DNA of 54,579 bases, taken from positions 1 to 54,579 of the forward strand of contig MFNE01000001.1 of the NCBI GenBank assembly GCA_001783695.1. Reading direction: 5' to 3'. The DNA comes from Candidatus Lambdaproteobacteria bacterium RIFOXYD2_FULL_50_16 (GTDB taxonomy: Bacteria > SAR324 > XYD2-FULL-50-16). Position numbers and translations under genes: made by a program. The notes under the pieces are model-generated. The model was given only the letters and a program-made list of their open reading frames with translations. It did no database searches and was not told the origin of the DNA. This document shows positions 1-54,579 of this stretch, piece after piece (position 1 is the first letter of the stretch; every line of letters begins with the position of its first letter).

Positions 1-179
1 AACCGCCTCACAAAGGGGAAATTTCAGTGAAAAAACGAGCCGAAAAGCCGGAAAGTTAGCTACCTTGAACTATGCAGCGGTCTTAAAACGTCAAAAAGCC
101 TCGTTTTAAAGCGCCACTTTGACACACCAGCTTCAGGAGCGGGGCGGTAAACGGCCGATAAAAGCACGGGTCGGGCAAA
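1..179. other. Left-edge sequence without an assignable gene
   Basis: No complete gene is visible. On the plus strand one frame is open from base 2 to a TAA at 107-109 (35 codons, rich in Lys, Ser and Ala) and another from base 3 to a TAG at 57-59. Either could be the last codons of a plus-strand gene that enters from the left, which would fit the two-way terminator at 180-218. I do not recognise either tail, so no product is proposed. Confidence 0.3.
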
Positions 180-218
180 AAAAAACCGAGAAAAGTAAAT
201 AACTTTTCTCGGTTTTTT
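180..218. terminator. Bidirectional intrinsic terminator after ihfB
   Basis: A 17-bp stem (core CCGAGAAAAG at 186-195 paired with CTTTTCTCGG at 203-212, flanked by matching A and T runs) encloses a 5-base loop at 197-201. T runs follow the stem on both strands, so it can end the minus-strand rpoN-ihfB transcript and any plus-strand transcript entering from the left edge. Confidence 0.85.
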
Positions 219-263
219 AAAGCACTTCCCCCCCAAAGAAACAACTAGATAGAGGACCTTTTT

Positions 264-584
264 TTATTTGTCTAGATTTTCGTTGACCTGCTCGCGTAGT
301 TCGCGACCGGGCCTAAATACGGGCAGCTTTTTAGGCTCGACTTGAACCTTTTCCCCGGTTTTGGGGTTGCGACCTACATATTTGCCATACTCTTTAGTCG
401 AAAAGCTGCCAAATCCACGAATCTCTACCCGGTCTCCCGCGCCCACCGCATCTTTAATACTGTTGAAAAAGAGATTCACCGTTTCGCGGGCGATCTCAGT
501 TTTCTGTTTAGAATTGGTTTCAATGGCCATTTTTTCCATCTCCACGACCAACTGATCAATTAGTTGGGATTTCTTCATCTTCAT
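264..584 (-). CDS. ihfB: HU/IHF-family DNA-binding protein, IHF beta type
   Basis: A small nucleoid protein that binds and sharply bends DNA as a dimer. The 106-residue product covers the whole family fold, with an N-terminal helical dimerisation part and the signature GFGSFSTKEYGKYVGRNPKT followed by the beta-arm region that carries the DNA-intercalating Pro. The tail FRPGRELREQVN is typical of IHF beta rather than HU, although HU/IHF discrimination by eye is not certain. The ATG at 584 has GGAGG five bases upstream, a strong start. It is the last gene of the minus-strand series rpoN, YbjN-like, pspA, ihfB, 29 bases after pspA, and is followed by a strong terminator. No alpha-subunit gene is in the window. 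In E. coli IHF assists sigma-54 promoters, so its linkage to rpoN may be functional; that is inference. Confidence 0.88.
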   Translation of the reverse strand: MKMKKSQLIDQLVVEMEKMAIETNSKQKTEIARETVNLFFNSIKDAVGAGDRVEIRGFGSFSTKEYGKYVGRNPKTGEKVQVEPKKLPVFRPGRELREQVNENLDK

Positions 585-613
585 TGGTTCCTCCGAATAA
601 AACCAATTTTAAG

Positions 614-1351
614 TTAATTCATCCCCAATTTTGCCTTTAAACGGCTCAACTCGTCATCATCCTGATTCGAAGTAGGACTGTTTAAAAGTTTGGGGGGTTG
701 ATCTGCCGAACCCAAAGCTCGCTGAATTTCCTCATCGAGTGATTTTGGGCGGTCAGCAAGGTCGGCGTAAGCCGCCGAAAGCGCTTCCTGGTCCTCCACC
801 TTTTGGCGCATACGTTCGAGCATCTCCACGGTGCCTTTAGGATCAGCCCCGGCAAGCTGTTTGTCTAGCCTAGTAGCCGCCTTGGCGGCACTGCTTCTAG
901 CTTGGAGAGTTTTAAGCTCATTTTTATATTGGTCAATCTGGCCTTTGATCCGGTCCACTTGACCTTGCATTCGGTTGACTACCTCGGTCTGTTGGCTCAA
1001 ACCCGAGCCATACAATTGAATCCGTTTTTGGGCCTCTGCCTTATGAGCCAGAGCCCGCCGGGCTAAGTCTTCGGCTTGGGCGGGGTCCATTTGACCTGAT
1101 TTAGCCCGACTCAGAAGCAACATCGCCTTTTCTTCATAATCAGCCGACTCTGTCTCGGCCTTTTGCAACTCGGCCCGCTGCTTGTTAACCTGGGCTTTAA
1201 CTTCCGCTAAGTCTTTGATCGCTTGTACATAATGCTTCTCAAGGTCGCGAATCCCTTGCTCGGTCATTTTGACCGGGTTTTCCAGTTGGTCTAATACCGA
1301 ATGTCCTTCAGCTTCGCCGATCTTAAAAAGCCTTTGAAAAAGTCCTGCCAT
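614..1351 (-). CDS. pspA: PspA/IM30 (Vipp1) family membrane-stress protein
   Basis: An ESCRT-III-like protein that polymerises on the inner face of the cytoplasmic membrane and protects membrane integrity under stress. The 245 residues begin with the family hallmark of a short amphipathic helix (MAGLFQRLFKIGEAEGHSVL), followed by long, almost uninterrupted coiled coil rich in Ala, Gln, Glu and Lys to about residue 185, including LARRALAHKAEAQKRI and the VEDQEALSAAYADL segment. The last 40 or so residues form a looser acidic tail. Length fits PspA/IM30 (about 220-260). Only two bases separate it from the YbjN-like gene, so the two are very likely co-translated. No pspB, pspC or pspF is in the window. 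Confidence 0.9.
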   Translation of the reverse strand: MAGLFQRLFKIGEAEGHSVLDQLENPVKMTEQGIRDLEKHYVQAIKDLAEVKAQVNKQRAELQKAETESADYEEKAMLLLSRAKSGQMDPAQAEDLARRALAHKAEAQKRIQLYGSGLSQQTEVVNRMQGQVDRIKGQIDQYKNELKTLQARSSAAKAATRLDKQLAGADPKGTVEMLERMRQKVEDQEALSAAYADLADRPKSLDEEIQRALGSADQPPKLLNSPTSNQDDDELSRLKAKLGMN

Positions 1352-1353
1352 GG

Positions 1354-1749
1354 TTATCCCCGATTCAGCGCAAGTAGTTCTGACGAAAACTCGGCCAACC
1401 CCAAACTTAAAGCGTTGATGCTGCCTTCGAATTCGTTAAAATCCAAGTTTTCTAATTCCAGCGTATCGCGAAACAAGATCCAATTACCGCTACCATCCAT
1501 CACAAAGGCTCCATGGACCAACTCGCGGTTTATTTGCAGCAACCTTTTGAAATGGGGGCCACCTGCATTTTTAATCTGGTATATCGGCTGCTCAAAGATC
1601 AACAAAGCCCCTTCGCAATCAATCACCATCTGATGAATCGCTCGATCTGGCGCGGAAACAATCACTACTTGAGCAGAACCGTCCAGACGGGTTACTTCCA
1701 AGCCCATCTTTTGGCAGTACCCCACAATATCTTCGAAACCTTTAGCCAT
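1354..1749 (-). CDS. YbjN-like small protein between rpoN and pspA
   Basis: A soluble 131-residue protein without signal peptide or membrane segment. Its alternating beta-strand and helix pattern, the central hydrophobic strand LLIFEQPIYQIKN and the motif FKRLLQINRELVHGAFV followed by a strand ending in FRDTLEL resemble the YbjN / type III secretion chaperone-like fold, in which members act as adaptors or regulators rather than enzymes. I do not know a precise function. It starts one base after the rpoN stop and ends two bases before pspA, so it is almost certainly translationally coupled to both. A role as a PspA partner is an inference from position. Confidence 0.72.
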   Translation of the reverse strand: MAKGFEDIVGYCQKMGLEVTRLDGSAQVVIVSAPDRAIHQMVIDCEGALLIFEQPIYQIKNAGGPHFKRLLQINRELVHGAFVMDGSGNWILFRDTLELENLDFNEFEGSINALSLGLAEFSSELLALNRG

Positions 1750-1750
1750 T

Positions 1751-3433
1751 TTAATAAAGCTGTTTGCGTTTGTTTGAGGGAAGTAGGTTCATGGCCTCGC
1801 GGTACTTGGCCACGGTCCGTCTTGCTACCTTGATCTGTTCTGCTTCTTTAAGCATGTTTTTGATCTGTAAATCGGTCAAAGGTCTTTTTTTGTCTTCCGT
1901 ATCAATCAGCTTCTTAATGTAATCTTTGATCTTTTTAGAACTGATTACATCGCCGTCCCCCTGATCAATCCCAGAGGTAAAAAAGTATTTTAATTCAAAG
2001 ATCCCTTGGGGTGTATAGACATATTTATTGGTCGTGATCCGACTAACTGTCGATTCATGCACCTCTATGTCCTCTGCTACGTCCTTTAACACCAAAGGCT
2101 TGAGGTAGTCGATACCTTTTTCAAAAAACTCATATTGATACTTGAGAATTGATTTGGCTACTCGATAAATAGTTTTTTGTCGCTGTTCAATCGACTTCAT
2201 CAGCCAATCGCCCGCCTTGATCTTCTCTTGCAGGTACAAATAGGTCATGTCTTCAGACTCGCTAGCGGGCTTCTTTTGAACCGCTTCTTTGACCTTTTGC
2301 TCAGAAATCAATTGTTGATAATAGGGGTTGATCCGCAGCTTAGGCAGCGATTCGTGGTTCATACTCACCACATACTCGGCACCTCGTTTATAAATAAAAA
2401 CGTCTGGGACCACATACTGGGTGACCTCTCTCCCGTAAGGGCGACCTGGCTTGGGTTCAAGCTCGGTAATCAATTGATAAGCGGCCACCACTTCGTCAAT
2501 CTCTGCTTTTTGTAGTCGGGCGATACGCTTTAGGTCTTTTTGCTCTAAAAGGTGCATTTGCTGGTCGATAATCCGCCACTCAAGACTTCCCTCTAGCTTC
2601 AAAGCCCGCAGTTGCAAAAGCAAACATTCTTTTAGGTTGCGAGCCCCAACGCCAGGCGGATCGAAGTTTTGCACCCGTTTTAAAACCCGCTCCACCACCG
2701 CGCAATGGGCATTAGAGACAAGGTCCATCACGTCCATCGGTTCGCCCAATTCTTCTTCTTCGTCTTCCTCAAATTCAGGGCGTTTTCGTTTGCCTTTGAC
2801 CGGTTCCTTTTTAGCCCGCAGGTCATGGCGTTCGTCAAAAAGGTTATTTTCCTTACTCCAGCCTGGAGCATCAATCAAGCCATCACTTAGAGCTTGGGTC
2901 AATAGTTTTTGCAAACCCGGAGTCGAGGCTAAAAGCTCACGGATACTAACCGAAAGGTAGCCGTCTTCGTCGATGTTGCCAATTAGGTATTCGGCAATTT
3001 CGTGTTCGACTTCTTCTAAACGAGAGATATCGAGTTGCCACAAGAGGTGGTCCGCTAGGGACTCGGTGCGGCTGATGGTGGCTTCTAAGGGGTTAGAATC
3101 TTCGTCGGGCTCATGGGAGCGACTTTCTTGGATAACCCCTGCCCCTGATTCAACGTAATGTTGCCATTCTTCATCGTAGCTAAGCTGTTCTTGCTCATCA
3201 ATCAGGTTTTCGGACTCGCCTTCATCCTCTTTTTTTTCCTCTTCTTTTTCTTCCTCTCTGACCTCGGCGTCGGACAGTTCTTCTAAGGTCGGGTTTTCAA
3301 TCAACGCTTGGTCGATCAATTCCTGGAGCTCGACCCGAGAGAGCTGTAAGAGTTTAATTGCCTGTTGGAGCTGAGGAGTCATGATGAGCTGTTGGCTCAT
3401 CTTCATCTCCAGCCCCATTTTCATACTGGCCAT
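1751..3433 (-). CDS. rpoN: RNA polymerase sigma-54 factor
   Basis: Directs RNA polymerase to -24/-12 promoters that need an AAA+ activator. All regions are present: the Gln/Leu-rich region I (QLIMTPQLQQAIKLLQLSR, residues 15-33), an acidic region II (about 50-90), the core-binding region with VLKRVQNFDPPGVGARNL (250-267), the helix-turn-helix near DIEVHESTVSRITTNKYVYT, and a perfect RpoN box ARRTVAKYRE at 537-546. At 560 residues it is longer than usual (about 450-500) because of about 60 extra residues near 175-235 ending in a run of Glu and Asp. A good sigma-70 promoter lies upstream at 3474-3502. It heads the operon with the YbjN-like gene, pspA and ihfB. Confidence 0.95.
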   Translation of the reverse strand: MASMKMGLEMKMSQQLIMTPQLQQAIKLLQLSRVELQELIDQALIENPTLEELSDAEVREEEKEEEKKEDEGESENLIDEQEQLSYDEEWQHYVESGAGVIQESRSHEPDEDSNPLEATISRTESLADHLLWQLDISRLEEVEHEIAEYLIGNIDEDGYLSVSIRELLASTPGLQKLLTQALSDGLIDAPGWSKENNLFDERHDLRAKKEPVKGKRKRPEFEEDEEEELGEPMDVMDLVSNAHCAVVERVLKRVQNFDPPGVGARNLKECLLLQLRALKLEGSLEWRIIDQQMHLLEQKDLKRIARLQKAEIDEVVAAYQLITELEPKPGRPYGREVTQYVVPDVFIYKRGAEYVVSMNHESLPKLRINPYYQQLISEQKVKEAVQKKPASESEDMTYLYLQEKIKAGDWLMKSIEQRQKTIYRVAKSILKYQYEFFEKGIDYLKPLVLKDVAEDIEVHESTVSRITTNKYVYTPQGIFELKYFFTSGIDQGDGDVISSKKIKDYIKKLIDTEDKKRPLTDLQIKNMLKEAEQIKVARRTVAKYREAMNLLPSNKRKQLY

Positions 3434-3473
3434 GTCGGTCGAAATAAGGGTTTAAGAGTGTCTATTGGCCTGA

Positions 3474-3502
3474 ATCCTAGGCGTTACAGGGCTTAATGTC
3501 AA
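3474..3502 (-). promoter_or_regulatory. Predicted sigma-70 promoter of the rpoN operon
   Basis: Reading the minus strand, a perfect TTGACA (3502-3497) is followed by a 17-base spacer and TAGGAT (3479-3474). It lies about 40 bases upstream of the rpoN start, in the 95-base gap after nagZ, so rpoN and its followers can be transcribed independently of nagZ. Confidence 0.65.
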
Positions 3503-3528
3503 AAGATTCGAGCAGTTTTTAACCATTT

Positions 3529-4962
3529 TTAGGCAATCCGGGCGATTAGTTCCCCGCATAGTAGCTGTAAACTAAGGGAATCGTAGCCAAAACAGCTCCA
3601 TTTTTGGAGTGCTGGCACCACCTGATCCTCGCCATCGGATAGGTCCAAATGAATCACGGCACCACCTCGGCCTAAGACGATTTGCGCCTCTTCCCAAGCC
3701 TCGTGAAACCTAGCGTTTCTGGTGATAAGTAACACCAATTCCCCCCGGCCTTTGGATTCGACCACAATATCCTCCAATGCCTTTAAATTAGACAAACTAA
3801 TTTGAGAATATCGTTCGACTGGGGCCAATTGTTCAGCCATTTTTCGAATCAGGCTGGTTTGCACTTGGTCTGCGTTAATCCCTTCAAACCTGCGGGCGCT
3901 AACCTCAATAAGATGCCAAGGACCGCCGTGGCGAATCGGTTGTCCTTCGACCTTTAGGGTTTTCTGCCTTAGGTCTAAGGCTTCAGATATCCCACCCAGG
4001 GGGAGTGGCTGGGTCGGCTTAGGTCTATTAAATAGGGCTTCAATCCTGGCGTTTGGCCCCATGATTTCCTCAGAACGCAACACCTCAGCCAATTGGCGTT
4101 GAAAAAACCGATCCTTTTTGAGGCTATAACTACTCACCCAAAGGTCTAGCCCAGCATTGGCACCTAGTTCGATCATTTCTTTGGGCGCGAATCGTACGCT
4201 TAGCCCTTGCATCTCCAAACAATCTGAAACCACCAACCCCTTAAATCCTAACTCCCGTTTCAAAATACCCGAAAGCACTCGTTCAGATAGGCTGGCTGGG
4301 TACTCGGGGTCTAGGTCCAAATAGGTCAGGTGAGCGGGCATTACCAAAGGCACCCCACCTTCGATTAATTTTTTAAAGGGGACTAAATCGAGTTCGTCTA
4401 AACTTTGCCGGGTAAACGCCACCTCACCCGCTTTAAAATGACTGTCCTCAAAGGCCCGCCCGTGGCCAGGAAAGTGTTTTGCTACCGATAGCATCCCCGC
4501 CTCTTTGTGGGCCTCAAGCACGGCTAATCCCCAATTGGCTACGGCGTTTGGGTCCGCGCTAAAACCCCGGATTCCGATTACCGGGGAAACCGAATCAAAT
4601 AGGTCAATACAGGGCGCAAAGTTTAAATCGAACCCAAAATGGGCGGGCAAAGCCGCTAACATTTTTGCCGCTTTTTTTAAAGAAATCGGGTCCTCTAGGT
4701 GACTTAGGGCGTAAGCACTGGGCGGGAAGGCAAAGTTCGCAGGAAATCGGTTGACCACACCCCCTTCATGGTCCAGGCTTATCAAGACCGGGCTTAACAG
4801 AGCGCGTAATTCGGCGATTAACCAGCGGATTTGCTCCTCGTTATCCAGATTTCGTTTAAACAGAATAATACCCCAAGGGTTGATCTCGGCGAGGTGCCTT
4901 TTGGTGTCCTCATCAAGGCTAAGGCCGTCGAAGCCCAAGATCAGGGGAACCTTTGGTTTCAT
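3529..4962 (-). CDS. nagZ: Beta-N-acetylhexosaminidase, glycoside hydrolase family 3
   Basis: Removes N-acetylglucosamine from 1,6-anhydro-muropeptides during cell-wall recycling. The catalytic barrel occupies about residues 1-330: substrate-binding DHEGG at 64-68, the NagZ loop KHFPGHG at 162-168 leading to the Asp173-Ser-His175 general acid/base pair, and nucleophile Asp247 in VVSDCLEM. At 477 residues it is longer than E. coli NagZ (341); the extra C-terminal domain (about 340-477) matches the two-domain layout known from some other bacteria. No signal peptide is visible, consistent with a cytoplasmic recycling enzyme. AAGGA precedes the ATG at 4962. It is divergent from anmK, which acts on the same recycling pathway, with start codons nine bases apart. 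Confidence 0.9.
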   Translation of the reverse strand: MKPKVPLILGFDGLSLDEDTKRHLAEINPWGIILFKRNLDNEEQIRWLIAELRALLSPVLISLDHEGGVVNRFPANFAFPPSAYALSHLEDPISLKKAAKMLAALPAHFGFDLNFAPCIDLFDSVSPVIGIRGFSADPNAVANWGLAVLEAHKEAGMLSVAKHFPGHGRAFEDSHFKAGEVAFTRQSLDELDLVPFKKLIEGGVPLVMPAHLTYLDLDPEYPASLSERVLSGILKRELGFKGLVVSDCLEMQGLSVRFAPKEMIELGANAGLDLWVSSYSLKKDRFFQRQLAEVLRSEEIMGPNARIEALFNRPKPTQPLPLGGISEALDLRQKTLKVEGQPIRHGGPWHLIEVSARRFEGINADQVQTSLIRKMAEQLAPVERYSQISLSNLKALEDIVVESKGRGELVLLITRNARFHEAWEEAQIVLGRGGAVIHLDLSDGEDQVVPALQKWSCFGYDSLSLQLLCGELIARIA

Positions 4963-4971
4963 GGAGTCCTT

Positions 4972-6111
4972 TTGCGTCGATTACTGGCGTTAGCCGAAAA
5001 AGAAAAGCGTCTGGTTTTAGGGATGATGACCGGGACCAGCCTAGACGGGCTCGACCTCGGCTTGTTCTGGATCAGTGGTCAAAAGACCCAAGTCAAGATA
5101 GAGCAAGCGGCCTTCACCACTGAACCCTACCCTGAATCGTTAAGGGCTGCAATCATCCGTTGCTTTCACGGCTCTGCCCAAGAGATTTGCCGTCTTAATA
5201 TGGACCTAGGTCAATTTTATGCTTCTAGGGCGCTGGATTTTGCAAGCGACCAAGCGCATTTGGGGCCCATTGACCTAGTAGGCTCCCATGGCCAAACCAT
5301 TTGGCACGTACATGGTCACTCTAGTCTGCAAACCGGCGAAGCTACCCTTTTAGCACAAACCTTAGGTTGCCCGGTGGTTTCAGACTTTCGGGTATCAGAC
5401 ATCAGCCAAGGGGGTTCTGGTGCGCCGCTGGTTCCCTACCTTGATCGTATTTTTTATGGCCAATCGGGCCTTAACACGGCCCTTTTAAACCTAGGTGGGA
5501 TTGGCAACGTCACCTATTTACCTGCTGATCCTAACGAACCGTTGATCGCTTTCGACACTGGCCCGGCCAACGGGATTTTAAACGAAGCCGCCTTTATTAT
5601 CAGCCATGGTGGTTCTACTTGCGACCTAGACGCGCAGTTCTCCTCCTTAGGCAAGGTTGATCCCCAACTATTAGCCCTGTTACTCGATCATCCTTATTTT
5701 AAGCTACGCCCGCCCAAATCTACAGGCCGCGAATTGTTTGGGCAGCCTTATGTGCAAAGTATCTTTAACAAATGGCCAGGTGGTCATTTCGACCTATTGC
5801 GCAACCTAGTGGCCTTTGTGGCGCACTCGGTGGCTCTTAGCTTTGAACAGCATTTACCCAAGCTAGACCGACTTTTTGTTTCTGGCGGTGGCGCCCATCA
5901 CCCCCTTTTAATGGCTGACCTCAAAGAGCGACTGGCCCCCCTTTCTGTTGAACCCCTGCCAACGACCAGCGCTTTTACCGCAGATTCGAAGGAAGCAGCA
6001 GCCTTCGCTTTGTTTGCTCATGAACGAATCAACAGCAATCCCACAAGTCTGCCAGAGGTAACCGGTGCCAGAAGGGCGGTAAGTATGGGAAAAATCAGCT
6101 TGCCCGACTAG
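4972..6111 (+). CDS. anmK: 1,6-anhydro-N-acetylmuramic acid kinase
   Basis: Cleaves the anhydro ring of 1,6-anhydroMurNAc and phosphorylates it to MurNAc-6-phosphate, using ATP. Visible signatures are the phosphate-binding MTGTSLDGLDLG near the N-terminus, LNLGGIGNVTYLP, FDTGPANGILNEAAF and the C-terminal nucleotide site FVSGGGAHH. I start it at the TTG at 4972, which has GGAG five bases upstream and gives 379 residues (E. coli 369). The open frame reaches back to 4831, but that stretch is antisense to nagZ and unlike the family. Its stop overlaps the stop of the convergent LarC-like gene (CTAG at 6108-6111). MurQ and AmgK-type partners are not in the window. Confidence 0.9.
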   Translation: MRRLLALAEKEKRLVLGMMTGTSLDGLDLGLFWISGQKTQVKIEQAAFTTEPYPESLRAAIIRCFHGSAQEICRLNMDLGQFYASRALDFASDQAHLGPIDLVGSHGQTIWHVHGHSSLQTGEATLLAQTLGCPVVSDFRVSDISQGGSGAPLVPYLDRIFYGQSGLNTALLNLGGIGNVTYLPADPNEPLIAFDTGPANGILNEAAFIISHGGSTCDLDAQFSSLGKVDPQLLALLLDHPYFKLRPPKSTGRELFGQPYVQSIFNKWPGGHFDLLRNLVAFVAHSVALSFEQHLPKLDRLFVSGGGAHHPLLMADLKERLAPLSVEPLPTTSAFTADSKEAAAFALFAHERINSNPTSLPEVTGARRAVSMGKISLPD

Positions 6112-6584
6112 GCAAGGGCCTCCCAGGCCGCTAAGGCCGCTCGGTACACCTGCTCTAGCGGAACCGAGGCGGAATTTGCCAGGGCGAGGCAATCTTCGAA
6201 TTCGGGGCTAGCCTGCATCAACTCCCCGTCCATATAGCCCAATTTAACCCCAACTCCCCCCCAAGGCGTTTGGACAAGGAACCATCGTTTTTCTAACCGG
6301 TGGCAGGTGACTGGGTGGTATCTTAAACCTAAGGTTTTGGTTTCGTTAAATATAAGCCGCTCAATCTTCTCTAAATCTGCCCCCATTGCTAAAACCTGTA
6401 AGCAAACCGCAAGCCGTCCCTTTTTCATCACAATCGGGGTTAGCCAAGCATCTTTGGCCCCGGCTTTAAGCAGCCGGTCAAGCAGAGGAGCTAAGGTTTC
6501 AGGGCTTTGATTATCCAGGTTGCAGGCGATTTCTAGCAGATCTTTATCGATCTGTTCCTCTTCCAGTTTACGAGGCGCGCTCAT
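6108..6584 (-). CDS. Free-standing LarC C-terminal (LarC2-like) domain protein
   Basis: LarC inserts nickel into the nickel-pincer cofactor of lactate racemase-type enzymes. This 158-residue protein matches only the C-terminal half of that family: DNQSPETLAPLLDRLLKAGA corresponds to the start of the domain, then DAWLTPIVMKKGR, ETKTLGLRYHPV, a short strand pair and ASPEFEDCLALANSASVPL. The N-terminal LarC1 half (normally about 250 residues) is not encoded upstream; that space holds a DUF2062 gene which overlaps it by 17 bases. It also has its own N-terminal leader of about 20 residues. It could be a stand-alone nickel/CTP-domain protein or the remnant of a split larC whose other half lies elsewhere. 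No larA, larB or larE is in the window. Confidence 0.75.
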   Translation of the reverse strand: MSAPRKLEEEQIDKDLLEIACNLDNQSPETLAPLLDRLLKAGAKDAWLTPIVMKKGRLAVCLQVLAMGADLEKIERLIFNETKTLGLRYHPVTCHRLEKRWFLVQTPWGGVGVKLGYMDGELMQASPEFEDCLALANSASVPLEQVYRAALAAWEALA

Positions 6585-7164
6585 ACCGCTCCCGCCATTC
6601 TATGTAAGAGATTCCCAAGCTTTCTGCCTTCTTTTTTCGATATAAGGTCAGGTATTTCATGGTAGCCCAATAAGACAAAATCGCTAAGGGTGTGGCCCAA
6701 AAAAGGCTGCCAATAATCATTGGGTAACCCAAATCAACTAAAAGAAACTGCCCTCCCTCAAGGGCTTTGCCCCAACTAGAAAGCGCTGGGTTTTCAGTGA
6801 TGGCTTCTAATTTTTTCTCAAAGTCCGCATACCCCATACCCACTACTTCCTTACCCAAGAGATGAAAGAACCCCACCCCAGTGGCTAAAAAACCATAATA
6901 TAAGGGCACTAACGTAATAGGGTTACTCAGCCAAACCAAAGCTGTACCCACAACTAAATCAAAACGGAAACGAAATATATATTTAAATATCAACCAAATC
7001 ATAAAGACCTCCCACATCTGTATCCCTACGGTGGGGGTCATCCCGGCAAACATCCCTACCGCCGCGCCCACCGCCACTGAACGGACCGGCAAATGGGACT
7101 CCAGAACGGGTCTAATTATATGAAGATTGATCTTTTCTTTGATCTTTGCGAAGAGGTTGGCCAT
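6568..7164 (-). CDS. DUF2062 domain inner-membrane protein
   Basis: A 198-residue protein of the DUF2062 family, whose function is not established. The N-terminal segment ending in LPVRSVAVGAAVGMFAGMTP and the loop LVWLSNPITLVPLYYG are the conserved parts. Three or four hydrophobic segments are evident (about residues 30-65, 70-105 and 135-165) and the C-terminus is basic and cytoplasmic in type. It overlaps the LarC-like gene by 17 bases and starts three bases after a 51-codon ORF at 7168-7323, so the three appear to form one minus-strand transcript. Confidence 0.82.
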   Translation of the reverse strand: MANLFAKIKEKINLHIIRPVLESHLPVRSVAVGAAVGMFAGMTPTVGIQMWEVFMIWLIFKYIFRFRFDLVVGTALVWLSNPITLVPLYYGFLATGVGFFHLLGKEVVGMGYADFEKKLEAITENPALSSWGKALEGGQFLLVDLGYPMIIGSLFWATPLAILSYWATMKYLTLYRKKKAESLGISYIEWRERYERAS

Positions 7165-7167
7165 GTA

Positions 7168-7323
7168 TTATCTCAACTCCCTCCCATCGAGGAAAACGGT
7201 CCCTAAAATAGCCAAAATACGCAAGAAGGTGAACTTAGCGCGGTAGGCTGCAAATGGGTTGTTTTTTTTAGCCGCCTTATGGCTCCTTTTATAAAAGCCT
7301 AAAAGCCCTATGGATAAAGGCAT
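7168..7323 (-). CDS. Small ORF of 51 codons upstream of the DUF2062 gene
   Basis: Begins with ATG at 7323 preceded by AGGAG at a four-base spacing and ends in TAA three bases before the DUF2062 start, a very tight operon-like fit. The predicted peptide has a basic N-terminal half (FYKRSHKAAKKNNPF, then AAYRAK) and one short hydrophobic stretch FLRILAILGTVFL near residues 33-45, so it might be a small membrane-associated protein or a translational coupler for the DUF2062 gene. I recognise no family. Ribosome-binding site and spacing are the main support; it could also be a non-functional leader ORF. Confidence 0.5.
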   Translation of the reverse strand: MPLSIGLLGFYKRSHKAAKKNNPFAAYRAKFTFLRILAILGTVFLDGRELR

Positions 7324-7386
7324 GGTGCTCCTAATTTTGGAAAGTTGGGCTAGGGTACTTTTTTTTTAGGATTCTGCAAATTGCCC

Positions 7387-7415
7387 TTTTCATAGCGCCC
7401 ACCGGACCTTATAAT
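7387..7415 (+). promoter_or_regulatory. Predicted sigma-70 promoter of leuA
   Basis: TTTTCA (7387-7392), a 17-base spacer and a perfect TATAAT (7410-7415), followed by a leader of about 50 bases to the leuA ATG. I see no leader peptide rich in Leu codons and no attenuator hairpin in that leader. Confidence 0.6.
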
Positions 7416-7470
7416 ATGAGACTAAACGCTTTTTCAACCATTAACCTCGGCGAGCCCGATACGGAGCCCC

Positions 7471-9018
7471 ATGGACCCCCAGCGTATTTATATTTTTGAT
7501 ACCACTTTACGCGACGGTGAGCAATCACCAGGTTGCAGCATGAATCAGGAAGAAAAACTGATGATGGCCAAGCAACTCGCTCGCCTCGGGGTGGATTCGA
7601 TCGAGGCTGGGTTTGCCGCCAGTAGCCCTGGGGATTTTCAGTCGGTTCAGATGATTGGCCATGAGCTTAAAGGCCCAAGGGTGGTCTCTTTGTGCCGAGT
7701 GATGGATAATGACATTGACGCCGGGGTGAATGCCCTAAAGGGCAGCCACAATTGGGGAATTCATTGTTTTATTTCCACTAGTGACCTGCATTTAAAAGAA
7801 AAATTGCGGATCGACCGGGCGCAGGCTTTGGCCAAGGCTGTGCGCGCCGTAGAGCGGGCAAAGGCGCATACGGAGAACGTCGAATTTTCTTGCGAAGACG
7901 CCACGCGCTCGGACATTGAGTATTTGATAGAGATTTGCTCGGCTGTGGTTAAGGCCGGGGCAACCATCCTCAACATCCCCGACACCGTAGGCTACACGAC
8001 CCCTTTAGAGATGTACGCTTTATTTAATCGTTTAAAAAACGAGGTTTACCGAGGCGACGAGGTGGTGTTTTCGGCTCACTGCCACAACGATTTGGGGCTA
8101 GCAGTAGCCAACAGCTTGGCGGCCCTTCAAGGCGGCGCCAAACAAATCGAATGCACTATCAACGGGATCGGCGAACGGGCAGGCAATACTAGCCTAGAAG
8201 AGTTGGTAATGGCGTTGCAGGTACGGGGTCAATACTACGGGCTTAAACACCAAGTGGACACCACCCAATTGATCCATTCCTCTAAATTGCTGACCAAGCT
8301 TACCGGCCAGTTGGTGCAGGCAAACAAAGCCATCGTGGGTGACAACGCCTTTGCCCACGAGTCAGGCATTCACCAAGATGGGATGCTAAAAAACCGTCTT
8401 ACCTATGAGATTATGACCCCCGAATCGGTAGGCCTCTCCAAGTCCAACTTGGTGATGGGCAAACACTCCGGTCGGGCGGCCTTGGTCGAACGGGTTAAGG
8501 AATTGGGCTATCAAGTCAACGACGAAGAATTAGCCCGCATTTTTGAGGAATTTAAAAAACTCGCCGACAAAAAGAAGGTGGTTTATGACGAGGACCTGGA
8601 ACTATTGATTGCCGGGGACCGGGTGCAACGTAAGGACCGATACCGATTACTGCGAATCAACGTATTTTCCGGTACAGACGCACCCCCTACCGCAACGGTT
8701 ACCCTAATGCGAGATGAGGAGGAACTGCCTCCCCATTCGGCCTTAGGTGCGGGCCCTATCGATGCAGGGCTTAATTGCATAAAGGAAATTTTGGGTTCAA
8801 CTTGTCGGCTTACCAAGTTTTCGGTGCAGTCGATCACGGGCGGAACGGACGCCCAAGGGATTGTTTCGATTGGCGTTGAGGAAGGGGGTTTGGCCACCTC
8901 AGGTCGTGGCTCAAACACCGACATTTTTATCGCCGCCGCCCATGCGTTTGTGGACGCCTTGAACCGATTGGAGCTTAAAAAAACCAATCAAGCCAAGGCC
9001 TCGGTTGAAACGATTTAA
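7471..9018 (+). CDS. leuA: 2-isopropylmalate synthase
   Basis: Condenses acetyl-CoA with 2-oxoisovalerate, the first committed step of leucine synthesis. The 515 residues carry the full LeuA layout: catalytic barrel with FDTTLRDGEQSPG (residues 9-21), metal-binding His203 and His205 in SAHCHNDLG, the conserved GIGERAGNTSLEE, the linker FAHESGIHQDG, and a complete C-terminal regulatory domain for leucine feedback (about 395-505, ending near the glycine-rich GSNTDIFIAAAHAFVDALN). GGAG lies four bases before the ATG. The gene stands alone between its own promoter and that of lon; no other leu or ilv gene is near. Confidence 0.95.
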   Translation: MDPQRIYIFDTTLRDGEQSPGCSMNQEEKLMMAKQLARLGVDSIEAGFAASSPGDFQSVQMIGHELKGPRVVSLCRVMDNDIDAGVNALKGSHNWGIHCFISTSDLHLKEKLRIDRAQALAKAVRAVERAKAHTENVEFSCEDATRSDIEYLIEICSAVVKAGATILNIPDTVGYTTPLEMYALFNRLKNEVYRGDEVVFSAHCHNDLGLAVANSLAALQGGAKQIECTINGIGERAGNTSLEELVMALQVRGQYYGLKHQVDTTQLIHSSKLLTKLTGQLVQANKAIVGDNAFAHESGIHQDGMLKNRLTYEIMTPESVGLSKSNLVMGKHSGRAALVERVKELGYQVNDEELARIFEEFKKLADKKKVVYDEDLELLIAGDRVQRKDRYRLLRINVFSGTDAPPTATVTLMRDEEELPPHSALGAGPIDAGLNCIKEILGSTCRLTKFSVQSITGGTDAQGIVSIGVEEGGLATSGRGSNTDIFIAAAHAFVDALNRLELKKTNQAKASVETI

Positions 9019-9050
9019 TACCAGTCCCCTTAAAAGGGGATGAGTATTAG

Positions 9051-9079
9051 TTGATCTTTGTTGGTTAAGGCCTTATACT
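9051..9079 (+). promoter_or_regulatory. Predicted promoter of lon
   Basis: TTGATC (9051-9056), an exact 17-base spacer and TATACT (9074-9079), about 40 bases before the lon ATG. It looks like a housekeeping sigma-70 promoter; no sigma-32-like CTTGAA/CCCCAT pair is seen. Confidence 0.65.
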
Positions 9080-9118
9080 TAAAAGCGAATAGTCGCAGCC
9101 AACCCTTTGAGCCTCTAC

Positions 9119-11542
9119 ATGACTGAAAAATCAGAGAATAACATTATCACTCTGCCGATGTTGCCCATGCGTAACATCGTGGTTTTTCCCCATATGACCA
9201 CCCCCTTTTTTATTGGCCGTCAACAGTCTATTGAGGCGCTCGAAGAGGCTTTGGCCGGGGATCGAGAAATATTTGTGGTTGCGCAGAAAGACCCGATGAT
9301 CGAAAAACCGGGCAACGAAGACCTGTACCAGATCGGCACCGTCGGTACGGTTTTGCAGATCATGCGTCTGCCCAACGGCACCATCAAAGCGCTTTTTGAA
9401 GCCAAGGCCCGTGGAAAAAGGCTGAAAGTCGATTTAGAAAGTACCGCTTATTCTGCTGAAGTCGAAAAGCTGGTTTGTCTGCCTGCCCGCGACTTAGAAA
9501 CAGTTGCCTTGGTGCGCTCGGTCAAAGACGAACTTAAAAACTTCCTCAAGCGGGTTACCAAAGGGGTTGATTCGGCAGAAAAGATTCTATCAGGCGACTA
9601 TTCTCCCGGTGAAATGGCCGATCTGATCGCCCCGCTCTTGACCCTAGAGATCCAGCGCCAGCAAGACCTTCTAAACGAACTTAACGACAAAAAACGCTTA
9701 GAGATGGTTTACGCCCGGATGCTTGAAGAAGAAGAGCATAAAAAACTAGAACAAAAGCTTAAGGAACGGGTCCAAGGCCAAATTGGGCGAACCCAAAAAG
9801 AATATTACCTCAACGAACAAATGAAGGCGATTCAAAAGGAGCTTGGCTCTGAAGACGCCAAAGAGGAATTTGAGGAATACGAAGAAAAAGTCCGCACCTC
9901 TGGGATGAACGAAGGGGCTCGCGAAGTGGCGTTAAAGGAGCTTAAAAAGCTCAAACAAATGCCCCCCATGTCTTCGGAAGCCAACATTGTACGCACCTTT
10001 ATCGACTGGTTGGTCACCGTCCCCTGGAAGGTCCAAACCCAAGACAACCTCTCGGTTGAACATTCCCAAGCGATCTTAGATGAGGATCACTATGGTTTAG
10101 ATAAAGTAAAAGAGCGGATTATCGAATACATCGCTGTGGCCAATCTAGTGGGCAATCTAAGGGGCCCCATTATTTGTTTAGTCGGCCCTCCAGGGGTGGG
10201 TAAAACCACCTTGGCCAGGAGTATTGCCCGCGCGTTAGAGCGGAAATTTGTGCGCCTTAGTTTAGGCGGGGTGCGCGACGAGGCCGAGATTCGCGGGCAC
10301 CGGAGGACCTATATTGGTGCCATGCCTGGAAAGATAATTCAGTCGATGAAGAAGGCTAAGACCAACAATCCGGTGATGCTCTTAGACGAGATCGACAAGA
10401 TGGGTCAAAGCCATATGGGAGACCCGGCCTCGGCGCTTTTAGAGGTCTTAGACCCAGAACAAAACAAAGAGTTTATGGATCATTACCTTGAGGTCGAATA
10501 CGACCTGTCCAAGGTTATGTTTATCTGCACCGCCAACAACAAGGCCGACATTCCCGCCCCCATGGTGGACCGCCTAGAGATCATCGACCTCTCCGGTTAT
10601 TCGGAGGTAGAGAAGGAAAAAATCGCCGAGCGCTATTTGGTCCCTCGCCAAAAGGAAGAAAACGGGCTCGCCGATAAACCGGTACTGATTCCTAAAGAAG
10701 GGGTTTTAGAAATAATCCGCTATTACACCCGCGAGGCTGGGGTGAGAAGCTTAGAGCGGTTAATCGCCAAGGTCTGCCGCAAAGCGGTCACCGAAATTGT
10801 CAAAGTACAATCAGGGGAACTAATCGAAGTCACCCCGACTAAGGTAAACGAGTACCTAGGGATTCGCAAATACGACGACGACCATATCGACAAAAACAAC
10901 GAGGTCGGGATTGTTAATGGCCTTGCCTGGACCTCGGTGGGGGGGGAGATGTTAACCATTGAGGTTAACGTGATGAAAGGCACAGGTAAAATTCAATTAA
11001 CCGGCAAGTTGGGCGAGGTAATGAAAGAGTCCGCCCAAGCGGCCCTTAGCTTTATCCGCTCTAACGCCAATTCTTTGGGTATTTACGCCAAGGTTTTCGC
11101 TGACTTGGACATTCACGTCCACGTTCCCGAAGGGGCTACCCCTAAAGACGGACCTTCGGCAGGGGTCGCTATTACGACTGCTTTGGTATCTGCTTTGACA
11201 GGCATACCCATTAAGAAAACGGTGGCCATGACGGGCGAGATTACCTTACGAGGCAAGATCTTGCCGATTGGGGGCCTTAAAGAAAAACTCTTGGCGGCCA
11301 AGCGTAATCGATTGGAGATGGTGCTGATTCCCCTTGAAAACGAAAAGGACCTGTCTGAGATCGACAAAGAGATCACCGAAGGCATTGAGGTTAAGCCGCT
11401 GCGCCATGTGCGCGAGGTGCTTCGGCTCGCCTTAGAGCGTGAGCCCCAGACAGTCGATGAACAAGACTTGGTTAGCAGTGTGGTGCCACCTTTGGCAGCC
11501 AGTGACGGCTTTGGTGTTGAAATCCCGGCAAGCCATCATTAA
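9119..11542 (+). CDS. lon: ATP-dependent protease Lon
   Basis: A cytoplasmic AAA+ serine protease that degrades misfolded and regulatory proteins. The start at ATG 9119 gives 807 residues; an in-frame TTG at 9107 is possible but has no ribosome-binding site. The LON substrate-binding domain covers about 10-200, followed by a coiled coil, Walker A GPPGVGKTT at 356-364, Walker B MLLDEIDKM, and the protease domain with catalytic Ser680 in KDGPSAG and Lys723 in GLKEKLLAAK, essentially the same numbers as in E. coli. The C-terminal tail after about 775 is low-complexity. The end of the gene overlaps the probable start of miaA. Confidence 0.95.
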   Translation: MTEKSENNIITLPMLPMRNIVVFPHMTTPFFIGRQQSIEALEEALAGDREIFVVAQKDPMIEKPGNEDLYQIGTVGTVLQIMRLPNGTIKALFEAKARGKRLKVDLESTAYSAEVEKLVCLPARDLETVALVRSVKDELKNFLKRVTKGVDSAEKILSGDYSPGEMADLIAPLLTLEIQRQQDLLNELNDKKRLEMVYARMLEEEEHKKLEQKLKERVQGQIGRTQKEYYLNEQMKAIQKELGSEDAKEEFEEYEEKVRTSGMNEGAREVALKELKKLKQMPPMSSEANIVRTFIDWLVTVPWKVQTQDNLSVEHSQAILDEDHYGLDKVKERIIEYIAVANLVGNLRGPIICLVGPPGVGKTTLARSIARALERKFVRLSLGGVRDEAEIRGHRRTYIGAMPGKIIQSMKKAKTNNPVMLLDEIDKMGQSHMGDPASALLEVLDPEQNKEFMDHYLEVEYDLSKVMFICTANNKADIPAPMVDRLEIIDLSGYSEVEKEKIAERYLVPRQKEENGLADKPVLIPKEGVLEIIRYYTREAGVRSLERLIAKVCRKAVTEIVKVQSGELIEVTPTKVNEYLGIRKYDDDHIDKNNEVGIVNGLAWTSVGGEMLTIEVNVMKGTGKIQLTGKLGEVMKESAQAALSFIRSNANSLGIYAKVFADLDIHVHVPEGATPKDGPSAGVAITTALVSALTGIPIKKTVAMTGEITLRGKILPIGGLKEKLLAAKRNRLEMVLIPLENEKDLSEIDKEITEGIEVKPLRHVREVLRLALEREPQTVDEQDLVSSVVPPLAASDGFGVEIPASHH

Positions 11543-12446
11543 ACTGCCCGTTTTACTGGCGATATTAGGCCCCACTGCGAGCGGCAAAACCACCTTGGGG
11601 TTAGAGGTGGCCCAGGCCTTAGGGGCAGAGATTATTTCTGCCGACTCCATGCAAATTTACCGGGGCATGGACATTGGCACAGCCAAGCCTAGTCGGGCAG
11701 AGCGGGCCTTGGTGCCCCATCATTTGATCGATATTTTAAACCCCGATCAGCCTTACAACGTGGGCCAGTTTGTCACCCTGGCCCGGTCCGCTTTCGCAGA
11801 GCTTGAGTTAAAGAAAAAGCCCGCTTTGGTTCTTGGGGGTACGCACCTCTATATTAAAACCTTGACCGCTGGCCTGCCCCCTGCCCCTGCCGCCCCACCA
11901 GAACTCAAGGCCGACCTTTACCAACGTTTAACCCAAACCGGGGTGGCCCCTTTGTATGAAGAATTAAAACGCCTAGACCCCCAAGTCGCCGAGCGCCTGC
12001 ACCCCAATGACCAAGCGAGGGTGACAAGGGCGCTTGAGGTGTTTTTAGCCTTTGGCCGCTCGATCGACAGTTATCCCCGCTGCGCACCTGCCTACCGAAC
12101 TTTTTTTATTGGGATTGAGTGGCCTCGCGAGGAGCTTTATCAAAGAATAAATCAACGAGCCATAGAAATGGTTGAGTCAGGATTAGTCGCCGAGACCGAA
12201 TCCTTACTTAACGCCGGGTATAAGCCCGAATTGCCCGCCATGGGAGCGATTGGATATAAACAAGCGGTCGAATATTTAAAGGGCCAAATTTCCAAAGAAC
12301 AGATGATTGTTGAGCTTCAAACCCAAACCCGCCGCTATGCTAAAAAGCAACTCACTTGGTGTAAAAGTTTAGAAAATATCCATTGGGTGCCCCCAGGCCC
12401 ACTCCAACCTGAACTACTAACCCAAATCCAGAAATTTTATGAGTAA
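11514..12446 (+). CDS. miaA: tRNA dimethylallyltransferase
   Basis: Transfers a dimethylallyl group to N6 of A37 in tRNAs that read codons starting with U. Key motifs are the P-loop GPTASGKTT, DSMQIYRGMDIGTAKP and PHHLIDILNPDQPYNVGQF, the substrate loop LVLGGTHLYIK, and the C-terminal AMGAIGYKQAVEYL plus TRRYAKKQLTW. The start is uncertain because the frame runs back into lon and has no ATG; GTG at 11514 or TTG at 11517, inside the lon end, give about 310 residues, matching the family (E. coli 316). It overlaps lon by about 29 bases and the next gene by 8, so lon, miaA and the GGQ gene probably share a transcript. Confidence 0.92.
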   Translation: MLKSRQAIIKLPVLLAILGPTASGKTTLGLEVAQALGAEIISADSMQIYRGMDIGTAKPSRAERALVPHHLIDILNPDQPYNVGQFVTLARSAFAELELKKKPALVLGGTHLYIKTLTAGLPPAPAAPPELKADLYQRLTQTGVAPLYEELKRLDPQVAERLHPNDQARVTRALEVFLAFGRSIDSYPRCAPAYRTFFIGIEWPREELYQRINQRAIEMVESGLVAETESLLNAGYKPELPAMGAIGYKQAVEYLKGQISKEQMIVELQTQTRRYAKKQLTWCKSLENIHWVPPGPLQPELLTQIQKFYE

Positions 12447-13008
12447 GCGCGCCCTTTACAACCCAGACAACTGGTTGGTTTATCTTCGTATGCCCGATAC
12501 AGCCCTATTAAAATTAGCCGAGGAAAGCCGTTACAAATCTACCGGCAAGGGGGGGCAGAAAAAAAATAAAACCGAAAATGCGGTTCGCCTAACCTTAGGA
12601 GACCTCTTGGTTACCGAGAGCGGGACCCGTTCCCAGGCGACTAACCGCTTGGGCGCTCTGAAAAAATTGAGACTGGCGATTGCGTTAGACTTAACAAAAG
12701 GCAGCGAGTTTAGGACCTTGATGAGTAGCCCACCTGAAGAGATTGTTCCTTATCTAGGAACTGCCGAATTAAGGATCAACCCAAAAAATCCAGTTTACTC
12801 GATCTATATCGGTTATTTAATGGACCGATATGGGGCTCATTTCGGTGAGTTGGCTCCCTTAGCTAAGGAGCTTGGTTATTCTAGGACCCAGTTGACCCGT
12901 TTTATTGAGCGCACCCCTAGTTTAATCGGAAAGCTAGGTGAACTGGCGGGATACATAGAAACTCTGCGTTTTTTAAAAGGTTCCGTTCCCGTCGAGCCTG
13001 AGCAATAA
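12439..13008 (+). CDS. Small GGQ (class I release-factor-like) protein
   Basis: Contains a peptidyl-tRNA hydrolysis domain like that of bacterial release factors: the motif KSTGKGGQKKNKTENAVRL places GGQ at residues 38-40, and ESGTRSQATNRLGALKKLRL follows as in RF1/RF2. The stop-codon recognition domains of RF1/RF2 are missing, so at 189 residues it is closer in architecture to ribosome-rescue factors of the ArfB or PrfH kind. Unlike ArfB it lacks an obvious Lys/Arg-rich tail; instead residues 100-189 form a mixed or helical domain (from EEIVPYLGTAELRIN to AGYIETLRFLKG) that I do not recognise. It overlaps miaA by 8 bases. No rtcB-like gene, the usual partner of prfH, is nearby. Confidence 0.8.
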   Translation: MSKRALYNPDNWLVYLRMPDTALLKLAEESRYKSTGKGGQKKNKTENAVRLTLGDLLVTESGTRSQATNRLGALKKLRLAIALDLTKGSEFRTLMSSPPEEIVPYLGTAELRINPKNPVYSIYIGYLMDRYGAHFGELAPLAKELGYSRTQLTRFIERTPSLIGKLGELAGYIETLRFLKGSVPVEPEQ

Positions 13009-13091
13009 GAATAAAAAATTCTTGCCTAAAAAGCCCAGTCGTGGCAGTTCCTGAAACATTCGTTCCCTGTCTGTTTTTCAAAGAGAAGGTC

Positions 13092-13964
13092 TTGAAAACT
13101 CAAAAAATAACCAACCGAATCCTTATCGCCGACGACGAGCGGAGCGTTCGAGTCCTGCTAACCCAGTTTCTGGCAAAGCGTGGATACGAACTTTTCGAAG
13201 CCGCCGACGGCTATGAAACCATAGAAAAGGTAGATGAACATCTCCCCAACATTCTGCTTTTAGACCGCAACATGCCGGGGCAAGATGGGCTTGAAGTCTG
13301 CCGGGAATTGCGCCAAGGTTCGCACCATCCTTTGCTTTACATAGTGCTATTTTCTGCCCACCAAGGGGCCGAAGAGATTGAAAAAGGACGCCAGGTCGGT
13401 GCCGATGCCTATCTGACCAAGCCCTGCGACCTAACCCTACTCCTAGAAACCATTGAAGAGGGGTTTAAATCACTAGAAGAAAAAAGTAGGGCCTCGCTTG
13501 ATCCCCTGACAAATCTCTTTAATCAGAACCACTTCGGGGTAACTTTGGAGCGTTTGGCGGCCCGAATCAACGCCGGAACCGACGATCCCTGTACGGTCTT
13601 GATGCTAGACCTAGATCACTTCAAAGACGTAATCGAAACCTTTGGCGAAGAGCTGGCCGAGGTCGCTTTAAAGACCTACTCCCAACTATTGGGCGAGGTC
13701 ACCCGGAAATACGACCTACCCTGCCGCTGGGAAGCAGATCGTTTTATGATGTTGCTGCCCGAAACCGATTTGGACGCAGCCGAAATGATTGCCCTACGGA
13801 TCCAAAAACAAACCGACGAGTTGGAGGTCGAAGGGGGGCTAAAGTTATCTGTAACCATCGGAATCGCCCGATTCAAACAAGACTCTTCCGAATTGGTGGA
13901 GCGAGTGAAGCGAGCCTTGGACGCCGCAAAATCCGAAGGTAGAGGCGGGTTAAAAATCCTCTGA
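13092..13964 (+). CDS. Response regulator with receiver and degenerate GGDEF domains
   Basis: Counted from the TTG at 13092, the receiver domain (about 8-125) has the acidic pair Asp14/Asp15, phosphoacceptor Asp58 in LLLDRNMPG, Ser88 and Lys110 in LTKP, so it should be phosphorylatable. The second domain (about 133-290) has the usual entry DPLTNLFNQNHF and LDLDHFK, but the signature loop reads RWEADRF, with Glu214-Ala-Asp-Arg217-Phe where active cyclases have Gly-Gly-Asp/Glu-Glu-Phe. Diguanylate cyclase activity is therefore unlikely; a c-di-GMP or GTP sensing or protein-interaction role is more plausible. The frame opens at a GTG at 13041 but neither start has an ideal ribosome-binding site. 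No histidine kinase gene is adjacent. Confidence 0.85.
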   Translation: MKTQKITNRILIADDERSVRVLLTQFLAKRGYELFEAADGYETIEKVDEHLPNILLLDRNMPGQDGLEVCRELRQGSHHPLLYIVLFSAHQGAEEIEKGRQVGADAYLTKPCDLTLLLETIEEGFKSLEEKSRASLDPLTNLFNQNHFGVTLERLAARINAGTDDPCTVLMLDLDHFKDVIETFGEELAEVALKTYSQLLGEVTRKYDLPCRWEADRFMMLLPETDLDAAEMIALRIQKQTDELEVEGGLKLSVTIGIARFKQDSSELVERVKRALDAAKSEGRGGLKIL

Positions 13965-14038
13965 TCCATCTGTCTCGAACCCTTGCTCTAGCGCAAAAAA
14001 GGGAATAACCTGTCTAATTATATCCCAGAGACCGGTTT

Positions 14039-15835
14039 ATGAAAAAGATTGCCCTTTTTTTAGGTGTTTTGTTTGCCAGTGCTGGCGGGCTATGGGCCTT
14101 TAAGCAGCCTGATCTGGACAAGCTTTTGGCGTCAAAGGTCTGCAACAATTGTGATCTGACCAACGCCGCCATGCAAAACGCCGAGCTGGCTGGCGCAAAT
14201 ATGCGCGGAAGTAATCTAAGTCGGGCCAACCTGATGGGCGCCGACCTTACCAACGCCGACCTAACCGAGGTAAATTACACCCAAACCTACTTCGAAAACG
14301 CCACCTGGCCCAACGGGGAAAAGTGTAAAAAGGGCAGTTTCGGCAAATGTATTACCCTCAATCTGGAGCGAATTTCCAACCAAAAGAACTGTAAAGATTG
14401 CGCTATGCCATACGCATGGCTAGAAGAGGCCTATTTGCAAGGGGCTTTTTTAAAGGGCAGTGACTTTAAAGGTTCCAATCTGCACAAAGCGGTTTTAGTT
14501 AACGCCAACCTTGAGGAGGTTAACTTCACCGAGGCGAACCTGACCAAAGCCAACCTTACTGGTGCCGAGATCAACAAAATCAACATGAATCACGTCAAGC
14601 TTGAAGACGCGATCTGGATCAATGGGGAGAAATGTTTGGCCGGTTCAACAGGTATGTGCCTTACCCAGGCTTGGTTCGACCTGCTTTCTAAAAAAACCTG
14701 CGACGGCTGCGTTTTGATCCGCATCCAAAAACCAGCACTCGATTTGCAGAGCGCCAAGATCAAAGACAGTAACTTCAAGGGGGGGGCCTTTCCAGGGACC
14801 AATTTTGCCAAAGCCGAATTGATCAACTCCGACTTTTCTGGCTCAGACTTAACTGACAGCAATTTTGAAGGCAGTAAACTTAAAAAAACCCGCTTCGCTA
14901 AGGTCAAGTTTGGCAAAACCAATTTCCAGCACGCCAACCTGGAAGAGGTGCGCATCGAAGGGGCTAGTTTAGCTGAATCCAATTTCACAGAAGCTAATTT
15001 TCAACAAGCAGAAATTACGGATTCAGACCTTTCCAAGGGGATTTTTACCAAGGTTGCCTTTAAAGACACCGACTTTTCTAATTCAAATCTAAACCTTTCG
15101 GTGTTCGAAGAGGTCGATTTTGCCAATGTCCGCTTAACCGGAGCAACCTGGATTAACGGGCTAAAGTGTCTGGCTGGGAGCCAGGGGTTTTGTATCACTA
15201 AAAATGTTCAACAAACCTCTGGGCAAAAAACCTGCGCCAAATGCAGTCTGCCCTATGCAAACCTGTCGGCGATTAACCTAGAAAAGGTTGAACTTGCGGA
15301 GTCTTATTTATATCGGGCAAATTTAAGCCGAAGCAACCTGACCGGGGCACGTTTGGACAACGCGGATCTTACCCAAGCCAACCTAGTCAACGCCGACCTC
15401 TCCTTTACCAGCCTAGAGGGTGCCGATTTTTCTGGAGCGTTGTGGCCTGATGGGGTGGTATGCGCGCCTGGCTCCAAGAGTCGCTGTTTAACTGAAACCA
15501 TCACTAAACTGTTTGCAGAAAAAAAGTGCAAAGCTTGTAGTCTGCCTTATGCCAATTTTTCGGGTACCTCTTTAGCTTGGTTCAACTTAAACGGATCTAG
15601 TTTAATCGGGGCGAACCTGACCAAGGCCAACCTGACCGGGGTCTTTTTGGAAAACGTCAACCTAACCAAAGCCAACCTAGAAGGGGCCACCCTGGTATCA
15701 GCCGACCTCACTGGGGCTAGTTTAGAAGGGGCTAATTTAAAAAACGCCGATCTTTCTGGCGCTACCTGGACAAACGGGCGCGTATGTCGCCCTGGCTCTT
15801 TGGGCGAATGCAAACTGCTCGGAGCCCCCAACTGA
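14039..15835 (+). CDS. Exported five-module pentapeptide-repeat protein with Cys brackets
   Basis: A 598-residue protein with a signal peptide (about residues 1-20, cleavage after GLWA), so it acts outside the cytoplasm. The rest is pentapeptide repeats (A[D/N]LXX type), which fold as a right-handed square beta-helix. They are grouped into five modules, each opening with CxxC (Cys at 35/38, 118/121, 221/224, 399/402, 497/500) and closing with a cap of the form W-x-N/D-G-x-x-C-x-x-G-S (closing Cys 96/104, 199/207, 377/385, 475/483, 583/591). CxxC to first cap Cys spans 61, 81, 156, 76 and 86 residues, all one more than a multiple of five, and the next module always begins 22 residues after the cap Cys. 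Cys pairs may form disulfides or bind metal. Function unknown. Confidence 0.9.
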   Translation: MKKIALFLGVLFASAGGLWAFKQPDLDKLLASKVCNNCDLTNAAMQNAELAGANMRGSNLSRANLMGADLTNADLTEVNYTQTYFENATWPNGEKCKKGSFGKCITLNLERISNQKNCKDCAMPYAWLEEAYLQGAFLKGSDFKGSNLHKAVLVNANLEEVNFTEANLTKANLTGAEINKINMNHVKLEDAIWINGEKCLAGSTGMCLTQAWFDLLSKKTCDGCVLIRIQKPALDLQSAKIKDSNFKGGAFPGTNFAKAELINSDFSGSDLTDSNFEGSKLKKTRFAKVKFGKTNFQHANLEEVRIEGASLAESNFTEANFQQAEITDSDLSKGIFTKVAFKDTDFSNSNLNLSVFEEVDFANVRLTGATWINGLKCLAGSQGFCITKNVQQTSGQKTCAKCSLPYANLSAINLEKVELAESYLYRANLSRSNLTGARLDNADLTQANLVNADLSFTSLEGADFSGALWPDGVVCAPGSKSRCLTETITKLFAEKKCKACSLPYANFSGTSLAWFNLNGSSLIGANLTKANLTGVFLENVNLTKANLEGATLVSADLTGASLEGANLKNADLSGATWTNGRVCRPGSLGECKLLGAPN

Positions 15836-16752
15836 TGAACCCAGGCCCCCAACTCTTGATTTTAGCTGCGGGGATTGGTAGCCGCTACGGCGGCACCAAA
15901 CAATTGGGCAATTTTGGCCCCTCGGGGGAATCGTTAATCGAGTATGCATTGTACGACGCGGCCCAAGCCGGATTTTCCAAGGTTTGTTTGGTGATCCGCC
16001 CAGAACTAGAAGAAGCTTTTTTAAGCCGACTTAGCCCCTACCAAGACCTTATCGAAATCACCTATGCCCACCAAACCTTAGCGCAACAATTAGGTGGTTT
16101 TACCCCTCCAAAAGACCGGATTAAGCCTTGGGGCACTGGCCAAGCGGTACTTTGCGCCAAAGACGAAATTACCCAGCCCTTTGCGGTTATTAATGCCGAC
16201 GATTTTTATGGGGCCAAAGCCTATCAAATCATGGGGGATTGGTTGCGCAAGCGAACCCCGACTGAAGCTCGTTACGCATTGCTTGGCTACCCACTAAAAA
16301 ACACCCTCTCCCCACACGGCACCGTCAGCCGAGGGATTTGTGCTCAAGAGGATGACCAGTTGGTCTCCCTTGAAGAACATACCCAGATTAGATATGAACA
16401 GGAGCAGATCTACGACTTTAGCCAAGATCACCCCCGTCCTCTGTCCCATAACACCCCGGTTTCGATGAACTTTTGGGGGTTTACCCCGCTGATTTTTCAA
16501 ACCCTTGAATTGGGTTTTAACCATTTTTTACAAACCCGTGGGGCAGAGCTTAAGTCCGAGTATTATATAACCAGCCCCATAGATAATCTAGTAAAAACCA
16601 ATCAAGCCCAAATTACCTTGCTACCTTGCGAGGAGCATTGGATGGGGGTGACCTACCCAGAAGACAAGCTGGCTTTAGAGACGGGGCTCTTAGAGCTTCA
16701 CCAAAGACGCCAATATCCTAAGACTTTAAAGCCCCTTATTATCCCTGGTTAA
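15835..16752 (+). CDS. Nucleotidyltransferase of the sugar-phosphate type
   Basis: Resembles enzymes that transfer a nucleoside monophosphate to a sugar phosphate. The N-terminal nucleotide loop reads LLILAAGIGSRYGGTKQLG, with GPSGESLIEYALYDA downstream and the metal Asp pair in FAVINADDFYGAKAY. The middle holds a conserved GTVSRGIC segment and PVSMNFWGFTP, seen in the uncharacterised relatives I know rather than in GalU or RmlA, so the substrate is not assigned. The ATG at 15835 overlaps the last base of the preceding stop (TGATG) and has GGAG ten bases upstream, giving 305 residues; the open frame before it is antisense-like extension into the pentapeptide gene. Three bases separate it from ptsN. 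Confidence 0.8.
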   Translation: MNPGPQLLILAAGIGSRYGGTKQLGNFGPSGESLIEYALYDAAQAGFSKVCLVIRPELEEAFLSRLSPYQDLIEITYAHQTLAQQLGGFTPPKDRIKPWGTGQAVLCAKDEITQPFAVINADDFYGAKAYQIMGDWLRKRTPTEARYALLGYPLKNTLSPHGTVSRGICAQEDDQLVSLEEHTQIRYEQEQIYDFSQDHPRPLSHNTPVSMNFWGFTPLIFQTLELGFNHFLQTRGAELKSEYYITSPIDNLVKTNQAQITLLPCEEHWMGVTYPEDKLALETGLLELHQRRQYPKTLKPLIIPG

Positions 16753-16755
16753 CCT

Positions 16756-17214
16756 ATGCATTTTGCAGATTCCTTAGCGCTTGTTGCCATCGACCTGAAC
16801 TTAAAGGCCGATTCCCCAATTGAGGTTTTAGAAGCTTTGGTCCGCTTGGCATCTAAGTCTCATCCCTTTGCTGCGCCAAACCAAATTGTTTCGGTGTTAA
16901 TTGAGCGCGAAAACCTCTCAACTACGGGTATAGGTGGAGGCATCGCGGTTCCGCACTGCAAAACCGAGCAGGCAGACCGGTTAATTATGGCCTTTGGCCG
17001 CGCCCCAGGCGGGGTTGAATTTAAGGCGCTTGATCAAAAACCGGTGCAACTTTTTTTTCTATTATTGGCCCCAATCGAAGCCGCCAATACCCATCTAAAG
17101 GCACTGGCTAAAATCGCCCGATTTGCCAAAGACTCGGCGGTTATTGACTCACTGTTAAATCTGGAAAGTCCACAAGCAGTTCACCAATTTTTGGCAGAAC
17201 AATCAAAGGGTTAA
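16756..17214 (+). CDS. ptsN: PTS nitrogen-type IIA protein
   Basis: A 152-residue EIIA-Ntr domain, a phosphoryl-accepting regulator of the nitrogen-related phosphotransferase system. The phosphorylated His67 lies in GIGGGIAVPHCKTEQ, the most diagnostic segment, and the C-terminal half shows the expected LFFLLLAPIEAANTHLKALA. No membrane segment is present. It is followed immediately by a second, unrelated IIA protein of the mannose type, with stop and start codons adjacent. No EI, HPr or IIB/IIC gene is in the window, so the pair probably signals rather than transports sugar. Confidence 0.9.
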   Translation: MHFADSLALVAIDLNLKADSPIEVLEALVRLASKSHPFAAPNQIVSVLIERENLSTTGIGGGIAVPHCKTEQADRLIMAFGRAPGGVEFKALDQKPVQLFFLLLAPIEAANTHLKALAKIARFAKDSAVIDSLLNLESPQAVHQFLAEQSKG

Positions 17215-17610
17215 ATGGAAGTTAGCCTCTTAGTGATCACCCACGGGTCCTTAGCCCAAGAATTGGTCTCTGTGGCCCAAATGATGTTAGAGCGCCCCCT
17301 TAACGTGCAGGCGGTCTGTCTCGCTTTAAAGGGGAGCAACGCTAAATACGCAGGTCAGGTCAACCAAGCGATCAAAGCGATCCCCGAAGGCAACCGAGTG
17401 ATCGCCTTAACCGATATTTTTGGCGGGACCCCTTCGAATCTCCTTTTGCCATTTCTGCAAAAAGACCGACTAGAAGTGATCACCGGGGTCAATCTGGGAT
17501 TACTTATACACCTATTATCGAGCAAATTAGAAGGCAGTCTTAGCGATATTTGCAATTCGGCCAAACAGGCCGGGCAAGAAGCTATTTTAGTAGCCGGAGA
17601 TTTTTTGTGA
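17215..17610 (+). CDS. PTS mannose-family IIA protein
   Basis: A 131-residue EIIA-Man-type domain. Phospho-acceptor His10 sits in VITHGSLAQEL and the second signature ALTDIFGGTPSN is at about 63-75. It contains no IIB part. In deltaproteobacteria and relatives such isolated IIA-Man proteins often belong to incomplete regulatory PTS systems; here the neighbour ptsN supports that reading, although the partner phosphotransferases are not in the window. Its stop TGA overlaps the GTG start of the following RDD gene. Confidence 0.88.
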   Translation: MEVSLLVITHGSLAQELVSVAQMMLERPLNVQAVCLALKGSNAKYAGQVNQAIKAIPEGNRVIALTDIFGGTPSNLLLPFLQKDRLEVITGVNLGLLIHLLSSKLEGSLSDICNSAKQAGQEAILVAGDFL

Positions 17611-17915
17611 TAGGGCTGCGAATTTTAGCCCGTTTACTAGATTGGGCCTTGGCTTTAGTGCTGCACTTGGCGGTTATACATTGGGTTGGCCCCCTGGCTT
17701 GGCCGCCCTTGCTTAGTTACTTATTACTCGAACTGGTCTTTGCCGTGAGCAATCAGGACTCGCCGGGGAAAAGGCTTTGTGGAATCAAGCTCTTGGGTTT
17801 AGGCCGTTTTAAAAGAATAGGGCGCGAGTTAGGGTTGTTTTGCTTGTGGCCCATTTTGATCTGGAATTGGTTCCCTAGGCCAGCGCCTTGGGGAGGTGAG
17901 GTTGTTCGTGGATAA
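17607..17915 (+). CDS. Small RDD-family membrane protein
   Basis: 102 residues from the GTG at 17607, which has GGAG seven bases upstream and overlaps the preceding stop. The RDD family signature is visible in RILARLLDWALALVLHL (Arg and Asp in the first membrane helix) and in the loop NQDSPGKRLCGIKLLGLG; a second hydrophobic segment around LLSYLLLELVFAVS and a third near the C-terminus complete a three-helix protein. The function of RDD proteins is poorly known; some behave as ion antiporters. It overlaps the HD-domain gene. Confidence 0.75.
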   Translation: MIGLRILARLLDWALALVLHLAVIHWVGPLAWPPLLSYLLLELVFAVSNQDSPGKRLCGIKLLGLGRFKRIGRELGLFCLWPILIWNWFPRPAPWGGEVVRG

Positions 17916-19227
17916 ACGGCATATTGTACGCTGTCCGATCCATGGCAGCATGGAATTTTCTGCGCGTGAAATGGCGCTGATTGACTCCCCCTTTTTCCAG
18001 AGGCTCCGCCAGATAACCCAGTTGGGTTTTGCTGGCCTCGTTTTCCCAGGAGCGACCCACACCCGTTTTGCCCATTCTTTAGGCACAGCCCACTTGGCTG
18101 GACGAGTTTTCGACCAGCTTTGCAAGGGCAACAATTATGATCTAAGGGCTGATTATAACCTAGAACAGCTAAATTACGCTCGGAGTTTACTGCGTTTTGC
18201 CGCCCTGCTTCACGATGTAGGACACCCTCCCTTTTCCCACGCCGCCGAGGCCGTTCTGCCAAGGTTAGGTCAGTTGCCAATGCCCGATTTTTTACTTGAT
18301 GACCCAAATCGGCAAGCAACCCATGAAGACTACTCCCATGCTATTATACATCATCTCGCAGAATCCCGAGGCTTGATCAGCAGAGAGGAAGCCAGCGATT
18401 TGGTGTCGATTTTATCGAAAAAACACGAGCCCTCTGACCAACTCAAAGCCAAAGACGGACGACATTTAATTTATCCCCTTTTATGCCAGCTAATTAACGG
18501 GGAGATTGATGTGGACCGTATGGATTATCTGTTGCGCGATGCCTACAACGCAGGGGTGCCTTACGGTAAATTCGACTTGGACCGTTTGATCGGCGCTATG
18601 GCGGTTTACAAAGAGGACCAAGCAGGTTGGTTTCTTTTGAGCCTTAAGGAAGAAGATGTGCCCACCTACGAAAATTTTCTGCTTTCTCGGATCCATATGT
18701 TCCAGCAGATCTATTTTCACAAAACCTTGGGGGCCTTTAGTCACTATCTAACCCGCGCCTTTGTGGACAAAGAATTAGAGATAGAGGTCGATGGCAGTTT
18801 AGAGCAATTTTTGGGTTTTACTGAATCCCGATTGCGCCAAGCCCTTGCCCAGGTCAGCCATAAAAAGTGGTCTAGCCGGATTTTGGGGCGGGTAAAAGCC
18901 AAGAATATTTTGCGTGTGGTCGGAGAAGACACCGCAGATCTCGCCCGCTTGGTAATGGTTGAAGAAATCATAAACCGCGCTGGAATCGAATCCTTTGTGG
19001 TCCGGTCTTCGAATCAATATTCTAGCCAGATCGAGGGACAGGTGAACCAAGGCACGGTTATGGTAATCCAGTCCGAGTTTGGTAAAACCAGAGCCCTGCC
19101 CTTGGCAAGCCGTTCAGATTTGTTGGATACTAGAGAAAAACGTATTTTAATCACCCAACTCTACGTGCACCGGGAAGACGCTGCCCGCGCAATCGAGGAG
19201 ATTAACCTTAAACTTGCCGATGGTTAG
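17908..19227 (+). CDS. HD-domain phosphohydrolase (dGTPase-like superfamily)
   Basis: A cytoplasmic metal-dependent phosphohydrolase of the HD superfamily. The metal ligands are all visible: His in THTRFAHSLGTAHLAG, the His-Asp pair in FAALLHDVGHPPFSHAAE, and the distal Asp in INGEIDVDRMDYLLRDA. About 440 residues, with a C-terminal part of unknown role. This branch (beginning KRHIVRCPIHGSMEFS) is distinct from classical dGTPase, and its natural substrate is not known to me. Start codon candidates are GTG 17896, TTG 17902 and GTG 17908; the last two have GGAGG or GAGG at good spacing. It overlaps both the RDD gene and pyrC. Confidence 0.85.
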   Translation: MDKRHIVRCPIHGSMEFSAREMALIDSPFFQRLRQITQLGFAGLVFPGATHTRFAHSLGTAHLAGRVFDQLCKGNNYDLRADYNLEQLNYARSLLRFAALLHDVGHPPFSHAAEAVLPRLGQLPMPDFLLDDPNRQATHEDYSHAIIHHLAESRGLISREEASDLVSILSKKHEPSDQLKAKDGRHLIYPLLCQLINGEIDVDRMDYLLRDAYNAGVPYGKFDLDRLIGAMAVYKEDQAGWFLLSLKEEDVPTYENFLLSRIHMFQQIYFHKTLGAFSHYLTRAFVDKELEIEVDGSLEQFLGFTESRLRQALAQVSHKKWSSRILGRVKAKNILRVVGEDTADLARLVMVEEIINRAGIESFVVRSSNQYSSQIEGQVNQGTVMVIQSEFGKTRALPLASRSDLLDTREKRILITQLYVHREDAARAIEEINLKLADG

Positions 19228-20251
19228 CCTAAGCCTCCGCCGCCCAGACGATTTTCACTTACACCTGCGCGACCTCACCGCGCTGGCAACCACCGTGCCC
19301 CACGCTGCCCGCCAATGCGCCCGTGCTTTGGTTATGCCAAACCTGCCCGAACCCATACGCAGCGTCGCCGAGGCCCGTGAATATCGGGAACGTATTCTGG
19401 CCGCCTTGCCACCGGTGCTTACCTTTGAACCTTTGATGACCCTTTATTTAACCGGAGAAACCCCCAAAGATTCGGTCGCCGCCGCCCAAGCCAGCGGGTT
19501 TGTTAAGGCCTTCAAGCTTTATCCGCAAGGGGCTACCACCAATTCCGCTTATGGTCTTCCTAAGATTGAAGCAGGCTATAAGGTTTTTGAAGAAATGGAA
19601 AAAAGGGGAATGATCCTTTGTATCCATGGTGAAGTTACCAATCCCGAGGTGGATATTTTTGACCGAGAAAAGGTGTTTATCGAAACCCGTTTAGCCCCGC
19701 TAAGGGACCGGTTTCCTGGCCTTAAAATAGTGTTAGAACACCTAACCACCAAGGAGGGGGTCGAGTTTATCAAGGCCTCTGGACCTAATCTGGCGGCTAG
19801 CCTAACCGCCCACCATCTCTGGCTTAACCGCAATGATCTATTAGTGGGCGGGATTCGCCCGCATCACTACTGTCTTCCCGTAGCAAAAAGGGAGGAACAC
19901 CGAAGGGCCTTGGTCGAAGCGGCCATTTCGGGCAACCCCAAGTTTTTTATGGGTTCTGATTCAGCGCCTCATCCCAAGTTGGCGAAAGAGGCTGCTTGTG
20001 GATGCGCCGGGGTCTATACAGGTCGGGACTTGATGGCCTTTTATGCTACTGCGTTCGAAAAGGTAAACGCATTGGACCGGCTTGAGGATTTTTGCTCTAG
20101 CTTTGGGGCCCAATTTTATGGACTTGCACCCAATGATGGCCAAATCACCTTGGTGAAGAAATCCCACCAAGTACCCACCCAACTACCCTATGCCCAAGGC
20201 CAACTGATCCCCTTCTGCGCGGGAGATAGTTTAAACTGGCAGCTTCAATAA
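19220..20251 (+). CDS. pyrC: Dihydroorotase, class II
   Basis: Closes carbamoyl-aspartate to dihydroorotate in pyrimidine synthesis. Counting from the ATG at 19220 (343 residues; E. coli PyrC 348), the first zinc ligands are His13 and His15 in DDFHLHLRD, the carboxylated Lys99 lies in FKLYPQGATTNS, and further ligands and the catalytic Asp are in LCIHGEV, VLEHLTT and GSDSAPH. The frame opens slightly earlier at a TTG (19214). It overlaps the HD gene by 8 bases and is the last gene of that run. Confidence 0.94.
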   Translation: MVSLSLRRPDDFHLHLRDLTALATTVPHAARQCARALVMPNLPEPIRSVAEAREYRERILAALPPVLTFEPLMTLYLTGETPKDSVAAAQASGFVKAFKLYPQGATTNSAYGLPKIEAGYKVFEEMEKRGMILCIHGEVTNPEVDIFDREKVFIETRLAPLRDRFPGLKIVLEHLTTKEGVEFIKASGPNLAASLTAHHLWLNRNDLLVGGIRPHHYCLPVAKREEHRRALVEAAISGNPKFFMGSDSAPHPKLAKEAACGCAGVYTGRDLMAFYATAFEKVNALDRLEDFCSSFGAQFYGLAPNDGQITLVKKSHQVPTQLPYAQGQLIPFCAGDSLNWQLQ

Positions 20252-20327
20252 AATTTATTTTTGCTTGCGACTTAAACAAGGTTTGGTTTAAACTTGGATT
20301 GTACCTGACCGCCAACCAAGAGGGGCG

Positions 20328-20558
20328 ATGAACAACGACGCTTTTTGGGTTGAAGAATTTTATCGGGCCTCTGCGGGCTTATTAATGGGTCTAGCCGGTC
20401 CCGAACCAAGCTTAGAGGAGCAGTTGGACCTTCTCCTTGAGCAGTGCGAGGTCACCTCCGGCCCCATCTTTAGTCTTGCCAACCCCAAGGCGGTATATAC
20501 GCTCGAAGGGTTTGGCATGCCGTTTAAGCAGCTAAAATACGACGGCTTTCCTCACTAG
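20328..20558 (+). CDS. Hypothetical protein of 76 residues
   Basis: A small acidic soluble protein (FWVEEFYRASAGLLMGLAG at the N-terminus, then the Glu/Leu-rich PSLEEQLDLLLEQCEV, and a C-terminal GFGMPFKQLKYDGFP). I do not recognise a family. The ATG follows a purine-rich GAGGGG. It ends exactly where the convergent SDR gene ends (adjacent stop codons at 20556-20561). Amino-acid composition looks like that of a real protein, which is the main support. Confidence 0.6.
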   Translation: MNNDAFWVEEFYRASAGLLMGLAGPEPSLEEQLDLLLEQCEVTSGPIFSLANPKAVYTLEGFGMPFKQLKYDGFPH

Positions 20559-21293
20559 CTAGAGGGCGTAGCCGCCGGAGATTACAAAGTTATTACCCGT
20601 TTGATAGGTGGAATCTGCTCGAAAAATCAGATCAAATACAGGCCAAAGGTCGGAGTATTCGCCAAAGCGGCCTTGGGGAATGTAATCTTCAGGGCTTTCG
20701 GATTCCATAACAATACTGTTGGCCAAGGTCCCTGGACTGATCACGTTAACACTAATTCCGTCCGGCCCCCATTGTTTGGCCATACTTTTAGTCAAACTAA
20801 TCACACCCATTTTAGCCACATGATAGGCCCAAGCTTTGGCGGAGGTCACCCGGTCACCCATGGCGTAGCCAAAGTTTACAATCCTCGGTGACGCTGACCC
20901 CTTTAAAAATGGGTGCGCCGCTTTGCACATTAAAAAAACCGAATCCAAGTTGTTGGTTAGGTTTTTTTTATAGTCTTCATAGCTGGTCTCCAAGATCGGC
21001 TGCTCATGGTAATCCCCGACCACATTAACCAAACCGTCGAGCCCCGTTTTTCGAGCTTTGATTTGAGCAAAAAGCTGGGCTACTGATTCTGGGTCGGTCA
21101 CGTCTCCTTGCAGGGGGATCGCTCGCTCTGTGCCAAATTCCTTCGCCAGCGCCAGGGCTCCTTGATCATTGGTGTAATAGTTAAGATAAACCCTGGCTCC
21201 ATTGGCCAAAAAATATCGGGCAATGGCTCCCCCGGTGCGGGTTGCCGAAGCAGATTGGAGGATGGTTCTTCCTTCGTAGGGATTCGGTCTCAT
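20559..21293 (-). CDS. Degenerate short-chain dehydrogenase/reductase-like protein
   Basis: A Rossmann-fold SDR of 244 residues from ATG 21293; the frame extends to a GTG at 21344 but without a ribosome-binding site. The overall fold is clear (LVNVVGDYHEQPI, then TKSMAKQWGPDGISVNVISP) and the Tyr-x-x-x-Lys pair is present in YHVAK. However, the nucleotide-binding TGxxxGxG reads SASATRTGG and the position of the catalytic Ser, 13 residues before the Tyr, is Ala in FGYAMGD. Cofactor binding and activity are therefore doubtful, or it follows a divergent SDR mechanism. It is transcribed alone, divergent from purF. Confidence 0.8.
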   Translation of the reverse strand: MRPNPYEGRTILQSASATRTGGAIARYFLANGARVYLNYYTNDQGALALAKEFGTERAIPLQGDVTDPESVAQLFAQIKARKTGLDGLVNVVGDYHEQPILETSYEDYKKNLTNNLDSVFLMCKAAHPFLKGSASPRIVNFGYAMGDRVTSAKAWAYHVAKMGVISLTKSMAKQWGPDGISVNVISPGTLANSIVMESESPEDYIPQGRFGEYSDLWPVFDLIFRADSTYQTGNNFVISGGYAL

Positions 21294-21395
21294 TTTTGTA
21301 ATTTTTGGTTTAGGTTTTTTATAGCCTAACCAACTTCTATACACCTTGACCAGCTTGGGTCAAATAGGGAAGGCAATTGGGTTTTGGCTATTTAT

Positions 21396-21423
21396 TTGAT
21401 AATATTAAATTAAATAATACAAT
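21396..21423 (+). promoter_or_regulatory. Predicted promoter of purF
   Basis: TTGATA (21396-21401), a 16-base AT-only spacer and TACAAT (21418-21423), in a markedly AT-rich stretch 60 bases before the purF start. No PurR-like box was noticed. Confidence 0.6.
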
Positions 21424-21481
21424 TTTGCAGTTGCTTTGCTCGTAGTTTGTGCCAAAATGGGGTTTTCCTAAAGGAACGCAT

Positions 21482-22915
21482 ATGTGTGGTGTATTTGGCT
21501 TTACCGGCCACCCAGAAGCAAAACAAATCCTCCCCACTATCCTTGCCAGTTTGCAGCATCGGGGCCACGACGCCACCGGTGTTGCCGGGTTGATTGGGGA
21601 AGGACCGGATTGTATTGATACGGTCAAGGAAATAGGGCGGGCAAGCCGGGTGATTGACCCTGATAAACTGAAGAAGTTTATTGGCAACCGCTTTATTGCC
21701 CACACCCGTTATTCGACTCGCAATAGCTCCAAGTCCCCCAGAGAGATTCACCCCCACTGGGCCCAGTCGATGCAGGGGCGGATGGTCATTGTCACCAACG
21801 GGGACCTGATCAACGTTGATGAACTTGCCCAATATCTGGCCGAACGGAAGGTAAAGGTTTACGCTAAAAACGACGCTGAAATCTTGGCTTCTTTGATTAA
21901 TGTCCAGATTCGGCTGGCGGGCAAAAACATGATTGAAGCCATTGCAGAGGTTATGACCTTGGTCAAGGGTGGCTATGCAGCCATGGTGATGACTGAAGAT
22001 GACCCGAATATTTACGCCTTTAGGGACCCCCAAGGGATTCGCCCCTTGCATTTCGCCGAATTTAAATTAAACGGCCATGTCTGCCGGGCGATATCTTCGG
22101 AAACCTGCTCGTTCGATCTGATCCAGCGATTTGATTTAGTTCGCTATCCCGAATCGACTGGCGACTATTTCCACCGCGAGGTGGGCCCTGGCGAAATCCT
22201 ATGTTTTAACGACGTGGGGCCAGTTACCAATACCTTTTTTGCAGACCGTGAAGCCGACAAGATTGGCTGCGTTTTTGAGTCGATCTATTTTTCCCGTCCA
22301 GATAGTTTACAGCGGGGTGAATCTTTCCAGAAGATTCGCGAGCGAATGGGTGCTGAATTATACAAAGAGTTTAAGGTCGAGGCCGATATAGTAACCGCCG
22401 TGCCCAAAGGGGGTATCCCTTCGGCGATTGGTTATTCAAAAGCCTCCGGCATGCCTTATTCCATCGCTATTTTAGAAGAGCCCTCGACTGGCGGACTGCG
22501 AAGTTTTACAACCAACGCCGTGGACCGGATCGCCTTGGCTAAGATGAAGTACTCGATCTTAAGAGACGTGGTGAAGGACAAACGGGTGGTGGTGGTTGAC
22601 GATTCGATTGTGCGGGGGACTACCGCTAAGTTATTGGTTCGCTCCCTTTATGAGTCGGGAGCCAAAGAAGTGCATTTGCGGATCCCCTGCCCCCCTTACA
22701 ACCATTCCTGCCATTATGGCATCGAAACCAAAGACCCTTCGACCTTAATCAGTTTTGGTAAAACTAACGAGCAGATATGCCAAGTCCTTGGGGCTGATTC
22801 GCTTGCCTATCTGTCCATCGAGGGGCTTTACCGCGCGCTAGGGGCTGATCGTTCCTTGTTTTGCGAGGAATGCCTCTCAGGTCGTTCCCCGTTTAAAGAA
22901 AACATCCACCGCTGA
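21482..22915 (+). CDS. purF: Amidophosphoribosyltransferase
   Basis: Makes 5-phosphoribosylamine from PRPP and glutamine, the first step of purine synthesis. Start at ATG 21482 (AAGGA upstream) so that the glutaminase nucleophile is Cys2 in MCGVFGFTG with no propeptide, 477 residues. The PRPP loop is VVVVDDSIVRGTT. Cys residues at the [4Fe-4S] positions of the Bacillus-type enzyme are retained: GCVFESIYF, SCHYGIETKD and the C-terminal CEEC, so this is probably the iron-sulphur form. It is followed by a terminator at 22991-23016. Confidence 0.93.
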   Translation: MCGVFGFTGHPEAKQILPTILASLQHRGHDATGVAGLIGEGPDCIDTVKEIGRASRVIDPDKLKKFIGNRFIAHTRYSTRNSSKSPREIHPHWAQSMQGRMVIVTNGDLINVDELAQYLAERKVKVYAKNDAEILASLINVQIRLAGKNMIEAIAEVMTLVKGGYAAMVMTEDDPNIYAFRDPQGIRPLHFAEFKLNGHVCRAISSETCSFDLIQRFDLVRYPESTGDYFHREVGPGEILCFNDVGPVTNTFFADREADKIGCVFESIYFSRPDSLQRGESFQKIRERMGAELYKEFKVEADIVTAVPKGGIPSAIGYSKASGMPYSIAILEEPSTGGLRSFTTNAVDRIALAKMKYSILRDVVKDKRVVVVDDSIVRGTTAKLLVRSLYESGAKEVHLRIPCPPYNHSCHYGIETKDPSTLISFGKTNEQICQVLGADSLAYLSIEGLYRALGADRSLFCEECLSGRSPFKENIHR

Positions 22916-22990
22916 TTATTTTTGGAAGTTAGAATATTCTAATAATCAGAAATATCAGCACTGCTAAAAAAGTTAACAAAAAGACTGCAC

Positions 22991-23016
22991 AAGAGTTTGC
23001 CAAACTCTTTTTTTTT
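22991..23016 (+). terminator. Intrinsic terminator between purF and the nuo operon
   Basis: An 8-bp stem (AAGAGTTT / AAACTCTT) with a 2-3 base loop followed by a run of nine T. It should end purF transcription about 80 bases before nuoA. Confidence 0.75.
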
Positions 23017-23098
23017 GGGTAGCGTTGGCTCGAATTACGCCTTGTGGGTTACCCGGAAATCCAGACCGGACGGCCTTAGGCCCATACCAGACCTGATT

Positions 23099-23506
23099 AT
23101 GCTGTTTAACTTCGGGGTGGCTTTAACCTTCTTGATCGTGATGGCGGGCTTCGTCGCTGGCAACCTGCTTGTGCAGTTGCTCCTTAGCCCACATAACAAC
23201 TACGATGCCAAGAAGATGCCTTATGACTGCGGCGAAGAGCCGGTGGGCTCTGGCTACCGACAGTATAACTTACGGTTTTACTTGGTCGCATTGGTTTTTG
23301 TGATCTTCGATGTGGAAATCGCGTTTATGTATCCAGTCACTGCTGTCTTTAAAGACCTAACCCAAGATGGTTGGGGACTGATGGCTTTTGTAGAAATCGC
23401 GATTTTTGTATTGATTCTGACGGTTGCCTTTGTTTACACCTGGAGCGAAGGGGGTCTGGATTGGATTCGTGAGCAGGTAAAACGGCCCACGTCGCCTAGG
23501 GAATAA
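23099..23506 (+). CDS. nuoA: NADH-quinone oxidoreductase subunit A
   Basis: A small membrane subunit at the peripheral/membrane arm interface of complex I. 135 residues from ATG 23099, with three hydrophobic segments and the conserved loop [16 protein letters not shown] carrying the switch-loop Cys, then [18 protein letters not shown]. The upstream frame continues to 22997 across the terminator, so I reject the longer form; the chosen ATG lacks a good ribosome-binding site. First gene of an eleven-gene operon. Confidence 0.9.
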
Positions 23507-23510
23507 GAAG

Positions 23511-23999
23511 ATGAACAACCTCTTACACAGTTTCGAGTCAGACGGCATTGTCTTGACTACTCTTGATCAAGCGCTCAATTGGACCAGGGCCAATTCTCTG
23601 TTTTACATGTTGTTTGGCTTGGCTTGCTGCGGGATTGAAATGATGCAAACCGGTGGCCCTCGTGGCGACCTGGACCGCTTCGGTTCGGTCCCCCGTGCTT
23701 CACCCAGACAGTCAGACTTAATGATTGTTGCCGGAACGGTAACCCTTAAGATGGCCAGCCGGGTTAAACGCCTTTACGACCAAATGGCCGAGCCTCGATA
23801 TGTGATTTCGATGGGCAGTTGCTCGAACACGGGTGGACTGTTTCAGTCGGGTTATTCAGTCTTGCATGGTGTGGACCGGGTAATTCCGGTAGATGTTTAT
23901 CTGCCCGGTTGCCCTCCAAGGCCCGAGGCGCTCACCTCTGCGTTGATCGAGATCCAAAAAAAGATCAAAGCCGAGCGTTACCTGCGCAAACAGAAGTGA
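23511..23999 (+). CDS. nuoB: NADH-quinone oxidoreductase subunit B
   Basis: Carries the terminal cluster N2, which passes electrons to quinone. The four ligands are visible: the tandem Cys pair in LACCGIEMM, Cys in MGSCSNTGG and Cys in PGCPPRP. 162 residues, soluble peripheral subunit. It starts four bases after nuoA and ends four bases before nuoC. Confidence 0.95.
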
Positions 24000-24003
24000 A
24001 CCT

Positions 24004-24531
24004 ATGAGCTTAGATACAAACGCAATCTTAGAGCGACTTAAAGCCCAAGCCCCGGCACTGCGGCTTGAGCTGCAAAGCGGGGCGGGCGACCTAGCCATTA
24101 AGGCAGAGCCCCATGACTTGGCCGAGCTAATGAAGCTTTGCAAAAGCGACCCAGAGCTTAAATTTGAATGTTTGGCCAGCCAAACCGCTAGCCATTATCC
24201 AAAGACCGAAACTACTGGGGAACATTTTAAACTTTATTATCACCTCTTAAGCCACAGTCTAAAACACCAATTAGTGGTGGTTATAGAGGCTTTGGGCTCT
24301 GCACCAGAGGTGGATTCGGTGGTTAGTGTTTGGAACGCAGCTAACTGGCTAGAACGAGAGACCTGGGACCTTTTAGGGGTTAGCTTTAAAGGGCATCCCG
24401 ACCTAAGGCGGATTATGAATCCCGAAGATTGGGAAGGGCACCCACTACGCAAAGATTACGTGATTCCGACCCAGTATCAAGACATCGACAACAAACCTTC
24501 GGAGATCGCCGAAAGTTTCAAGTTGAGTTAA
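24004..24531 (+). CDS. nuoC: NADH-quinone oxidoreductase subunit C
   Basis: 175-residue peripheral-arm subunit without cofactor. The family signature WLERETWDLLGVSFKGHPDL followed by RRIMNPEDWEGHPLRKDY is intact near the C-terminus. Separate from nuoD, that is, not the fused nuoCD form. Confidence 0.94.
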   Translation: MSLDTNAILERLKAQAPALRLELQSGAGDLAIKAEPHDLAELMKLCKSDPELKFECLASQTASHYPKTETTGEHFKLYYHLLSHSLKHQLVVVIEALGSAPEVDSVVSVWNAANWLERETWDLLGVSFKGHPDLRRIMNPEDWEGHPLRKDYVIPTQYQDIDNKPSEIAESFKLS

Positions 24532-24542
24532 GGATTAAAGGC

Positions 24543-25661
24543 ATGGGCAAGCTCAGAACAGAATTGATGACCATCAACATGGGTCCCCAACACCCTTCGA
24601 CCCATGGGGTAATCCGGTTTATCATCGATACCGATGGCGAGGTTATTCACCGCTGCGAGCCAGATGTGGGTTATCTGCACCGCTCTATCGAAAAAATTAC
24701 TGAACATTTGAGCTGGCAGGGGATTGTTCCCTTTACTGATCGGGTAGATTACCTTTGCGCAATGAACTCCAACTGGGCCTATGTGATGGCCGTGGAAAAG
24801 ATGATCGCAGTGGAGGTGCCGCGGCGCGCTGAATTTATTCGGGTAATGGTAGGTGAGCTCAACCGGATATCGAGCCACATGATCGCTATCGGCACCACGG
24901 ATATGGACATGGGAGCCTTCACCCCCTTTATCCAACTCTTGCGCGAACGCGAATATATTAACGACCTCCTTGAGATGGTAAGCGGGGCGCGGTTAACCTA
25001 TAATTACCTCTCCATCGGCGGGGTTAATTACGACATTCCTCGCAACTGGCTTTTTAAAGTAGAAGAGTTTTTGAATCATTTTGATCCCGCAATGGAACAA
25101 ATGAACCGGCTATGTACCTATAACCGGATCTTTATCAATCGCATGGCTAATCTGGCGCCGATTTCTAAAGAGTTGGCTTTTGACTATAACCTCGTAGGTC
25201 CGAACCTTCGTGGTTCGGGGGTTAAATCGGATGTCCGCCGAGACCAGCCTTATTCGGTATATTCTGAACTCGACTTTGAAATACCAGTCGGTGAGGGTTT
25301 TGGCGGGGAAGTGGGCGATTGTTACGACCGTTTTATGGTGCGGATCTTAGAGGTTCGTGAGTCGATCAAAATCCTTCGCCAATGCATCAAGATGATGCCC
25401 GAGGGCCCGATTCAAGCGAAGGTTAAAAACACCATTAAACCTCCAGAAGGCCACTTCTACTCACGCAGTGAAACCCCCAGAGGAGACACAGGCTATTTTA
25501 TTGAGTCAAGCGGGGGAACCTCGCCTTACCGCTTAAAGATTAGGTCAGGAAGTTTTACTGGAATTTCGATCACTCCCGCAATCTCCAAGGGTATCTTGAT
25601 CGCCGACCTAGTGGCGGTGATTGGCTCCTTGGATATTGTTGCACCCGAATTGGACCGATAA
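24543..25661 (+). CDS. nuoD: NADH-quinone oxidoreductase subunit D
   Basis: Forms the quinone pocket with NuoB. The ATG at 24543 follows AAGG and gives 372 residues, slightly shorter than the usual 385-415. The N-terminal quinone-site loop MGPQHPSTHGV and the C-terminal SETPRGDTGYFIESSGG are conserved. The longer open frame upstream of 24543 overlaps nuoC in another frame and is discarded. Confidence 0.94.
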   Translation: MGKLRTELMTINMGPQHPSTHGVIRFIIDTDGEVIHRCEPDVGYLHRSIEKITEHLSWQGIVPFTDRVDYLCAMNSNWAYVMAVEKMIAVEVPRRAEFIRVMVGELNRISSHMIAIGTTDMDMGAFTPFIQLLREREYINDLLEMVSGARLTYNYLSIGGVNYDIPRNWLFKVEEFLNHFDPAMEQMNRLCTYNRIFINRMANLAPISKELAFDYNLVGPNLRGSGVKSDVRRDQPYSVYSELDFEIPVGEGFGGEVGDCYDRFMVRILEVRESIKILRQCIKMMPEGPIQAKVKNTIKPPEGHFYSRSETPRGDTGYFIESSGGTSPYRLKIRSGSFTGISITPAISKGILIADLVAVIGSLDIVAPELDR

Positions 25662-25664
25662 GCC

Positions 25665-26915
25665 ATGATCATCGAACTCCTGACTTCGGTAGGAATCCCC
25701 GAGCTGGCCGCCAAATTTATTTTTGCCGGAGCAGTTGGGTTTTTGGCCATAAACTTCATCGCCGTTTATGCGGGTGTGGTTTCGGTAATCGAGCGCAAAG
25801 TGGCCGCCAAGATGCAGTCCCGAGTCGGACCCAACCGGGTTGGCCCTGGAGGTTGGCTTCAGTGGCTCGCTGATGGAATCAAGTTGATGTTAAAAGAGGA
25901 TATCCACCCTCACGGAGCGGATCACTTCTTATTTAACATGGCTCCCTTTTTAATCGTTTGCGGTGTGGCCGGGGCCTTTGCGGTACTTCCTTGGGGACCA
26001 GCCCACGCCATTGCGGCTGACCTTAACGTCGGGATTCTTTATTTTATATCGATCACCTCCTTAGTGGTTGTCGGCATTTTAATGGCCGGTTGGTCTTCAA
26101 ACAACAAATGGGCCTTGATCGGCGGGATGCGAGCCGCAGCCCAGATCGTTTCCTACGAGATTCCGGTAGCCATGGGATTGCTACCGGCAATTATGATTGT
26201 AGGCAGCCTGCAAGTATCGGCATTGACTGAGTCCCAAGGCTTTATGCCCTGGGACTGGACCGCTTTTGACAACCCCTTTGCGCTGCTCGGGTTTTTAGTC
26301 TTTTTGACTGGCTCTGTAGCCGAATCCAACCGCGCTCCCTTTGATTTACCAGAAGCCGAATCTGAGTTGGTCGCTGGCTTTTTTACCGAATACTCGGGTT
26401 TCCGCTTTGCCTGCTTCACCCTAGGCGAGTTTGCGGCCACTTGGGCGATTGGGGCGATTACCACCGCCGTCTATTTAGGGGGTGGTCAATTGCCTCCTTC
26501 CATGGCCGGGATGATCCCCCTTTCGATTGGGCTTTTTGTCCTAAAAACCATGTCAGTGGTTTTCTTGCTAATGTGGTTCCGCTGGACCTTGCCCCGCTTC
26601 CGTATTGATCAGATGATGGATTTCAGTTGGAAATACCTACTACCGCTTTCGCTGGTGGCCTTTTTCGGGCAAGCGATTTACATCTTGATCTCGTGGGACA
26701 GCCCGGCGATGCAAACCATTGTTTCACACCTGTTGGCGCTGGCGGTGTTAGGGGTCATTTTCTTGTTTGCTGGAAGAGTAGCCTACAACATCAAGATTCA
26801 ACTGATCCCGATCAACACGCTATCTACCGAGATTGGCCCCCTCGAACGCGCTGGCAAAATTGCCCCGCCGCCAGCAGTGGTCGAGGAAGTCGAAACGGCT
26901 GAGGAGGGCGCATGA
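25665..26915 (+). CDS. nuoH: NADH-quinone oxidoreductase subunit H
   Basis: Membrane subunit that forms the quinone entry channel. 416 residues with about eight or nine helices; hallmark segments are ERKVAAKMQSRVGPNRVGPGG and the acidic loop AESNRAPFDLPEAESELVAG. It is about 70 residues longer than E. coli NuoH (325), in part a hydrophobic addition and a charged, Pro/Glu-rich tail after about 380. The last four bases overlap nuoI (ATGA). Confidence 0.94.
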   Translation: MIIELLTSVGIPELAAKFIFAGAVGFLAINFIAVYAGVVSVIERKVAAKMQSRVGPNRVGPGGWLQWLADGIKLMLKEDIHPHGADHFLFNMAPFLIVCGVAGAFAVLPWGPAHAIAADLNVGILYFISITSLVVVGILMAGWSSNNKWALIGGMRAAAQIVSYEIPVAMGLLPAIMIVGSLQVSALTESQGFMPWDWTAFDNPFALLGFLVFLTGSVAESNRAPFDLPEAESELVAGFFTEYSGFRFACFTLGEFAATWAIGAITTAVYLGGGQLPPSMAGMIPLSIGLFVLKTMSVVFLLMWFRWTLPRFRIDQMMDFSWKYLLPLSLVAFFGQAIYILISWDSPAMQTIVSHLLALAVLGVIFLFAGRVAYNIKIQLIPINTLSTEIGPLERAGKIAPPPAVVEEVETAEEGA

Positions 26916-27547
26916 ACAGGAAACCCAGATTGAGCTTTAAAGCCTATTTCGGGCAAATCGTCAGCGGGGTGCAGACCATGTTCGAGGGGATGAGTATCTC
27001 CCTAGCCAGTACCTTTTTGAAGGTGCAAACCGTTGAATATCCAGACGTTGACATTAGCAGCCGCGAGTCCTTGCGCCAGTCCACCTACAAGGGGAACATG
27101 GCGGGTATGCCTGAGAACTATCGTGGGATTCTAAAAGTCGATTTGGATATTTGTACGGCTTGTTTGATTTGCATGAAGGCCTGTCCGATCGACTGCATTG
27201 CTATTACTAACGTCAAATGCGACAAACGCAAGTTTAACGGTAAGTCGGGTAAAGCCGCAGTCCAGACCCGAGCGGCAACCCGCTTTGATATTGATATTGG
27301 CAAGTGTATGTTTTGTGGACTTTGTGTAATCCCCTGCCCGACTGGAGCTATTGCCCATTCGAAGATCTTCGAGATGAACCGGGGCAGTTTGGCCGAGCTT
27401 GTCGAGCGGTTTGTTACCCCTGAACAGGCAGCCAAACACGAAGCACGCGCTTTAGAGATTGAAACGGAAGAAGCCGAAAAAAAGGCCGCTAAAGCCAAAA
27501 CTGACGCCGAAGCCAAGGCTAAAGTTGAACCTAAAGGGGAAGCATGA
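26912..27547 (+). CDS. nuoI: NADH-quinone oxidoreductase subunit I
   Basis: Peripheral ferredoxin-like subunit with two [4Fe-4S] clusters: CTACLICMKACP (Cys81, 84, 87, 91) and CMFCGLCVIPCP (Cys132, 135, 138, 142). 211 residues; the last 35 are a Lys/Glu/Ala-rich charged helix not needed in other bacteria. With NuoE, F and G absent, this would be the electron entry point for reduced ferredoxin, an inference from known ferredoxin-dependent complex I variants. Confidence 0.94.
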   Translation: MNRKPRLSFKAYFGQIVSGVQTMFEGMSISLASTFLKVQTVEYPDVDISSRESLRQSTYKGNMAGMPENYRGILKVDLDICTACLICMKACPIDCIAITNVKCDKRKFNGKSGKAAVQTRAATRFDIDIGKCMFCGLCVIPCPTGAIAHSKIFEMNRGSLAELVERFVTPEQAAKHEARALEIETEEAEKKAAKAKTDAEAKAKVEPKGEA

Positions 27548-28041
27548 CACAGTCAGTCTTTTTTGCGATTTTTTCGGGCCTGACCTTAGTCACTGCCGGG
27601 ATTGTGGCGTTGAATCAAAACCTGATTCGTGCCGCCTTTGCCCTGTTTTTCTGCCTCTTCGCGGTTGCTGGGGTCTATGTCACCCTAGGCGGCGACTTTG
27701 TGGCCATGGTCCAATTGATGGTTTACGCTGGCGGGGTCGCAATTTTATTAACCTTCGGAGCGATGCTAACCGCTGATGTTAGCCAACCTTCTGGGTCTAA
27801 CCTAAACTTCCAAGGGGTTTGGGCGATGATTGGGGGAGTGTCGTTTTTTAGTGTTTTATACTACGTACTCGAAGAGACCCAGTGGCCCCTAAAGGGCACC
27901 AATTATTTGGACCCTACTACCAAAGAACTGGGCAAACTTTTACTCAAAGACTATTTGCTACCCTTTGAGGTGATCTCCTTTTTGCTCTTGATCGCTATGG
28001 TGGGCGCGGTTTACTTGGTTTTAAAGGGGGAACAGGAATGA
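27544..28041 (+). CDS. nuoJ: NADH-quinone oxidoreductase subunit J
   Basis: 165-residue membrane subunit with five hydrophobic segments; the conserved helix FVAMVQLMVYAGGVAILLTF around residues 56-75 is the pi-bulge helix of the family. Overlaps nuoI and nuoK by four bases each. Confidence 0.92.
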   Translation: MTQSVFFAIFSGLTLVTAGIVALNQNLIRAAFALFFCLFAVAGVYVTLGGDFVAMVQLMVYAGGVAILLTFGAMLTADVSQPSGSNLNFQGVWAMIGGVSFFSVLYYVLEETQWPLKGTNYLDPTTKELGKLLLKDYLLPFEVISFLLLIAMVGAVYLVLKGEQE

Positions 28042-28349
28042 GCCTTTCTTTGGTGCTAGCCATTTCCGCTGGCCTGTTTGCTTTGGGCACGATGATGTTT
28101 GTGGTCAAAAAAAATCTAATTGCGATTTTGATGGGGGTCGAACTCCTAATGAACGCAGCGGCCTTAAACTTTATGGGTTTTTCCTATTACAGTCCGGCCA
28201 AGGGGCACCCCCTAGACGGACAGGTTTTCGCGTTGTTTGTGATCTTGATCGCCGCCGCCGAAGCAGTTGTGGCCTTAGGGATAGCCATTGCGGTTTATAA
28301 AGAGTTCGGCCATGTTTCGGCAGACAAACTCAGCCAGTTGGAGGGCTAG
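28038..28349 (+). CDS. nuoK: NADH-quinone oxidoreductase subunit K
   Basis: 103-residue, three-helix membrane subunit with the conserved Glu residues in LIAILMGVELLMNAA and AEAVVALGIAI, which are part of the proton path. The stop is directly followed by the nuoL ATG. Confidence 0.93.
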   Translation: MSLSLVLAISAGLFALGTMMFVVKKNLIAILMGVELLMNAAALNFMGFSYYSPAKGHPLDGQVFALFVILIAAAEAVVALGIAIAVYKEFGHVSADKLSQLEG

Positions 28350-30437
28350 ATGATCTCGATGATTCCCCTAGTCCCCATTTTGCCGCTGGTTGGAGCCCTA
28401 ATCATTGGGTTATTTGGCAAACGAATTCAGGCTACTATCGGTGAGTTTGCCACGGGAGTTTTAGGTTGTGCTATGCCCGGTTTGGCTGCATTAATAAGTT
28501 TTGGTAGTTTTTTCGAGTTAATAGCTCGCCCAGCAACAGACCGGATTATTGTATCCCACTTGGCCCCCTGGGTCAGTGTAGCTGATTTCCAGGTCGAGTG
28601 GGCCTTCCGTTATGACCCCTTATCGGCGATGATGTTAATGATCATCACCGGCATTGGTACCCTGATCCATGTCTATTCCATGGGGTACATGCACGAGGAC
28701 CCTAGTTACTGGCGCTTCTTTAGCTATATCAACCTGTTTTTGGGGGCGATGTTGCTCTTGGTTTTGGGCGACAACCTTTTGATTATGTTCCTCGGTTGGG
28801 AAGGGGTAGGGCTTTGTAGTTACTTGTTGATTGGTTTCTGGTTTAACAACCCCGACTACGCCTATGCTGGACGAAAAGCCTTTATTGTCAACCGCATTGG
28901 TGACTTAGGTTTTTTAACCGGAATGTTTACCTTGATCCTCTTCTCGGCGGCCAACTTTGAGGTGGTGACCTTAAGCTTCGGGGAATTACAAGGTCGCATG
29001 GATACCCTGGCCCAATATACGCTCTGGGGATTCCCGGTTTTAGAGGTCGCCGCCTTTTGTTTCTTTGTGGGCGCGATTGGCAAGTCGGCGCAGATCCCTT
29101 TGTACGTCTGGTTGCCCGACGCCATGGCCGGACCGACTCCGGTTTCGGCCTTGATTCACGCGGCCACCATGGTAACCGCCGGGGTTTATATGATCGCCCG
29201 GATGTACTTTATGTACAGTCTCGCTCATTTTACCCTTGAGTTTATCGCGATTATCGCCGCCCTGACCTGCTTTTTCTCGGCCACCATTGGCATGGCCCAG
29301 TTCGACATTAAAAAGGTCTTGGCCTACTCGACCGTAAGCCAGTTGGGTTATATGTTTTTAGCCATGGGGGTTGGTGCCTACTCGGCAGGAACCTTCCACC
29401 TCTTGACCCATGCCGCCTTTAAAGCTGCACTGTTTATGGGCTCTGGCTCGGTGATTATCGCTATGCACCACGAGCAAGACATGCGCAAGATGGGTGGGCT
29501 CTTAAAAAAGATGCCTATTACCGGCTGGGCCTTCATTTTCGCCACTTTGGCCATTATGGGGTTCCCTGGCACCTCGGGTTTTTTCTCTAAAGACGAAATC
29601 CTAGAAAAGGCTTTTGAAGAAAGTGTTTGGCTTTGGTTAGTTGGTTTTATTGTCGCGGGGATGACCAGCTTCTATATGTGGCGGGCCGTCTTTATGACCT
29701 TTTTTGGTGAATTCAAAGGGGATCACCATACTTGGGAACATTGCCACGAGCAGCCCAAGCGGACCGTTGTGCCCATTGCGATTTTAGCAGCCTTGGCCCT
29801 AAGTTTGGGATTCTTAAACGTCCCCGACTTTATGGGCGGCGATTACAGCTTTTCCAGATACTTAAGCCCAGTGGTTAAAAACCTGGAAGAGGCGCAGGTC
29901 CACGGAATGCCCGACTCGATCGACGGCGAACAGCACGCCCCGGTCCACGCCGAGGAACATGGGGATTTGTTGATAGAGGTGGGTTTGATGGTGGGTTCGG
30001 TCACTTGGACCCTCTTGACCGCCTTCTTGGCGTATTACCTTTACTTGGTTAATCCCAAGGCTCGCGAAGCCCTTATGAGCCGGGCAGGACCACAAGCGGT
30101 CTTTAAAGTGCTTAATAATAAGTACTATGTGGACGAATTTTACGACCTAGTAGTAGTCGGCCCCCTGAAGAAGTGTTACGCCTTTATGGGTGACTTCGAT
30201 AAATACGTGGTCGATGGTGCAGTGAACTTGGCTGGGTATGTAGGACGTGGCTTAGGAATTTTAGCCGGGTTTTTAGACCAGCATATTGTGGACGGCGCGG
30301 TCAACGAGGTCGCATGGGCCTCGCAAACAACAGGAAAAGGCTTTAGTCTGCTCCAATCTGGGCGAATTCAAGCCTTAGTAGGAGCTACCCTGGTGTTTTT
30401 CGCGGCGGTGTTAACCGTTTGGATTGTTTATCTCTAG
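28350..30437 (+). CDS. nuoL: NADH-quinone oxidoreductase subunit L
   Basis: Distal antiporter-like proton pump, 695 residues. The core motifs are GWEGVGLCSYLLIGFW, GKSAQIPLYVWLPDAMAGPT with the conserved Lys, LIHAATMVTAGVYMIAR, and KKVLAYSTVSQLGYMFLA. The C-terminal lateral helix region is present, with the recurrent YYVDEFYD segment near 590. Confidence 0.94.
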   Translation: MISMIPLVPILPLVGALIIGLFGKRIQATIGEFATGVLGCAMPGLAALISFGSFFELIARPATDRIIVSHLAPWVSVADFQVEWAFRYDPLSAMMLMIITGIGTLIHVYSMGYMHEDPSYWRFFSYINLFLGAMLLLVLGDNLLIMFLGWEGVGLCSYLLIGFWFNNPDYAYAGRKAFIVNRIGDLGFLTGMFTLILFSAANFEVVTLSFGELQGRMDTLAQYTLWGFPVLEVAAFCFFVGAIGKSAQIPLYVWLPDAMAGPTPVSALIHAATMVTAGVYMIARMYFMYSLAHFTLEFIAIIAALTCFFSATIGMAQFDIKKVLAYSTVSQLGYMFLAMGVGAYSAGTFHLLTHAAFKAALFMGSGSVIIAMHHEQDMRKMGGLLKKMPITGWAFIFATLAIMGFPGTSGFFSKDEILEKAFEESVWLWLVGFIVAGMTSFYMWRAVFMTFFGEFKGDHHTWEHCHEQPKRTVVPIAILAALALSLGFLNVPDFMGGDYSFSRYLSPVVKNLEEAQVHGMPDSIDGEQHAPVHAEEHGDLLIEVGLMVGSVTWTLLTAFLAYYLYLVNPKAREALMSRAGPQAVFKVLNNKYYVDEFYDLVVVGPLKKCYAFMGDFDKYVVDGAVNLAGYVGRGLGILAGFLDQHIVDGAVNEVAWASQTTGKGFSLLQSGRIQALVGATLVFFAAVLTVWIVYL

Positions 30438-30476
30438 TCAACGGACCAAAGGTCTCGCAAACAAACTGAGGTTGTG

Positions 30477-31985
30477 ATGAGTCATCTTCTATCCTGGGTC
30501 GTCTTTTTGCCCCTGATCCCCATCCCGCTTCTGTTCTTGCTACCCAAGGACAAAGGCAAGTGGCTAGCGCTAGCGGTTACTCTGGCCGATTTTGTCATAG
30601 GGTTGCCGTTGATCCTCGGCTTTGACCGGGCTATGCCGGGGGTAAGCAACCCAGGTGAGATGCAGTTCGTTGAGCGGGCTACTTGGATACCAAGCCTTGG
30701 GGTCGAATATTATATCGGCATCGACGGCCTATCGGTAACCATGATCCTTCTAACCCTGTTAATTGGGGTCTTGGCGGTTTTAGCTAGCTGGAACATAGCC
30801 AAACACGAAGCGGGATACTGGTCGATGTTTTTACTGCTGCAAACCGCCATGTTAGGGGTGTTTGTCTCGTTAGACCTGATCCTCTTCTTCGTATTTTGGG
30901 AGGTTATGCTCTTCCCCATGTACTTCCTAATCGGAATCTGGGGTGGGCCAAGGCGGGTTTACGCTGCCATCAAATTCTTTTTATACACCCTTTTTGGGGG
31001 TGTGGGTATGCTCCTAGCCTTTATCGCCATTTGGTACTACGCGCCTGGGCAGCGCACTTGGGACATGATCGAAATCTTGCAACGAGTTTCTGCGGGTGGA
31101 CATTTCAACGGCCCTGATATTTTTGGCGTCGAATTTGCCAAGATGATCTTTGTGGTCTTGTTTGTGGGCTTCGCCATCAAGGTGCCGATCTTCCCGTTCC
31201 ACACTTGGTTGCCTGACGCCCACGTTGAAGCGCCCACCGCCATATCGGTTATCCTGGCCGGGGTGCTTCTTAAAATGGGAACCTACGGGATGCTTCGAAT
31301 CAACTTTACCCTGTTCCCCGAAGCTTTTCACTGGTTCAGAACCTTCTTGGTGGTCCTGGCGGTAATCAACATCGTTTACGGGGCCCTCTGCGCCTTGGCG
31401 CAGTCGGACCTTAAAAAAATGGTGGCTTACTCCTCGGTGAGCCACATGGGCTTTATCCTCTTAGGCATGGCGGCAGCCACCCCACAGGGGATGAACGGTG
31501 CTATGTTGCAGATGTTTAACCACGGAACCATCACGGCCATGCTCTTCCTTTTGGTAGGCGTCATCTACGACCGCGCCCACCACCGCCAAATCGACGGGTT
31601 CGGCGGCATGGCCTCGGTTATGCCTAAATTCGCCGCCCTGACCAGCTTCGCCTTTATGGCGGCTATTGGCCTACCTGGACTTTCAGGCTTTGTTTCAGAA
31701 CTTCTGATTTTGTCAGGTAGTTTTAAGGTTTATCAGGTAGCCACTATCATCGCTGGGTTAGGGATCATCTTTGGAGCCGGGTACATGCTCTGGAGTTACC
31801 AGCGGGTCTTTTTTGGCAAGGTTAACGAGAAGTATGCCGATTTTAAAGATGTAAACGTGATTGAGGTTGCCAGCTTGGTACCCTTGTTGGTGATAGTGGT
31901 TTATCTCGGTATTTTCCCAAACAACCTGATCGTCTTTTTCGAGCAGTCGATGAACCACATCAGTGAGCTTCTTCTGGCGAGGTAG
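30477..31985 (+). CDS. nuoM: NADH-quinone oxidoreductase subunit M
   Basis: Antiporter-like proton pump of about 502 residues from ATG 30477 (GTG 30474 is also in frame). Motifs: FWEVMLFPMYFLIGIWGG, KVPIFPFHTWLPDAHVEAPT, and LKKMVAYSSVSHMGFILLG. TGAGG lies before the start; 39 bases separate it from nuoL. Confidence 0.94.
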   Translation: MSHLLSWVVFLPLIPIPLLFLLPKDKGKWLALAVTLADFVIGLPLILGFDRAMPGVSNPGEMQFVERATWIPSLGVEYYIGIDGLSVTMILLTLLIGVLAVLASWNIAKHEAGYWSMFLLLQTAMLGVFVSLDLILFFVFWEVMLFPMYFLIGIWGGPRRVYAAIKFFLYTLFGGVGMLLAFIAIWYYAPGQRTWDMIEILQRVSAGGHFNGPDIFGVEFAKMIFVVLFVGFAIKVPIFPFHTWLPDAHVEAPTAISVILAGVLLKMGTYGMLRINFTLFPEAFHWFRTFLVVLAVINIVYGALCALAQSDLKKMVAYSSVSHMGFILLGMAAATPQGMNGAMLQMFNHGTITAMLFLLVGVIYDRAHHRQIDGFGGMASVMPKFAALTSFAFMAAIGLPGLSGFVSELLILSGSFKVYQVATIIAGLGIIFGAGYMLWSYQRVFFGKVNEKYADFKDVNVIEVASLVPLLVIVVYLGIFPNNLIVFFEQSMNHISELLLAR

Positions 31986-31990
31986 GAATT

Positions 31991-33418
31991 ATGTTTAACA
32001 CGCTACCCCATCTAGCCCACCTGCCAGCACACCTTGTGCTGTCTTTGGGATTGCTCTTTTTCTTCCTTGGAAAGACCATCCCTGGGATCAAGAAGCTTCC
32101 GGCTACCGCTATTTTTATTGCCATGCTGGCTTTAGCAGCAGCTTTAGAAGCGAGCGAAACTGGAAGTCACGACCTCTTTTTTGGGATGGTCCAAACCGAT
32201 AGTTTCTCTAGGTTATACAACCAACTCTATTTTATTGTTAGTGCTCTAGTGGTGGTGATGCTCCATTTCTCGGACGAAATGGACCGTGAAAACGACTGGG
32301 AGAACTACGGGTTACTTAGCTGTTTGATTCTGGGCATGATGTTTATGACCAGTGCCTCACACCTTTTAATGGCCGTAATCGCCATTGAGATGGTTTCGAT
32401 TCCTAGTTACTTGTTGGTCGCTCTTAACCGAAAAAACCCGGCCTCGAAAGAAGCAAGTATGAAATATATCCTCTTTGGCAGTTTTGCTACTGGGGTTATG
32501 CTTTACGGGATGTCATTCCTCTTCGGGATGACCGGCAGTCTGACCTTTGCCGATATCTGGAACGGGTTAGGGAGTGAATCGGTAGGGACTCCTATTTACT
32601 ATCTCGCCATTGGTTTTACCTTGGCTGGTATGTCCTTTAAAGTGGCTGCGGTTCCGTTTCATTTTTGGTGCCCCGATGCATACCAAGCCGCCCCCACGCC
32701 GATTACTGCCTTTTTGTCGGTCGCGCCCAAGGTAGCAGGCTTGACCTTGATGATGCGGTTTTTTGCAGACCATCTGCCGGTACAAGGCGATTCCTTGACC
32801 CAGATGTTGTCGATTGTGGCTATTGTCACCATGGTGGTTGGCTCCTTCGCCGCCCTTAAACAAACCGATATCAAACGTCTTCTGGCTTATAGTTCAATAG
32901 CCCACGCCGGATTTTTGATGATGGGTGTGGCGGTGTTAAACACCGATGGGCGCCAAGCGGTTTTCTTTTACATCCCCATTTACATCTTGATGAACCTAGG
33001 GGCCTTTATGGCCATTATTTACTTGGCTCAAGATCACGACTATAAAATCTCTGCCTTTAACGGGGCGGTTAAATCCAACCCCCTATTAGTAACCGCCTTT
33101 GCCGTCTGCACCTTGTCCTTGGCAGGGATACCGCCTTTTGCTGGGTTTGTGGGGAAATTTTATCTCTTTAAAGTGGCCATGGAAAAAGGTCTTTATCCGA
33201 TGATCCTTGCCGCGGGTATCTCTACGGTAGTTTCCCTTTATTTCTACGTAAGTCTATTAAAGGTGATGATTATCGATCAAGAGGCTCGAACCTTCTCCCC
33301 CTTGGGTTCCAAGGTGCCCGTGGTTTTTGTGTCTCTTTGCGCGTTGCCTCTAGTATTTTTAGGGTTATATTGGGTGCCACTGGTGAACTGGGCCGACAAG
33401 GTCAGGCTTTTCCAGTAG
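31991..33418 (+). CDS. nuoN: NADH-quinone oxidoreductase subunit N
   Basis: Third antiporter-like subunit, 475 residues. Conserved segments are AIEMVSIPSYLLVALNRK, FKVAAVPFHFWCPDAYQAAP and IKRLLAYSSIAHAGFLMMG. Last gene of the operon; nuoE, nuoF and nuoG do not follow, and the next gene, a PFOR, has a separate promoter. Confidence 0.94.
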   Translation: MFNTLPHLAHLPAHLVLSLGLLFFFLGKTIPGIKKLPATAIFIAMLALAAALEASETGSHDLFFGMVQTDSFSRLYNQLYFIVSALVVVMLHFSDEMDRENDWENYGLLSCLILGMMFMTSASHLLMAVIAIEMVSIPSYLLVALNRKNPASKEASMKYILFGSFATGVMLYGMSFLFGMTGSLTFADIWNGLGSESVGTPIYYLAIGFTLAGMSFKVAAVPFHFWCPDAYQAAPTPITAFLSVAPKVAGLTLMMRFFADHLPVQGDSLTQMLSIVAIVTMVVGSFAALKQTDIKRLLAYSSIAHAGFLMMGVAVLNTDGRQAVFFYIPIYILMNLGAFMAIIYLAQDHDYKISAFNGAVKSNPLLVTAFAVCTLSLAGIPPFAGFVGKFYLFKVAMEKGLYPMILAAGISTVVSLYFYVSLLKVMIIDQEARTFSPLGSKVPVVFVSLCALPLVFLGLYWVPLVNWADKVRLFQ

Positions 33419-33468
33419 TTTAAGCAACCCCTACCCTAAATAACTGTCCTGTAGTTGCCCCTTTTGGT

Positions 33469-33496
33469 TTGACTTTACCTTGAGGGGGACTATAGA
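33469..33496 (+). promoter_or_regulatory. Predicted promoter of the PFOR gene
   Basis: TTGACT (33469-33474), a 16-base spacer and TATAGA (33491-33496), 70 bases before the start. In the leader a perfect 6-bp GC-rich hairpin (CCGCCA 33518-33523 / TGGCGG 33527-33532, loop CTC) could influence mRNA stability or translation. Confidence 0.55.
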
Positions 33497-33565
33497 CTGG
33501 TCTAGCCGATTTGCCCTCCGCCACTCTGGCGGAACGCCCAGGAACAGACACATCCCAGGTAGTCC

Positions 33566-36500
33566 ATGAGCAGCCCAAAATACCCCGGTACCCGTACCAC
33601 AACCAACGGTAATACCCTTGTTGCGCTTTATACTGAAGCGCGGATTGCGGAAGCCGGAATCTTTTATCCGATCACCCCTTCGACTGAAATGGGTGAGTTG
33701 TTCCAACATTCTTACTCGCAAGGTGAACTCAACGTTTTTGGCGATGCTAAAATCGCCCTTGAGGCCGAAGGGGAGCATGCCGCTCAATCGGGGTCGATTG
33801 CGGCTTCGGTGACCGGCAAACGGGTGGTTAACTTTACCTCTGGACAGGGAGTGGTTTACGGTAGTGAACCCTACTATCATGCGCCCTCGAAGTTGAGTAC
33901 CATGGTGCTAAACATCGCCGCACGGGCCTTGACTAAGTCAGCCCTAAACGTACATTGCGGACACGACGACGTTTACACGGTGCTAGATACGGGCTGGACG
34001 ATGCTGTTTGCTAAAGACGCCCAGCAGGCTTCAGACCAAGCGATGATTTTGCGAAAGGTCAACGAATTATCCCTAAATCCTGGGATCAACATTCAAGACG
34101 GTTTTTTAACCAGCCACTTAGAGCGCACCTTCCGCATCCCCGAAGCCGGGCTGATCCGCGAATTTTTGGGCCGTTCAGACGACTTGATTGATTGCCCCAC
34201 CGAGGCCCAACGCGAACTTTTTGGGCCTAAACGCCGCCGAATCCCAATTGGAATGGACCTAAAAAACCCTTTATTGTTGGGCTCGGTCCAAAACCAAGAG
34301 CATTACATGAACGGCGTTATTGCTCGCCGAAATAACTTTACCGAACAAATTTTAGGTTTTTTAGAAGACGCCTATAAAGAGTTTGGCGAGTTAACGGGCC
34401 GCCACTACGGCCTGATAAGCCAGCACAACTGCGAAAAAGCGGAGACCGTTTTTATCTCCTTGGGCAGTTCTGCTGAAAACATGGAAGCCGCAGTGGATTA
34501 TCTCAAGGCCACTCGCGGAGAAGAAGTGGGTGTGATTCACTTAAACGTGATCCGCCCCTTCCCAGAAAAAGCGGTAATCGAAGCGTTGCGTGGCAAAAAG
34601 AACGTGATTGTCCTAGAGCGGATGGACGACCAAACCGCTTCGGACAACCCGATGGCCCGCGACATCCGCACCGCCTTGTCTAAAGCCGCCACCAACCACC
34701 GAACCAACGCTTTTGCAGACCTACCAAGCCTTTCGCCAGATGAAGTTCCGCGAATCTTTAGTGGGGTCTATGGTTTAGGTAGTCGTGACTTCCGCCCAGA
34801 GGGCGTGCTGGGTGCCTACGAATTTGTCACCGGCAAAATCAAGCGCACCGACGGCAAATCGGCCGCCGATGGGGTCAGCTTCATTTATATCGGGGTGGAC
34901 CATCCCTACTCGGTTATCTCTGAAGATACCCCAAGTTTACTCCCTGACGGCGCCATTGCCATTCGCTTCCACTCGATTGGCGGCTGGGGCGCGATTACCA
35001 CGGGCAAAAACCTGGGTGAAGTAATTGGATCGATTTCTAGTGTTATCGCTAAAAATCAAAACCGTATCGGCGACGACGGACAGCCCGAAGAGATCTTCCA
35101 TGTCAGCGCCAACCCTAAATACGGTTCCGAGAAAAAAGGGGCCCCGACCAACTATTTCTTGGTCGCCGCGCCTGAACGGATTCGGGTCAATTGTGACCTT
35201 CGCCATGTTAACGTGGTGCTTTGTTGCGACCCTAAAGCCTTCACTCACACCAACCCCTTAGAGGGTATGGCCGATGGTGGGGCGTTGATTATTGAAACCG
35301 ATGAATCGTCCTCAGCGGGCCTCTGGAGCCGCATCCCCAAGCGTTACCGCGCCGACATAATCAAGCGCAAGATTCGCCTTTACGGCCTAGCTGGCTTCCA
35401 AATCGCCCACAAAGCGACTGACCGTGAAGACCTCCAGTACCGAATGCAAGGCAACAGCTTTCTGGGAGCCTTTTTCAAGGTTTCTCCACTGTTAGAAAAA
35501 TACGGGATCAGCGAAGACGAATTCAAAAAAATCGTAGAAGCCCAATACAACAAGAAGTTTGGCCGCTTTGGTGAGGCCGTAGTGAAGTCGAACATGACCG
35601 TTATGATCGACGGCTTCTCTGGGGTTTGGCAGGCCGAATACGGGGCCTTAGATGCCCCGGACCGTAGCTTGATGCGCGGAGACACCTTGATGCCTGTTAG
35701 CGGGGCGACCCGCTTCGGGGCCGATACCCTGGTCGCTCAGCCTCAAAAACACCCCTACAAAACCTTAGCGAAATACGACAGTGAATTCCGCATTGGTTTG
35801 GGTTATAATCAACCAGCTTCGGCGTTGGCCTCGACCGGGGTTATGGCCTCAGCGACGGCGGCAACCAACTCCAAATACGTCTCTCGACGCCGAGTGCCGA
35901 TTTATTACCCAGAAAACTGTACCCAGTGTATGGCCTGTATCGCCTCTTGCCCAGATACAGCTATGCCCAACACCTCCCAAGACGTGGCCGTGGTACTCCA
36001 GACGGCTATTGGCAACTATGTTTCTGACGAAAGCGCCCGCGAGACGCTGATGGGTGCGGTAGAAGCGATGGACCAAAGCTTGCGGAAAAAGATGTTGACT
36101 GCAGTGGAAGACAAAAAGGCAGCGCCCCCGTCCTTAACCCAATTGGTTGAAGGCGAATTAGCCGGCATTGATATTTCGGCCAACTCGAAAGCCGAGTTGT
36201 TAAGCATTTTAGGCAAAGTGCCCTTTGCTTACGCCAAGTCGCGGACGATTTTCGAGATCCCCGAGAAAAAAGAGGCTGGTGCCGGTGGTTTGTTCACCAT
36301 CTTAATCTCAGATCTTTGTAAGGGTTGTGGCGAATGTGTCCAAGAATGTGGGGAACACCAAGCTTTGAAGATGGAGCCCGAAACCGAACAAATCAACGCC
36401 GATTTAGCTACGGGGATCCGCTTTTTAGACCTGTTACCTGAGACGCCACAAAAGTTTTTAGGGAAATATGACTACGAAAACCCCCTAGAAACCCGCGCAG

Positions 36501-38119
36501 CAGTCTTGCACAACCATTTGATGGTCAGGAGCAACTACGAAGCCATTGTGAGTGGTGACGGCTCTTGTGCCGGTTGTGGCGAAAAAACCATCTTACGTGC
36601 GGTGGCCAGCATTACTGAAGCGGTCATGCGGCCTTTGTACCACCAAAAAGCGGGCCGTCTCACTGAAAAAGCCAAGGTTTTAGCCACCGAAGGGGCGGCT
36701 AAACTCAAGGCACTCAAAGAAAAAGACACCGATGCTTACCAGTGGTGGGCCAAGTCGGTGAAGCATTGCCTGCTTAATTTAGGCGGGGAAAACGAAAAAG
36801 ACACGGATGCCCGAATCGAAGAAGGCTTTATGGGGGGGGACCCAGATTTGATCAAAGTGATTGATATGGTGCTTCGCCAGGATGCCTTTAACCACCGCGA
36901 TTTGCGTGCTGTGGACGGACGGTATTCCAACGGGATGTCTGTATTGATGATGTCTAGCTCGACTGGTTGTAACTCGGTTTATGGCTCGACCCACCCCAAC
37001 AACCCACACCCTTACCCCTGGATGAACAGCCTCTTCCAGGACAGCCCAACCTTAGCCTGGATCTTTGGCGAGACCATGATCATGGACCATGCTAAACGCA
37101 GTGTGATCCCTGAACGCTTGGCCGACGCCTTGCTTTCTGGCAAAGGTTGCAGCAAAACCGATTATTTCCATTTGACCCACTTCTCGGATCATTACATGAC
37201 CGATCAAGAGGTCTTGGAACTGCCCAAGGCTTGGGCGATTGGTGGCGACGGGGCAATGGGAGATATTGGGTTCCAAAACCTGTCCAAGGTGATGTTGCAA
37301 GGGCGGCCAAACGTCAAGTGTTTGATGTTAGATACCCAGGTTTACTCAAACACGGGCGGGCAAAACTCAGATTCGTCGATTATGCCCGGCGGCTACGACA
37401 TGAACCAACATGGCGCTGCTACCGAAGGTAAATTGATTGAACGAAAAGAAGTCGCCTCAATCTTTATGGCAGGCCACGGTAGCCCCTATGTCGCCCAGGT
37501 CAGTATGGCCGACTCGGCGGCGATGTACCGCAGTGTGATGGACGCCATTGCCTATAGAGGTACCGCGTTCCTCCAAGCCTTTACCACCTGCCAGCCAGAA
37601 CACGGCGTGGCCGACAATATGTCCACCGCCCAAGCCCAGAAGGTTCGAGATTCCAGGGCTATGCCCCAAGTGGTCTTCGATCCTAACCTTGGCGAACGCT
37701 ACGAGTTAGCCCTGTCGGTCAAAGGCAACCCCAACCCTAAAAAGGATTGGATGCAAAAGAAAGGACCCAACGGAAATACTTACAACTACACGGTTGCGCA
37801 CTGGGCTACCAGTGAACAGCGTTTCCGCAAGCACTTCTTCTCGGTTAAGCCGGGTGAAGAAAGCAAGCTGGTGCATTTAGATGAAGTATTACCTAAGGTT
37901 AGCCAGCAGGACATCCATCACCGCCGTTATCTGGACCCCAACGCCACCTGTCATGTTCCTGAAAAGGGCGTGTATATTATGATGGAAAAGGATGACAAAA
38001 TGGTTCCCATGGGTATTAGTCGCCAGTTGGTGCTCTTCTGCGTTGAGCGCCGCAAAAACTGGCGTATGATCCAGTCGATGGCTGGTATTCAGTCGGAGGA
38101 CTACGGCACCCCTGCCTAG
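33566..38119 (+). CDS. nifJ: Pyruvate:ferredoxin (flavodoxin) oxidoreductase, enlarged
   Basis: Oxidises pyruvate with CoA to acetyl-CoA and CO2 and reduces ferredoxin or flavodoxin. All domains of the single-chain enzyme are visible: N-terminal pyruvate domain with YPITPSTEMGE, ferredoxin clusters CTQCMACIASCP (from Cys785) and CKGCGECVQECG (from Cys918), the proximal-cluster CAGCGE (Cys1001, with a later Cys1342 in TCQPEHG) and the thiamine-diphosphate site GGDGAMGDIGF (1226-1236) with QVYSNTGGQNS. At 1517 residues it is about 300 longer than the usual 1170-1230: extra sequence lies between the two ferredoxin clusters, between the proximal cluster and the TPP site, and in the N-terminal half. 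Substrate could be another 2-oxo acid. Confidence 0.92.
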   Translation: MSSPKYPGTRTTTNGNTLVALYTEARIAEAGIFYPITPSTEMGELFQHSYSQGELNVFGDAKIALEAEGEHAAQSGSIAASVTGKRVVNFTSGQGVVYGSEPYYHAPSKLSTMVLNIAARALTKSALNVHCGHDDVYTVLDTGWTMLFAKDAQQASDQAMILRKVNELSLNPGINIQDGFLTSHLERTFRIPEAGLIREFLGRSDDLIDCPTEAQRELFGPKRRRIPIGMDLKNPLLLGSVQNQEHYMNGVIARRNNFTEQILGFLEDAYKEFGELTGRHYGLISQHNCEKAETVFISLGSSAENMEAAVDYLKATRGEEVGVIHLNVIRPFPEKAVIEALRGKKNVIVLERMDDQTASDNPMARDIRTALSKAATNHRTNAFADLPSLSPDEVPRIFSGVYGLGSRDFRPEGVLGAYEFVTGKIKRTDGKSAADGVSFIYIGVDHPYSVISEDTPSLLPDGAIAIRFHSIGGWGAITTGKNLGEVIGSISSVIAKNQNRIGDDGQPEEIFHVSANPKYGSEKKGAPTNYFLVAAPERIRVNCDLRHVNVVLCCDPKAFTHTNPLEGMADGGALIIETDESSSAGLWSRIPKRYRADIIKRKIRLYGLAGFQIAHKATDREDLQYRMQGNSFLGAFFKVSPLLEKYGISEDEFKKIVEAQYNKKFGRFGEAVVKSNMTVMIDGFSGVWQAEYGALDAPDRSLMRGDTLMPVSGATRFGADTLVAQPQKHPYKTLAKYDSEFRIGLGYNQPASALASTGVMASATAATNSKYVSRRRVPIYYPENCTQCMACIASCPDTAMPNTSQDVAVVLQTAIGNYVSDESARETLMGAVEAMDQSLRKKMLTAVEDKKAAPPSLTQLVEGELAGIDISANSKAELLSILGKVPFAYAKSRTIFEIPEKKEAGAGGLFTILISDLCKGCGECVQECGEHQALKMEPETEQINADLATGIRFLDLLPETPQKFLGKYDYENPLETRAAVLHNHLMVRSNYEAIVSGDGSCAGCGEKTILRAVASITEAVMRPLYHQKAGRLTEKAKVLATEGAAKLKALKEKDTDAYQWWAKSVKHCLLNLGGENEKDTDARIEEGFMGGDPDLIKVIDMVLRQDAFNHRDLRAVDGRYSNGMSVLMMSSSTGCNSVYGSTHPNNPHPYPWMNSLFQDSPTLAWIFGETMIMDHAKRSVIPERLADALLSGKGCSKTDYFHLTHFSDHYMTDQEVLELPKAWAIGGDGAMGDIGFQNLSKVMLQGRPNVKCLMLDTQVYSNTGGQNSDSSIMPGGYDMNQHGAATEGKLIERKEVASIFMAGHGSPYVAQVSMADSAAMYRSVMDAIAYRGTAFLQAFTTCQPEHGVADNMSTAQAQKVRDSRAMPQVVFDPNLGERYELALSVKGNPNPKKDWMQKKGPNGNTYNYTVAHWATSEQRFRKHFFSVKPGEESKLVHLDEVLPKVSQQDIHHRRYLDPNATCHVPEKGVYIMMEKDDKMVPMGISRQLVLFCVERRKNWRMIQSMAGIQSEDYGTPA

Positions 38120-38517
38120 TTGGAAGGTCATGCCCTAGCAGCCCGTCCAGGCCCGGCTAAGGGCCTTTTCCCAGCCCCCCCAACCTAGCTTCCGCCGGGT
38201 TGGGGGTTGACTGCGGGGGCGGTCTTTAAAACCAGCGGGCTTAAGTCCAAGTTTTTATTCGCCTACTTGCTAGCTTCCCCTTCCCCCTAATCCCCTAAGG
38301 GATTTCCGAACCTTCTAGCCTCCCCCCGCTGCCCTCAAAAAACCTAACTGGGTGCTTTTGTATATTCCTGATAGATTAATCATATTAAAAGGTTACCCGC
38401 TAGATAAGCCTAAAAATGCTCCGCTGCAAACTTTTCTATCATTTTTTGCAAATTTTTTGTAGTCTGGAGCCCATTCCATCCATTTGGATGAATTAACCCC
38501 ATCATAAAGGAGCCCCG
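38120..38517. other. Structured 398-base spacer after the PFOR gene
   Basis: No credible ORF. It contains a weak terminator (38149-38169), a stable 9-bp GC-rich hairpin (CCCCCAACC 38177-38185 / GGTTGGGGG 38198-38206), a C-rich middle and an AT-rich end. A possible promoter for the next gene is TTGTAT (38358-38363), 17 bases, CATATT (38381-38386), which is weak. A small inverted repeat (CATCCA/TGGATG, 38477-38490) lies just before the ribosome-binding site. A small RNA is possible but unproven. Confidence 0.45.
38149..38169 (+). terminator. Weak intrinsic terminator after the PFOR gene
   Basis: A 6-bp stem AGGCCC/GGGCCT around a 6-base loop, followed by only TTT. It is 30 bases after the PFOR stop. 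Confidence 0.5.
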
Positions 38518-38715
38518 ATGAACAAACTCATCCTCATCTTGTTGACCCTTTTTTCTTTTAGTTTAATTGGTTGCGTGAAAATTGTTAATCAAAGCGAACC
38601 GACCCCGAAGAATTCCTCGGAGGAAAGCTCCACGACTCAAGAAGAAAAGGCCGCTCCCGACTGTGGCGCTGCTGGCGCGGCGGAAAACGCGGATTGTAAA
38701 ACACCGGCGAAGTAG
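38518..38715 (+). CDS. Small lipoprotein
   Basis: 65 residues with a lipoprotein signal peptide: basic start, hydrophobic ILILLTLFSFSL and lipobox LIGC with the lipidated Cys19, then Val at +2, which suggests the outer membrane by E. coli rules. The mature part is a Ser/Glu/Thr-rich, low-complexity chain with two further Cys (DCGAAG and ADCKT). AAGGAG precedes the ATG. Function unknown. It is followed by a long perfect hairpin. Confidence 0.72.
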   Translation: MNKLILILLTLFSFSLIGCVKIVNQSEPTPKNSSEESSTTQEEKAAPDCGAAGAAENADCKTPAK

Positions 38716-38733
38716 CGATTTTTTCGTCCCTTT

Positions 38734-38769
38734 GGCTTAAATTACAGCGCGGACGCTGTAATTTAAGCC
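38734..38769. terminator. Perfect 16-bp inverted repeat between convergent genes
   Basis: Left arm GGCTTAAATTACAGCG (38734-38749), loop CGGA, right arm CGCTGTAATTTAAGCC (38754-38769), all 16 pairs matching. It lies between the lipoprotein and the convergent barrel gene, so it probably ends one or both transcripts, but neither side has a T run, so rho-independent action is not assured. A repeat or mobile-element end is the alternative. Confidence 0.55.
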
Positions 38770-38800
38770 TGCTGAAAAAGTCATTGAACTTGCCTCCTCC

Positions 38801-40015
38801 CTAAAAGGGATACCCCACCCAAGCGATGACCTGCTGGCCCTCTTCACCAAAAGCCACATCCACCCGTAGGACCAAGTCGGATAAAAGCGCCCGCAACCCC
38901 ACTCCCCGGCTTGCTTTTAGGTTTTCTAACAGCGATTGGTCCCGGTGAGGGCTCACTTGACCTAATTCATAAAAAAAAGCCAACTGCCAAGCGTTAAAGA
39001 TACCTTTAGCCCAAATCCAATCAAACGGGACCCAGTCTTCGGCTAGATACCAGCGGTGTTCTAAACCCAGAAATAGGCTGTGCGAATCATAAAACCGTTG
39101 TTGTGGAAACGCGCGTAACCGTTGGGTGCCCCCTAAGGCGGTGGCGTTCCCTCGATGCACATCCTCCTGGCGCTGCCGGTAGAGTTGATCATTTAACACT
39201 TGACAGCCGGGGTAAAGGGCTTCTTCACATTGGTACTTCGCCGGGTCCACCACCCCTGGGCGGGTGATTCCCGCTTCCGAATAAAATCCATAAAGCACCA
39301 AAATCTGTTCCTTGGGCACCAAGGGCACAAACCCCGACAGATGATAATCCCACTGGTACCCATCGCCTAAAGCAGGTTCGTTTTGTTTAACCGTCCAATG
39401 CTCCACCTGAGCCCGATACCCTATTCTTGGGTCTCGTCTATTGTCAGTATCGTCTAAATAGATACCGGTTATGGCCGCGTGGGAACCTAATTTATTCGAA
39501 AGTCTTGAGGTGTATTCGTTGCCTTGGGGATCAATAATAGCAGTGGGTTCGGCATAGATTTGCGTATCAATGCGGTACAATTCTAGTTGGTCCTCAAAGA
39601 GGTGCAAACTGAGTTCGCCCCCATAAACCAAAATTCGGTTGGAGCGCAGCACAAACTTTTCGTCGGGCTTAGAATCCGGCCCTCTGGCCCAGCGCTCAAT
39701 CCCCGCGCCTTGGGTCCTAAGGTAGATCGGCGAAAAGGTGAGTTTCGGGCTAAACAGGGGCAAATCCGTGATTAACAATAAATCCCCCGTAAAATCGCCC
39801 TCTGTATGTCCTACAATGGCGTCAACTTCGCTATCTTTGATCCTTGTCGCCGCCGCTCCTACCCCAACTCCAGTGCCGATTCCGGGGATAGAAATGTAAA
39901 CAGGGAAAATAAAATACGACATGGTCGATGGTCTAACGGGTCGCCTATCGAAAAAGAAGGCGGATGCCGACTGACTCCAAACTAGCAGCAATAAACCTAA
40001 AATCAATTGGCGCAT
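38801..40015 (-). CDS. BamA/Omp85-like outer-membrane beta-barrel protein
   Basis: 404 residues with a signal peptide (about 1-19). The C-terminal barrel shows the Omp85 hallmarks: IYLDDTDNRRDPRIGY near 185-200, the LGGTQRLRAF loop at 295-303 that corresponds to the VRGF/Y motif, alternating hydrophobic strands, and a terminal Phe. No POTRA repeats fit in the short N-terminal part, so it is not BamA itself but a POTRA-less surface-antigen-like protein (D15 superfamily), possibly an outer-membrane pore, lipase-linked or secretion partner. It is co-transcribed with, and overlaps by 13 bases, the AraC-type regulator gene upstream. Confidence 0.8.
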   Translation of the reverse strand: MRQLILGLLLLVWSQSASAFFFDRRPVRPSTMSYFIFPVYISIPGIGTGVGVGAAATRIKDSEVDAIVGHTEGDFTGDLLLITDLPLFSPKLTFSPIYLRTQGAGIERWARGPDSKPDEKFVLRSNRILVYGGELSLHLFEDQLELYRIDTQIYAEPTAIIDPQGNEYTSRLSNKLGSHAAITGIYLDDTDNRRDPRIGYRAQVEHWTVKQNEPALGDGYQWDYHLSGFVPLVPKEQILVLYGFYSEAGITRPGVVDPAKYQCEEALYPGCQVLNDQLYRQRQEDVHRGNATALGGTQRLRAFPQQRFYDSHSLFLGLEHRWYLAEDWVPFDWIWAKGIFNAWQLAFFYELGQVSPHRDQSLLENLKASRGVGLRALLSDLVLRVDVAFGEEGQQVIAWVGYPF

Positions 40016-41088
40016 TTGGCCTCCTTTTGGGCAACAAGCAAGGACTCACGATAGAGGCTAGGGGTTTGGCCCCATACCTTTTTAAAGGTGCGATTAAAGG
40101 GAGCGAGCGATGAAAAGCCGACAGCAAAAGCGATATCTAAGACCTTTTGTTCCCCAGCTAAAAGCCGCGCCGCCTCTTTAACCCGGTATTGATTTAAAAA
40201 ATCGTTAAAGTTTTCGAAGCCCAATTGGCGATTAATTAAACAGCGCAAATCCTTTTGAGAGACTCCCAGCCTTCGAGCTAGACGGCCAACGGTCAATCCT
40301 TCTTCTGTAAAGATTTTTTTAATCTCCATTAGATCCATTAAGGGTCCCAAGTTGGGGGCTAACGGCAAATGTTGGCGCTTTGGCCGCGGGGCTTGCCATA
40401 TCGAGTCTGGATGCCCGCGCCAGTGAGAGAGGTTAAACAAAAACGCCATTAAACCAATAGCAAGCGCCTCAATTGGATAGTAGAAATCACCCTGATAGTA
40501 GAGTAACCCACTAAAATCAAAGTTAAGTTTGGACCAATCCCCCAATTGTTGATTAAATCCCCAAGTCTTAATTATGGTTCCCGCCAAAAATAGTCCCACC
40601 AAAACCGAAAAGAAATTCAGCCGCAAACGCCTTCTTGGCTCCACCAAGTCGTCCTTCCAGTCCTTAAGCACCGCCCAGAGGCTTATACCTCCGAACAGTA
40701 CAACCATCGTGTATAAAAAATTAAAACTCCAATGGATGATTTCAATAGGTGGCAAAGTCAACCCGTGAGCCACAAGGCTAGCTAAAGCAAAAACCGCTAA
40801 CAATCCCCTCTCCCAAATTGGCGGCAGAACAGGAAAAAAAAGACGGGTCGAAAGTCCGTAAATAGAAGGCGTAATCAACATCGAGGCCGTCAAGGAAACC
40901 ACCCACAAGGTCCAACCTCTTTCGCCCAATACATATAAAGGATGTATCAACAGATACACCATATACCCTAAACAAAACCCAATCAAAATTCGAAAAGGGG
41001 CCTCATCTCGGTGCCCCAGCATGGCTAAGGAGACCGTCAGTAGTAGCTGCGAAACCGCAAACACCCGTAACATTAAATCTAAATTCAT
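40003..41088 (-). CDS. Membrane-anchored AraC-family transcription regulator
   Basis: Start taken at ATG 41088 (AAGGA six bases upstream; the frame extends to 41148). 361 residues: seven or so hydrophobic segments in the N-terminal two thirds, then a cytoplasmic AraC-type double helix-turn-helix (about 250-345) with LTVGRLARRLGVSQKDLRCL and VLDIAFAVGFSSLAPFNRTF followed by KKVWGQTPSLYRE, the AraC signature. This architecture senses a membrane or external cue and controls DNA directly. The downstream gene codes for an outer-membrane barrel, a plausible target. A 16-bp palindrome lies 70 bases upstream. Confidence 0.85.
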   Translation of the reverse strand: MNLDLMLRVFAVSQLLLTVSLAMLGHRDEAPFRILIGFCLGYMVYLLIHPLYVLGERGWTLWVVSLTASMLITPSIYGLSTRLFFPVLPPIWERGLLAVFALASLVAHGLTLPPIEIIHWSFNFLYTMVVLFGGISLWAVLKDWKDDLVEPRRRLRLNFFSVLVGLFLAGTIIKTWGFNQQLGDWSKLNFDFSGLLYYQGDFYYPIEALAIGLMAFLFNLSHWRGHPDSIWQAPRPKRQHLPLAPNLGPLMDLMEIKKIFTEEGLTVGRLARRLGVSQKDLRCLINRQLGFENFNDFLNQYRVKEAARLLAGEQKVLDIAFAVGFSSLAPFNRTFKKVWGQTPSLYRESLLVAQKEAKCAN

Positions 41089-41156
41089 CTGTATCCTTGG
41101 GGTGAGGGGGAATGTTGTTAAACAGTACCCTGCCTCGATGGTCACCAAAGGTCTGG

Positions 41157-41172
41157 TCGAATCGCGATTCGA
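41157..41172. promoter_or_regulatory. Perfect 16-bp palindrome upstream of the AraC-type gene
   Basis: TCGAATCGCGATTCGA is its own reverse complement across all 16 bases. It lies 69 bases before the AraC-type start, in the gap after the fusA terminator, a position suitable for an operator. AraC proteins more often bind direct repeats, so another regulator could be the ligand. Confidence 0.45.
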
Positions 41173-41264
41173 TCAGTTTTTTTTTAACAAAAACACATTT
41201 ATCTTCAAACTGCCCAGTAGTAAAATAGGTTATTTTTGGGCTATTTACAAAAATAACTCAAAAA

Positions 41265-41301
41265 AAAAGGCCCGGTCCTTAGATTAAGAACCGGGCCTTT
41301 T
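41265..41301 (-). terminator. Intrinsic terminator of fusA
   Basis: A 12-bp stem (AAAAGGCCCGGT 41265-41276 / ACCGGGCCTTTT 41290-41301) with an inner CTTA/TAAG extension, and on the minus strand a run of T from the A tract at 41261-41268. It lies 26 bases after the fusA stop. Confidence 0.85.
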
Positions 41302-41326
41302 AATTGGCCTGAAAAAAAGTGAACAA

Positions 41327-43426
41327 CTATTCGTCTTCTTTGAGCTTCTCGGCACGAGCCTTGATCACTTCTTCTTGGATGTTGCGTGGCACGGCAGAGT
41401 AGGAGTCAAACTCCATAGAGAAGGTCGCCTTGCCTTGGGTTGAAGAGCGCAAAGTGGTGGAGTAACCAAACATCTCCGACAAGGGGACCGTGGCATTGAT
41501 CACGGTCATTTCGTCGCGCACTTCAGAACCCCCAATAATACCCCGGCGGCTAGAAAGGTCGCCAATTACCCCACCTTGGAATTCGGAAGGGGTTTCTACC
41601 TCGACCTTCATCATCGGCTCCAGGATCACTGGATTAGCCTTGCGAACGGCTTGCTTCATCGCCTGGCGAGAACAGATCCGAAAAGCCATGTCCGACGAGT
41701 CCACATCGTGGTATTTTCCGTCGTTCAGATGCACCCTTACCCCGACCATGGGGAATGCAGCCAAGGGGCCTTCAACCATTACGTCCCGGAATCCCGCCTC
41801 GCAAGCGTTGATGTATTCCGAAGGAATGTTCCCGCCTTTGACGTTGTTAACAAACTCAAATTCTTCGGCACCGTCCTGGGTAAAGTCGATCGGTTCAATC
41901 GCGCCCACCGTACAGGCGTATTGACCGGAACCACCGGTTTGCTTTTTGTGGGTGTAGTCAAAAGGAGCCTTGGTGGTAATCGCTTCGCGGTAGTTAACCT
42001 GAGGCGCTCCTACCACTACGGGCACCGAGTATTCGCGCTGCATCCGCTCGATATAAATTTCCAAGTGTAACTCACCCATACCCGAAATAATGGTCTCGCC
42101 CGACTCTTGATCGGTTTTAACCTTAAAGGTGGGGTCTTCTTTCATAAAGCGCGAAAGCGCCTTAGACATCCGGTCCACGACCGAAGAATCTTTACACTTA
42201 ATTGCTAAACTGATTACTGGGTCCGCAATAAACATCGATTCCAGAACCAGTTTTTGACCTTCAGCGCAGAAGGTATCCCCTGAGGCGCAATCCACCCCAA
42301 TCAGAGCGATAATATCCCCGGCCATGGCGGTATCAATGTTTTCGCGGTCGTTAGCATGCATCCGCACGATCCGGCCCACACGAATTTTTTTGCCGGTTCG
42401 GGTGTTGTGAACCGTGTCGCCTTTGTTCAGGGTGCCTTGGTAGATCCGGCAATAGGTCAACTGACCAAACTGCTCTTCAGTGATCTTAAAGGCCATCATT
42501 ACCAAAGGAAGCTTGGGGTCTGATTCAACAAATACCTCTAGCTTGGTTTCAACGTTGGTCGCTTTGGTGGGCTTGGCTTCTGCCGGATTGGGTAGGTAGC
42601 GACAAACAGCGTCCAAAAGTGGCTGGACAACTTTGTTTTTAAAGGCCGATCCCATATAAACCGGGGTGAACTTGAGGCTATTAACCCCTTTGTACACGGC
42701 GTTGTGAATCGCCTCTTCTGCGATTTCTTTGCCTTCTAAAAGGTCTTCCATCAATTGGTCATCAAACATGGAGACCGCTTCGAGCATTTCTTCACGCATT
42801 ACTTGCGCTTCTTCAAAAAGCTCTGGAGGGCAGTCGGTAATCCGAATGTCGTCACCCTTCTCGCCTTCGGTGTAAATTGCCTTCATGGTGATCAAGTCCA
42901 CGATCCCTTTAAAGGTATCTTCAGAGCCAATCGGCATTTGCATGGGTACGGCGTTGTGGCCCAGTTTATCGCGAAGGTCAGCAATCCCTTTAAAAGGATC
43001 TGCGCCGGTCCGGTCCATTTTATTAATAAAGCAAAGGCGAGGGACACTGTAGCGTTTCATCTGCCGATCTACCGTAATCGACTGAGACTGCACCCCAGCT
43101 ACGGCACAAAGCACCATAATCGCGCCATCGAGAACGCGCAAAGAACGTTCTACTTCGACCGTAAAATCAACGTGGCCGGGGGTGTCGATGATGTTAATCT
43201 TTTTCTCGTGCCAATAAACAGTGGTTGCGGCCGAGGTAATGGTAATCCCTTTTTCCTTTTCCAGTTCCATGTGGTCCATGGTCGCACCAGAGCCACCGCC
43301 GCGAACCTCTTCAATCTTGTGGATCTTTCCTGCGTAATACAGGATGCGTTCGGTAAGGGTAGTTTTGCCCGAGTCGATGTGGGCCGAAATACCGATGTTG
43401 CGCGTCGATTGGATCTCTTTGTTCAT
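41327..43426 (-). CDS. fusA: Elongation factor G, mitochondrial EFG1-like type
   Basis: The translocation GTPase of translation, 699 residues with all five domains. The G1 loop is AHIDSGKTT (residues 15-23) rather than the bacterial AHIDAGKTT, and [20 protein letters not shown] resembles mitochondrial EFG1 and the related bacterial forms reported from spirochaetes, planctomycetes and deltaproteobacteria. G2 to G5 ([18 protein letters not shown]) are normal. It is transcribed alone, not in the usual rpsL-rpsG-fusA-tuf order, which fits such a form or a second EF-G copy. Own promoter at 43500-43528 and terminator. Confidence 0.93.
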
Positions 43427-43499
43427 CTGGCCTGATCCCTAAATGGATATGGAAAACGTTAGAGTTTTTCGAATTGATATGATATCGGTTAAACTCGGT

Positions 43500-43528
43500 A
43501 TATTAGGAAGCTCAGATGATCTTGTCTA
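43500..43528 (-). promoter_or_regulatory. Predicted promoter of fusA
   Basis: On the minus strand TAGACA (43528-43523), 17 bases, TAATAT (43505-43500), about 70 bases before the fusA start and after the mqnA stop. Confidence 0.5.
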
Positions 43529-43548
43529 TCCCTAATTTGCAAAAGCGC

Positions 43549-44346
43549 CTATGTTTCGGGTAGAAAAGCGATGGGGGCGGCCTGGGGAAGCTTGTTGATC
43601 TCGACCATTTTTTCCATAAATAAGTTAAAGCCCTCTTGATAGCTGGCGCTGAATTCGTAGTGGAGATTAGCTAGATAGCCCTCTAACTCTTTGGCACTAG
43701 GAAAGATTCCTCGGAAGCGAGACTGGGACATTTCAAAGAGCAAGCCCGCCGCCAACGCCTTGGATTTGAGTAAAGCCCCATGCAGAGCTAAAACCGCCTT
43801 TGGCGATTGGTCAAAAACTTCGCGCCGGACCACCCAAAGGGCAAAAACCATCGGCAGTCCAGTTTTTTGGTACCACAACTCGCCCAGGTCATACACAAAA
43901 GGATCTCGTTTTTCAAAGTAGCGTTTGATCGCATCATCAGCGATTAATAGCTCTGCTGCATGGGGCTGATAAGGGTCTTGACTGTAACTTACTTTGAGGT
44001 CCTTTAAAAGCCATTGAATCAAGTGAATCGAGGTCAGCGAAAATTCGGTAAGCAAGATTTGCTGGTTGGCTAATTGCTCAAGTGGTTTGCTACTAAAGAG
44101 GTATATCGACCGTACCGGCCCCCTAGACGAGACCGAAAGCTCTGGGAGGATATAATAACGTTCAGGGTTTGCGGCGTATTCAAAACTAGAAATTACCGAA
44201 AGGTCTAATTCCCCTCGGTTGAGTTTCCCATTAAGCTCTGTTACCCTGCCAAATACAGGAGAAAACAGGCCCGAAGGGGGCGACTCAAGCAATTGATAAA
44301 AAACGGGCAAGACATTTAAAACGTCGATTACCCCCAATTTGAGCAT
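43549..44346 (-). CDS. mqnA: Chorismate dehydratase, futalosine pathway
   Basis: Converts chorismate to 3-[(1-carboxyvinyl)oxy]benzoate, the first step of the futalosine route to menaquinone. The 265 residues show the family pattern: VIDVLNVLPVFYQL at the N-terminus, SSRGPVRSIYLFSSKPL, and VYDLGELWYQKTGLPMVFALWV. It has the periplasmic-binding-protein-like fold. AGGAG precedes the ATG. It points to menaquinone as the respiratory quinone, consistent with an anaerobic or microaerobic complex I/PFOR lifestyle. It is divergent from cinA with 36 bases between starts. mqnB, C, D and E are not in the window. Confidence 0.88.
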   Translation of the reverse strand: MLKLGVIDVLNVLPVFYQLLESPPSGLFSPVFGRVTELNGKLNRGELDLSVISSFEYAANPERYYILPELSVSSRGPVRSIYLFSSKPLEQLANQQILLTEFSLTSIHLIQWLLKDLKVSYSQDPYQPHAAELLIADDAIKRYFEKRDPFVYDLGELWYQKTGLPMVFALWVVRREVFDQSPKAVLALHGALLKSKALAAGLLFEMSQSRFRGIFPSAKELEGYLANLHYEFSASYQEGFNLFMEKMVEINKLPQAAPIAFLPET

Positions 44347-44382
44347 TATTTCTCCTGTTGTTTACCACCTCGTAGGATAGAA

Positions 44383-45690
44383 ATGAATCCAGCCGTTGAC
44401 AAGCTTAAACTGGCCTTCCTGCTGACAGGGGAAGAGGTTTTATCAGGTGAGGTGACCGACACCAACGGCCCCCTTTTAGCCCGGAGCTTTGTTGAGCTTG
44501 GCATAGGTCCCATAGCTAAACGGTTAGTAGGAGACGTTTTAGCTGACCTAAAAAGAGAGTTAAAAGACCTTTCAGAACTGGCTGACTGGATCGTGATCAA
44601 CGGGGGCTTAGGCTCGACCGACGATGACCGAACCAACCAAGCAGTTTGCGAAACCTTCGGGGTCGAATTAGTCGAGCACCCAGGGGCCCTGGCCCACTTG
44701 TCTCAACGCCTCCAGGGACCAGTTTTGCCTGGATCGCTCCACTACAAACAATGCCTCTTGCCAAAAGGAGCAGAAATTTTACATAACCCCACCGGCACCG
44801 CCGTGGGCTGGGACTGGAAAAAAGGTAAGACCCGAATCTTCGCTACCCCAGGGCCTCCGAGCGAATTGTTGGGCATGTTAGAAACCGCTCTAATCCCCAA
44901 ACTTTCCCAAGAAAAAATCCAAGGTGGCGTCCCTCCAATCATTCGTTTTTTGCTTATGGGCAAAGGGGAATCAGCCGCTGAAGTTGGGCTTAAGGAATTT
45001 CTTAAAACAAAAAGAAAACAAGATCTGCTCACTGGACTAGAGTTAGGCTTTCGGGCCAGTTCACCTTATTCTGAGGTCAAGCTTTGGGATACCAATGGGG
45101 ATCACGCGAGAGTTAATGAGCTTGCCGGTTATATGGAGACCTATTTTGCTCCCCATTTAATCAGCCAAGGCCCTGAATTGCCCCAAGTAGTCAGTGAGTT
45201 ACTCAAAGAGCGAGGATTAAACTTAGGTATAGCCGAATCCTGCACCGGCGGGCTTTTGGCCTCTATGATAACTAACCTAGCCGGGGCTTCGGAAATATTC
45301 AAAGCCGGCGTGGTATCCTATTCGAACGAAGCTAAGGTCGAGTTTTTGGGGGTTTCACCGGACACCTTATTAAAACAGGGGGCCGTTTCCGAGGCGACCG
45401 CGAAAGAGATGCTCGAAGGGATACTCAAAAGAACGGGGGCCGATTGCGGCATATCCTTAACCGGAATTGCCGGGCCCAGTGGGGCGGTTGAGGGCAAACC
45501 GGTAGGCACCCTGTTTATTGGTTTTGGTCTGGCCGGAAAAATCCAGGTCCGCCGTTTGGTAATTCGTGGGGATCGGGCTCAATTCCAACATACCGCCGCG
45601 TTAACCGGCCTCGACTTATTGCGCCGATCCCTTTTAGGACTTGATCTTCAAGTCCCCTATTACTTTGACCGTTTAAAGCCGTCGATATGA
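44383..45690 (+). CDS. cinA: CinA family protein (nicotinamide-nucleotide amidohydrolase)
   Basis: Two-domain CinA of 435 residues. N-terminal MoaB/MogA-like part (about 1-170) with LLTGEEVLSGEVTDTNGPLL and VINGGLGSTDDDRTNQA; C-terminal PncC-type amidohydrolase (about 270-430) with IAESCTGGLLASMIT, VVSYSNEAKVEFLGV and GISLTGIAGPSG. The latter hydrolyses NMN to NaMN in pyridine-nucleotide salvage. AGGA lies before the ATG. It overlaps the next gene by four bases (ATGA). Confidence 0.92.
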   Translation: MNPAVDKLKLAFLLTGEEVLSGEVTDTNGPLLARSFVELGIGPIAKRLVGDVLADLKRELKDLSELADWIVINGGLGSTDDDRTNQAVCETFGVELVEHPGALAHLSQRLQGPVLPGSLHYKQCLLPKGAEILHNPTGTAVGWDWKKGKTRIFATPGPPSELLGMLETALIPKLSQEKIQGGVPPIIRFLLMGKGESAAEVGLKEFLKTKRKQDLLTGLELGFRASSPYSEVKLWDTNGDHARVNELAGYMETYFAPHLISQGPELPQVVSELLKERGLNLGIAESCTGGLLASMITNLAGASEIFKAGVVSYSNEAKVEFLGVSPDTLLKQGAVSEATAKEMLEGILKRTGADCGISLTGIAGPSGAVEGKPVGTLFIGFGLAGKIQVRRLVIRGDRAQFQHTAALTGLDLLRRSLLGLDLQVPYYFDRLKPSI

Positions 45691-46433
45691 AAGCTAACCT
45701 GCTATTTATATTTGCCATTTTAGGGCTAAGCAGTCCGCTCTGGGCAGACCCGTTACTACCTTTAGAACAACTAACCAAAGAGCCGGTCATCCGCTTTGCA
45801 GGTCTAGCAGCCTGCTCGAAACCGGCCAACAAAACCCCCTTTTCTAAACAGTTAGAAAATCTCTATTTAGCGCAAAAGGAGATTGAACTTAAAGCTCAAG
45901 GCCAGAGCCTGGTGGATCAAGAGCGCGCGATCAATCGGGTTAAATATCAATTACACAAAAGTATCAAACCCACTCCCCCTTTTTGGGTTCTTTTAGAGGG
46001 GATGATTAGCCTAAAAAAAGTGGCCAGTGGCCAGGAGGTTACTTTTTATTTGCTACCTGACCCTAAAACCGCCCCCCTTGAAGAACCTCAAAGTGCTTTT
46101 TACCGAAGAAACGGGATGAAACTATCTCCGCTAGAAGTGGGCGGGATCGAGATTCAGGTTGATTTAACCTTGATGATGTTTGCCGCTGGCGGTTGTGAGC
46201 TAAAAGAAGGTTGCGGCGAGGTGCCTTACCGGCAAAAATTCCAATTATCGCCAAATCTATTAACCCAACTGCAAAAAAAAGAGGTTAGTATAACACTAGG
46301 CAAAGAAACCCACCAGGGCACTCCCGTTAAGCTGATTCTTGAAATCGATAACTGCGCACAAGGTTGGCAAGATCTACGACTTCGCTTGAAACCTTTGGCC
46401 TTCATATTCGCTGGGCAAGAAGTTCGTCCTTGA
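45687..46433 (+). CDS. Exported protein of unknown function
   Basis: 248 residues with a clear signal peptide (1-20, ending SSPLWA). The mature chain has four or five Cys (LAACSKPANK, GGCELKEGCGEVPY, IDNCAQGW), a helical region with QGQSLVDQERAINRVKYQL, and otherwise beta-rich sequence, so it is probably periplasmic with disulfides. I recognise no family. It is translationally coupled to cinA. Its stop overlaps the -35 element of rpsU. Confidence 0.72.
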   Translation: MKANLLFIFAILGLSSPLWADPLLPLEQLTKEPVIRFAGLAACSKPANKTPFSKQLENLYLAQKEIELKAQGQSLVDQERAINRVKYQLHKSIKPTPPFWVLLEGMISLKKVASGQEVTFYLLPDPKTAPLEEPQSAFYRRNGMKLSPLEVGGIEIQVDLTLMMFAAGGCELKEGCGEVPYRQKFQLSPNLLTQLQKKEVSITLGKETHQGTPVKLILEIDNCAQGWQDLRLRLKPLAFIFAGQEVRP

Positions 46434-46459
46434 CAAAAATTTGCGAGGCTTGTTACCTA
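46430..46459 (+). promoter_or_regulatory. Predicted promoter of rpsU
   Basis: Perfect TTGACA (46430-46435), an 18-base spacer and an extended -10 TGTTACCTA with the hexamer TACCTA at 46454-46459. Confidence 0.5.
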
Positions 46460-46505
46460 GAAAGATAAACCCAAACGGCAACGCTGCACAGGATAAAAGA
46501 GCCAC

Positions 46506-46715
46506 ATGGAAATTAAAGTCGTCAATAATCAGGTAGAACGTGCGATGCGCGAACTCAAGCGCTTGCTGATCCGAGAAGGTCTGTTCAAAGAAATCAAAAA
46601 AAGGCGCTATTACGCCAAACCCTCGGTTCGCAATAAGCTTAAGCGCGAAGAGGCCGAAAAAACTCGGCACAAAGACCGCAAGCGTGCTGCCGCTCGGGCT
46701 CGCAATTTCCTGTAG
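46506..46715 (+). CDS. rpsU: 30S ribosomal protein S21
   Basis: Small basic ribosomal protein of the 30S platform. 69 residues, complete: MEIKVVNNQVERAMRELKR then EIKKRRYYAKPSVRNKLKR and a basic tail. The gene stands alone with a terminator; dnaG and rpoD, its neighbours in many bacteria, are absent here. Confidence 0.95.
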   Translation: MEIKVVNNQVERAMRELKRLLIREGLFKEIKKRRYYAKPSVRNKLKREEAEKTRHKDRKRAAARARNFL

Positions 46716-46753
46716 TTGGTATTGCCCCTTCTTTTGGAAGGGTGCGCTAGGCC

Positions 46754-46786
46754 AAAAAACCGTCCCTTTTTGGACGGTTTTTTTTT
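46754..46786 (+). terminator. Intrinsic terminator of rpsU
   Basis: Stem AAAAAACCGTCC (46754-46765) / GGACGGTTTTTT (46772-46783) with a 6-base loop and T run. Confidence 0.85.
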
Positions 46787-46839
46787 GCCTATAAGTCCCC
46801 CCTGTTTTTCGCCAAACTAAGGTTTGGTTTTCAATAAAA

Positions 46840-47583
46840 TCAAAGCCTATAACTCGCGGCTTGCGACTCTAAATGTCGCCATTGGGCTCGGGTTATCACC
46901 CACTCTTCCGCCTTGAGTCCAGCAGCGTCCTCATATTCGGCCTGCACTGCTTGGGCCAGTTCGCGCCATAAGGGGACTTGACCTAAAGCGGCCTCTAAAG
47001 AGGTGCAACGATCGGTACTTTGATCCCCCCAAAGTTGCCGCCACCAGGGCTGCTCAATTTTTAGCAAGATAGCCCCGTGTTGCAAAAACCGCCCCCTCCC
47101 CCGCCTTTGGGCTGAACCAATCAGCTTTTTGCCGCCTAGATGGACCTCAAAGGGGGAGAGTTGAGCAAAGCAGTTGTCCCCAGAGGGATGGAATTTACGA
47201 AGCGGGCCCAAGTCCGCCTCAACCCCTAATGTTTGCAAAGCTTTAACCAAGGGCAGGACCACTTGAGCGGTGCATTCGGCTACGGACTTAGAAAAAGGGG
47301 GCACGTCTGCGGATAACGCATAGGTCAACTCATGGTGATGCAGCACCGCTTGCCCACCTGTTGGCCGCCGGATTAGATCGATCCCTTGACTGCTTAAAAA
47401 TTCCCGGTCAACCCCCTCTAAGCTTTGGTTTTTTCCCAAACTTAAACAGGGCCTTTTCCAGTGATAAAACCGCAAAAAGGCCCCTTTTTGATCTAGCATC
47501 CAACGGTCCAGGGCCATATGTAGGCCGCCATCACTATCTAAAGGGGCTATTAGATGGAGTTGATCTAAGTTCGGAAACTCCAT
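46840..47583 (-). CDS. Lipoate/octanoate-protein ligase or transferase family (LplA/LipM)
   Basis: Attaches lipoyl or octanoyl groups to carrier lysines. 247 residues from ATG 47583, which overlaps the U32 gene stop (TAATG); the longer frame to 47718 lies inside that gene. Signatures: RRPTGGQAVLHHHELTYAL (72-90), the Lys in GGKKLIGSAQRR and FLQHGAILL. A Cys in DNCFAQLSPFEV (about 138) corresponds to the LipM nucleophile, so an octanoyl transferase role is as likely as a ligase. It is not possible to decide here. Confidence 0.82.
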   Translation of the reverse strand: MEFPNLDQLHLIAPLDSDGGLHMALDRWMLDQKGAFLRFYHWKRPCLSLGKNQSLEGVDREFLSSQGIDLIRRPTGGQAVLHHHELTYALSADVPPFSKSVAECTAQVVLPLVKALQTLGVEADLGPLRKFHPSGDNCFAQLSPFEVHLGGKKLIGSAQRRGRGRFLQHGAILLKIEQPWWRQLWGDQSTDRCTSLEAALGQVPLWRELAQAVQAEYEDAAGLKAEEWVITRAQWRHLESQAASYRL

Positions 47584-48734
47584 TAAGCCCCCAGCATACG
47601 GGCCACAACCCATGGGCCTAGATTGGTCGGGGCGTCCAACCAAACCACCTGCCCAGGTTGGGCCACCAATTGGGGCTCGCCTCCAAGACCTACCATCTTT
47701 TCTAAAGCCACCTTCCAAGTCCGCCCGTCAAAACCCAATAATTCCAATTCTTCTCCCAATTTAAGCCGATTTTTGGCTAAAAACACCAACCTTCCATCCA
47801 CCTGTTCTAAAACCTGCCCAGCCATTTGCCAAGGGGAGGCTAGATGATCGTCAGCGTCCCAGGTTTGCTCTATATCAGCTGGGCGATCCAGGCTTCCAGT
47901 GCCATAGTCACGGTGCGGGATTTTTTCGAGTTCCTCAGCCCAAAAAGGCCAAGTTTGCGGTTGGTCGAGAACCGACCGGTAAGCCCTTACGGTGGTCGCC
48001 AAATAAAGGCCCGACTTCATTCGGCCCTCAATTTTGAGGGCGTCGATCCCTAATGCTTGGGCCCGGCCAACCAGTTCAATCCCTCGCAAATCCTTAGCAC
48101 TCATAAAATGGCTAGACCTGAGCGTTTCCCCCTGTTCCAACTGATAATTAAATCGGCAAGAATGGACACACCCCCCCTGATTTGAATCCCGCCCGGCCAT
48201 GTAGTTGCTGATGGTACAATGCCCAGAAAAAGACATACACATCGCCCCCTGGATAAAAACTTCCACCTCTAGGCCCGTCTTTTCTTTGATCTGGGCTGCC
48301 TGCTCCAGGCTGGTTTCCCGCCCCAACACCACCCGGCTTACCCCCATATCGCGGTAAAACGCCGCTGTAGCGCTATTTAAAACCGAAGCTTGGGTGCTTA
48401 AGTGAATGGGCAATTGAGGCGACCAATCTCTAACCGTTTCAACCACCGCCAGATCTGAACAAATCACGCCATCTGGGCGCTCTGAGAGTTCGGATAAAAA
48501 CCCTGGCAATTCGGCTAATTCGAGATCGGGCAAGACCGCATTGAGAGCAAGGTAGGTTTTTTTGCCCAACTGTCGGGCGTAACTGAAGGCCTCCCTCAAT
48601 TGGCTTTTAGAAAAATTATCCGCCCCTGAACGCAGGCCAAAGCGCCGCCCAGCTAAATAAACCGCGTCCGCTCCATAGGCAAATGCGATTTTTAACTTTT
48701 CCGAATTCCCGGCAGGTGCTACCAATTGACTCAT
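47583..48734 (-). CDS. U32 peptidase-family protein (YegQ/TrhP-like)
   Basis: 383 residues. The N-terminal U32 domain begins LVAPAGNSEKLKIAFAYGAD, with AVYLAGRRFGLRSGADNFS and a Cys-rich loop (GAMCMSFSGHC, then GGCVHSCRF), four Cys like the iron-sulphur ligands of the tRNA-hydroxylation proteins TrhP/TrhO and not like a protease. The C-terminal domain (about 290-383) resembles the U32 C-terminal beta domain. tRNA U34 hydroxylation is a likely role but is inferred from family. Start has AAGG upstream; the uvrD-like gene starts 17 bases away on the other strand. Confidence 0.82.
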   Translation of the reverse strand: MSQLVAPAGNSEKLKIAFAYGADAVYLAGRRFGLRSGADNFSKSQLREAFSYARQLGKKTYLALNAVLPDLELAELPGFLSELSERPDGVICSDLAVVETVRDWSPQLPIHLSTQASVLNSATAAFYRDMGVSRVVLGRETSLEQAAQIKEKTGLEVEVFIQGAMCMSFSGHCTISNYMAGRDSNQGGCVHSCRFNYQLEQGETLRSSHFMSAKDLRGIELVGRAQALGIDALKIEGRMKSGLYLATTVRAYRSVLDQPQTWPFWAEELEKIPHRDYGTGSLDRPADIEQTWDADDHLASPWQMAGQVLEQVDGRLVFLAKNRLKLGEELELLGFDGRTWKVALEKMVGLGGEPQLVAQPGQVVWLDAPTNLGPWVVARMLGA

Positions 48735-48751
48735 CTTAAACCAAACCTTTG

Positions 48752-50761
48752 ATGTCTTTCGATCTCAGTTCCCTCAATCCCCAACAGCGCCAAGCGGTCA
48801 CCCTGATCGACCGCCCCCTATTGCTTTTAGCCGGGGCGGGCTCTGGTAAGACGCGAGTGATTACCTTTCGCATTGCCCACCTAATCGAACGGGGCATTCC
48901 GGCAAAAAAAATCCTGGCTTTGACCTTCACGAACAAAGCCGCAGGCGAAATGGCCGAGCGGGTCAAGGAACTCTTAGGACCCCAAGGTCGGGGAGTAACC
49001 GTCACTACCTTTCACAGCCTTTGTGTCCGTTTTTTAAGGGAGTACATCCACCTTTTAGGCTACCAAAAGGATTTTGTCATCTTCGACACCGCCGGGCAGA
49101 TGGCCTGTGTTAAAAATTGTTTAGAAGAAATAGACCTCGACTCTAGCCCGGCAAACGTTAAGTCGATCTATTTCGAAATCATGAAACACAAGGGCGATGG
49201 TCTTAAACCCAAAGACCTAACCGACCAGACCAAAAACCCACACGCCGTCCAATTGGGCAAATTATACCTAGAGTACAACAAACACCTCAAAGACTACAAT
49301 GCGTTGGACTTTGAAGATATTTTGTACAAAGGCTTAGAACTTTTCGAAGCCTTTCCTAGCGAGGTGGAGCCTTTGTTTGAAAGATACCACCAGGTGATGG
49401 TGGACGAATACCAAGATACCAACCGGGTGCAGTATCGGTTAATTAAATTTCTTAGCGAACGCCGCCGCCGCCTTTGTGTGGTCGGGGATGATGATCAGTC
49501 GATTTATGGTTGGCGCGGGGCTGACCTACGTAACATCTTGGATTTCCAAAAGGACTATCCTGACGCTGAGGTGATCCGTCTGGAGCAAAACTACCGCTCT
49601 ACCGATGTGATCCTCAAGGCCGCTAACTCAGTTATCGAGAACAACGGTTCGCGCATGGCAAAAACTCTCTGGACTTCAGATCAAAACGGGGCGCCCTTGC
49701 GCTGGGTCAAGATGCCGACCGTTGCCGAAGAACTCGATGAAGTGATCCATCGCTGTCAAGTTTTCCGCATCCGCCATTCCGCCAAGTGGTCAGACTTTGC
49801 CTTTTTGTACCGCAGCAACTTCCAGTCCCGCGCTATCGAAGAAGCCTTGCGGGAAGCGTCAATCCCCTACCAAATGATTGGTGGCACCAAGTTTTTTGAC
49901 CGTAAAGAGATCCAAGATTGCTTGGCCTACCTCCGTTTTTTACACAATCCCAAAGACGAGGTGAGTCTTTTTCGGATTCTAAACTACCCTCGCCGCGGGA
50001 TTGGCAAGTCTTCGGTCGAGGCGATAGGCAAGGCTAGGCAAGATGGGCGGGGCTTTTATGAGGTGATGACCCGTGCCGGGTACCTGACTGACTTGGGGCC
50101 AAGGGAGTTAGAATCAATTGCTTCCTTCGTATCTTTAGTCGAAGAGCACAAAATCCGCCTTAACGAGGGTGAGCCCTACGCTTTGGTGTTTAAAGAGCTT
50201 TTTGAGCGAATGGATATTGAAGGGGAAATTGTCCGCAGTGAAAAAGACGAAGGAAAAAGCGAAAAAAAGGTAACTAACTATTTAGAGTTTATTAACACCC
50301 TTTATCTTTATGGGGAACGGCGCGAGGGCTCCGCACTTAATGACTTTTTAGACTACGTTTCCCTTTTTACGGACCAAGACGGGCTCGATGAAAAGGCGGA
50401 TAAGGTTAACCTTTTAACCGTCCATTCGGCCAAAGGTTTAGAGTTTACCCTAGTGGCACTAGTGGGAATGACCGAGGATCAATTTCCTTCCAAGCGCTCG
50501 GTCCAAGACGGTCAAATTGAAGAGGAGCGAAGGTTGTTTTATGTCGCCATGACCCGAGCCAAAAAGGAGTTGGTGCTCTCGATGTCCGATTCGCGGATGT
50601 ATTATGGGGAGTATATAAAAAATCAACCGAGCCGGTTTATTAAGGAAATCAAACCTGAACTCTTCGAGAAACCACCTTTCGCCGAAGAAGCCCCTGAAAA
50701 ATCAGAGGCCCGCAAAGCAGATGCCCGTGCTGATTTTTTCGCCCGCTTGAAAAAAAGCTAA
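48752..50761 (+). CDS. uvrD: UvrD/PcrA/Rep-type superfamily 1 DNA helicase
   Basis: 3'-5' DNA helicase in repair and replication restart. About 669 residues from ATG 48752. Walker A AGAGSGKT (27-34), motif Ia LTFTNKAAGEMAERV, motif II VDEYQDTN, QNYRS, and motif V VNLLTVHSAKGLEF and VAMTRAKKEL are all intact. Length and sequence fit PcrA or Rep as well as UvrD; the subgroup is not resolved. TTG 48749 is in frame too. No ribosome-binding site precedes the start. Confidence 0.93.
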   Translation: MSFDLSSLNPQQRQAVTLIDRPLLLLAGAGSGKTRVITFRIAHLIERGIPAKKILALTFTNKAAGEMAERVKELLGPQGRGVTVTTFHSLCVRFLREYIHLLGYQKDFVIFDTAGQMACVKNCLEEIDLDSSPANVKSIYFEIMKHKGDGLKPKDLTDQTKNPHAVQLGKLYLEYNKHLKDYNALDFEDILYKGLELFEAFPSEVEPLFERYHQVMVDEYQDTNRVQYRLIKFLSERRRRLCVVGDDDQSIYGWRGADLRNILDFQKDYPDAEVIRLEQNYRSTDVILKAANSVIENNGSRMAKTLWTSDQNGAPLRWVKMPTVAEELDEVIHRCQVFRIRHSAKWSDFAFLYRSNFQSRAIEEALREASIPYQMIGGTKFFDRKEIQDCLAYLRFLHNPKDEVSLFRILNYPRRGIGKSSVEAIGKARQDGRGFYEVMTRAGYLTDLGPRELESIASFVSLVEEHKIRLNEGEPYALVFKELFERMDIEGEIVRSEKDEGKSEKKVTNYLEFINTLYLYGERREGSALNDFLDYVSLFTDQDGLDEKADKVNLLTVHSAKGLEFTLVALVGMTEDQFPSKRSVQDGQIEEERRLFYVAMTRAKKELVLSMSDSRMYYGEYIKNQPSRFIKEIKPELFEKPPFAEEAPEKSEARKADARADFFARLKKS

Positions 50762-50817
50762 TCCCCTTTGACCTGGGCCCAAGGCCCGATTAAGCTTGAG
50801 CCAAACAGGACCCGGAT

Positions 50818-51462
50818 ATGACCCTTTTTATAGAATTTTTCCACGATCCCCTTTGCGCCTTTTGTTACATCTTTTCTGCAAGGCTTCGCAGTCTCGTAGA
50901 AGAGATAGAAGGCTTAGAGATTGAGCACCGTGCGTTTGCTTTAAGCGCAGATCAAAACGATTTGATTAGGCGTTATGGCTCAAACCAAGCGGGCAAAGAG
51001 GCGATTTTGAACCAGTGGAAACGCGCTTTAAGCTTAGAGCCTCAAGCACAGATCAACCTGGAATCCATGGCCAAGGCCAGCTTTGATTTTCCCTACTCTC
51101 TGCCTCCTTTGTTAGCCCTAAAGGCCATCGAAAACCAGTTGGGGGCATCGGGGCATTGGGACTATTTTGAGCTTCTACAACAAGCCCATTTAAGCGAAGC
51201 ACGTAATCTAAACGACCCTGAGGTGTTAATCGAGTTGGCGATGGGTCTAGGTGCTAAGCGCAAGCTTTTTATTGAAGACATGGCTACCCCAGATACCTTA
51301 GAACTAGTCGAGGCCGACTTAGAACTAGCTCGAATGTATCAGGTACACGCAGTGCCTAGTTTAGTGGTCGAACGCGGAGAATGGGTGATCAGCGGGGCGC
51401 TTGATCTAAGCGACCTCAAAGCCCGTATTTTAGCCATTCAAAAAGACATTCAAGGAGATTGA
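50818..51462 (+). CDS. DsbA-family thioredoxin-fold protein
   Basis: 214 residues without signal peptide, so probably cytoplasmic. The redox motif is Cys13-Ala-Phe-Cys16 in FHDPLCAFCY, and the cis-Pro loop is in VHAVPSLVVE near residue 180. The insertion of a helical domain between the two matches the DsbA family (FrnE-like or 2-hydroxychromene-carboxylate isomerase-like). Substrate unknown. Its TGA overlaps the cutA ATG. Confidence 0.8.
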   Translation: MTLFIEFFHDPLCAFCYIFSARLRSLVEEIEGLEIEHRAFALSADQNDLIRRYGSNQAGKEAILNQWKRALSLEPQAQINLESMAKASFDFPYSLPPLLALKAIENQLGASGHWDYFELLQQAHLSEARNLNDPEVLIELAMGLGAKRKLFIEDMATPDTLELVEADLELARMYQVHAVPSLVVERGEWVISGALDLSDLKARILAIQKDIQGD

Positions 51463-51785
51463 TGGAAACCTCCCTTTTACAAGTCACCACCACCTTACCT
51501 AGCGAAGTGCAGGCGCAAGAGTTAGGTCAAATCCTTGTCGAAGAACGTCTAGCTGCCTGCGCCCAAACCTCGGGCCCCATAGTTAGCCATTTTTTTTGGA
51601 AAGATGAATATTGCGAAGAAACCGAATGGCGGCTTACCTTAAAAACCCAAGCCTCCCGTTATGGTGACTTAGAGGAACGAATCAAAGAACTCCATCCCTA
51701 CGAACTACCTCAAATCATTGCTGTAAAAATCGCTCAGGCCTACCTGCCCTACGAAGATTGGGTCAAACACAATACCGAAGACTAA
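51462..51785 (+). CDS. cutA: Divalent-cation tolerance protein CutA
   Basis: 107-residue trimeric CutA1 fold: [20 protein letters not shown], the conserved ACAQ and WRLTLKT, and [23 protein letters not shown] lies before the ATG. Physiological role in metal tolerance is debated. One base separates it from the cyclophilin gene. Confidence 0.92.
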
Positions 51786-51786
51786 G

Positions 51787-52395
51787 ATGAAAAAACTACT
51801 TCTTTTGGCCCTAATCGTTTTTTGTACCCACCCCCTTTGGGCGGCAGACGGAATTTTTGCCGAAATCAAGACCAACAAGGGGATAATCAAGGCTGAACTT
51901 TTTTACGAAGCGGTCCCGGTGGTGGTGGAAAACTTTGTCCGCCTAGCTGAAGGCACCCGCCAATGGCGTATCCCCAATACGGAAAACGCCGTTTATCAGC
52001 CCTTTTATGAAAACCTGATCTTTCACCGGGTGATCAAAGATTTTATGATCCAAACTGGTGACCCAACTGGCACCGGGTTAGGCGGACCGGGCTATTATTT
52101 CCCCGATCAATTTAGCCCCAAACATCTGCATGCAGGCCCCGGAGTCTTGTCTATGGCCAACCATGGACCCGCGACCAATGGCAGCCAGTTTTTTATTACC
52201 CACATAGCCACCCCCTGGCTAGACGGGAAACACTCGGTTTTTGGGCAGGTGACCGAAGGTATAAACGTAGTTAATCAGATTGAACAAGGAGACCGTTTGC
52301 TATCGGTCAAGATTCTTCGGGTTGGTCCCAAGGCCGAGGCTTTTGCTTCGGGAAAAGTAGCTAGCGAGTTGCCTAAGCATCCGCCTAAACCCTGA
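51787..52395 (+). CDS. ppiA: Periplasmic cyclophilin-type peptidyl-prolyl isomerase
   Basis: Accelerates proline isomerisation in exported proteins. 202 residues, signal peptide 1-20 ([20 protein letters not shown]). The cyclophilin active-site residues are visible in [19 protein letters not shown], and the fold marker [11 protein letters not shown] and SVFGQVTEG follow. The C-terminal tail is short. It is the third gene of a DsbA-cutA-ppiA unit. Confidence 0.9.
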
Positions 52396-52401
52396 CCCAA
52401 C

Positions 52402-52430
52402 TTGTCGATTGATCTGGATTAAGCTACAAT
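52402..52430 (+). promoter_or_regulatory. Predicted promoter of the 40-residue ORF
   Basis: TTGTCG (52402-52407), exactly 17 bases, TACAAT (52425-52430), 48 bases before a small ORF with a good ribosome-binding site. Confidence 0.6.
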
Positions 52431-52477
52431 CTTAGGGTAGGGCGGTTTTTCCATAGGCTGCATATCCAGGAGTTTGT

Positions 52478-52600
52478 ATGGAGGCTATCCTAATAACCTT
52501 ACTATTAATTGGACTCAGTCTAGGCCTTGGCTACCACCTGGGCCGAGAAATTTTACGGTTTATCGACAAAAAGGCCCGTAAAAATCAAAGGCGGCGCTAA
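52478..52600 (+). CDS. Small single-helix membrane protein of 40 residues
   Basis: ATG at 52478 with AGGAG five bases upstream and a matching promoter at 52402-52430. The peptide has one hydrophobic helix ILITLLLIGLSLGLGYHLG (residues 4-22) and a short basic tail (FIDKKARKNQRRR), the layout of bacterial small inner-membrane regulators. It overlaps the end of the convergent phosphatase-like gene by four bases. No family was recognised. Promoter, ribosome-binding site and coherent membrane design are good reasons to call it real. Confidence 0.65.
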   Translation: MEAILITLLLIGLSLGLGYHLGREILRFIDKKARKNQRRR

Positions 52601-53037
52601 TTCGCTCGGTCCAGGGTTTTAGTCTGTGGTTGGGATTGATAGCCCAAGACGTTTAGCCGTCCAAAGAGTTGATCCCTTATCCGCCTGAAAGCGTCTGCCC
52701 TTTGTTCGTGAGTTTCACCGATCTTAGCCGGGTCCTCGAAGGGTAGATGAATCCAAACCTTGGTTTTAACTAAATCCGTATTTTCTAGTTCTGGTGATAG
52801 GGTTACTAATAGATCGTATCCTCGTCTGGGCAACTCATCTAAGGCTTTAGAGACCAACCCTTTAATTTCGATCTCCCGCTCGGCCAGCGCGTTTAAAGCC
52901 AAAACATGCAGCCCACCAGAAATGATCCCAGCACTGTAAACCTCCCAATGAGTACCAAACAAATGCCGAAAAATGGCTTCAGCCATCAACCCATTGGTGG
53001 CGTTATTTTGGTCTAAAAAGAGGATTTTTCCTTTCAT
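52597..53037 (-). CDS. Degenerate low-molecular-weight phosphatase / arsenate-reductase-like protein
   Basis: 146 residues with the LMW protein-tyrosine-phosphatase fold: the strand, loop and helix ILFLDQNNATNGLMAEAIF and the later strand YDLLVTLSPELENTD, then FEDPAKIGET and RIRDQLFGRL as in ArsC of this fold. The P-loop CX5R that all active members need is absent: Asp9 stands where the nucleophilic Cys should be and Asn15 where the Arg should be. It is thus probably catalytically dead, perhaps a phosphate- or protein-sensing regulator. Divergent from the outer-membrane gene. Confidence 0.78.
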   Translation of the reverse strand: MKGKILFLDQNNATNGLMAEAIFRHLFGTHWEVYSAGIISGGLHVLALNALAEREIEIKGLVSKALDELPRRGYDLLVTLSPELENTDLVKTKVWIHLPFEDPAKIGETHEQRADAFRRIRDQLFGRLNVLGYQSQPQTKTLDRAN

Positions 53038-53094
53038 ATTATTCTCCGTTGGCCTTCATATTCCCCTAATAAGGGAAGCAAAAGGCAGAAACTG

Positions 53095-53115
53095 GTAAAT
53101 TTAGCGTAAATTTAC
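53095..53115. promoter_or_regulatory. Inverted repeat between divergent genes
   Basis: GTAAATTTA (53095-53103), 3-base spacer, TAAATTTAC (53107-53115), a perfect 9-bp inverted repeat 58 bases from the phosphatase-like start and upstream of the barrel gene. Suited to a dimeric repressor, but no regulator can be named. Confidence 0.4.
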
Positions 53116-53304
53116 GATTTTTCAAAAGAGTCCTTGAACTAGAAATAACACCCCATAGACAATAGTTTGTTTTATAAAGTTTTTTATTCTCTGTAGCTTG
53201 CCTTTTTATAGGTAATTAAAGCTTTTCAAAAGCCAGATTAGATGTTAGAAAGTTGTAAATTTTATTGCCCGTTACGGGAAAACCCCTACCCCTTTGAAAA
53301 AACC

Positions 53305-53970
53305 ATGTTTAAACGATTTTTTGTTGTGGCCATGTTTGGCCTAATCGCTCCTTTGGCCTTCGCCCAGGAAGAGGCGGCTCAGGAAGCAGCTGCTCAAGCC
53401 CATGAAACCGCCGCTGACGCACAAGCTTCTCACGAAGGTGGGGATGAGCATGGTGCGGCGGCTGGTGGGATATATGTGGTGGGTAAATACTTCACCAGCC
53501 CCGGCGCAAGCTATCAGCATAGTGGCCATACCATAAAAGGCGAAACCGCCAGCGGGTTTGGCGTGGATGTGGGTTATACCTTGGGTGGCCCTTTGGCTGT
53601 TGAATTTGCCTACTCGACCGGTTCTGGAACTGTTGGCGAAGGTCAAATTGCCCCTATAAGCCATTTAAGCGCGAGCACCACCACCGAAAAAGTTACGGCT
53701 ACGGCCAACTATTCTAGTATGGCGCTGGTCGGGGTTTACACCCTACACTTGAGCGAAAAGGGTGGGTTGATTGGTAAACTGGGTTTGATCTCTGAAACCG
53801 AAGACCTAGGTGAACTGGCGGACGCCGCTTCTAGCTCGGGTGTAGTTTATGCCATCGGGTACGAACACAAACTCTTTGGCCACAACGAAGTTGTAGTTGA
53901 ATACGAAGACACCAACATCGAAGGCCCCCGCGCCTACACCCTGTTCTTGGGCTGGAAACACGGTTTCTAA
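53305..53970 (+). CDS. Small outer-membrane beta-barrel protein
   Basis: 221 residues from ATG 53305; the frame extends to 53242 but the signal peptide MFKRFFVVAMFGLIAPLAFA starts here. After an Ala/Glu/His-rich linker (about 22-55), alternating strands with aromatic ends fill the rest (GIYVVGKYFTSP, GFGVDVGYTLGGPLAVEFAY, MALVGVYTLHL), ending in LGWKHGF with C-terminal Phe, a porin/OmpA/OmpX-like eight-stranded barrel. Function unknown. The His-rich segment might bind metal (speculative). Terminator follows. Confidence 0.8.
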   Translation: MFKRFFVVAMFGLIAPLAFAQEEAAQEAAAQAHETAADAQASHEGGDEHGAAAGGIYVVGKYFTSPGASYQHSGHTIKGETASGFGVDVGYTLGGPLAVEFAYSTGSGTVGEGQIAPISHLSASTTTEKVTATANYSSMALVGVYTLHLSEKGGLIGKLGLISETEDLGELADAASSSGVVYAIGYEHKLFGHNEVVVEYEDTNIEGPRAYTLFLGWKHGF

Positions 53971-53993
53971 GGCGAAGTTCCAACTTAAGCTTT

Positions 53994-54033
53994 AAGAGGC
54001 CGGTTCCTTCTAAAGGAATCGGCCTTTTTTTTT
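53994..54033 (+). terminator. Intrinsic terminator after the barrel gene
   Basis: A long stem (about 16 pairs with G-T pairs) AGGCCGGTTCCTT / AAGGAATCGGCCT around CTA and a run of nine T. Confidence 0.85.
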
Positions 54034-54058
54034 GCCCTATCCTTAGGCCGACTTGGAC

Positions 54059-54579
54059 CTATTGTTGAGGATGGTAAAAGGCCAAGGAAGCGGGGAGGCG
54101 GACGCCTTGGAGTTCGAGCATCCGCAAGCGAGCCAGATAGGCCGTGCCCTTTAGTACTTGCTCGGCGACCTTGACCGCTAGGCGGTTTTGGGGCGCTTCT
54201 AAATAACTTCCCCTAACCCAATCGTTAAAGGCACCCATCGCAGGTCCGGTCCAAATCTGGTAGTCCATCTCCCGCCCAGGGGTATGGGCCTTGGCCCAAT
54301 GGCTCGATTGTCCGAGGTACCAGCGAAAGACCAAGGCCATCCGCTTTTTAGGGTTGGATTCGGCCTTTTTTAGTTCTGCCGGGTCACGCTGATTAAAGAA
54401 ATTGACACAATCAGCCCATACCTCATCCAGCCCTTTTTTAAACAGTTGGGCTTCCAACTTTTGGCGTTCGGCCAAAGGAATCTCTTCCATACTGTTATAG
54501 GACTGATATAAATCATATAATTTCTGGGCCCGCATGGCAAAAAGGCTGCCCCGACGTAGCACCTGCAACTTAACCCCCT
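54059..54579 (-). CDS. pfaD: PfaD-type enoyl reductase, C-terminal part (runs off the right edge)
   Basis: The minus-strand frame is open to the window end, so the gene is partial; roughly 170 C-terminal residues of an expected 530 or more are seen. They match the C-terminal region of PfaD, the trans-acting flavin enoyl reductase of polyunsaturated-fatty-acid and trans-AT polyketide synthases: LQVLRRGSLFAMRAQKLYDL, then KRMALVFRWYLGQSS, YQIWTGPAMGAFNDWVRGS. The catalytic barrel is outside the window. The rest of a pfa cluster would be further right. There is no larger gene between it and the terminator. Confidence 0.82.
   Translation of the reverse strand, partial: GVKLQVLRRGSLFAMRAQKLYDLYQSYNSMEEIPLAERQKLEAQLFKKGLDEVWADCVNFFNQRDPAELKKAESNPKKRMALVFRWYLGQSSHWAKAHTPGREMDYQIWTGPAMGAFNDWVRGSYLEAPQNRLAVKVAEQVLKGTAYLARLRMLELQGVRLPASLAFYHPQQ

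What the first reader, a model, noticed from the sequence alone, without database searches (positions are those of the whole stretch)
14039..15835. Pentapeptide modules with exact 5n and 22-residue spacing between Cys pairs
Five modules, each bracketed by CxxC and a WxNGxxC cap, have CxxC-to-cap distances of 61, 81, 156, 76 and 86 residues, all 5n+1. From the cap Cys to the next CxxC is always 22. So modules grow by whole pentapeptides while the cap is fixed, implying a designed series of square beta-helices locked by Cys caps, exported from the cytoplasm. The function of such a five-block rod is not known to me.
Basis: seen in the sequence. Interest (0 to 1): 0.7.

Follow-up and report, generated by a model that had tools for sequence, protein, structure and literature searches.

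The report
Five-bead cysteine-capped pentapeptide-repeat envelope rod
A little-known group of subsurface and marine bacteria (SAR324) exports a protein built from five square-sided protein coils, each closed at both ends by a pair of cysteines; the five coil lengths stay nearly unchanged across very divergent relatives, suggesting a rigid rod in the cell envelope whose job is still unproven.

Summary
ORF 14039-15835 encodes 598 aa with a Sec-type signal peptide and five modules. CxxC-to-cap-Cys distances are 61, 81, 156, 76 and 86, and every cap-Cys-to-next-CxxC step is 22. A fourth invariant Cys (cap+8) and a 9-residue helix before each CxxC were missed. The proposed refutation fails: orthologs in 8 of 9 other genomes of the family, mostly 41-44% identical, keep 61/81/156/(76 or 96)/86. 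The one length change is 20 residues, a whole coil. 35 of 36 linkers are 22. However, 5n+1 itself only says the pentapeptide frame is unbroken. AlphaFold2 gives five square beta-helices (pLDDT 92.8, pTM 0.76); module 5 superposes on HetL at 0.6 A. No Pfam or PDB entry covers the caps. The closest characterised analogue is the secreted YjbI of Caulobacter, a single beta-helix with a Cys pair at each end. Best reading: an exported, probably disulfide-capped, neutral, rigid scaffold of the envelope. Fold and export are well supported; the envelope-scaffold function is inferred. A DNA-gyrase mimic is unlikely. I call it a new variant of a known kind.

The parts
14039..14098 (+). Sec-type signal peptide, MKKIALFLGVLFASAGGLWA
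   Evidence: Sequence; AF2 pLDDT below 50 only for residues 1-20. No signal-peptide predictor was run.
14099..14350 (+). Module 1: helix 23-32, CxxC 35-38, 12-pentad span, cap WPNGEKCKKGSFGKC
14351..14659 (+). Module 2: helix 107-115, CxxC 118-121, 16-pentad span, cap WINGEKCLAGSTGMC
14660..15193 (+). Module 3: helix 210-218, CxxC 221-224, 31-pentad span, cap WINGLKCLAGSQGFC
15194..15487 (+). Module 4: helix 388-396, CxxC 399-402, 15-pentad span (19 in half the family), cap WPDGVVCAPGSKSRC
15488..15832 (+). Module 5: helix 486-494, CxxC 497-500, 17-pentad span, cap WTNGRVCRPGSLGEC, 7-residue tail
15835..16752 (+). Nucleotidyltransferase-like gene (NTP_transf_3), overlapping the PRP stop codon as TGATG; next gene downstream in all 7 relatives with flanks
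16756..17214 (+). PTS EIIA (PtsN-like), conserved neighbour in 6 of 7 relatives
17215..17610 (+). PTS EIIA-man-like, conserved neighbour in 6 of 7 relatives

Best explanation
The protein is exported by a Sec signal peptide and folds outside the cytoplasm into five consecutive right-handed square beta-helices (12, 16, 31, 15 and 17 pentads, about 23 coils, very roughly 11 nm of coil plus four joints). Each beta-helix is a self-contained domain. A short helix plus a CxxC pair closes the N-terminal end; a W-x-N/D-G-x2-C-x7-C turn closes the C-terminal end. The two Cys of each pair most likely form a disulfide that stops the open coil edges from fraying or aggregating. The fixed 22-residue joint sets a constant geometry between domains, so the whole is a rigid rod. 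I think it works as an envelope scaffold or surface-binding protein in the manner of the secreted PRP YjbI, which lies in the outer-membrane/LPS layer and silences envelope-stress signalling. Shown by computation: module anatomy, conservation, predicted fold. Inferred: export, disulfides (about 0.8), rigidity (about 0.7), envelope scaffold or YjbI-like role (about 0.35).
For: Exact anatomy. Same five lengths in 8 orthologs besides the window protein, one of them split over two contigs. Each module position is one clade across the orthologs, so the array was assembled once and not homogenised (some supports only 70-94). AF2 pLDDT 92.8, pTM 0.76; by my reckoning from the definition of pTM, mutually unplaced modules would give about 0.3, since the largest is about 178 of 598 residues. 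Module 5 matches HetL at 0.6 A over 95 columns, TM 0.74. The caps occur in single-module exported or lipoprotein relatives with 12-74 pentads, so each module is an independent unit. Disulfides: 50 of 64 capped proteins have no Cys outside the pairs; non-CxxC pairs (C-x7-C, C-x8-C, C-x11-C) replace the N-terminal CxxC in some relatives; the genome has a signal-peptide DsbA with CPHC; exported proteins carry an excess of even Cys counts (43 even, 22 odd, against 157 and 202 for cytoplasmic-like ones, p = 0.001). YjbI precedent: PMC12864828. Disulfides in exported or lumenal PRPs: PMC8145042, PMC3842002.
Against: No functional data for any member of this protein family. DsbB and VKOR are undetected in G000, G002 and G005, all 97-98% complete. 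In YjbI the cysteines reacted with maleimide on cells, suggesting free thiols, and were not needed for zinc-induced turnover (PMC12864828). Orthologs lack YjbI's charged C-terminal tail. Coordinates and PAE were not available, so Cys-Cys distances and rod straightness were not measured. The pTM argument is indirect. The conserved neighbours (nucleotidyltransferase, two PTS EIIA) are cytoplasmic and do not point to an envelope role.
Confidence: 0.5

Rival explanations
1. The regularity needs no special explanation: an unbroken pentapeptide frame forces 5n+1, duplication of one domain copies the 22-residue joint, and module lengths are simply inherited. The protein is an ordinary member of an expanded paralogue family.
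For: Hydrophobic position 2 in 97-100% of pentads. Paralogue groups also keep their own lengths (371 in four genomes, 96/71 in three). Modules 2-5 group together (support 88).
Against: A frame does not fix pentad number, yet it is fixed at 41-44% identity. Loop insertions occur in single- and two-module relatives (distances such as 139, 173, 207, 212) but in none of 44 modules of the five-module protein.
Confidence: 0.3
2. The cysteines bind metal. At each of the four joints the cap pair and next CxxC form C-x7-C-x13-C-x2-C, a possible four-Cys zinc site, making the rod a metal-braced or zinc-sensing envelope protein.
For: Four Cys within 26 residues at each joint. No DsbB or VKOR found in three near-complete genomes. 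YjbI is degraded on zinc stress and has reactive thiols (PMC12864828).
Against: Single-module proteins keep both pairs at opposite ends of 3-18 coils, where no four-Cys site can form within a chain. Spacing of the N-terminal pair varies in relatives. The only PDB hit for the joint is a zinc finger at E = 0.16, no better than chance. DsbA and an even-Cys excess are present.
Confidence: 0.15
3. A Qnr/MfpA-like DNA mimic that protects DNA gyrase.
For: Same fold; NCBIfam Qnr and MfpA models match, but far below their cut-offs.
Against: Signal peptide. Net charge of the mature chain -1 (59 K+R, 60 D+E), whereas these mimics are strongly acidic (established knowledge). All below curated cut-offs.
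Confidence: 0.02

Closest known systems
YjbI of Caulobacter crescentus (secreted PRP, PMC12864828)
   Same: Signal peptide, square beta-helix with one Cys pair at each end. An alphaproteobacterial plasmid-borne PRP (Skermanella rosea, L158) has the same C-terminal cap, WVDGRTCAEGSSGDCK.
   Different: YjbI is one beta-helix of a 183-aa protein with a functional charged tail; this is five beta-helices with no charged tail. The YjbI sequence itself was not available to align.
Rfr23 / Rfr32 of Cyanothece and At2g44920 (lumenal PRPs; PDB 2O6W, 2G0Y, 3N90)
   Same: Exported PRPs; Rfr23 has a Cys39-Cys42 disulfide, Rfr32 and At2g44920 a disulfide in the C-terminal cap (PMC8145042); fold matches.
   Different: Single beta-helices; the C-terminal caps of Rfr32 and At2g44920 are two-helix bundles, not the W-x-N/D-G-x2-C-x7-C turn.
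HetL (3DU1) and designed 'beta1' solenoids
   Same: Best fold matches (0.6 A, TM 0.74 to module 5).
   Different: Best sequence matches end before or lack the two-Cys cap; single beta-helix.
Two-module lipoproteins and single-module paralogues in the same genomes (e.g. L002, L101, L058)
   Same: Same CxxC and cap; 22-residue joint; fixed lengths 96/71 in three genomes.
   Different: One or two modules; several are lipoproteins or fused to other domains.

Membership tests
Pentapeptide repeat proteins (PF00805) | At least eight tandem pentapeptides | tested here: met
   Pfam E = 1.2e-82, 11 stretches; 12-31 pentads per module
Pentapeptide repeat proteins (PF00805) | Right-handed square beta-helix | tested here: met
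   AF2 pLDDT 92.8 and Foldseek to HetL, Np275, Qnr; a prediction, not a structure
YjbI-type secreted PRP (PMC12864828) | N-terminal secretion signal | tested here: met
   Seen in the sequence of the window protein and orthologs; no dedicated predictor run
YjbI-type secreted PRP (PMC12864828) | Cys pair at each end of the beta-helix | tested here: met
   All five modules, all complete orthologs
YjbI-type secreted PRP (PMC12864828) | Charged C-terminal tail needed for function | tested here: not met
   Window tail is KLLGAPN; orthologs end within about 10 residues of the last Cys, most within 2
YjbI-type secreted PRP (PMC12864828) | Outer-membrane/LPS location and control of envelope stress | not testable with these tools
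   Needs fractionation and a mutant
Qnr/MfpA gyrase-protecting PRPs | Cytoplasmic, acidic DNA mimic | tested here: not met
   Signal peptide; mature net charge -1; below NCBIfam cut-offs
Known domain covering the cap/joint | Match in Pfam or PDB | tested here: not met
   No Pfam match; one chance-level PDB match

The most novel reading that the evidence does not exclude
The protein is a length-locked molecular ruler or strut of the envelope: five disulfide-capped square helices in a fixed order whose total length, changeable only by whole coils, spans or spaces a layer of the SAR324 cell envelope.
Probability: 0.1. Interest if true: 0.7.

Novelty: new variant of a known kind. Interest (0 to 1): 0.42.

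Why it matters
Secreted pentapeptide-repeat proteins are barely characterised; YjbI is the main one with a role. This family gives a defined capping unit (helix-CxxC ... W-x-N/D-G-x2-C-x7-C) that closes square beta-helices of 12-74 pentads. That is of use for annotation (no Pfam model covers it) and for design of solenoid rods with controlled length. The five-module protein makes a testable case of a natural rod with conserved module lengths.

Tried and rejected
Two cap DNA patterns were miscounted by me and found nothing; the corrected one found 12 caps, 5 in this gene. A tblastn of a whole module against plasmids was swamped by generic pentapeptide repeats. The cap alignment was too variable for a genome-contig scan, so the ortholog alignment was used. 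Face-by-face conservation showed no single strongly conserved outer face. Promoter and terminator scans gave no more than chance. No paper was found on capped PRPs in SAR324.

Full report
WHAT IS THERE. The ORF at 14039-15835 (+) encodes 598 residues. After a typical Sec signal peptide there are five modules. Measured from the first Cys of each CxxC to the cap Cys the distances are 61, 81, 156, 76 and 86; from each cap Cys to the next CxxC it is 22 four times. Each cap has a second Cys 8 residues further on. The repeating unit is therefore: 9-residue helix, CxxC, pentapeptides, W-x-N/D-G-x2-C-x7-C. Mature protein: 20 Cys, all in pairs.

IS THE SPACING MEANINGFUL. The pentapeptide frame runs unbroken from CxxC to cap in every module (hydrophobic position 2 in 97-100% of pentads), so 5n+1 is expected. 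What is not forced is the number of pentads. The window's genome belongs to the SAR324/Candidatus Lambdaproteobacteria group, judged from its named relatives; the record itself is unnamed. Orthologs lie in 8 of the 9 other genomes of the family; the ninth is 68% complete. They keep 61/81/156/(76 or 96)/86 at 62% identity in the nearest and 41-44% in the rest. The loci named largely overlap these genomes and were not counted twice. Of 44 measurable modules (8 complete proteins and one split over two contigs) none breaks the rule; of 36 joints 35 are 22 and one is 21. The only length difference, module 4 with 76 or 96, is 20 residues, one full four-pentad coil; as a single type of difference this is weak evidence (a one in four chance if pentad changes were random). 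Across all capped proteins fetched, 95 of 104 modules are 5n+1 after I removed one fragment that duplicates the window gene (one search lists 99 of 108); exceptions carry loop insertions or, as in L070 and L145, an upstream CxxC taken by the pattern. Pentad number mod 4 takes all values, so the caps do not demand whole coils.

HISTORY. A tree of the cap-flanking residues (69 columns, FastTree, many weak forks) puts each module position in one group across the orthologs: support 94, 70, 100, 93 and 97 for modules 1 to 5; modules 2-5 group together at 88. The five-module array thus predates the family's radiation and has not been homogenised. No match of comparable strength was found in the other families of the class.

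FOLD. AlphaFold2 with 8 sequences gives mean pLDDT 92.8 and pTM 0.76. Helices precede each CxxC (23-32, 107-115, 210-218, 388-396, 486-494). Foldseek of the whole finds HetL, Qnr, Rfr23 and other PRPs; module 5 alone (pLDDT 91.5) matches HetL at 0.6 A, TM 0.74, and Np275 at TM 0.75. The pTM is well above the roughly 0.3 I would expect if modules were not placed relative to one another, which suggests fixed joints; coordinates and PAE were not available to check this.

CYSTEINES. Fifty of 64 capped proteins have no Cys outside the pairs. In relatives the N-terminal pair may be C-x7-C, C-x8-C or C-x11-C, which argues for simple disulfides rather than a zinc knuckle. The genome encodes an exported DsbA with CPHC and exported proteins show an excess of even Cys counts (43:22 against 157:202, Fisher p = 0.001). 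The exported set came from a home-made signal-peptide rule and contains some cytoplasmic proteins, and the n = 2 against n = 1 comparison alone was not significant (p = 0.45). DsbB and VKOR were not found in G000, G002 or G005, though 7 of 10 family genomes have one or the other. How DsbA would be reoxidised there is open.

SURROUNDINGS. The next gene, a nucleotidyltransferase-like protein, starts within the stop codon (TGATG) and follows the PRP gene in all seven relatives with flanks; two PTS EIIA genes and an HD-domain gene follow in six of seven. This points to an operon but not to a function. The own genome has about ten further capped PRPs, some lipoproteins, some fused to other domains.

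DISTRIBUTION. In a survey of 383 genomes the cap profile (E <= 1e-8) was found mostly in SAR324 and in two of about 331 genomes of other groups, only one of which (L212) covers the full cap; only 18 candidates per genome were scored, so this is a lower bound. Named outside cases: Campylobacterota (L069, L070, C-terminal cap only), Skermanella rosea and, with one extra residue in the cap, Tistrella mobilis.

FUNCTION. The closest studied protein is YjbI of C. crescentus: secreted, Cys pair at each end of a square beta-helix, embedded in the outer-membrane LPS layer, repressing envelope-stress pathways (PMC12864828). The SAR324 protein shares the layout per module but lacks the charged tail, so it is not filed as YjbI. 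I infer an envelope scaffold or surface-binding role with about 0.35 probability. A gyrase-protecting DNA mimic is contradicted by the signal peptide and the near-zero net charge.

VERDICT. Observation confirmed, interpretation partly right. A new multi-module variant of secreted, Cys-capped pentapeptide-repeat proteins; moderately interesting, function unproven.

Noticed in passing
L070:241-1680 (Campylobacterales MAG): A di-haem cytochrome-c-peroxidase-like protein carries a C-terminal pentapeptide domain ending in the same two-Cys cap but without an N-terminal CxxC.
   Followed up: no
G000, G002, G005: Three near-complete genomes (97-98%) of the family lack detectable DsbB and VKOR although G000 has an exported DsbA (CPHC); its reoxidation partner is unknown.
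   Followed up: partly
L118, L131, L152, L153: Single-module relatives with CxxC-to-cap distance 371 (74 pentads, 18.5 coils) in four genomes, much longer than any module of the window protein.
   Followed up: no
L023, L024, L029, L032 (own genome): Pentapeptide domains fused to an FGE-sulfatase-like domain, a TPR/YbgF-like repeat region with two capped modules, Sel1-like repeats and a cyclic-nucleotide-binding-like domain; named from sequence by eye, not run against Pfam.
   Followed up: no
window 50818-51462: DsbA-fold protein without a signal peptide (CAFC motif), FrnE-like, matched by PF01323.
   Followed up: partly

Follow-up and report, generated by a model that had tools for sequence, protein, structure and literature searches.

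Eleven nuo genes that lack the genes of the N-module (nuoE, nuoF and nuoG) are followed directly by a gene of the pyruvate:ferredoxin oxidoreductase (PFOR) family in a bacterium of the phylum SAR324, and this order is retained in four genera. Judging from gene content, the encoded machinery is best read as a ferredoxin (or PFOR):quinone complex I that would be fed by pyruvate and may be reversible. It is probable that this N-module-free complex I exchanges electrons with ferredoxin, that the adjacent PFOR serves as its dedicated or main donor source, and that NADH is handled separately. The components, the 11-subunit class and the idea of PFOR–ferredoxin–complex I coupling are already known. 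What is new is the conserved physical nuo–PFOR linkage in SAR324, together with parallel PFOR–rnf operons; no earlier description of either was found in a literature search whose scope left out most subscription journals.

The operon lies in a window of 54,579 nucleotides (the whole stretch of DNA analysed, contig C1) from a SAR324/Lambdaproteobacteria MAG of 3.14 Mb, 54 contigs and 97.9% completeness. The closest named relative is Candidatus Lambdaproteobacteria RIFOXYD2_FULL_56_26, with a PFOR that is 75% identical.

The nuo operon

Eleven contiguous genes on the same strand, nuoABCDHIJKLMN, extend from the ATG of nuoA at 23099 to the stop codon of nuoN at 33418, and the PFOR gene lies next to them:

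23099..23506, +, nuoA (PF00507, 4e-31; conserved first gene of the operon)
23511..23999, +, nuoB, N2 cluster subunit (PF01058, 2e-28; above the NuoB model cut-off)
24004..24531, +, nuoC (PF00329, 8e-40)
24543..25661, +, nuoD (PF00346, 4e-86; sole NuoD in the genome)
25665..26915, +, nuoH (PF00146, 3e-107)
26912..27547, +, nuoI (Fer4 domains; alignment of 13 NuoI)
27544..28041, +, nuoJ (PF00499, 8e-34)
28038..28349, +, nuoK (55-72% identical copies at the equivalent position in relatives)
28350..30437, +, nuoL (62-72% identical in 9 family genomes)
30474..31985, +, nuoM (71-84% identical in 9 family genomes)
31991..33418, +, nuoN (59-71% identical in 9 family genomes)
33419..33565, +, nuoN–PFOR gap (147 bases)
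33566..38119, +, long-form PFOR-family gene, 1517 aa (Pfam, PDB matches, cysteine ligands)

Subunits A–D and H–J were recognized by Pfam and all eleven by tblastn, in identical order in relatives. The operon contains no nuoE, nuoF or nuoG, and no intergenic gap within it is big enough for any of them; as one complete nuoABCDHIJKLMN set, it belongs to the 11-subunit N-module-free class. Pfam domains, tblastn gene order, gap sizes and cysteine ligands all bear out the preliminary description, which had reported this gene set with a PFOR-family gene beside it.

NuoI is likely the electron entry point. In an alignment of 13 NuoI sequences, it displays two intact [4Fe-4S] motifs, a basic inter-cluster segment with a net charge of +5, and a charged C-terminal tail. 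The charge was rejected as proof of ferredoxin docking, as that of the inter-cluster segment varies from 0 to +5 within the family and is only suggestive.

The 11-gene type, with no EFG inside the array, was found in 10 of 10 genomes of the source family, and NuoD in the nine relatives is 68-78% identical. Versions with 14 subunits occur in other families of the phylum (e.g., locus L207, which carries the 14-subunit order). A second, divergent EFG-less nuo array was observed at L197, L199 and L200 (genomes G028, G030 and G031), and partially at L198; its NuoD is 44-46% identical, and G028, G030 and G031 also hold another NuoD.

NuoEFG homologues outside the operon

The preliminary description had hinged on the absence of nuoEFG genes elsewhere that would complete a conventional NADH complex. 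The genome search recovered one nuoE–nuoF–‘nuoG’ cluster, of the Stn transhydrogenase type and not an NADH module. Besides its single NuoD, the source genome encodes one NuoF-fold protein (PF01512) and one NuoE above the cut-off (PF01257), whose genes adjoin that of a 974-aa ‘NuoG’ on contig C43 (L002:4955-10169), the nuo operon being on C1. The NuoE-like protein has 177 aa. The NuoF-like protein (572 aa) combines FMN, SLBB and NADH_4Fe-4S domains with a C-terminal 2[4Fe-4S] part, and the assembly shows a stretch of N within its gene. The 974-aa protein comprises 2Fe-2S, a GltD-like FAD/NADPH part, a 4Fe-4S dicluster and Molybdop_Fe4S4. By these domains, the cluster fits the published definition of the Bfu family and, within it, the Nfn-Bfu type (PMC9304861).

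In the PDB, the 974-aa protein matches 9BOV, 8OH5 and 9N5U best; of these, 8OH5 is StnABC of Sporomusa ovata (PMC10482914). The NuoF-like protein scored higher against chain B of 8OH5 (699 bits) than against Thermus Nqo1 (379 bits). The C43 cluster shares with StnABC the domain order, the extra Fe-S clusters, and residues K170 and R239 of StnC, K170 being strictly conserved and needed for activity; unlike StnABC, it carries Ile in place of C114, a position at which two StnC homologues have Val or Ile, and its large subunit is shorter (974 aa vs 1172) (PMC10482914). The C43 genes are thus candidates for an electron-bifurcating transhydrogenase of the StnABC/Nfn-Bfu type. Orthologues of StnABC are present in all four genera with the nuoN–PFOR order. 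A rubrerythrin gene follows the cluster (L002:4484-4936).

A conventional complex I completed by nuoEFG from elsewhere could be ruled out, because the C43 cluster matches StnABC. No conventional NuoE, NuoF or NuoG was found in the source genome, an absence that at 97.9% completeness is not absolute, and the complex does not match the 14-subunit form, in which NuoEFG accompany or complete it. Nor does it conform to the Nuo-Bfu complex of the Geobacter type, where BfuABC lies inside the nuo cluster; here, the Bfu genes are on C43 and the nuo genes on C1. Furthermore, an Rnf complex is unlikely in the source genome, because the PF01512 search detects RnfC in relatives and returned only the Stn-type match here. 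Reading the C43 homologues as a transhydrogenase corrects a likely misannotation, and the name ‘NADH dehydrogenase’ is probably wrong for the N-module-free enzyme.

The downstream PFOR gene

A promoter and terminator scan found no terminator-like site in the 147-base gap; a weak promoter-like match at 33469-33498 comes from a scan at chance level (16 found against 13.2 expected). The encoded protein carries POR_N, PFOR_II, POR and Fer4 domains (Pfam) and a TPP domain, its top PDB matches are PFORs, and all the expected cysteine ligands for three [4Fe-4S] clusters are present, which makes it a member of the single-chain PFOR superfamily. Its score on the canonical PFOR equivalog TIGR02176 was 343 bits against a cut-off of 911, which places it in a distinct long subfamily. 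Pyruvate as its substrate, named in the earlier statement that this gene makes reduced ferredoxin from pyruvate, we infer from the missing E1-alpha pyruvate dehydrogenase and the separate KorAB described below.

Across the genome collection, the confirmed candidate stretches of the long subfamily number 305; the best 80 of them are 58-75% identical over nearly the full length and come from Acidobacteria, Verrucomicrobia, Planctomycetota, Bacteroidia, Acidimicrobiia and others. Its members measure 1517-1660 aa as open frames, so that the 1517 residues once singled out as notable are normal. Three insertions stand out as the largest in comparison with canonical PFOR, at residues 801-855, 869-892 and 1017-1124. 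They are present in all of the approximately 80 relatives inspected and largely also in the rnf-associated long PFORs, and identity to the window residue averages 0.37-0.47 in them, compared with 0.65-0.74 in the catalytic parts. Outside SAR324, complex I genes lie within 10 kb of a long PFOR at only 4 of 78 loci. In an AlphaFold2 model (residues 740-1517, pLDDT 85.3), the insertions are mainly helical; Foldseek of the C-terminal half returned PFORs first at low TM (0.36-0.45), and no docking domain of a known kind was recognized in the model. The extra length was thus rejected as a complex I adaptation, because some 80 relatives from many phyla share it and almost none of them has nuo in its vicinity; for the same reason, length and insertions provide no evidence of the docking on NuoI/NuoB that had been suggested for the extra domains.

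Conservation of the linkage and PFOR genes in rnf operons

PFOR directly follows nuoN in four genera: that of the source (G000), G051, G049 and G050. Across these genera the PFORs are 70-75% identical, and adjacency retained at this level of divergence makes chance proximity very unlikely. In the tree, they form one clade with the PFOR of G047 (support 1.0). The long PFOR of G047 is on short contigs, with nuoN not found upstream, and no PFOR adjoins the nuo arrays of G044-G048 in the stretches read. G043 represents a fifth genus; a PFOR of canonical type there shares the strand of nuoN and is located 7.4 kb further downstream (L048:7723-19901, G043:C28), the interval holding a large TPR-type gene and others; this layout may represent an insertion into, or a replacement of, the nuo–PFOR arrangement.

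Rnf is another ferredoxin-driven pump, and here too PFOR genes are found. Eight SAR324 genomes, from three families, have a PFOR-family gene directly behind rnfB, at nine loci in all; rnfC comes next in 8 of the 9. The order rnfB–PFOR–rnfCDGEA occurs in G049 (L045:9671-19191, C7), where RnfC, RnfD and RnfA score above the NCBIfam cut-offs, and in G030 (L043:1200-12266, C9). Similar arrangements are present in G018 (two loci), G028 and G031 and, on truncated contigs, in G029, G008 and G020 (further loci: L044, L253-L257, L262). An extra PFOR-like piece lies upstream of rnfB in G028, G031, G018 and G020. By gene order, then, two different predicted ferredoxin-driven pumps have PFOR genes attached to them within one phylum.

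Physiological setting

The source genome encodes a KorAB-type (2-oxoglutarate:ferredoxin-type) oxidoreductase, recovered by family search, and a candidate type II NADH dehydrogenase (NDH-2, PF22366). No convincing E1-alpha pyruvate dehydrogenase was found: a search confined to the E1-alpha family gave matches of 21-31 bits, to genes whose sequence and neighbourhood point to transketolase or DXS. Pyruvate and 2-oxoglutarate thus appear to be oxidized in this organism with ferredoxin as the acceptor. Such oxidation needs an outlet that oxidizes ferredoxin, for which the N-module-free complex I is the obvious candidate. A soluble ferredoxin is absent from the nuo operon, and a genome search confined to the Fer4_7 family yielded a nif-specific protein as the sole small 2[4Fe-4S] ferredoxin. 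One copy of haem-copper oxidase subunit I and, judged from the ORF sequences, alternative complex III-like genes were also found, and the remaining gene content is consistent with ferredoxin-based central metabolism.

Both dsrA (566 bits) and nifH (464 bits) are present, with dsr-type and nif neighbours, respectively. Two loci on contig C38 (L251, L252) and one on contig C43 (L229) carry the nif genes, accompanied by nif-specific ferredoxin III, and dsrAB together with dsrMKJOP-like genes. From its name, the order XYD2-FULL-50-16 would correspond to Group 1 SAR324, which is mostly heterotrophic, RuBisCO being confined to Group 2D (PMC9031357). The source genome looks like a Group 1 SAR324 resembling a diazotrophic sulfur metabolizer; the study that defined the groups mentions dsr, and the term ‘nitrogen fixation’ is absent from it (PMC9031357).

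Proposed electron pathway and alternatives

In the pathway that we favour, the long PFOR would convert pyruvate and CoA to acetyl-CoA and CO2 and, as the dedicated or main source for complex I, supply reduced ferredoxin. Electrons would pass from ferredoxin to the two [4Fe-4S] clusters of NuoI, on to NuoB, and to quinone at NuoD/H, and the 11-subunit complex would pump protons during quinone reduction. NADH would be handled separately by the type II NADH dehydrogenase, and the StnABC-type bifurcating transhydrogenase would balance NADH, NADPH and ferredoxin. Through the nuo–PFOR pairing, the cell can probably conserve energy directly from pyruvate. The pathway is supported by the nuo arrays without EFG in all ten family genomes, set against 14-subunit versions in other families of the phylum, and by the Stn-type character of the sole NuoF-fold match. 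The nuoN–PFOR order in four genera, all of them with StnABC orthologues, the downstream PFOR of G043 and the rnf–PFOR loci also count in its favour, as do the lack of a convincing E1-alpha, the KorAB-type enzyme, the NDH-2 candidate and the published precedents (PMC11238625, PMC8887894). Against it count the ferredoxin search, with a nif-specific protein only and none in the operon, the rarity of long PFORs near nuo in other phyla, and a possibly reversed direction in a diazotrophic sulfur metabolizer. The ferredoxin-dependent complex I paired with PFOR of the preliminary description thus stands as to the missing N-module and the linkage, without the docking by extra domains.

Running in reverse, complex I would draw on quinol from sulfur oxidation and, driven by the proton-motive force, deliver reduced ferredoxin to nitrogenase and to biosynthesis, in which PFOR and KOR would act as carboxylases, similar to the role proposed for Nitrospina NUO-2 (PMC3578206). 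The nifH and dsrA genes with their neighbours and the presence of both PFOR and KOR fit this direction, but the mostly heterotrophic character of Group 1, with RuBisCO only in Group 2D (PMC9031357), and the PFOR–rnf operons of relatives, which suggest catabolic use of ferredoxin, make it unlikely. It is very improbable that StnABC-like proteins dock on the 11-subunit complex, so that NADH and NADPH also feed it. Although Nuo-Bfu complexes exist (PMC9304861), StnC contains a NuoG-like part and StnABC orthologues accompany all four nuo–PFOR genera, described Nuo-Bfu systems encode Bfu within the nuo operon and not on a separate contig as here, K170 of StnC is conserved, and the ‘NuoG’ has a GltD insertion and matches free-standing transhydrogenases best (8OH5, 9N5U), not the NuoG of complex I.

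Gene order also bears on closer and looser associations of PFOR with complex I. The adjacency in four genera, the PFOR genes within rnf operons and the lack of a general ferredoxin in the Fer4_7 search would fit a PFOR that docks on NuoI/NuoB and hands over its electrons with no ferredoxin in between; the insertions, however, are common to relatives without nuo nearby and less conserved than the catalytic parts, and the model revealed no known docking domain, which leaves such docking extremely unlikely. A wider version, in which SAR324 PFORs belong to ferredoxin-driven pumps as physical pyruvate:quinone and pyruvate:NAD+ supercomplexes that channel electrons with no diffusing ferredoxin pool, is quite improbable; if true, one lineage would rely on N-module-free complex I and others on PFOR between rnfB and rnfC, with proton or sodium pumping. 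Conversely, the neighbourhood could be incidental, with PFOR feeding mainly nitrogenase or biosynthesis and complex I served by another donor. Long PFORs are common in organisms without nuo nearby, and G047 and the nuo arrays of G044-G048, within the short contigs and stretches read, lack the adjacency; against this, the order is kept over four genera and paralleled by the rnf–PFOR and G043 arrangements, and we give an incidental neighbourhood hardly any credence.

Relation to known systems

The favoured coupling of PFOR, ferredoxin and complex I has been proposed for Desulfitobacterium hafniense, which likewise has nuoABCDHIJKLMN without NuoEFG and in which rotenone blocks growth on pyruvate or lactate; PFOR was named as the donor there from co-expression, whereas here its gene lies directly 3' of nuoN (PMC11238625). 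The natural donor of 11-subunit complex I has been described as an open question, as no common donor could be found (PMC11238625). A PFOR behind complex I, kept across genera and mirrored by rnf–PFOR operons, is genetic evidence for pyruvate-derived ferredoxin as the donor, and the SAR324 nuo–PFOR array offers a concrete test system. Feeding of complex I by PFOR and ferredoxin is supported genetically in Synechocystis; cyanobacterial NDH-1 is also N-module-free and takes electrons from ferredoxin, but has extra ferredoxin-delivery subunits and resides in photosynthetic membranes (PMC8887894). The Nuo-Bfu of Geobacter and others, likewise a pump of the complex I type, takes ferredoxin as one of its donors; BfuABC is encoded inside its nuo operon and NADH is co-oxidized (PMC9304861). 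Here, the Bfu/Stn genes lie apart from nuo and encode an NADPH domain. Nitrospina NUO-2, a variant also proposed to exchange electrons with ferredoxin, keeps modified NuoF and NuoG, and its reverse running was proposed for carbon fixation (PMC3578206). The portion of the Melioribacter roseus report consulted describes an 11-gene set, ndhABCDHIJKLMN, with a donor such as ferredoxin proposed, in a facultative anaerobe with alternative complex III; within that portion, the array is linked to other genes and no PFOR linkage is described (PMC3534657).

Other genes of the window

Downstream of PFOR, on the opposite strand, an ORF at 38801-40015 encodes an apparently exported protein of 404 aa with no Pfam match; in G030, a relative with 29% identity is encoded 3 kb upstream of that genome's second nuo array without EFG (L199:3-1016). 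The window also encodes, at 14039-15835, a protein of 598 aa that consists mostly of pentapeptide repeats, with nine Pfam stretches.
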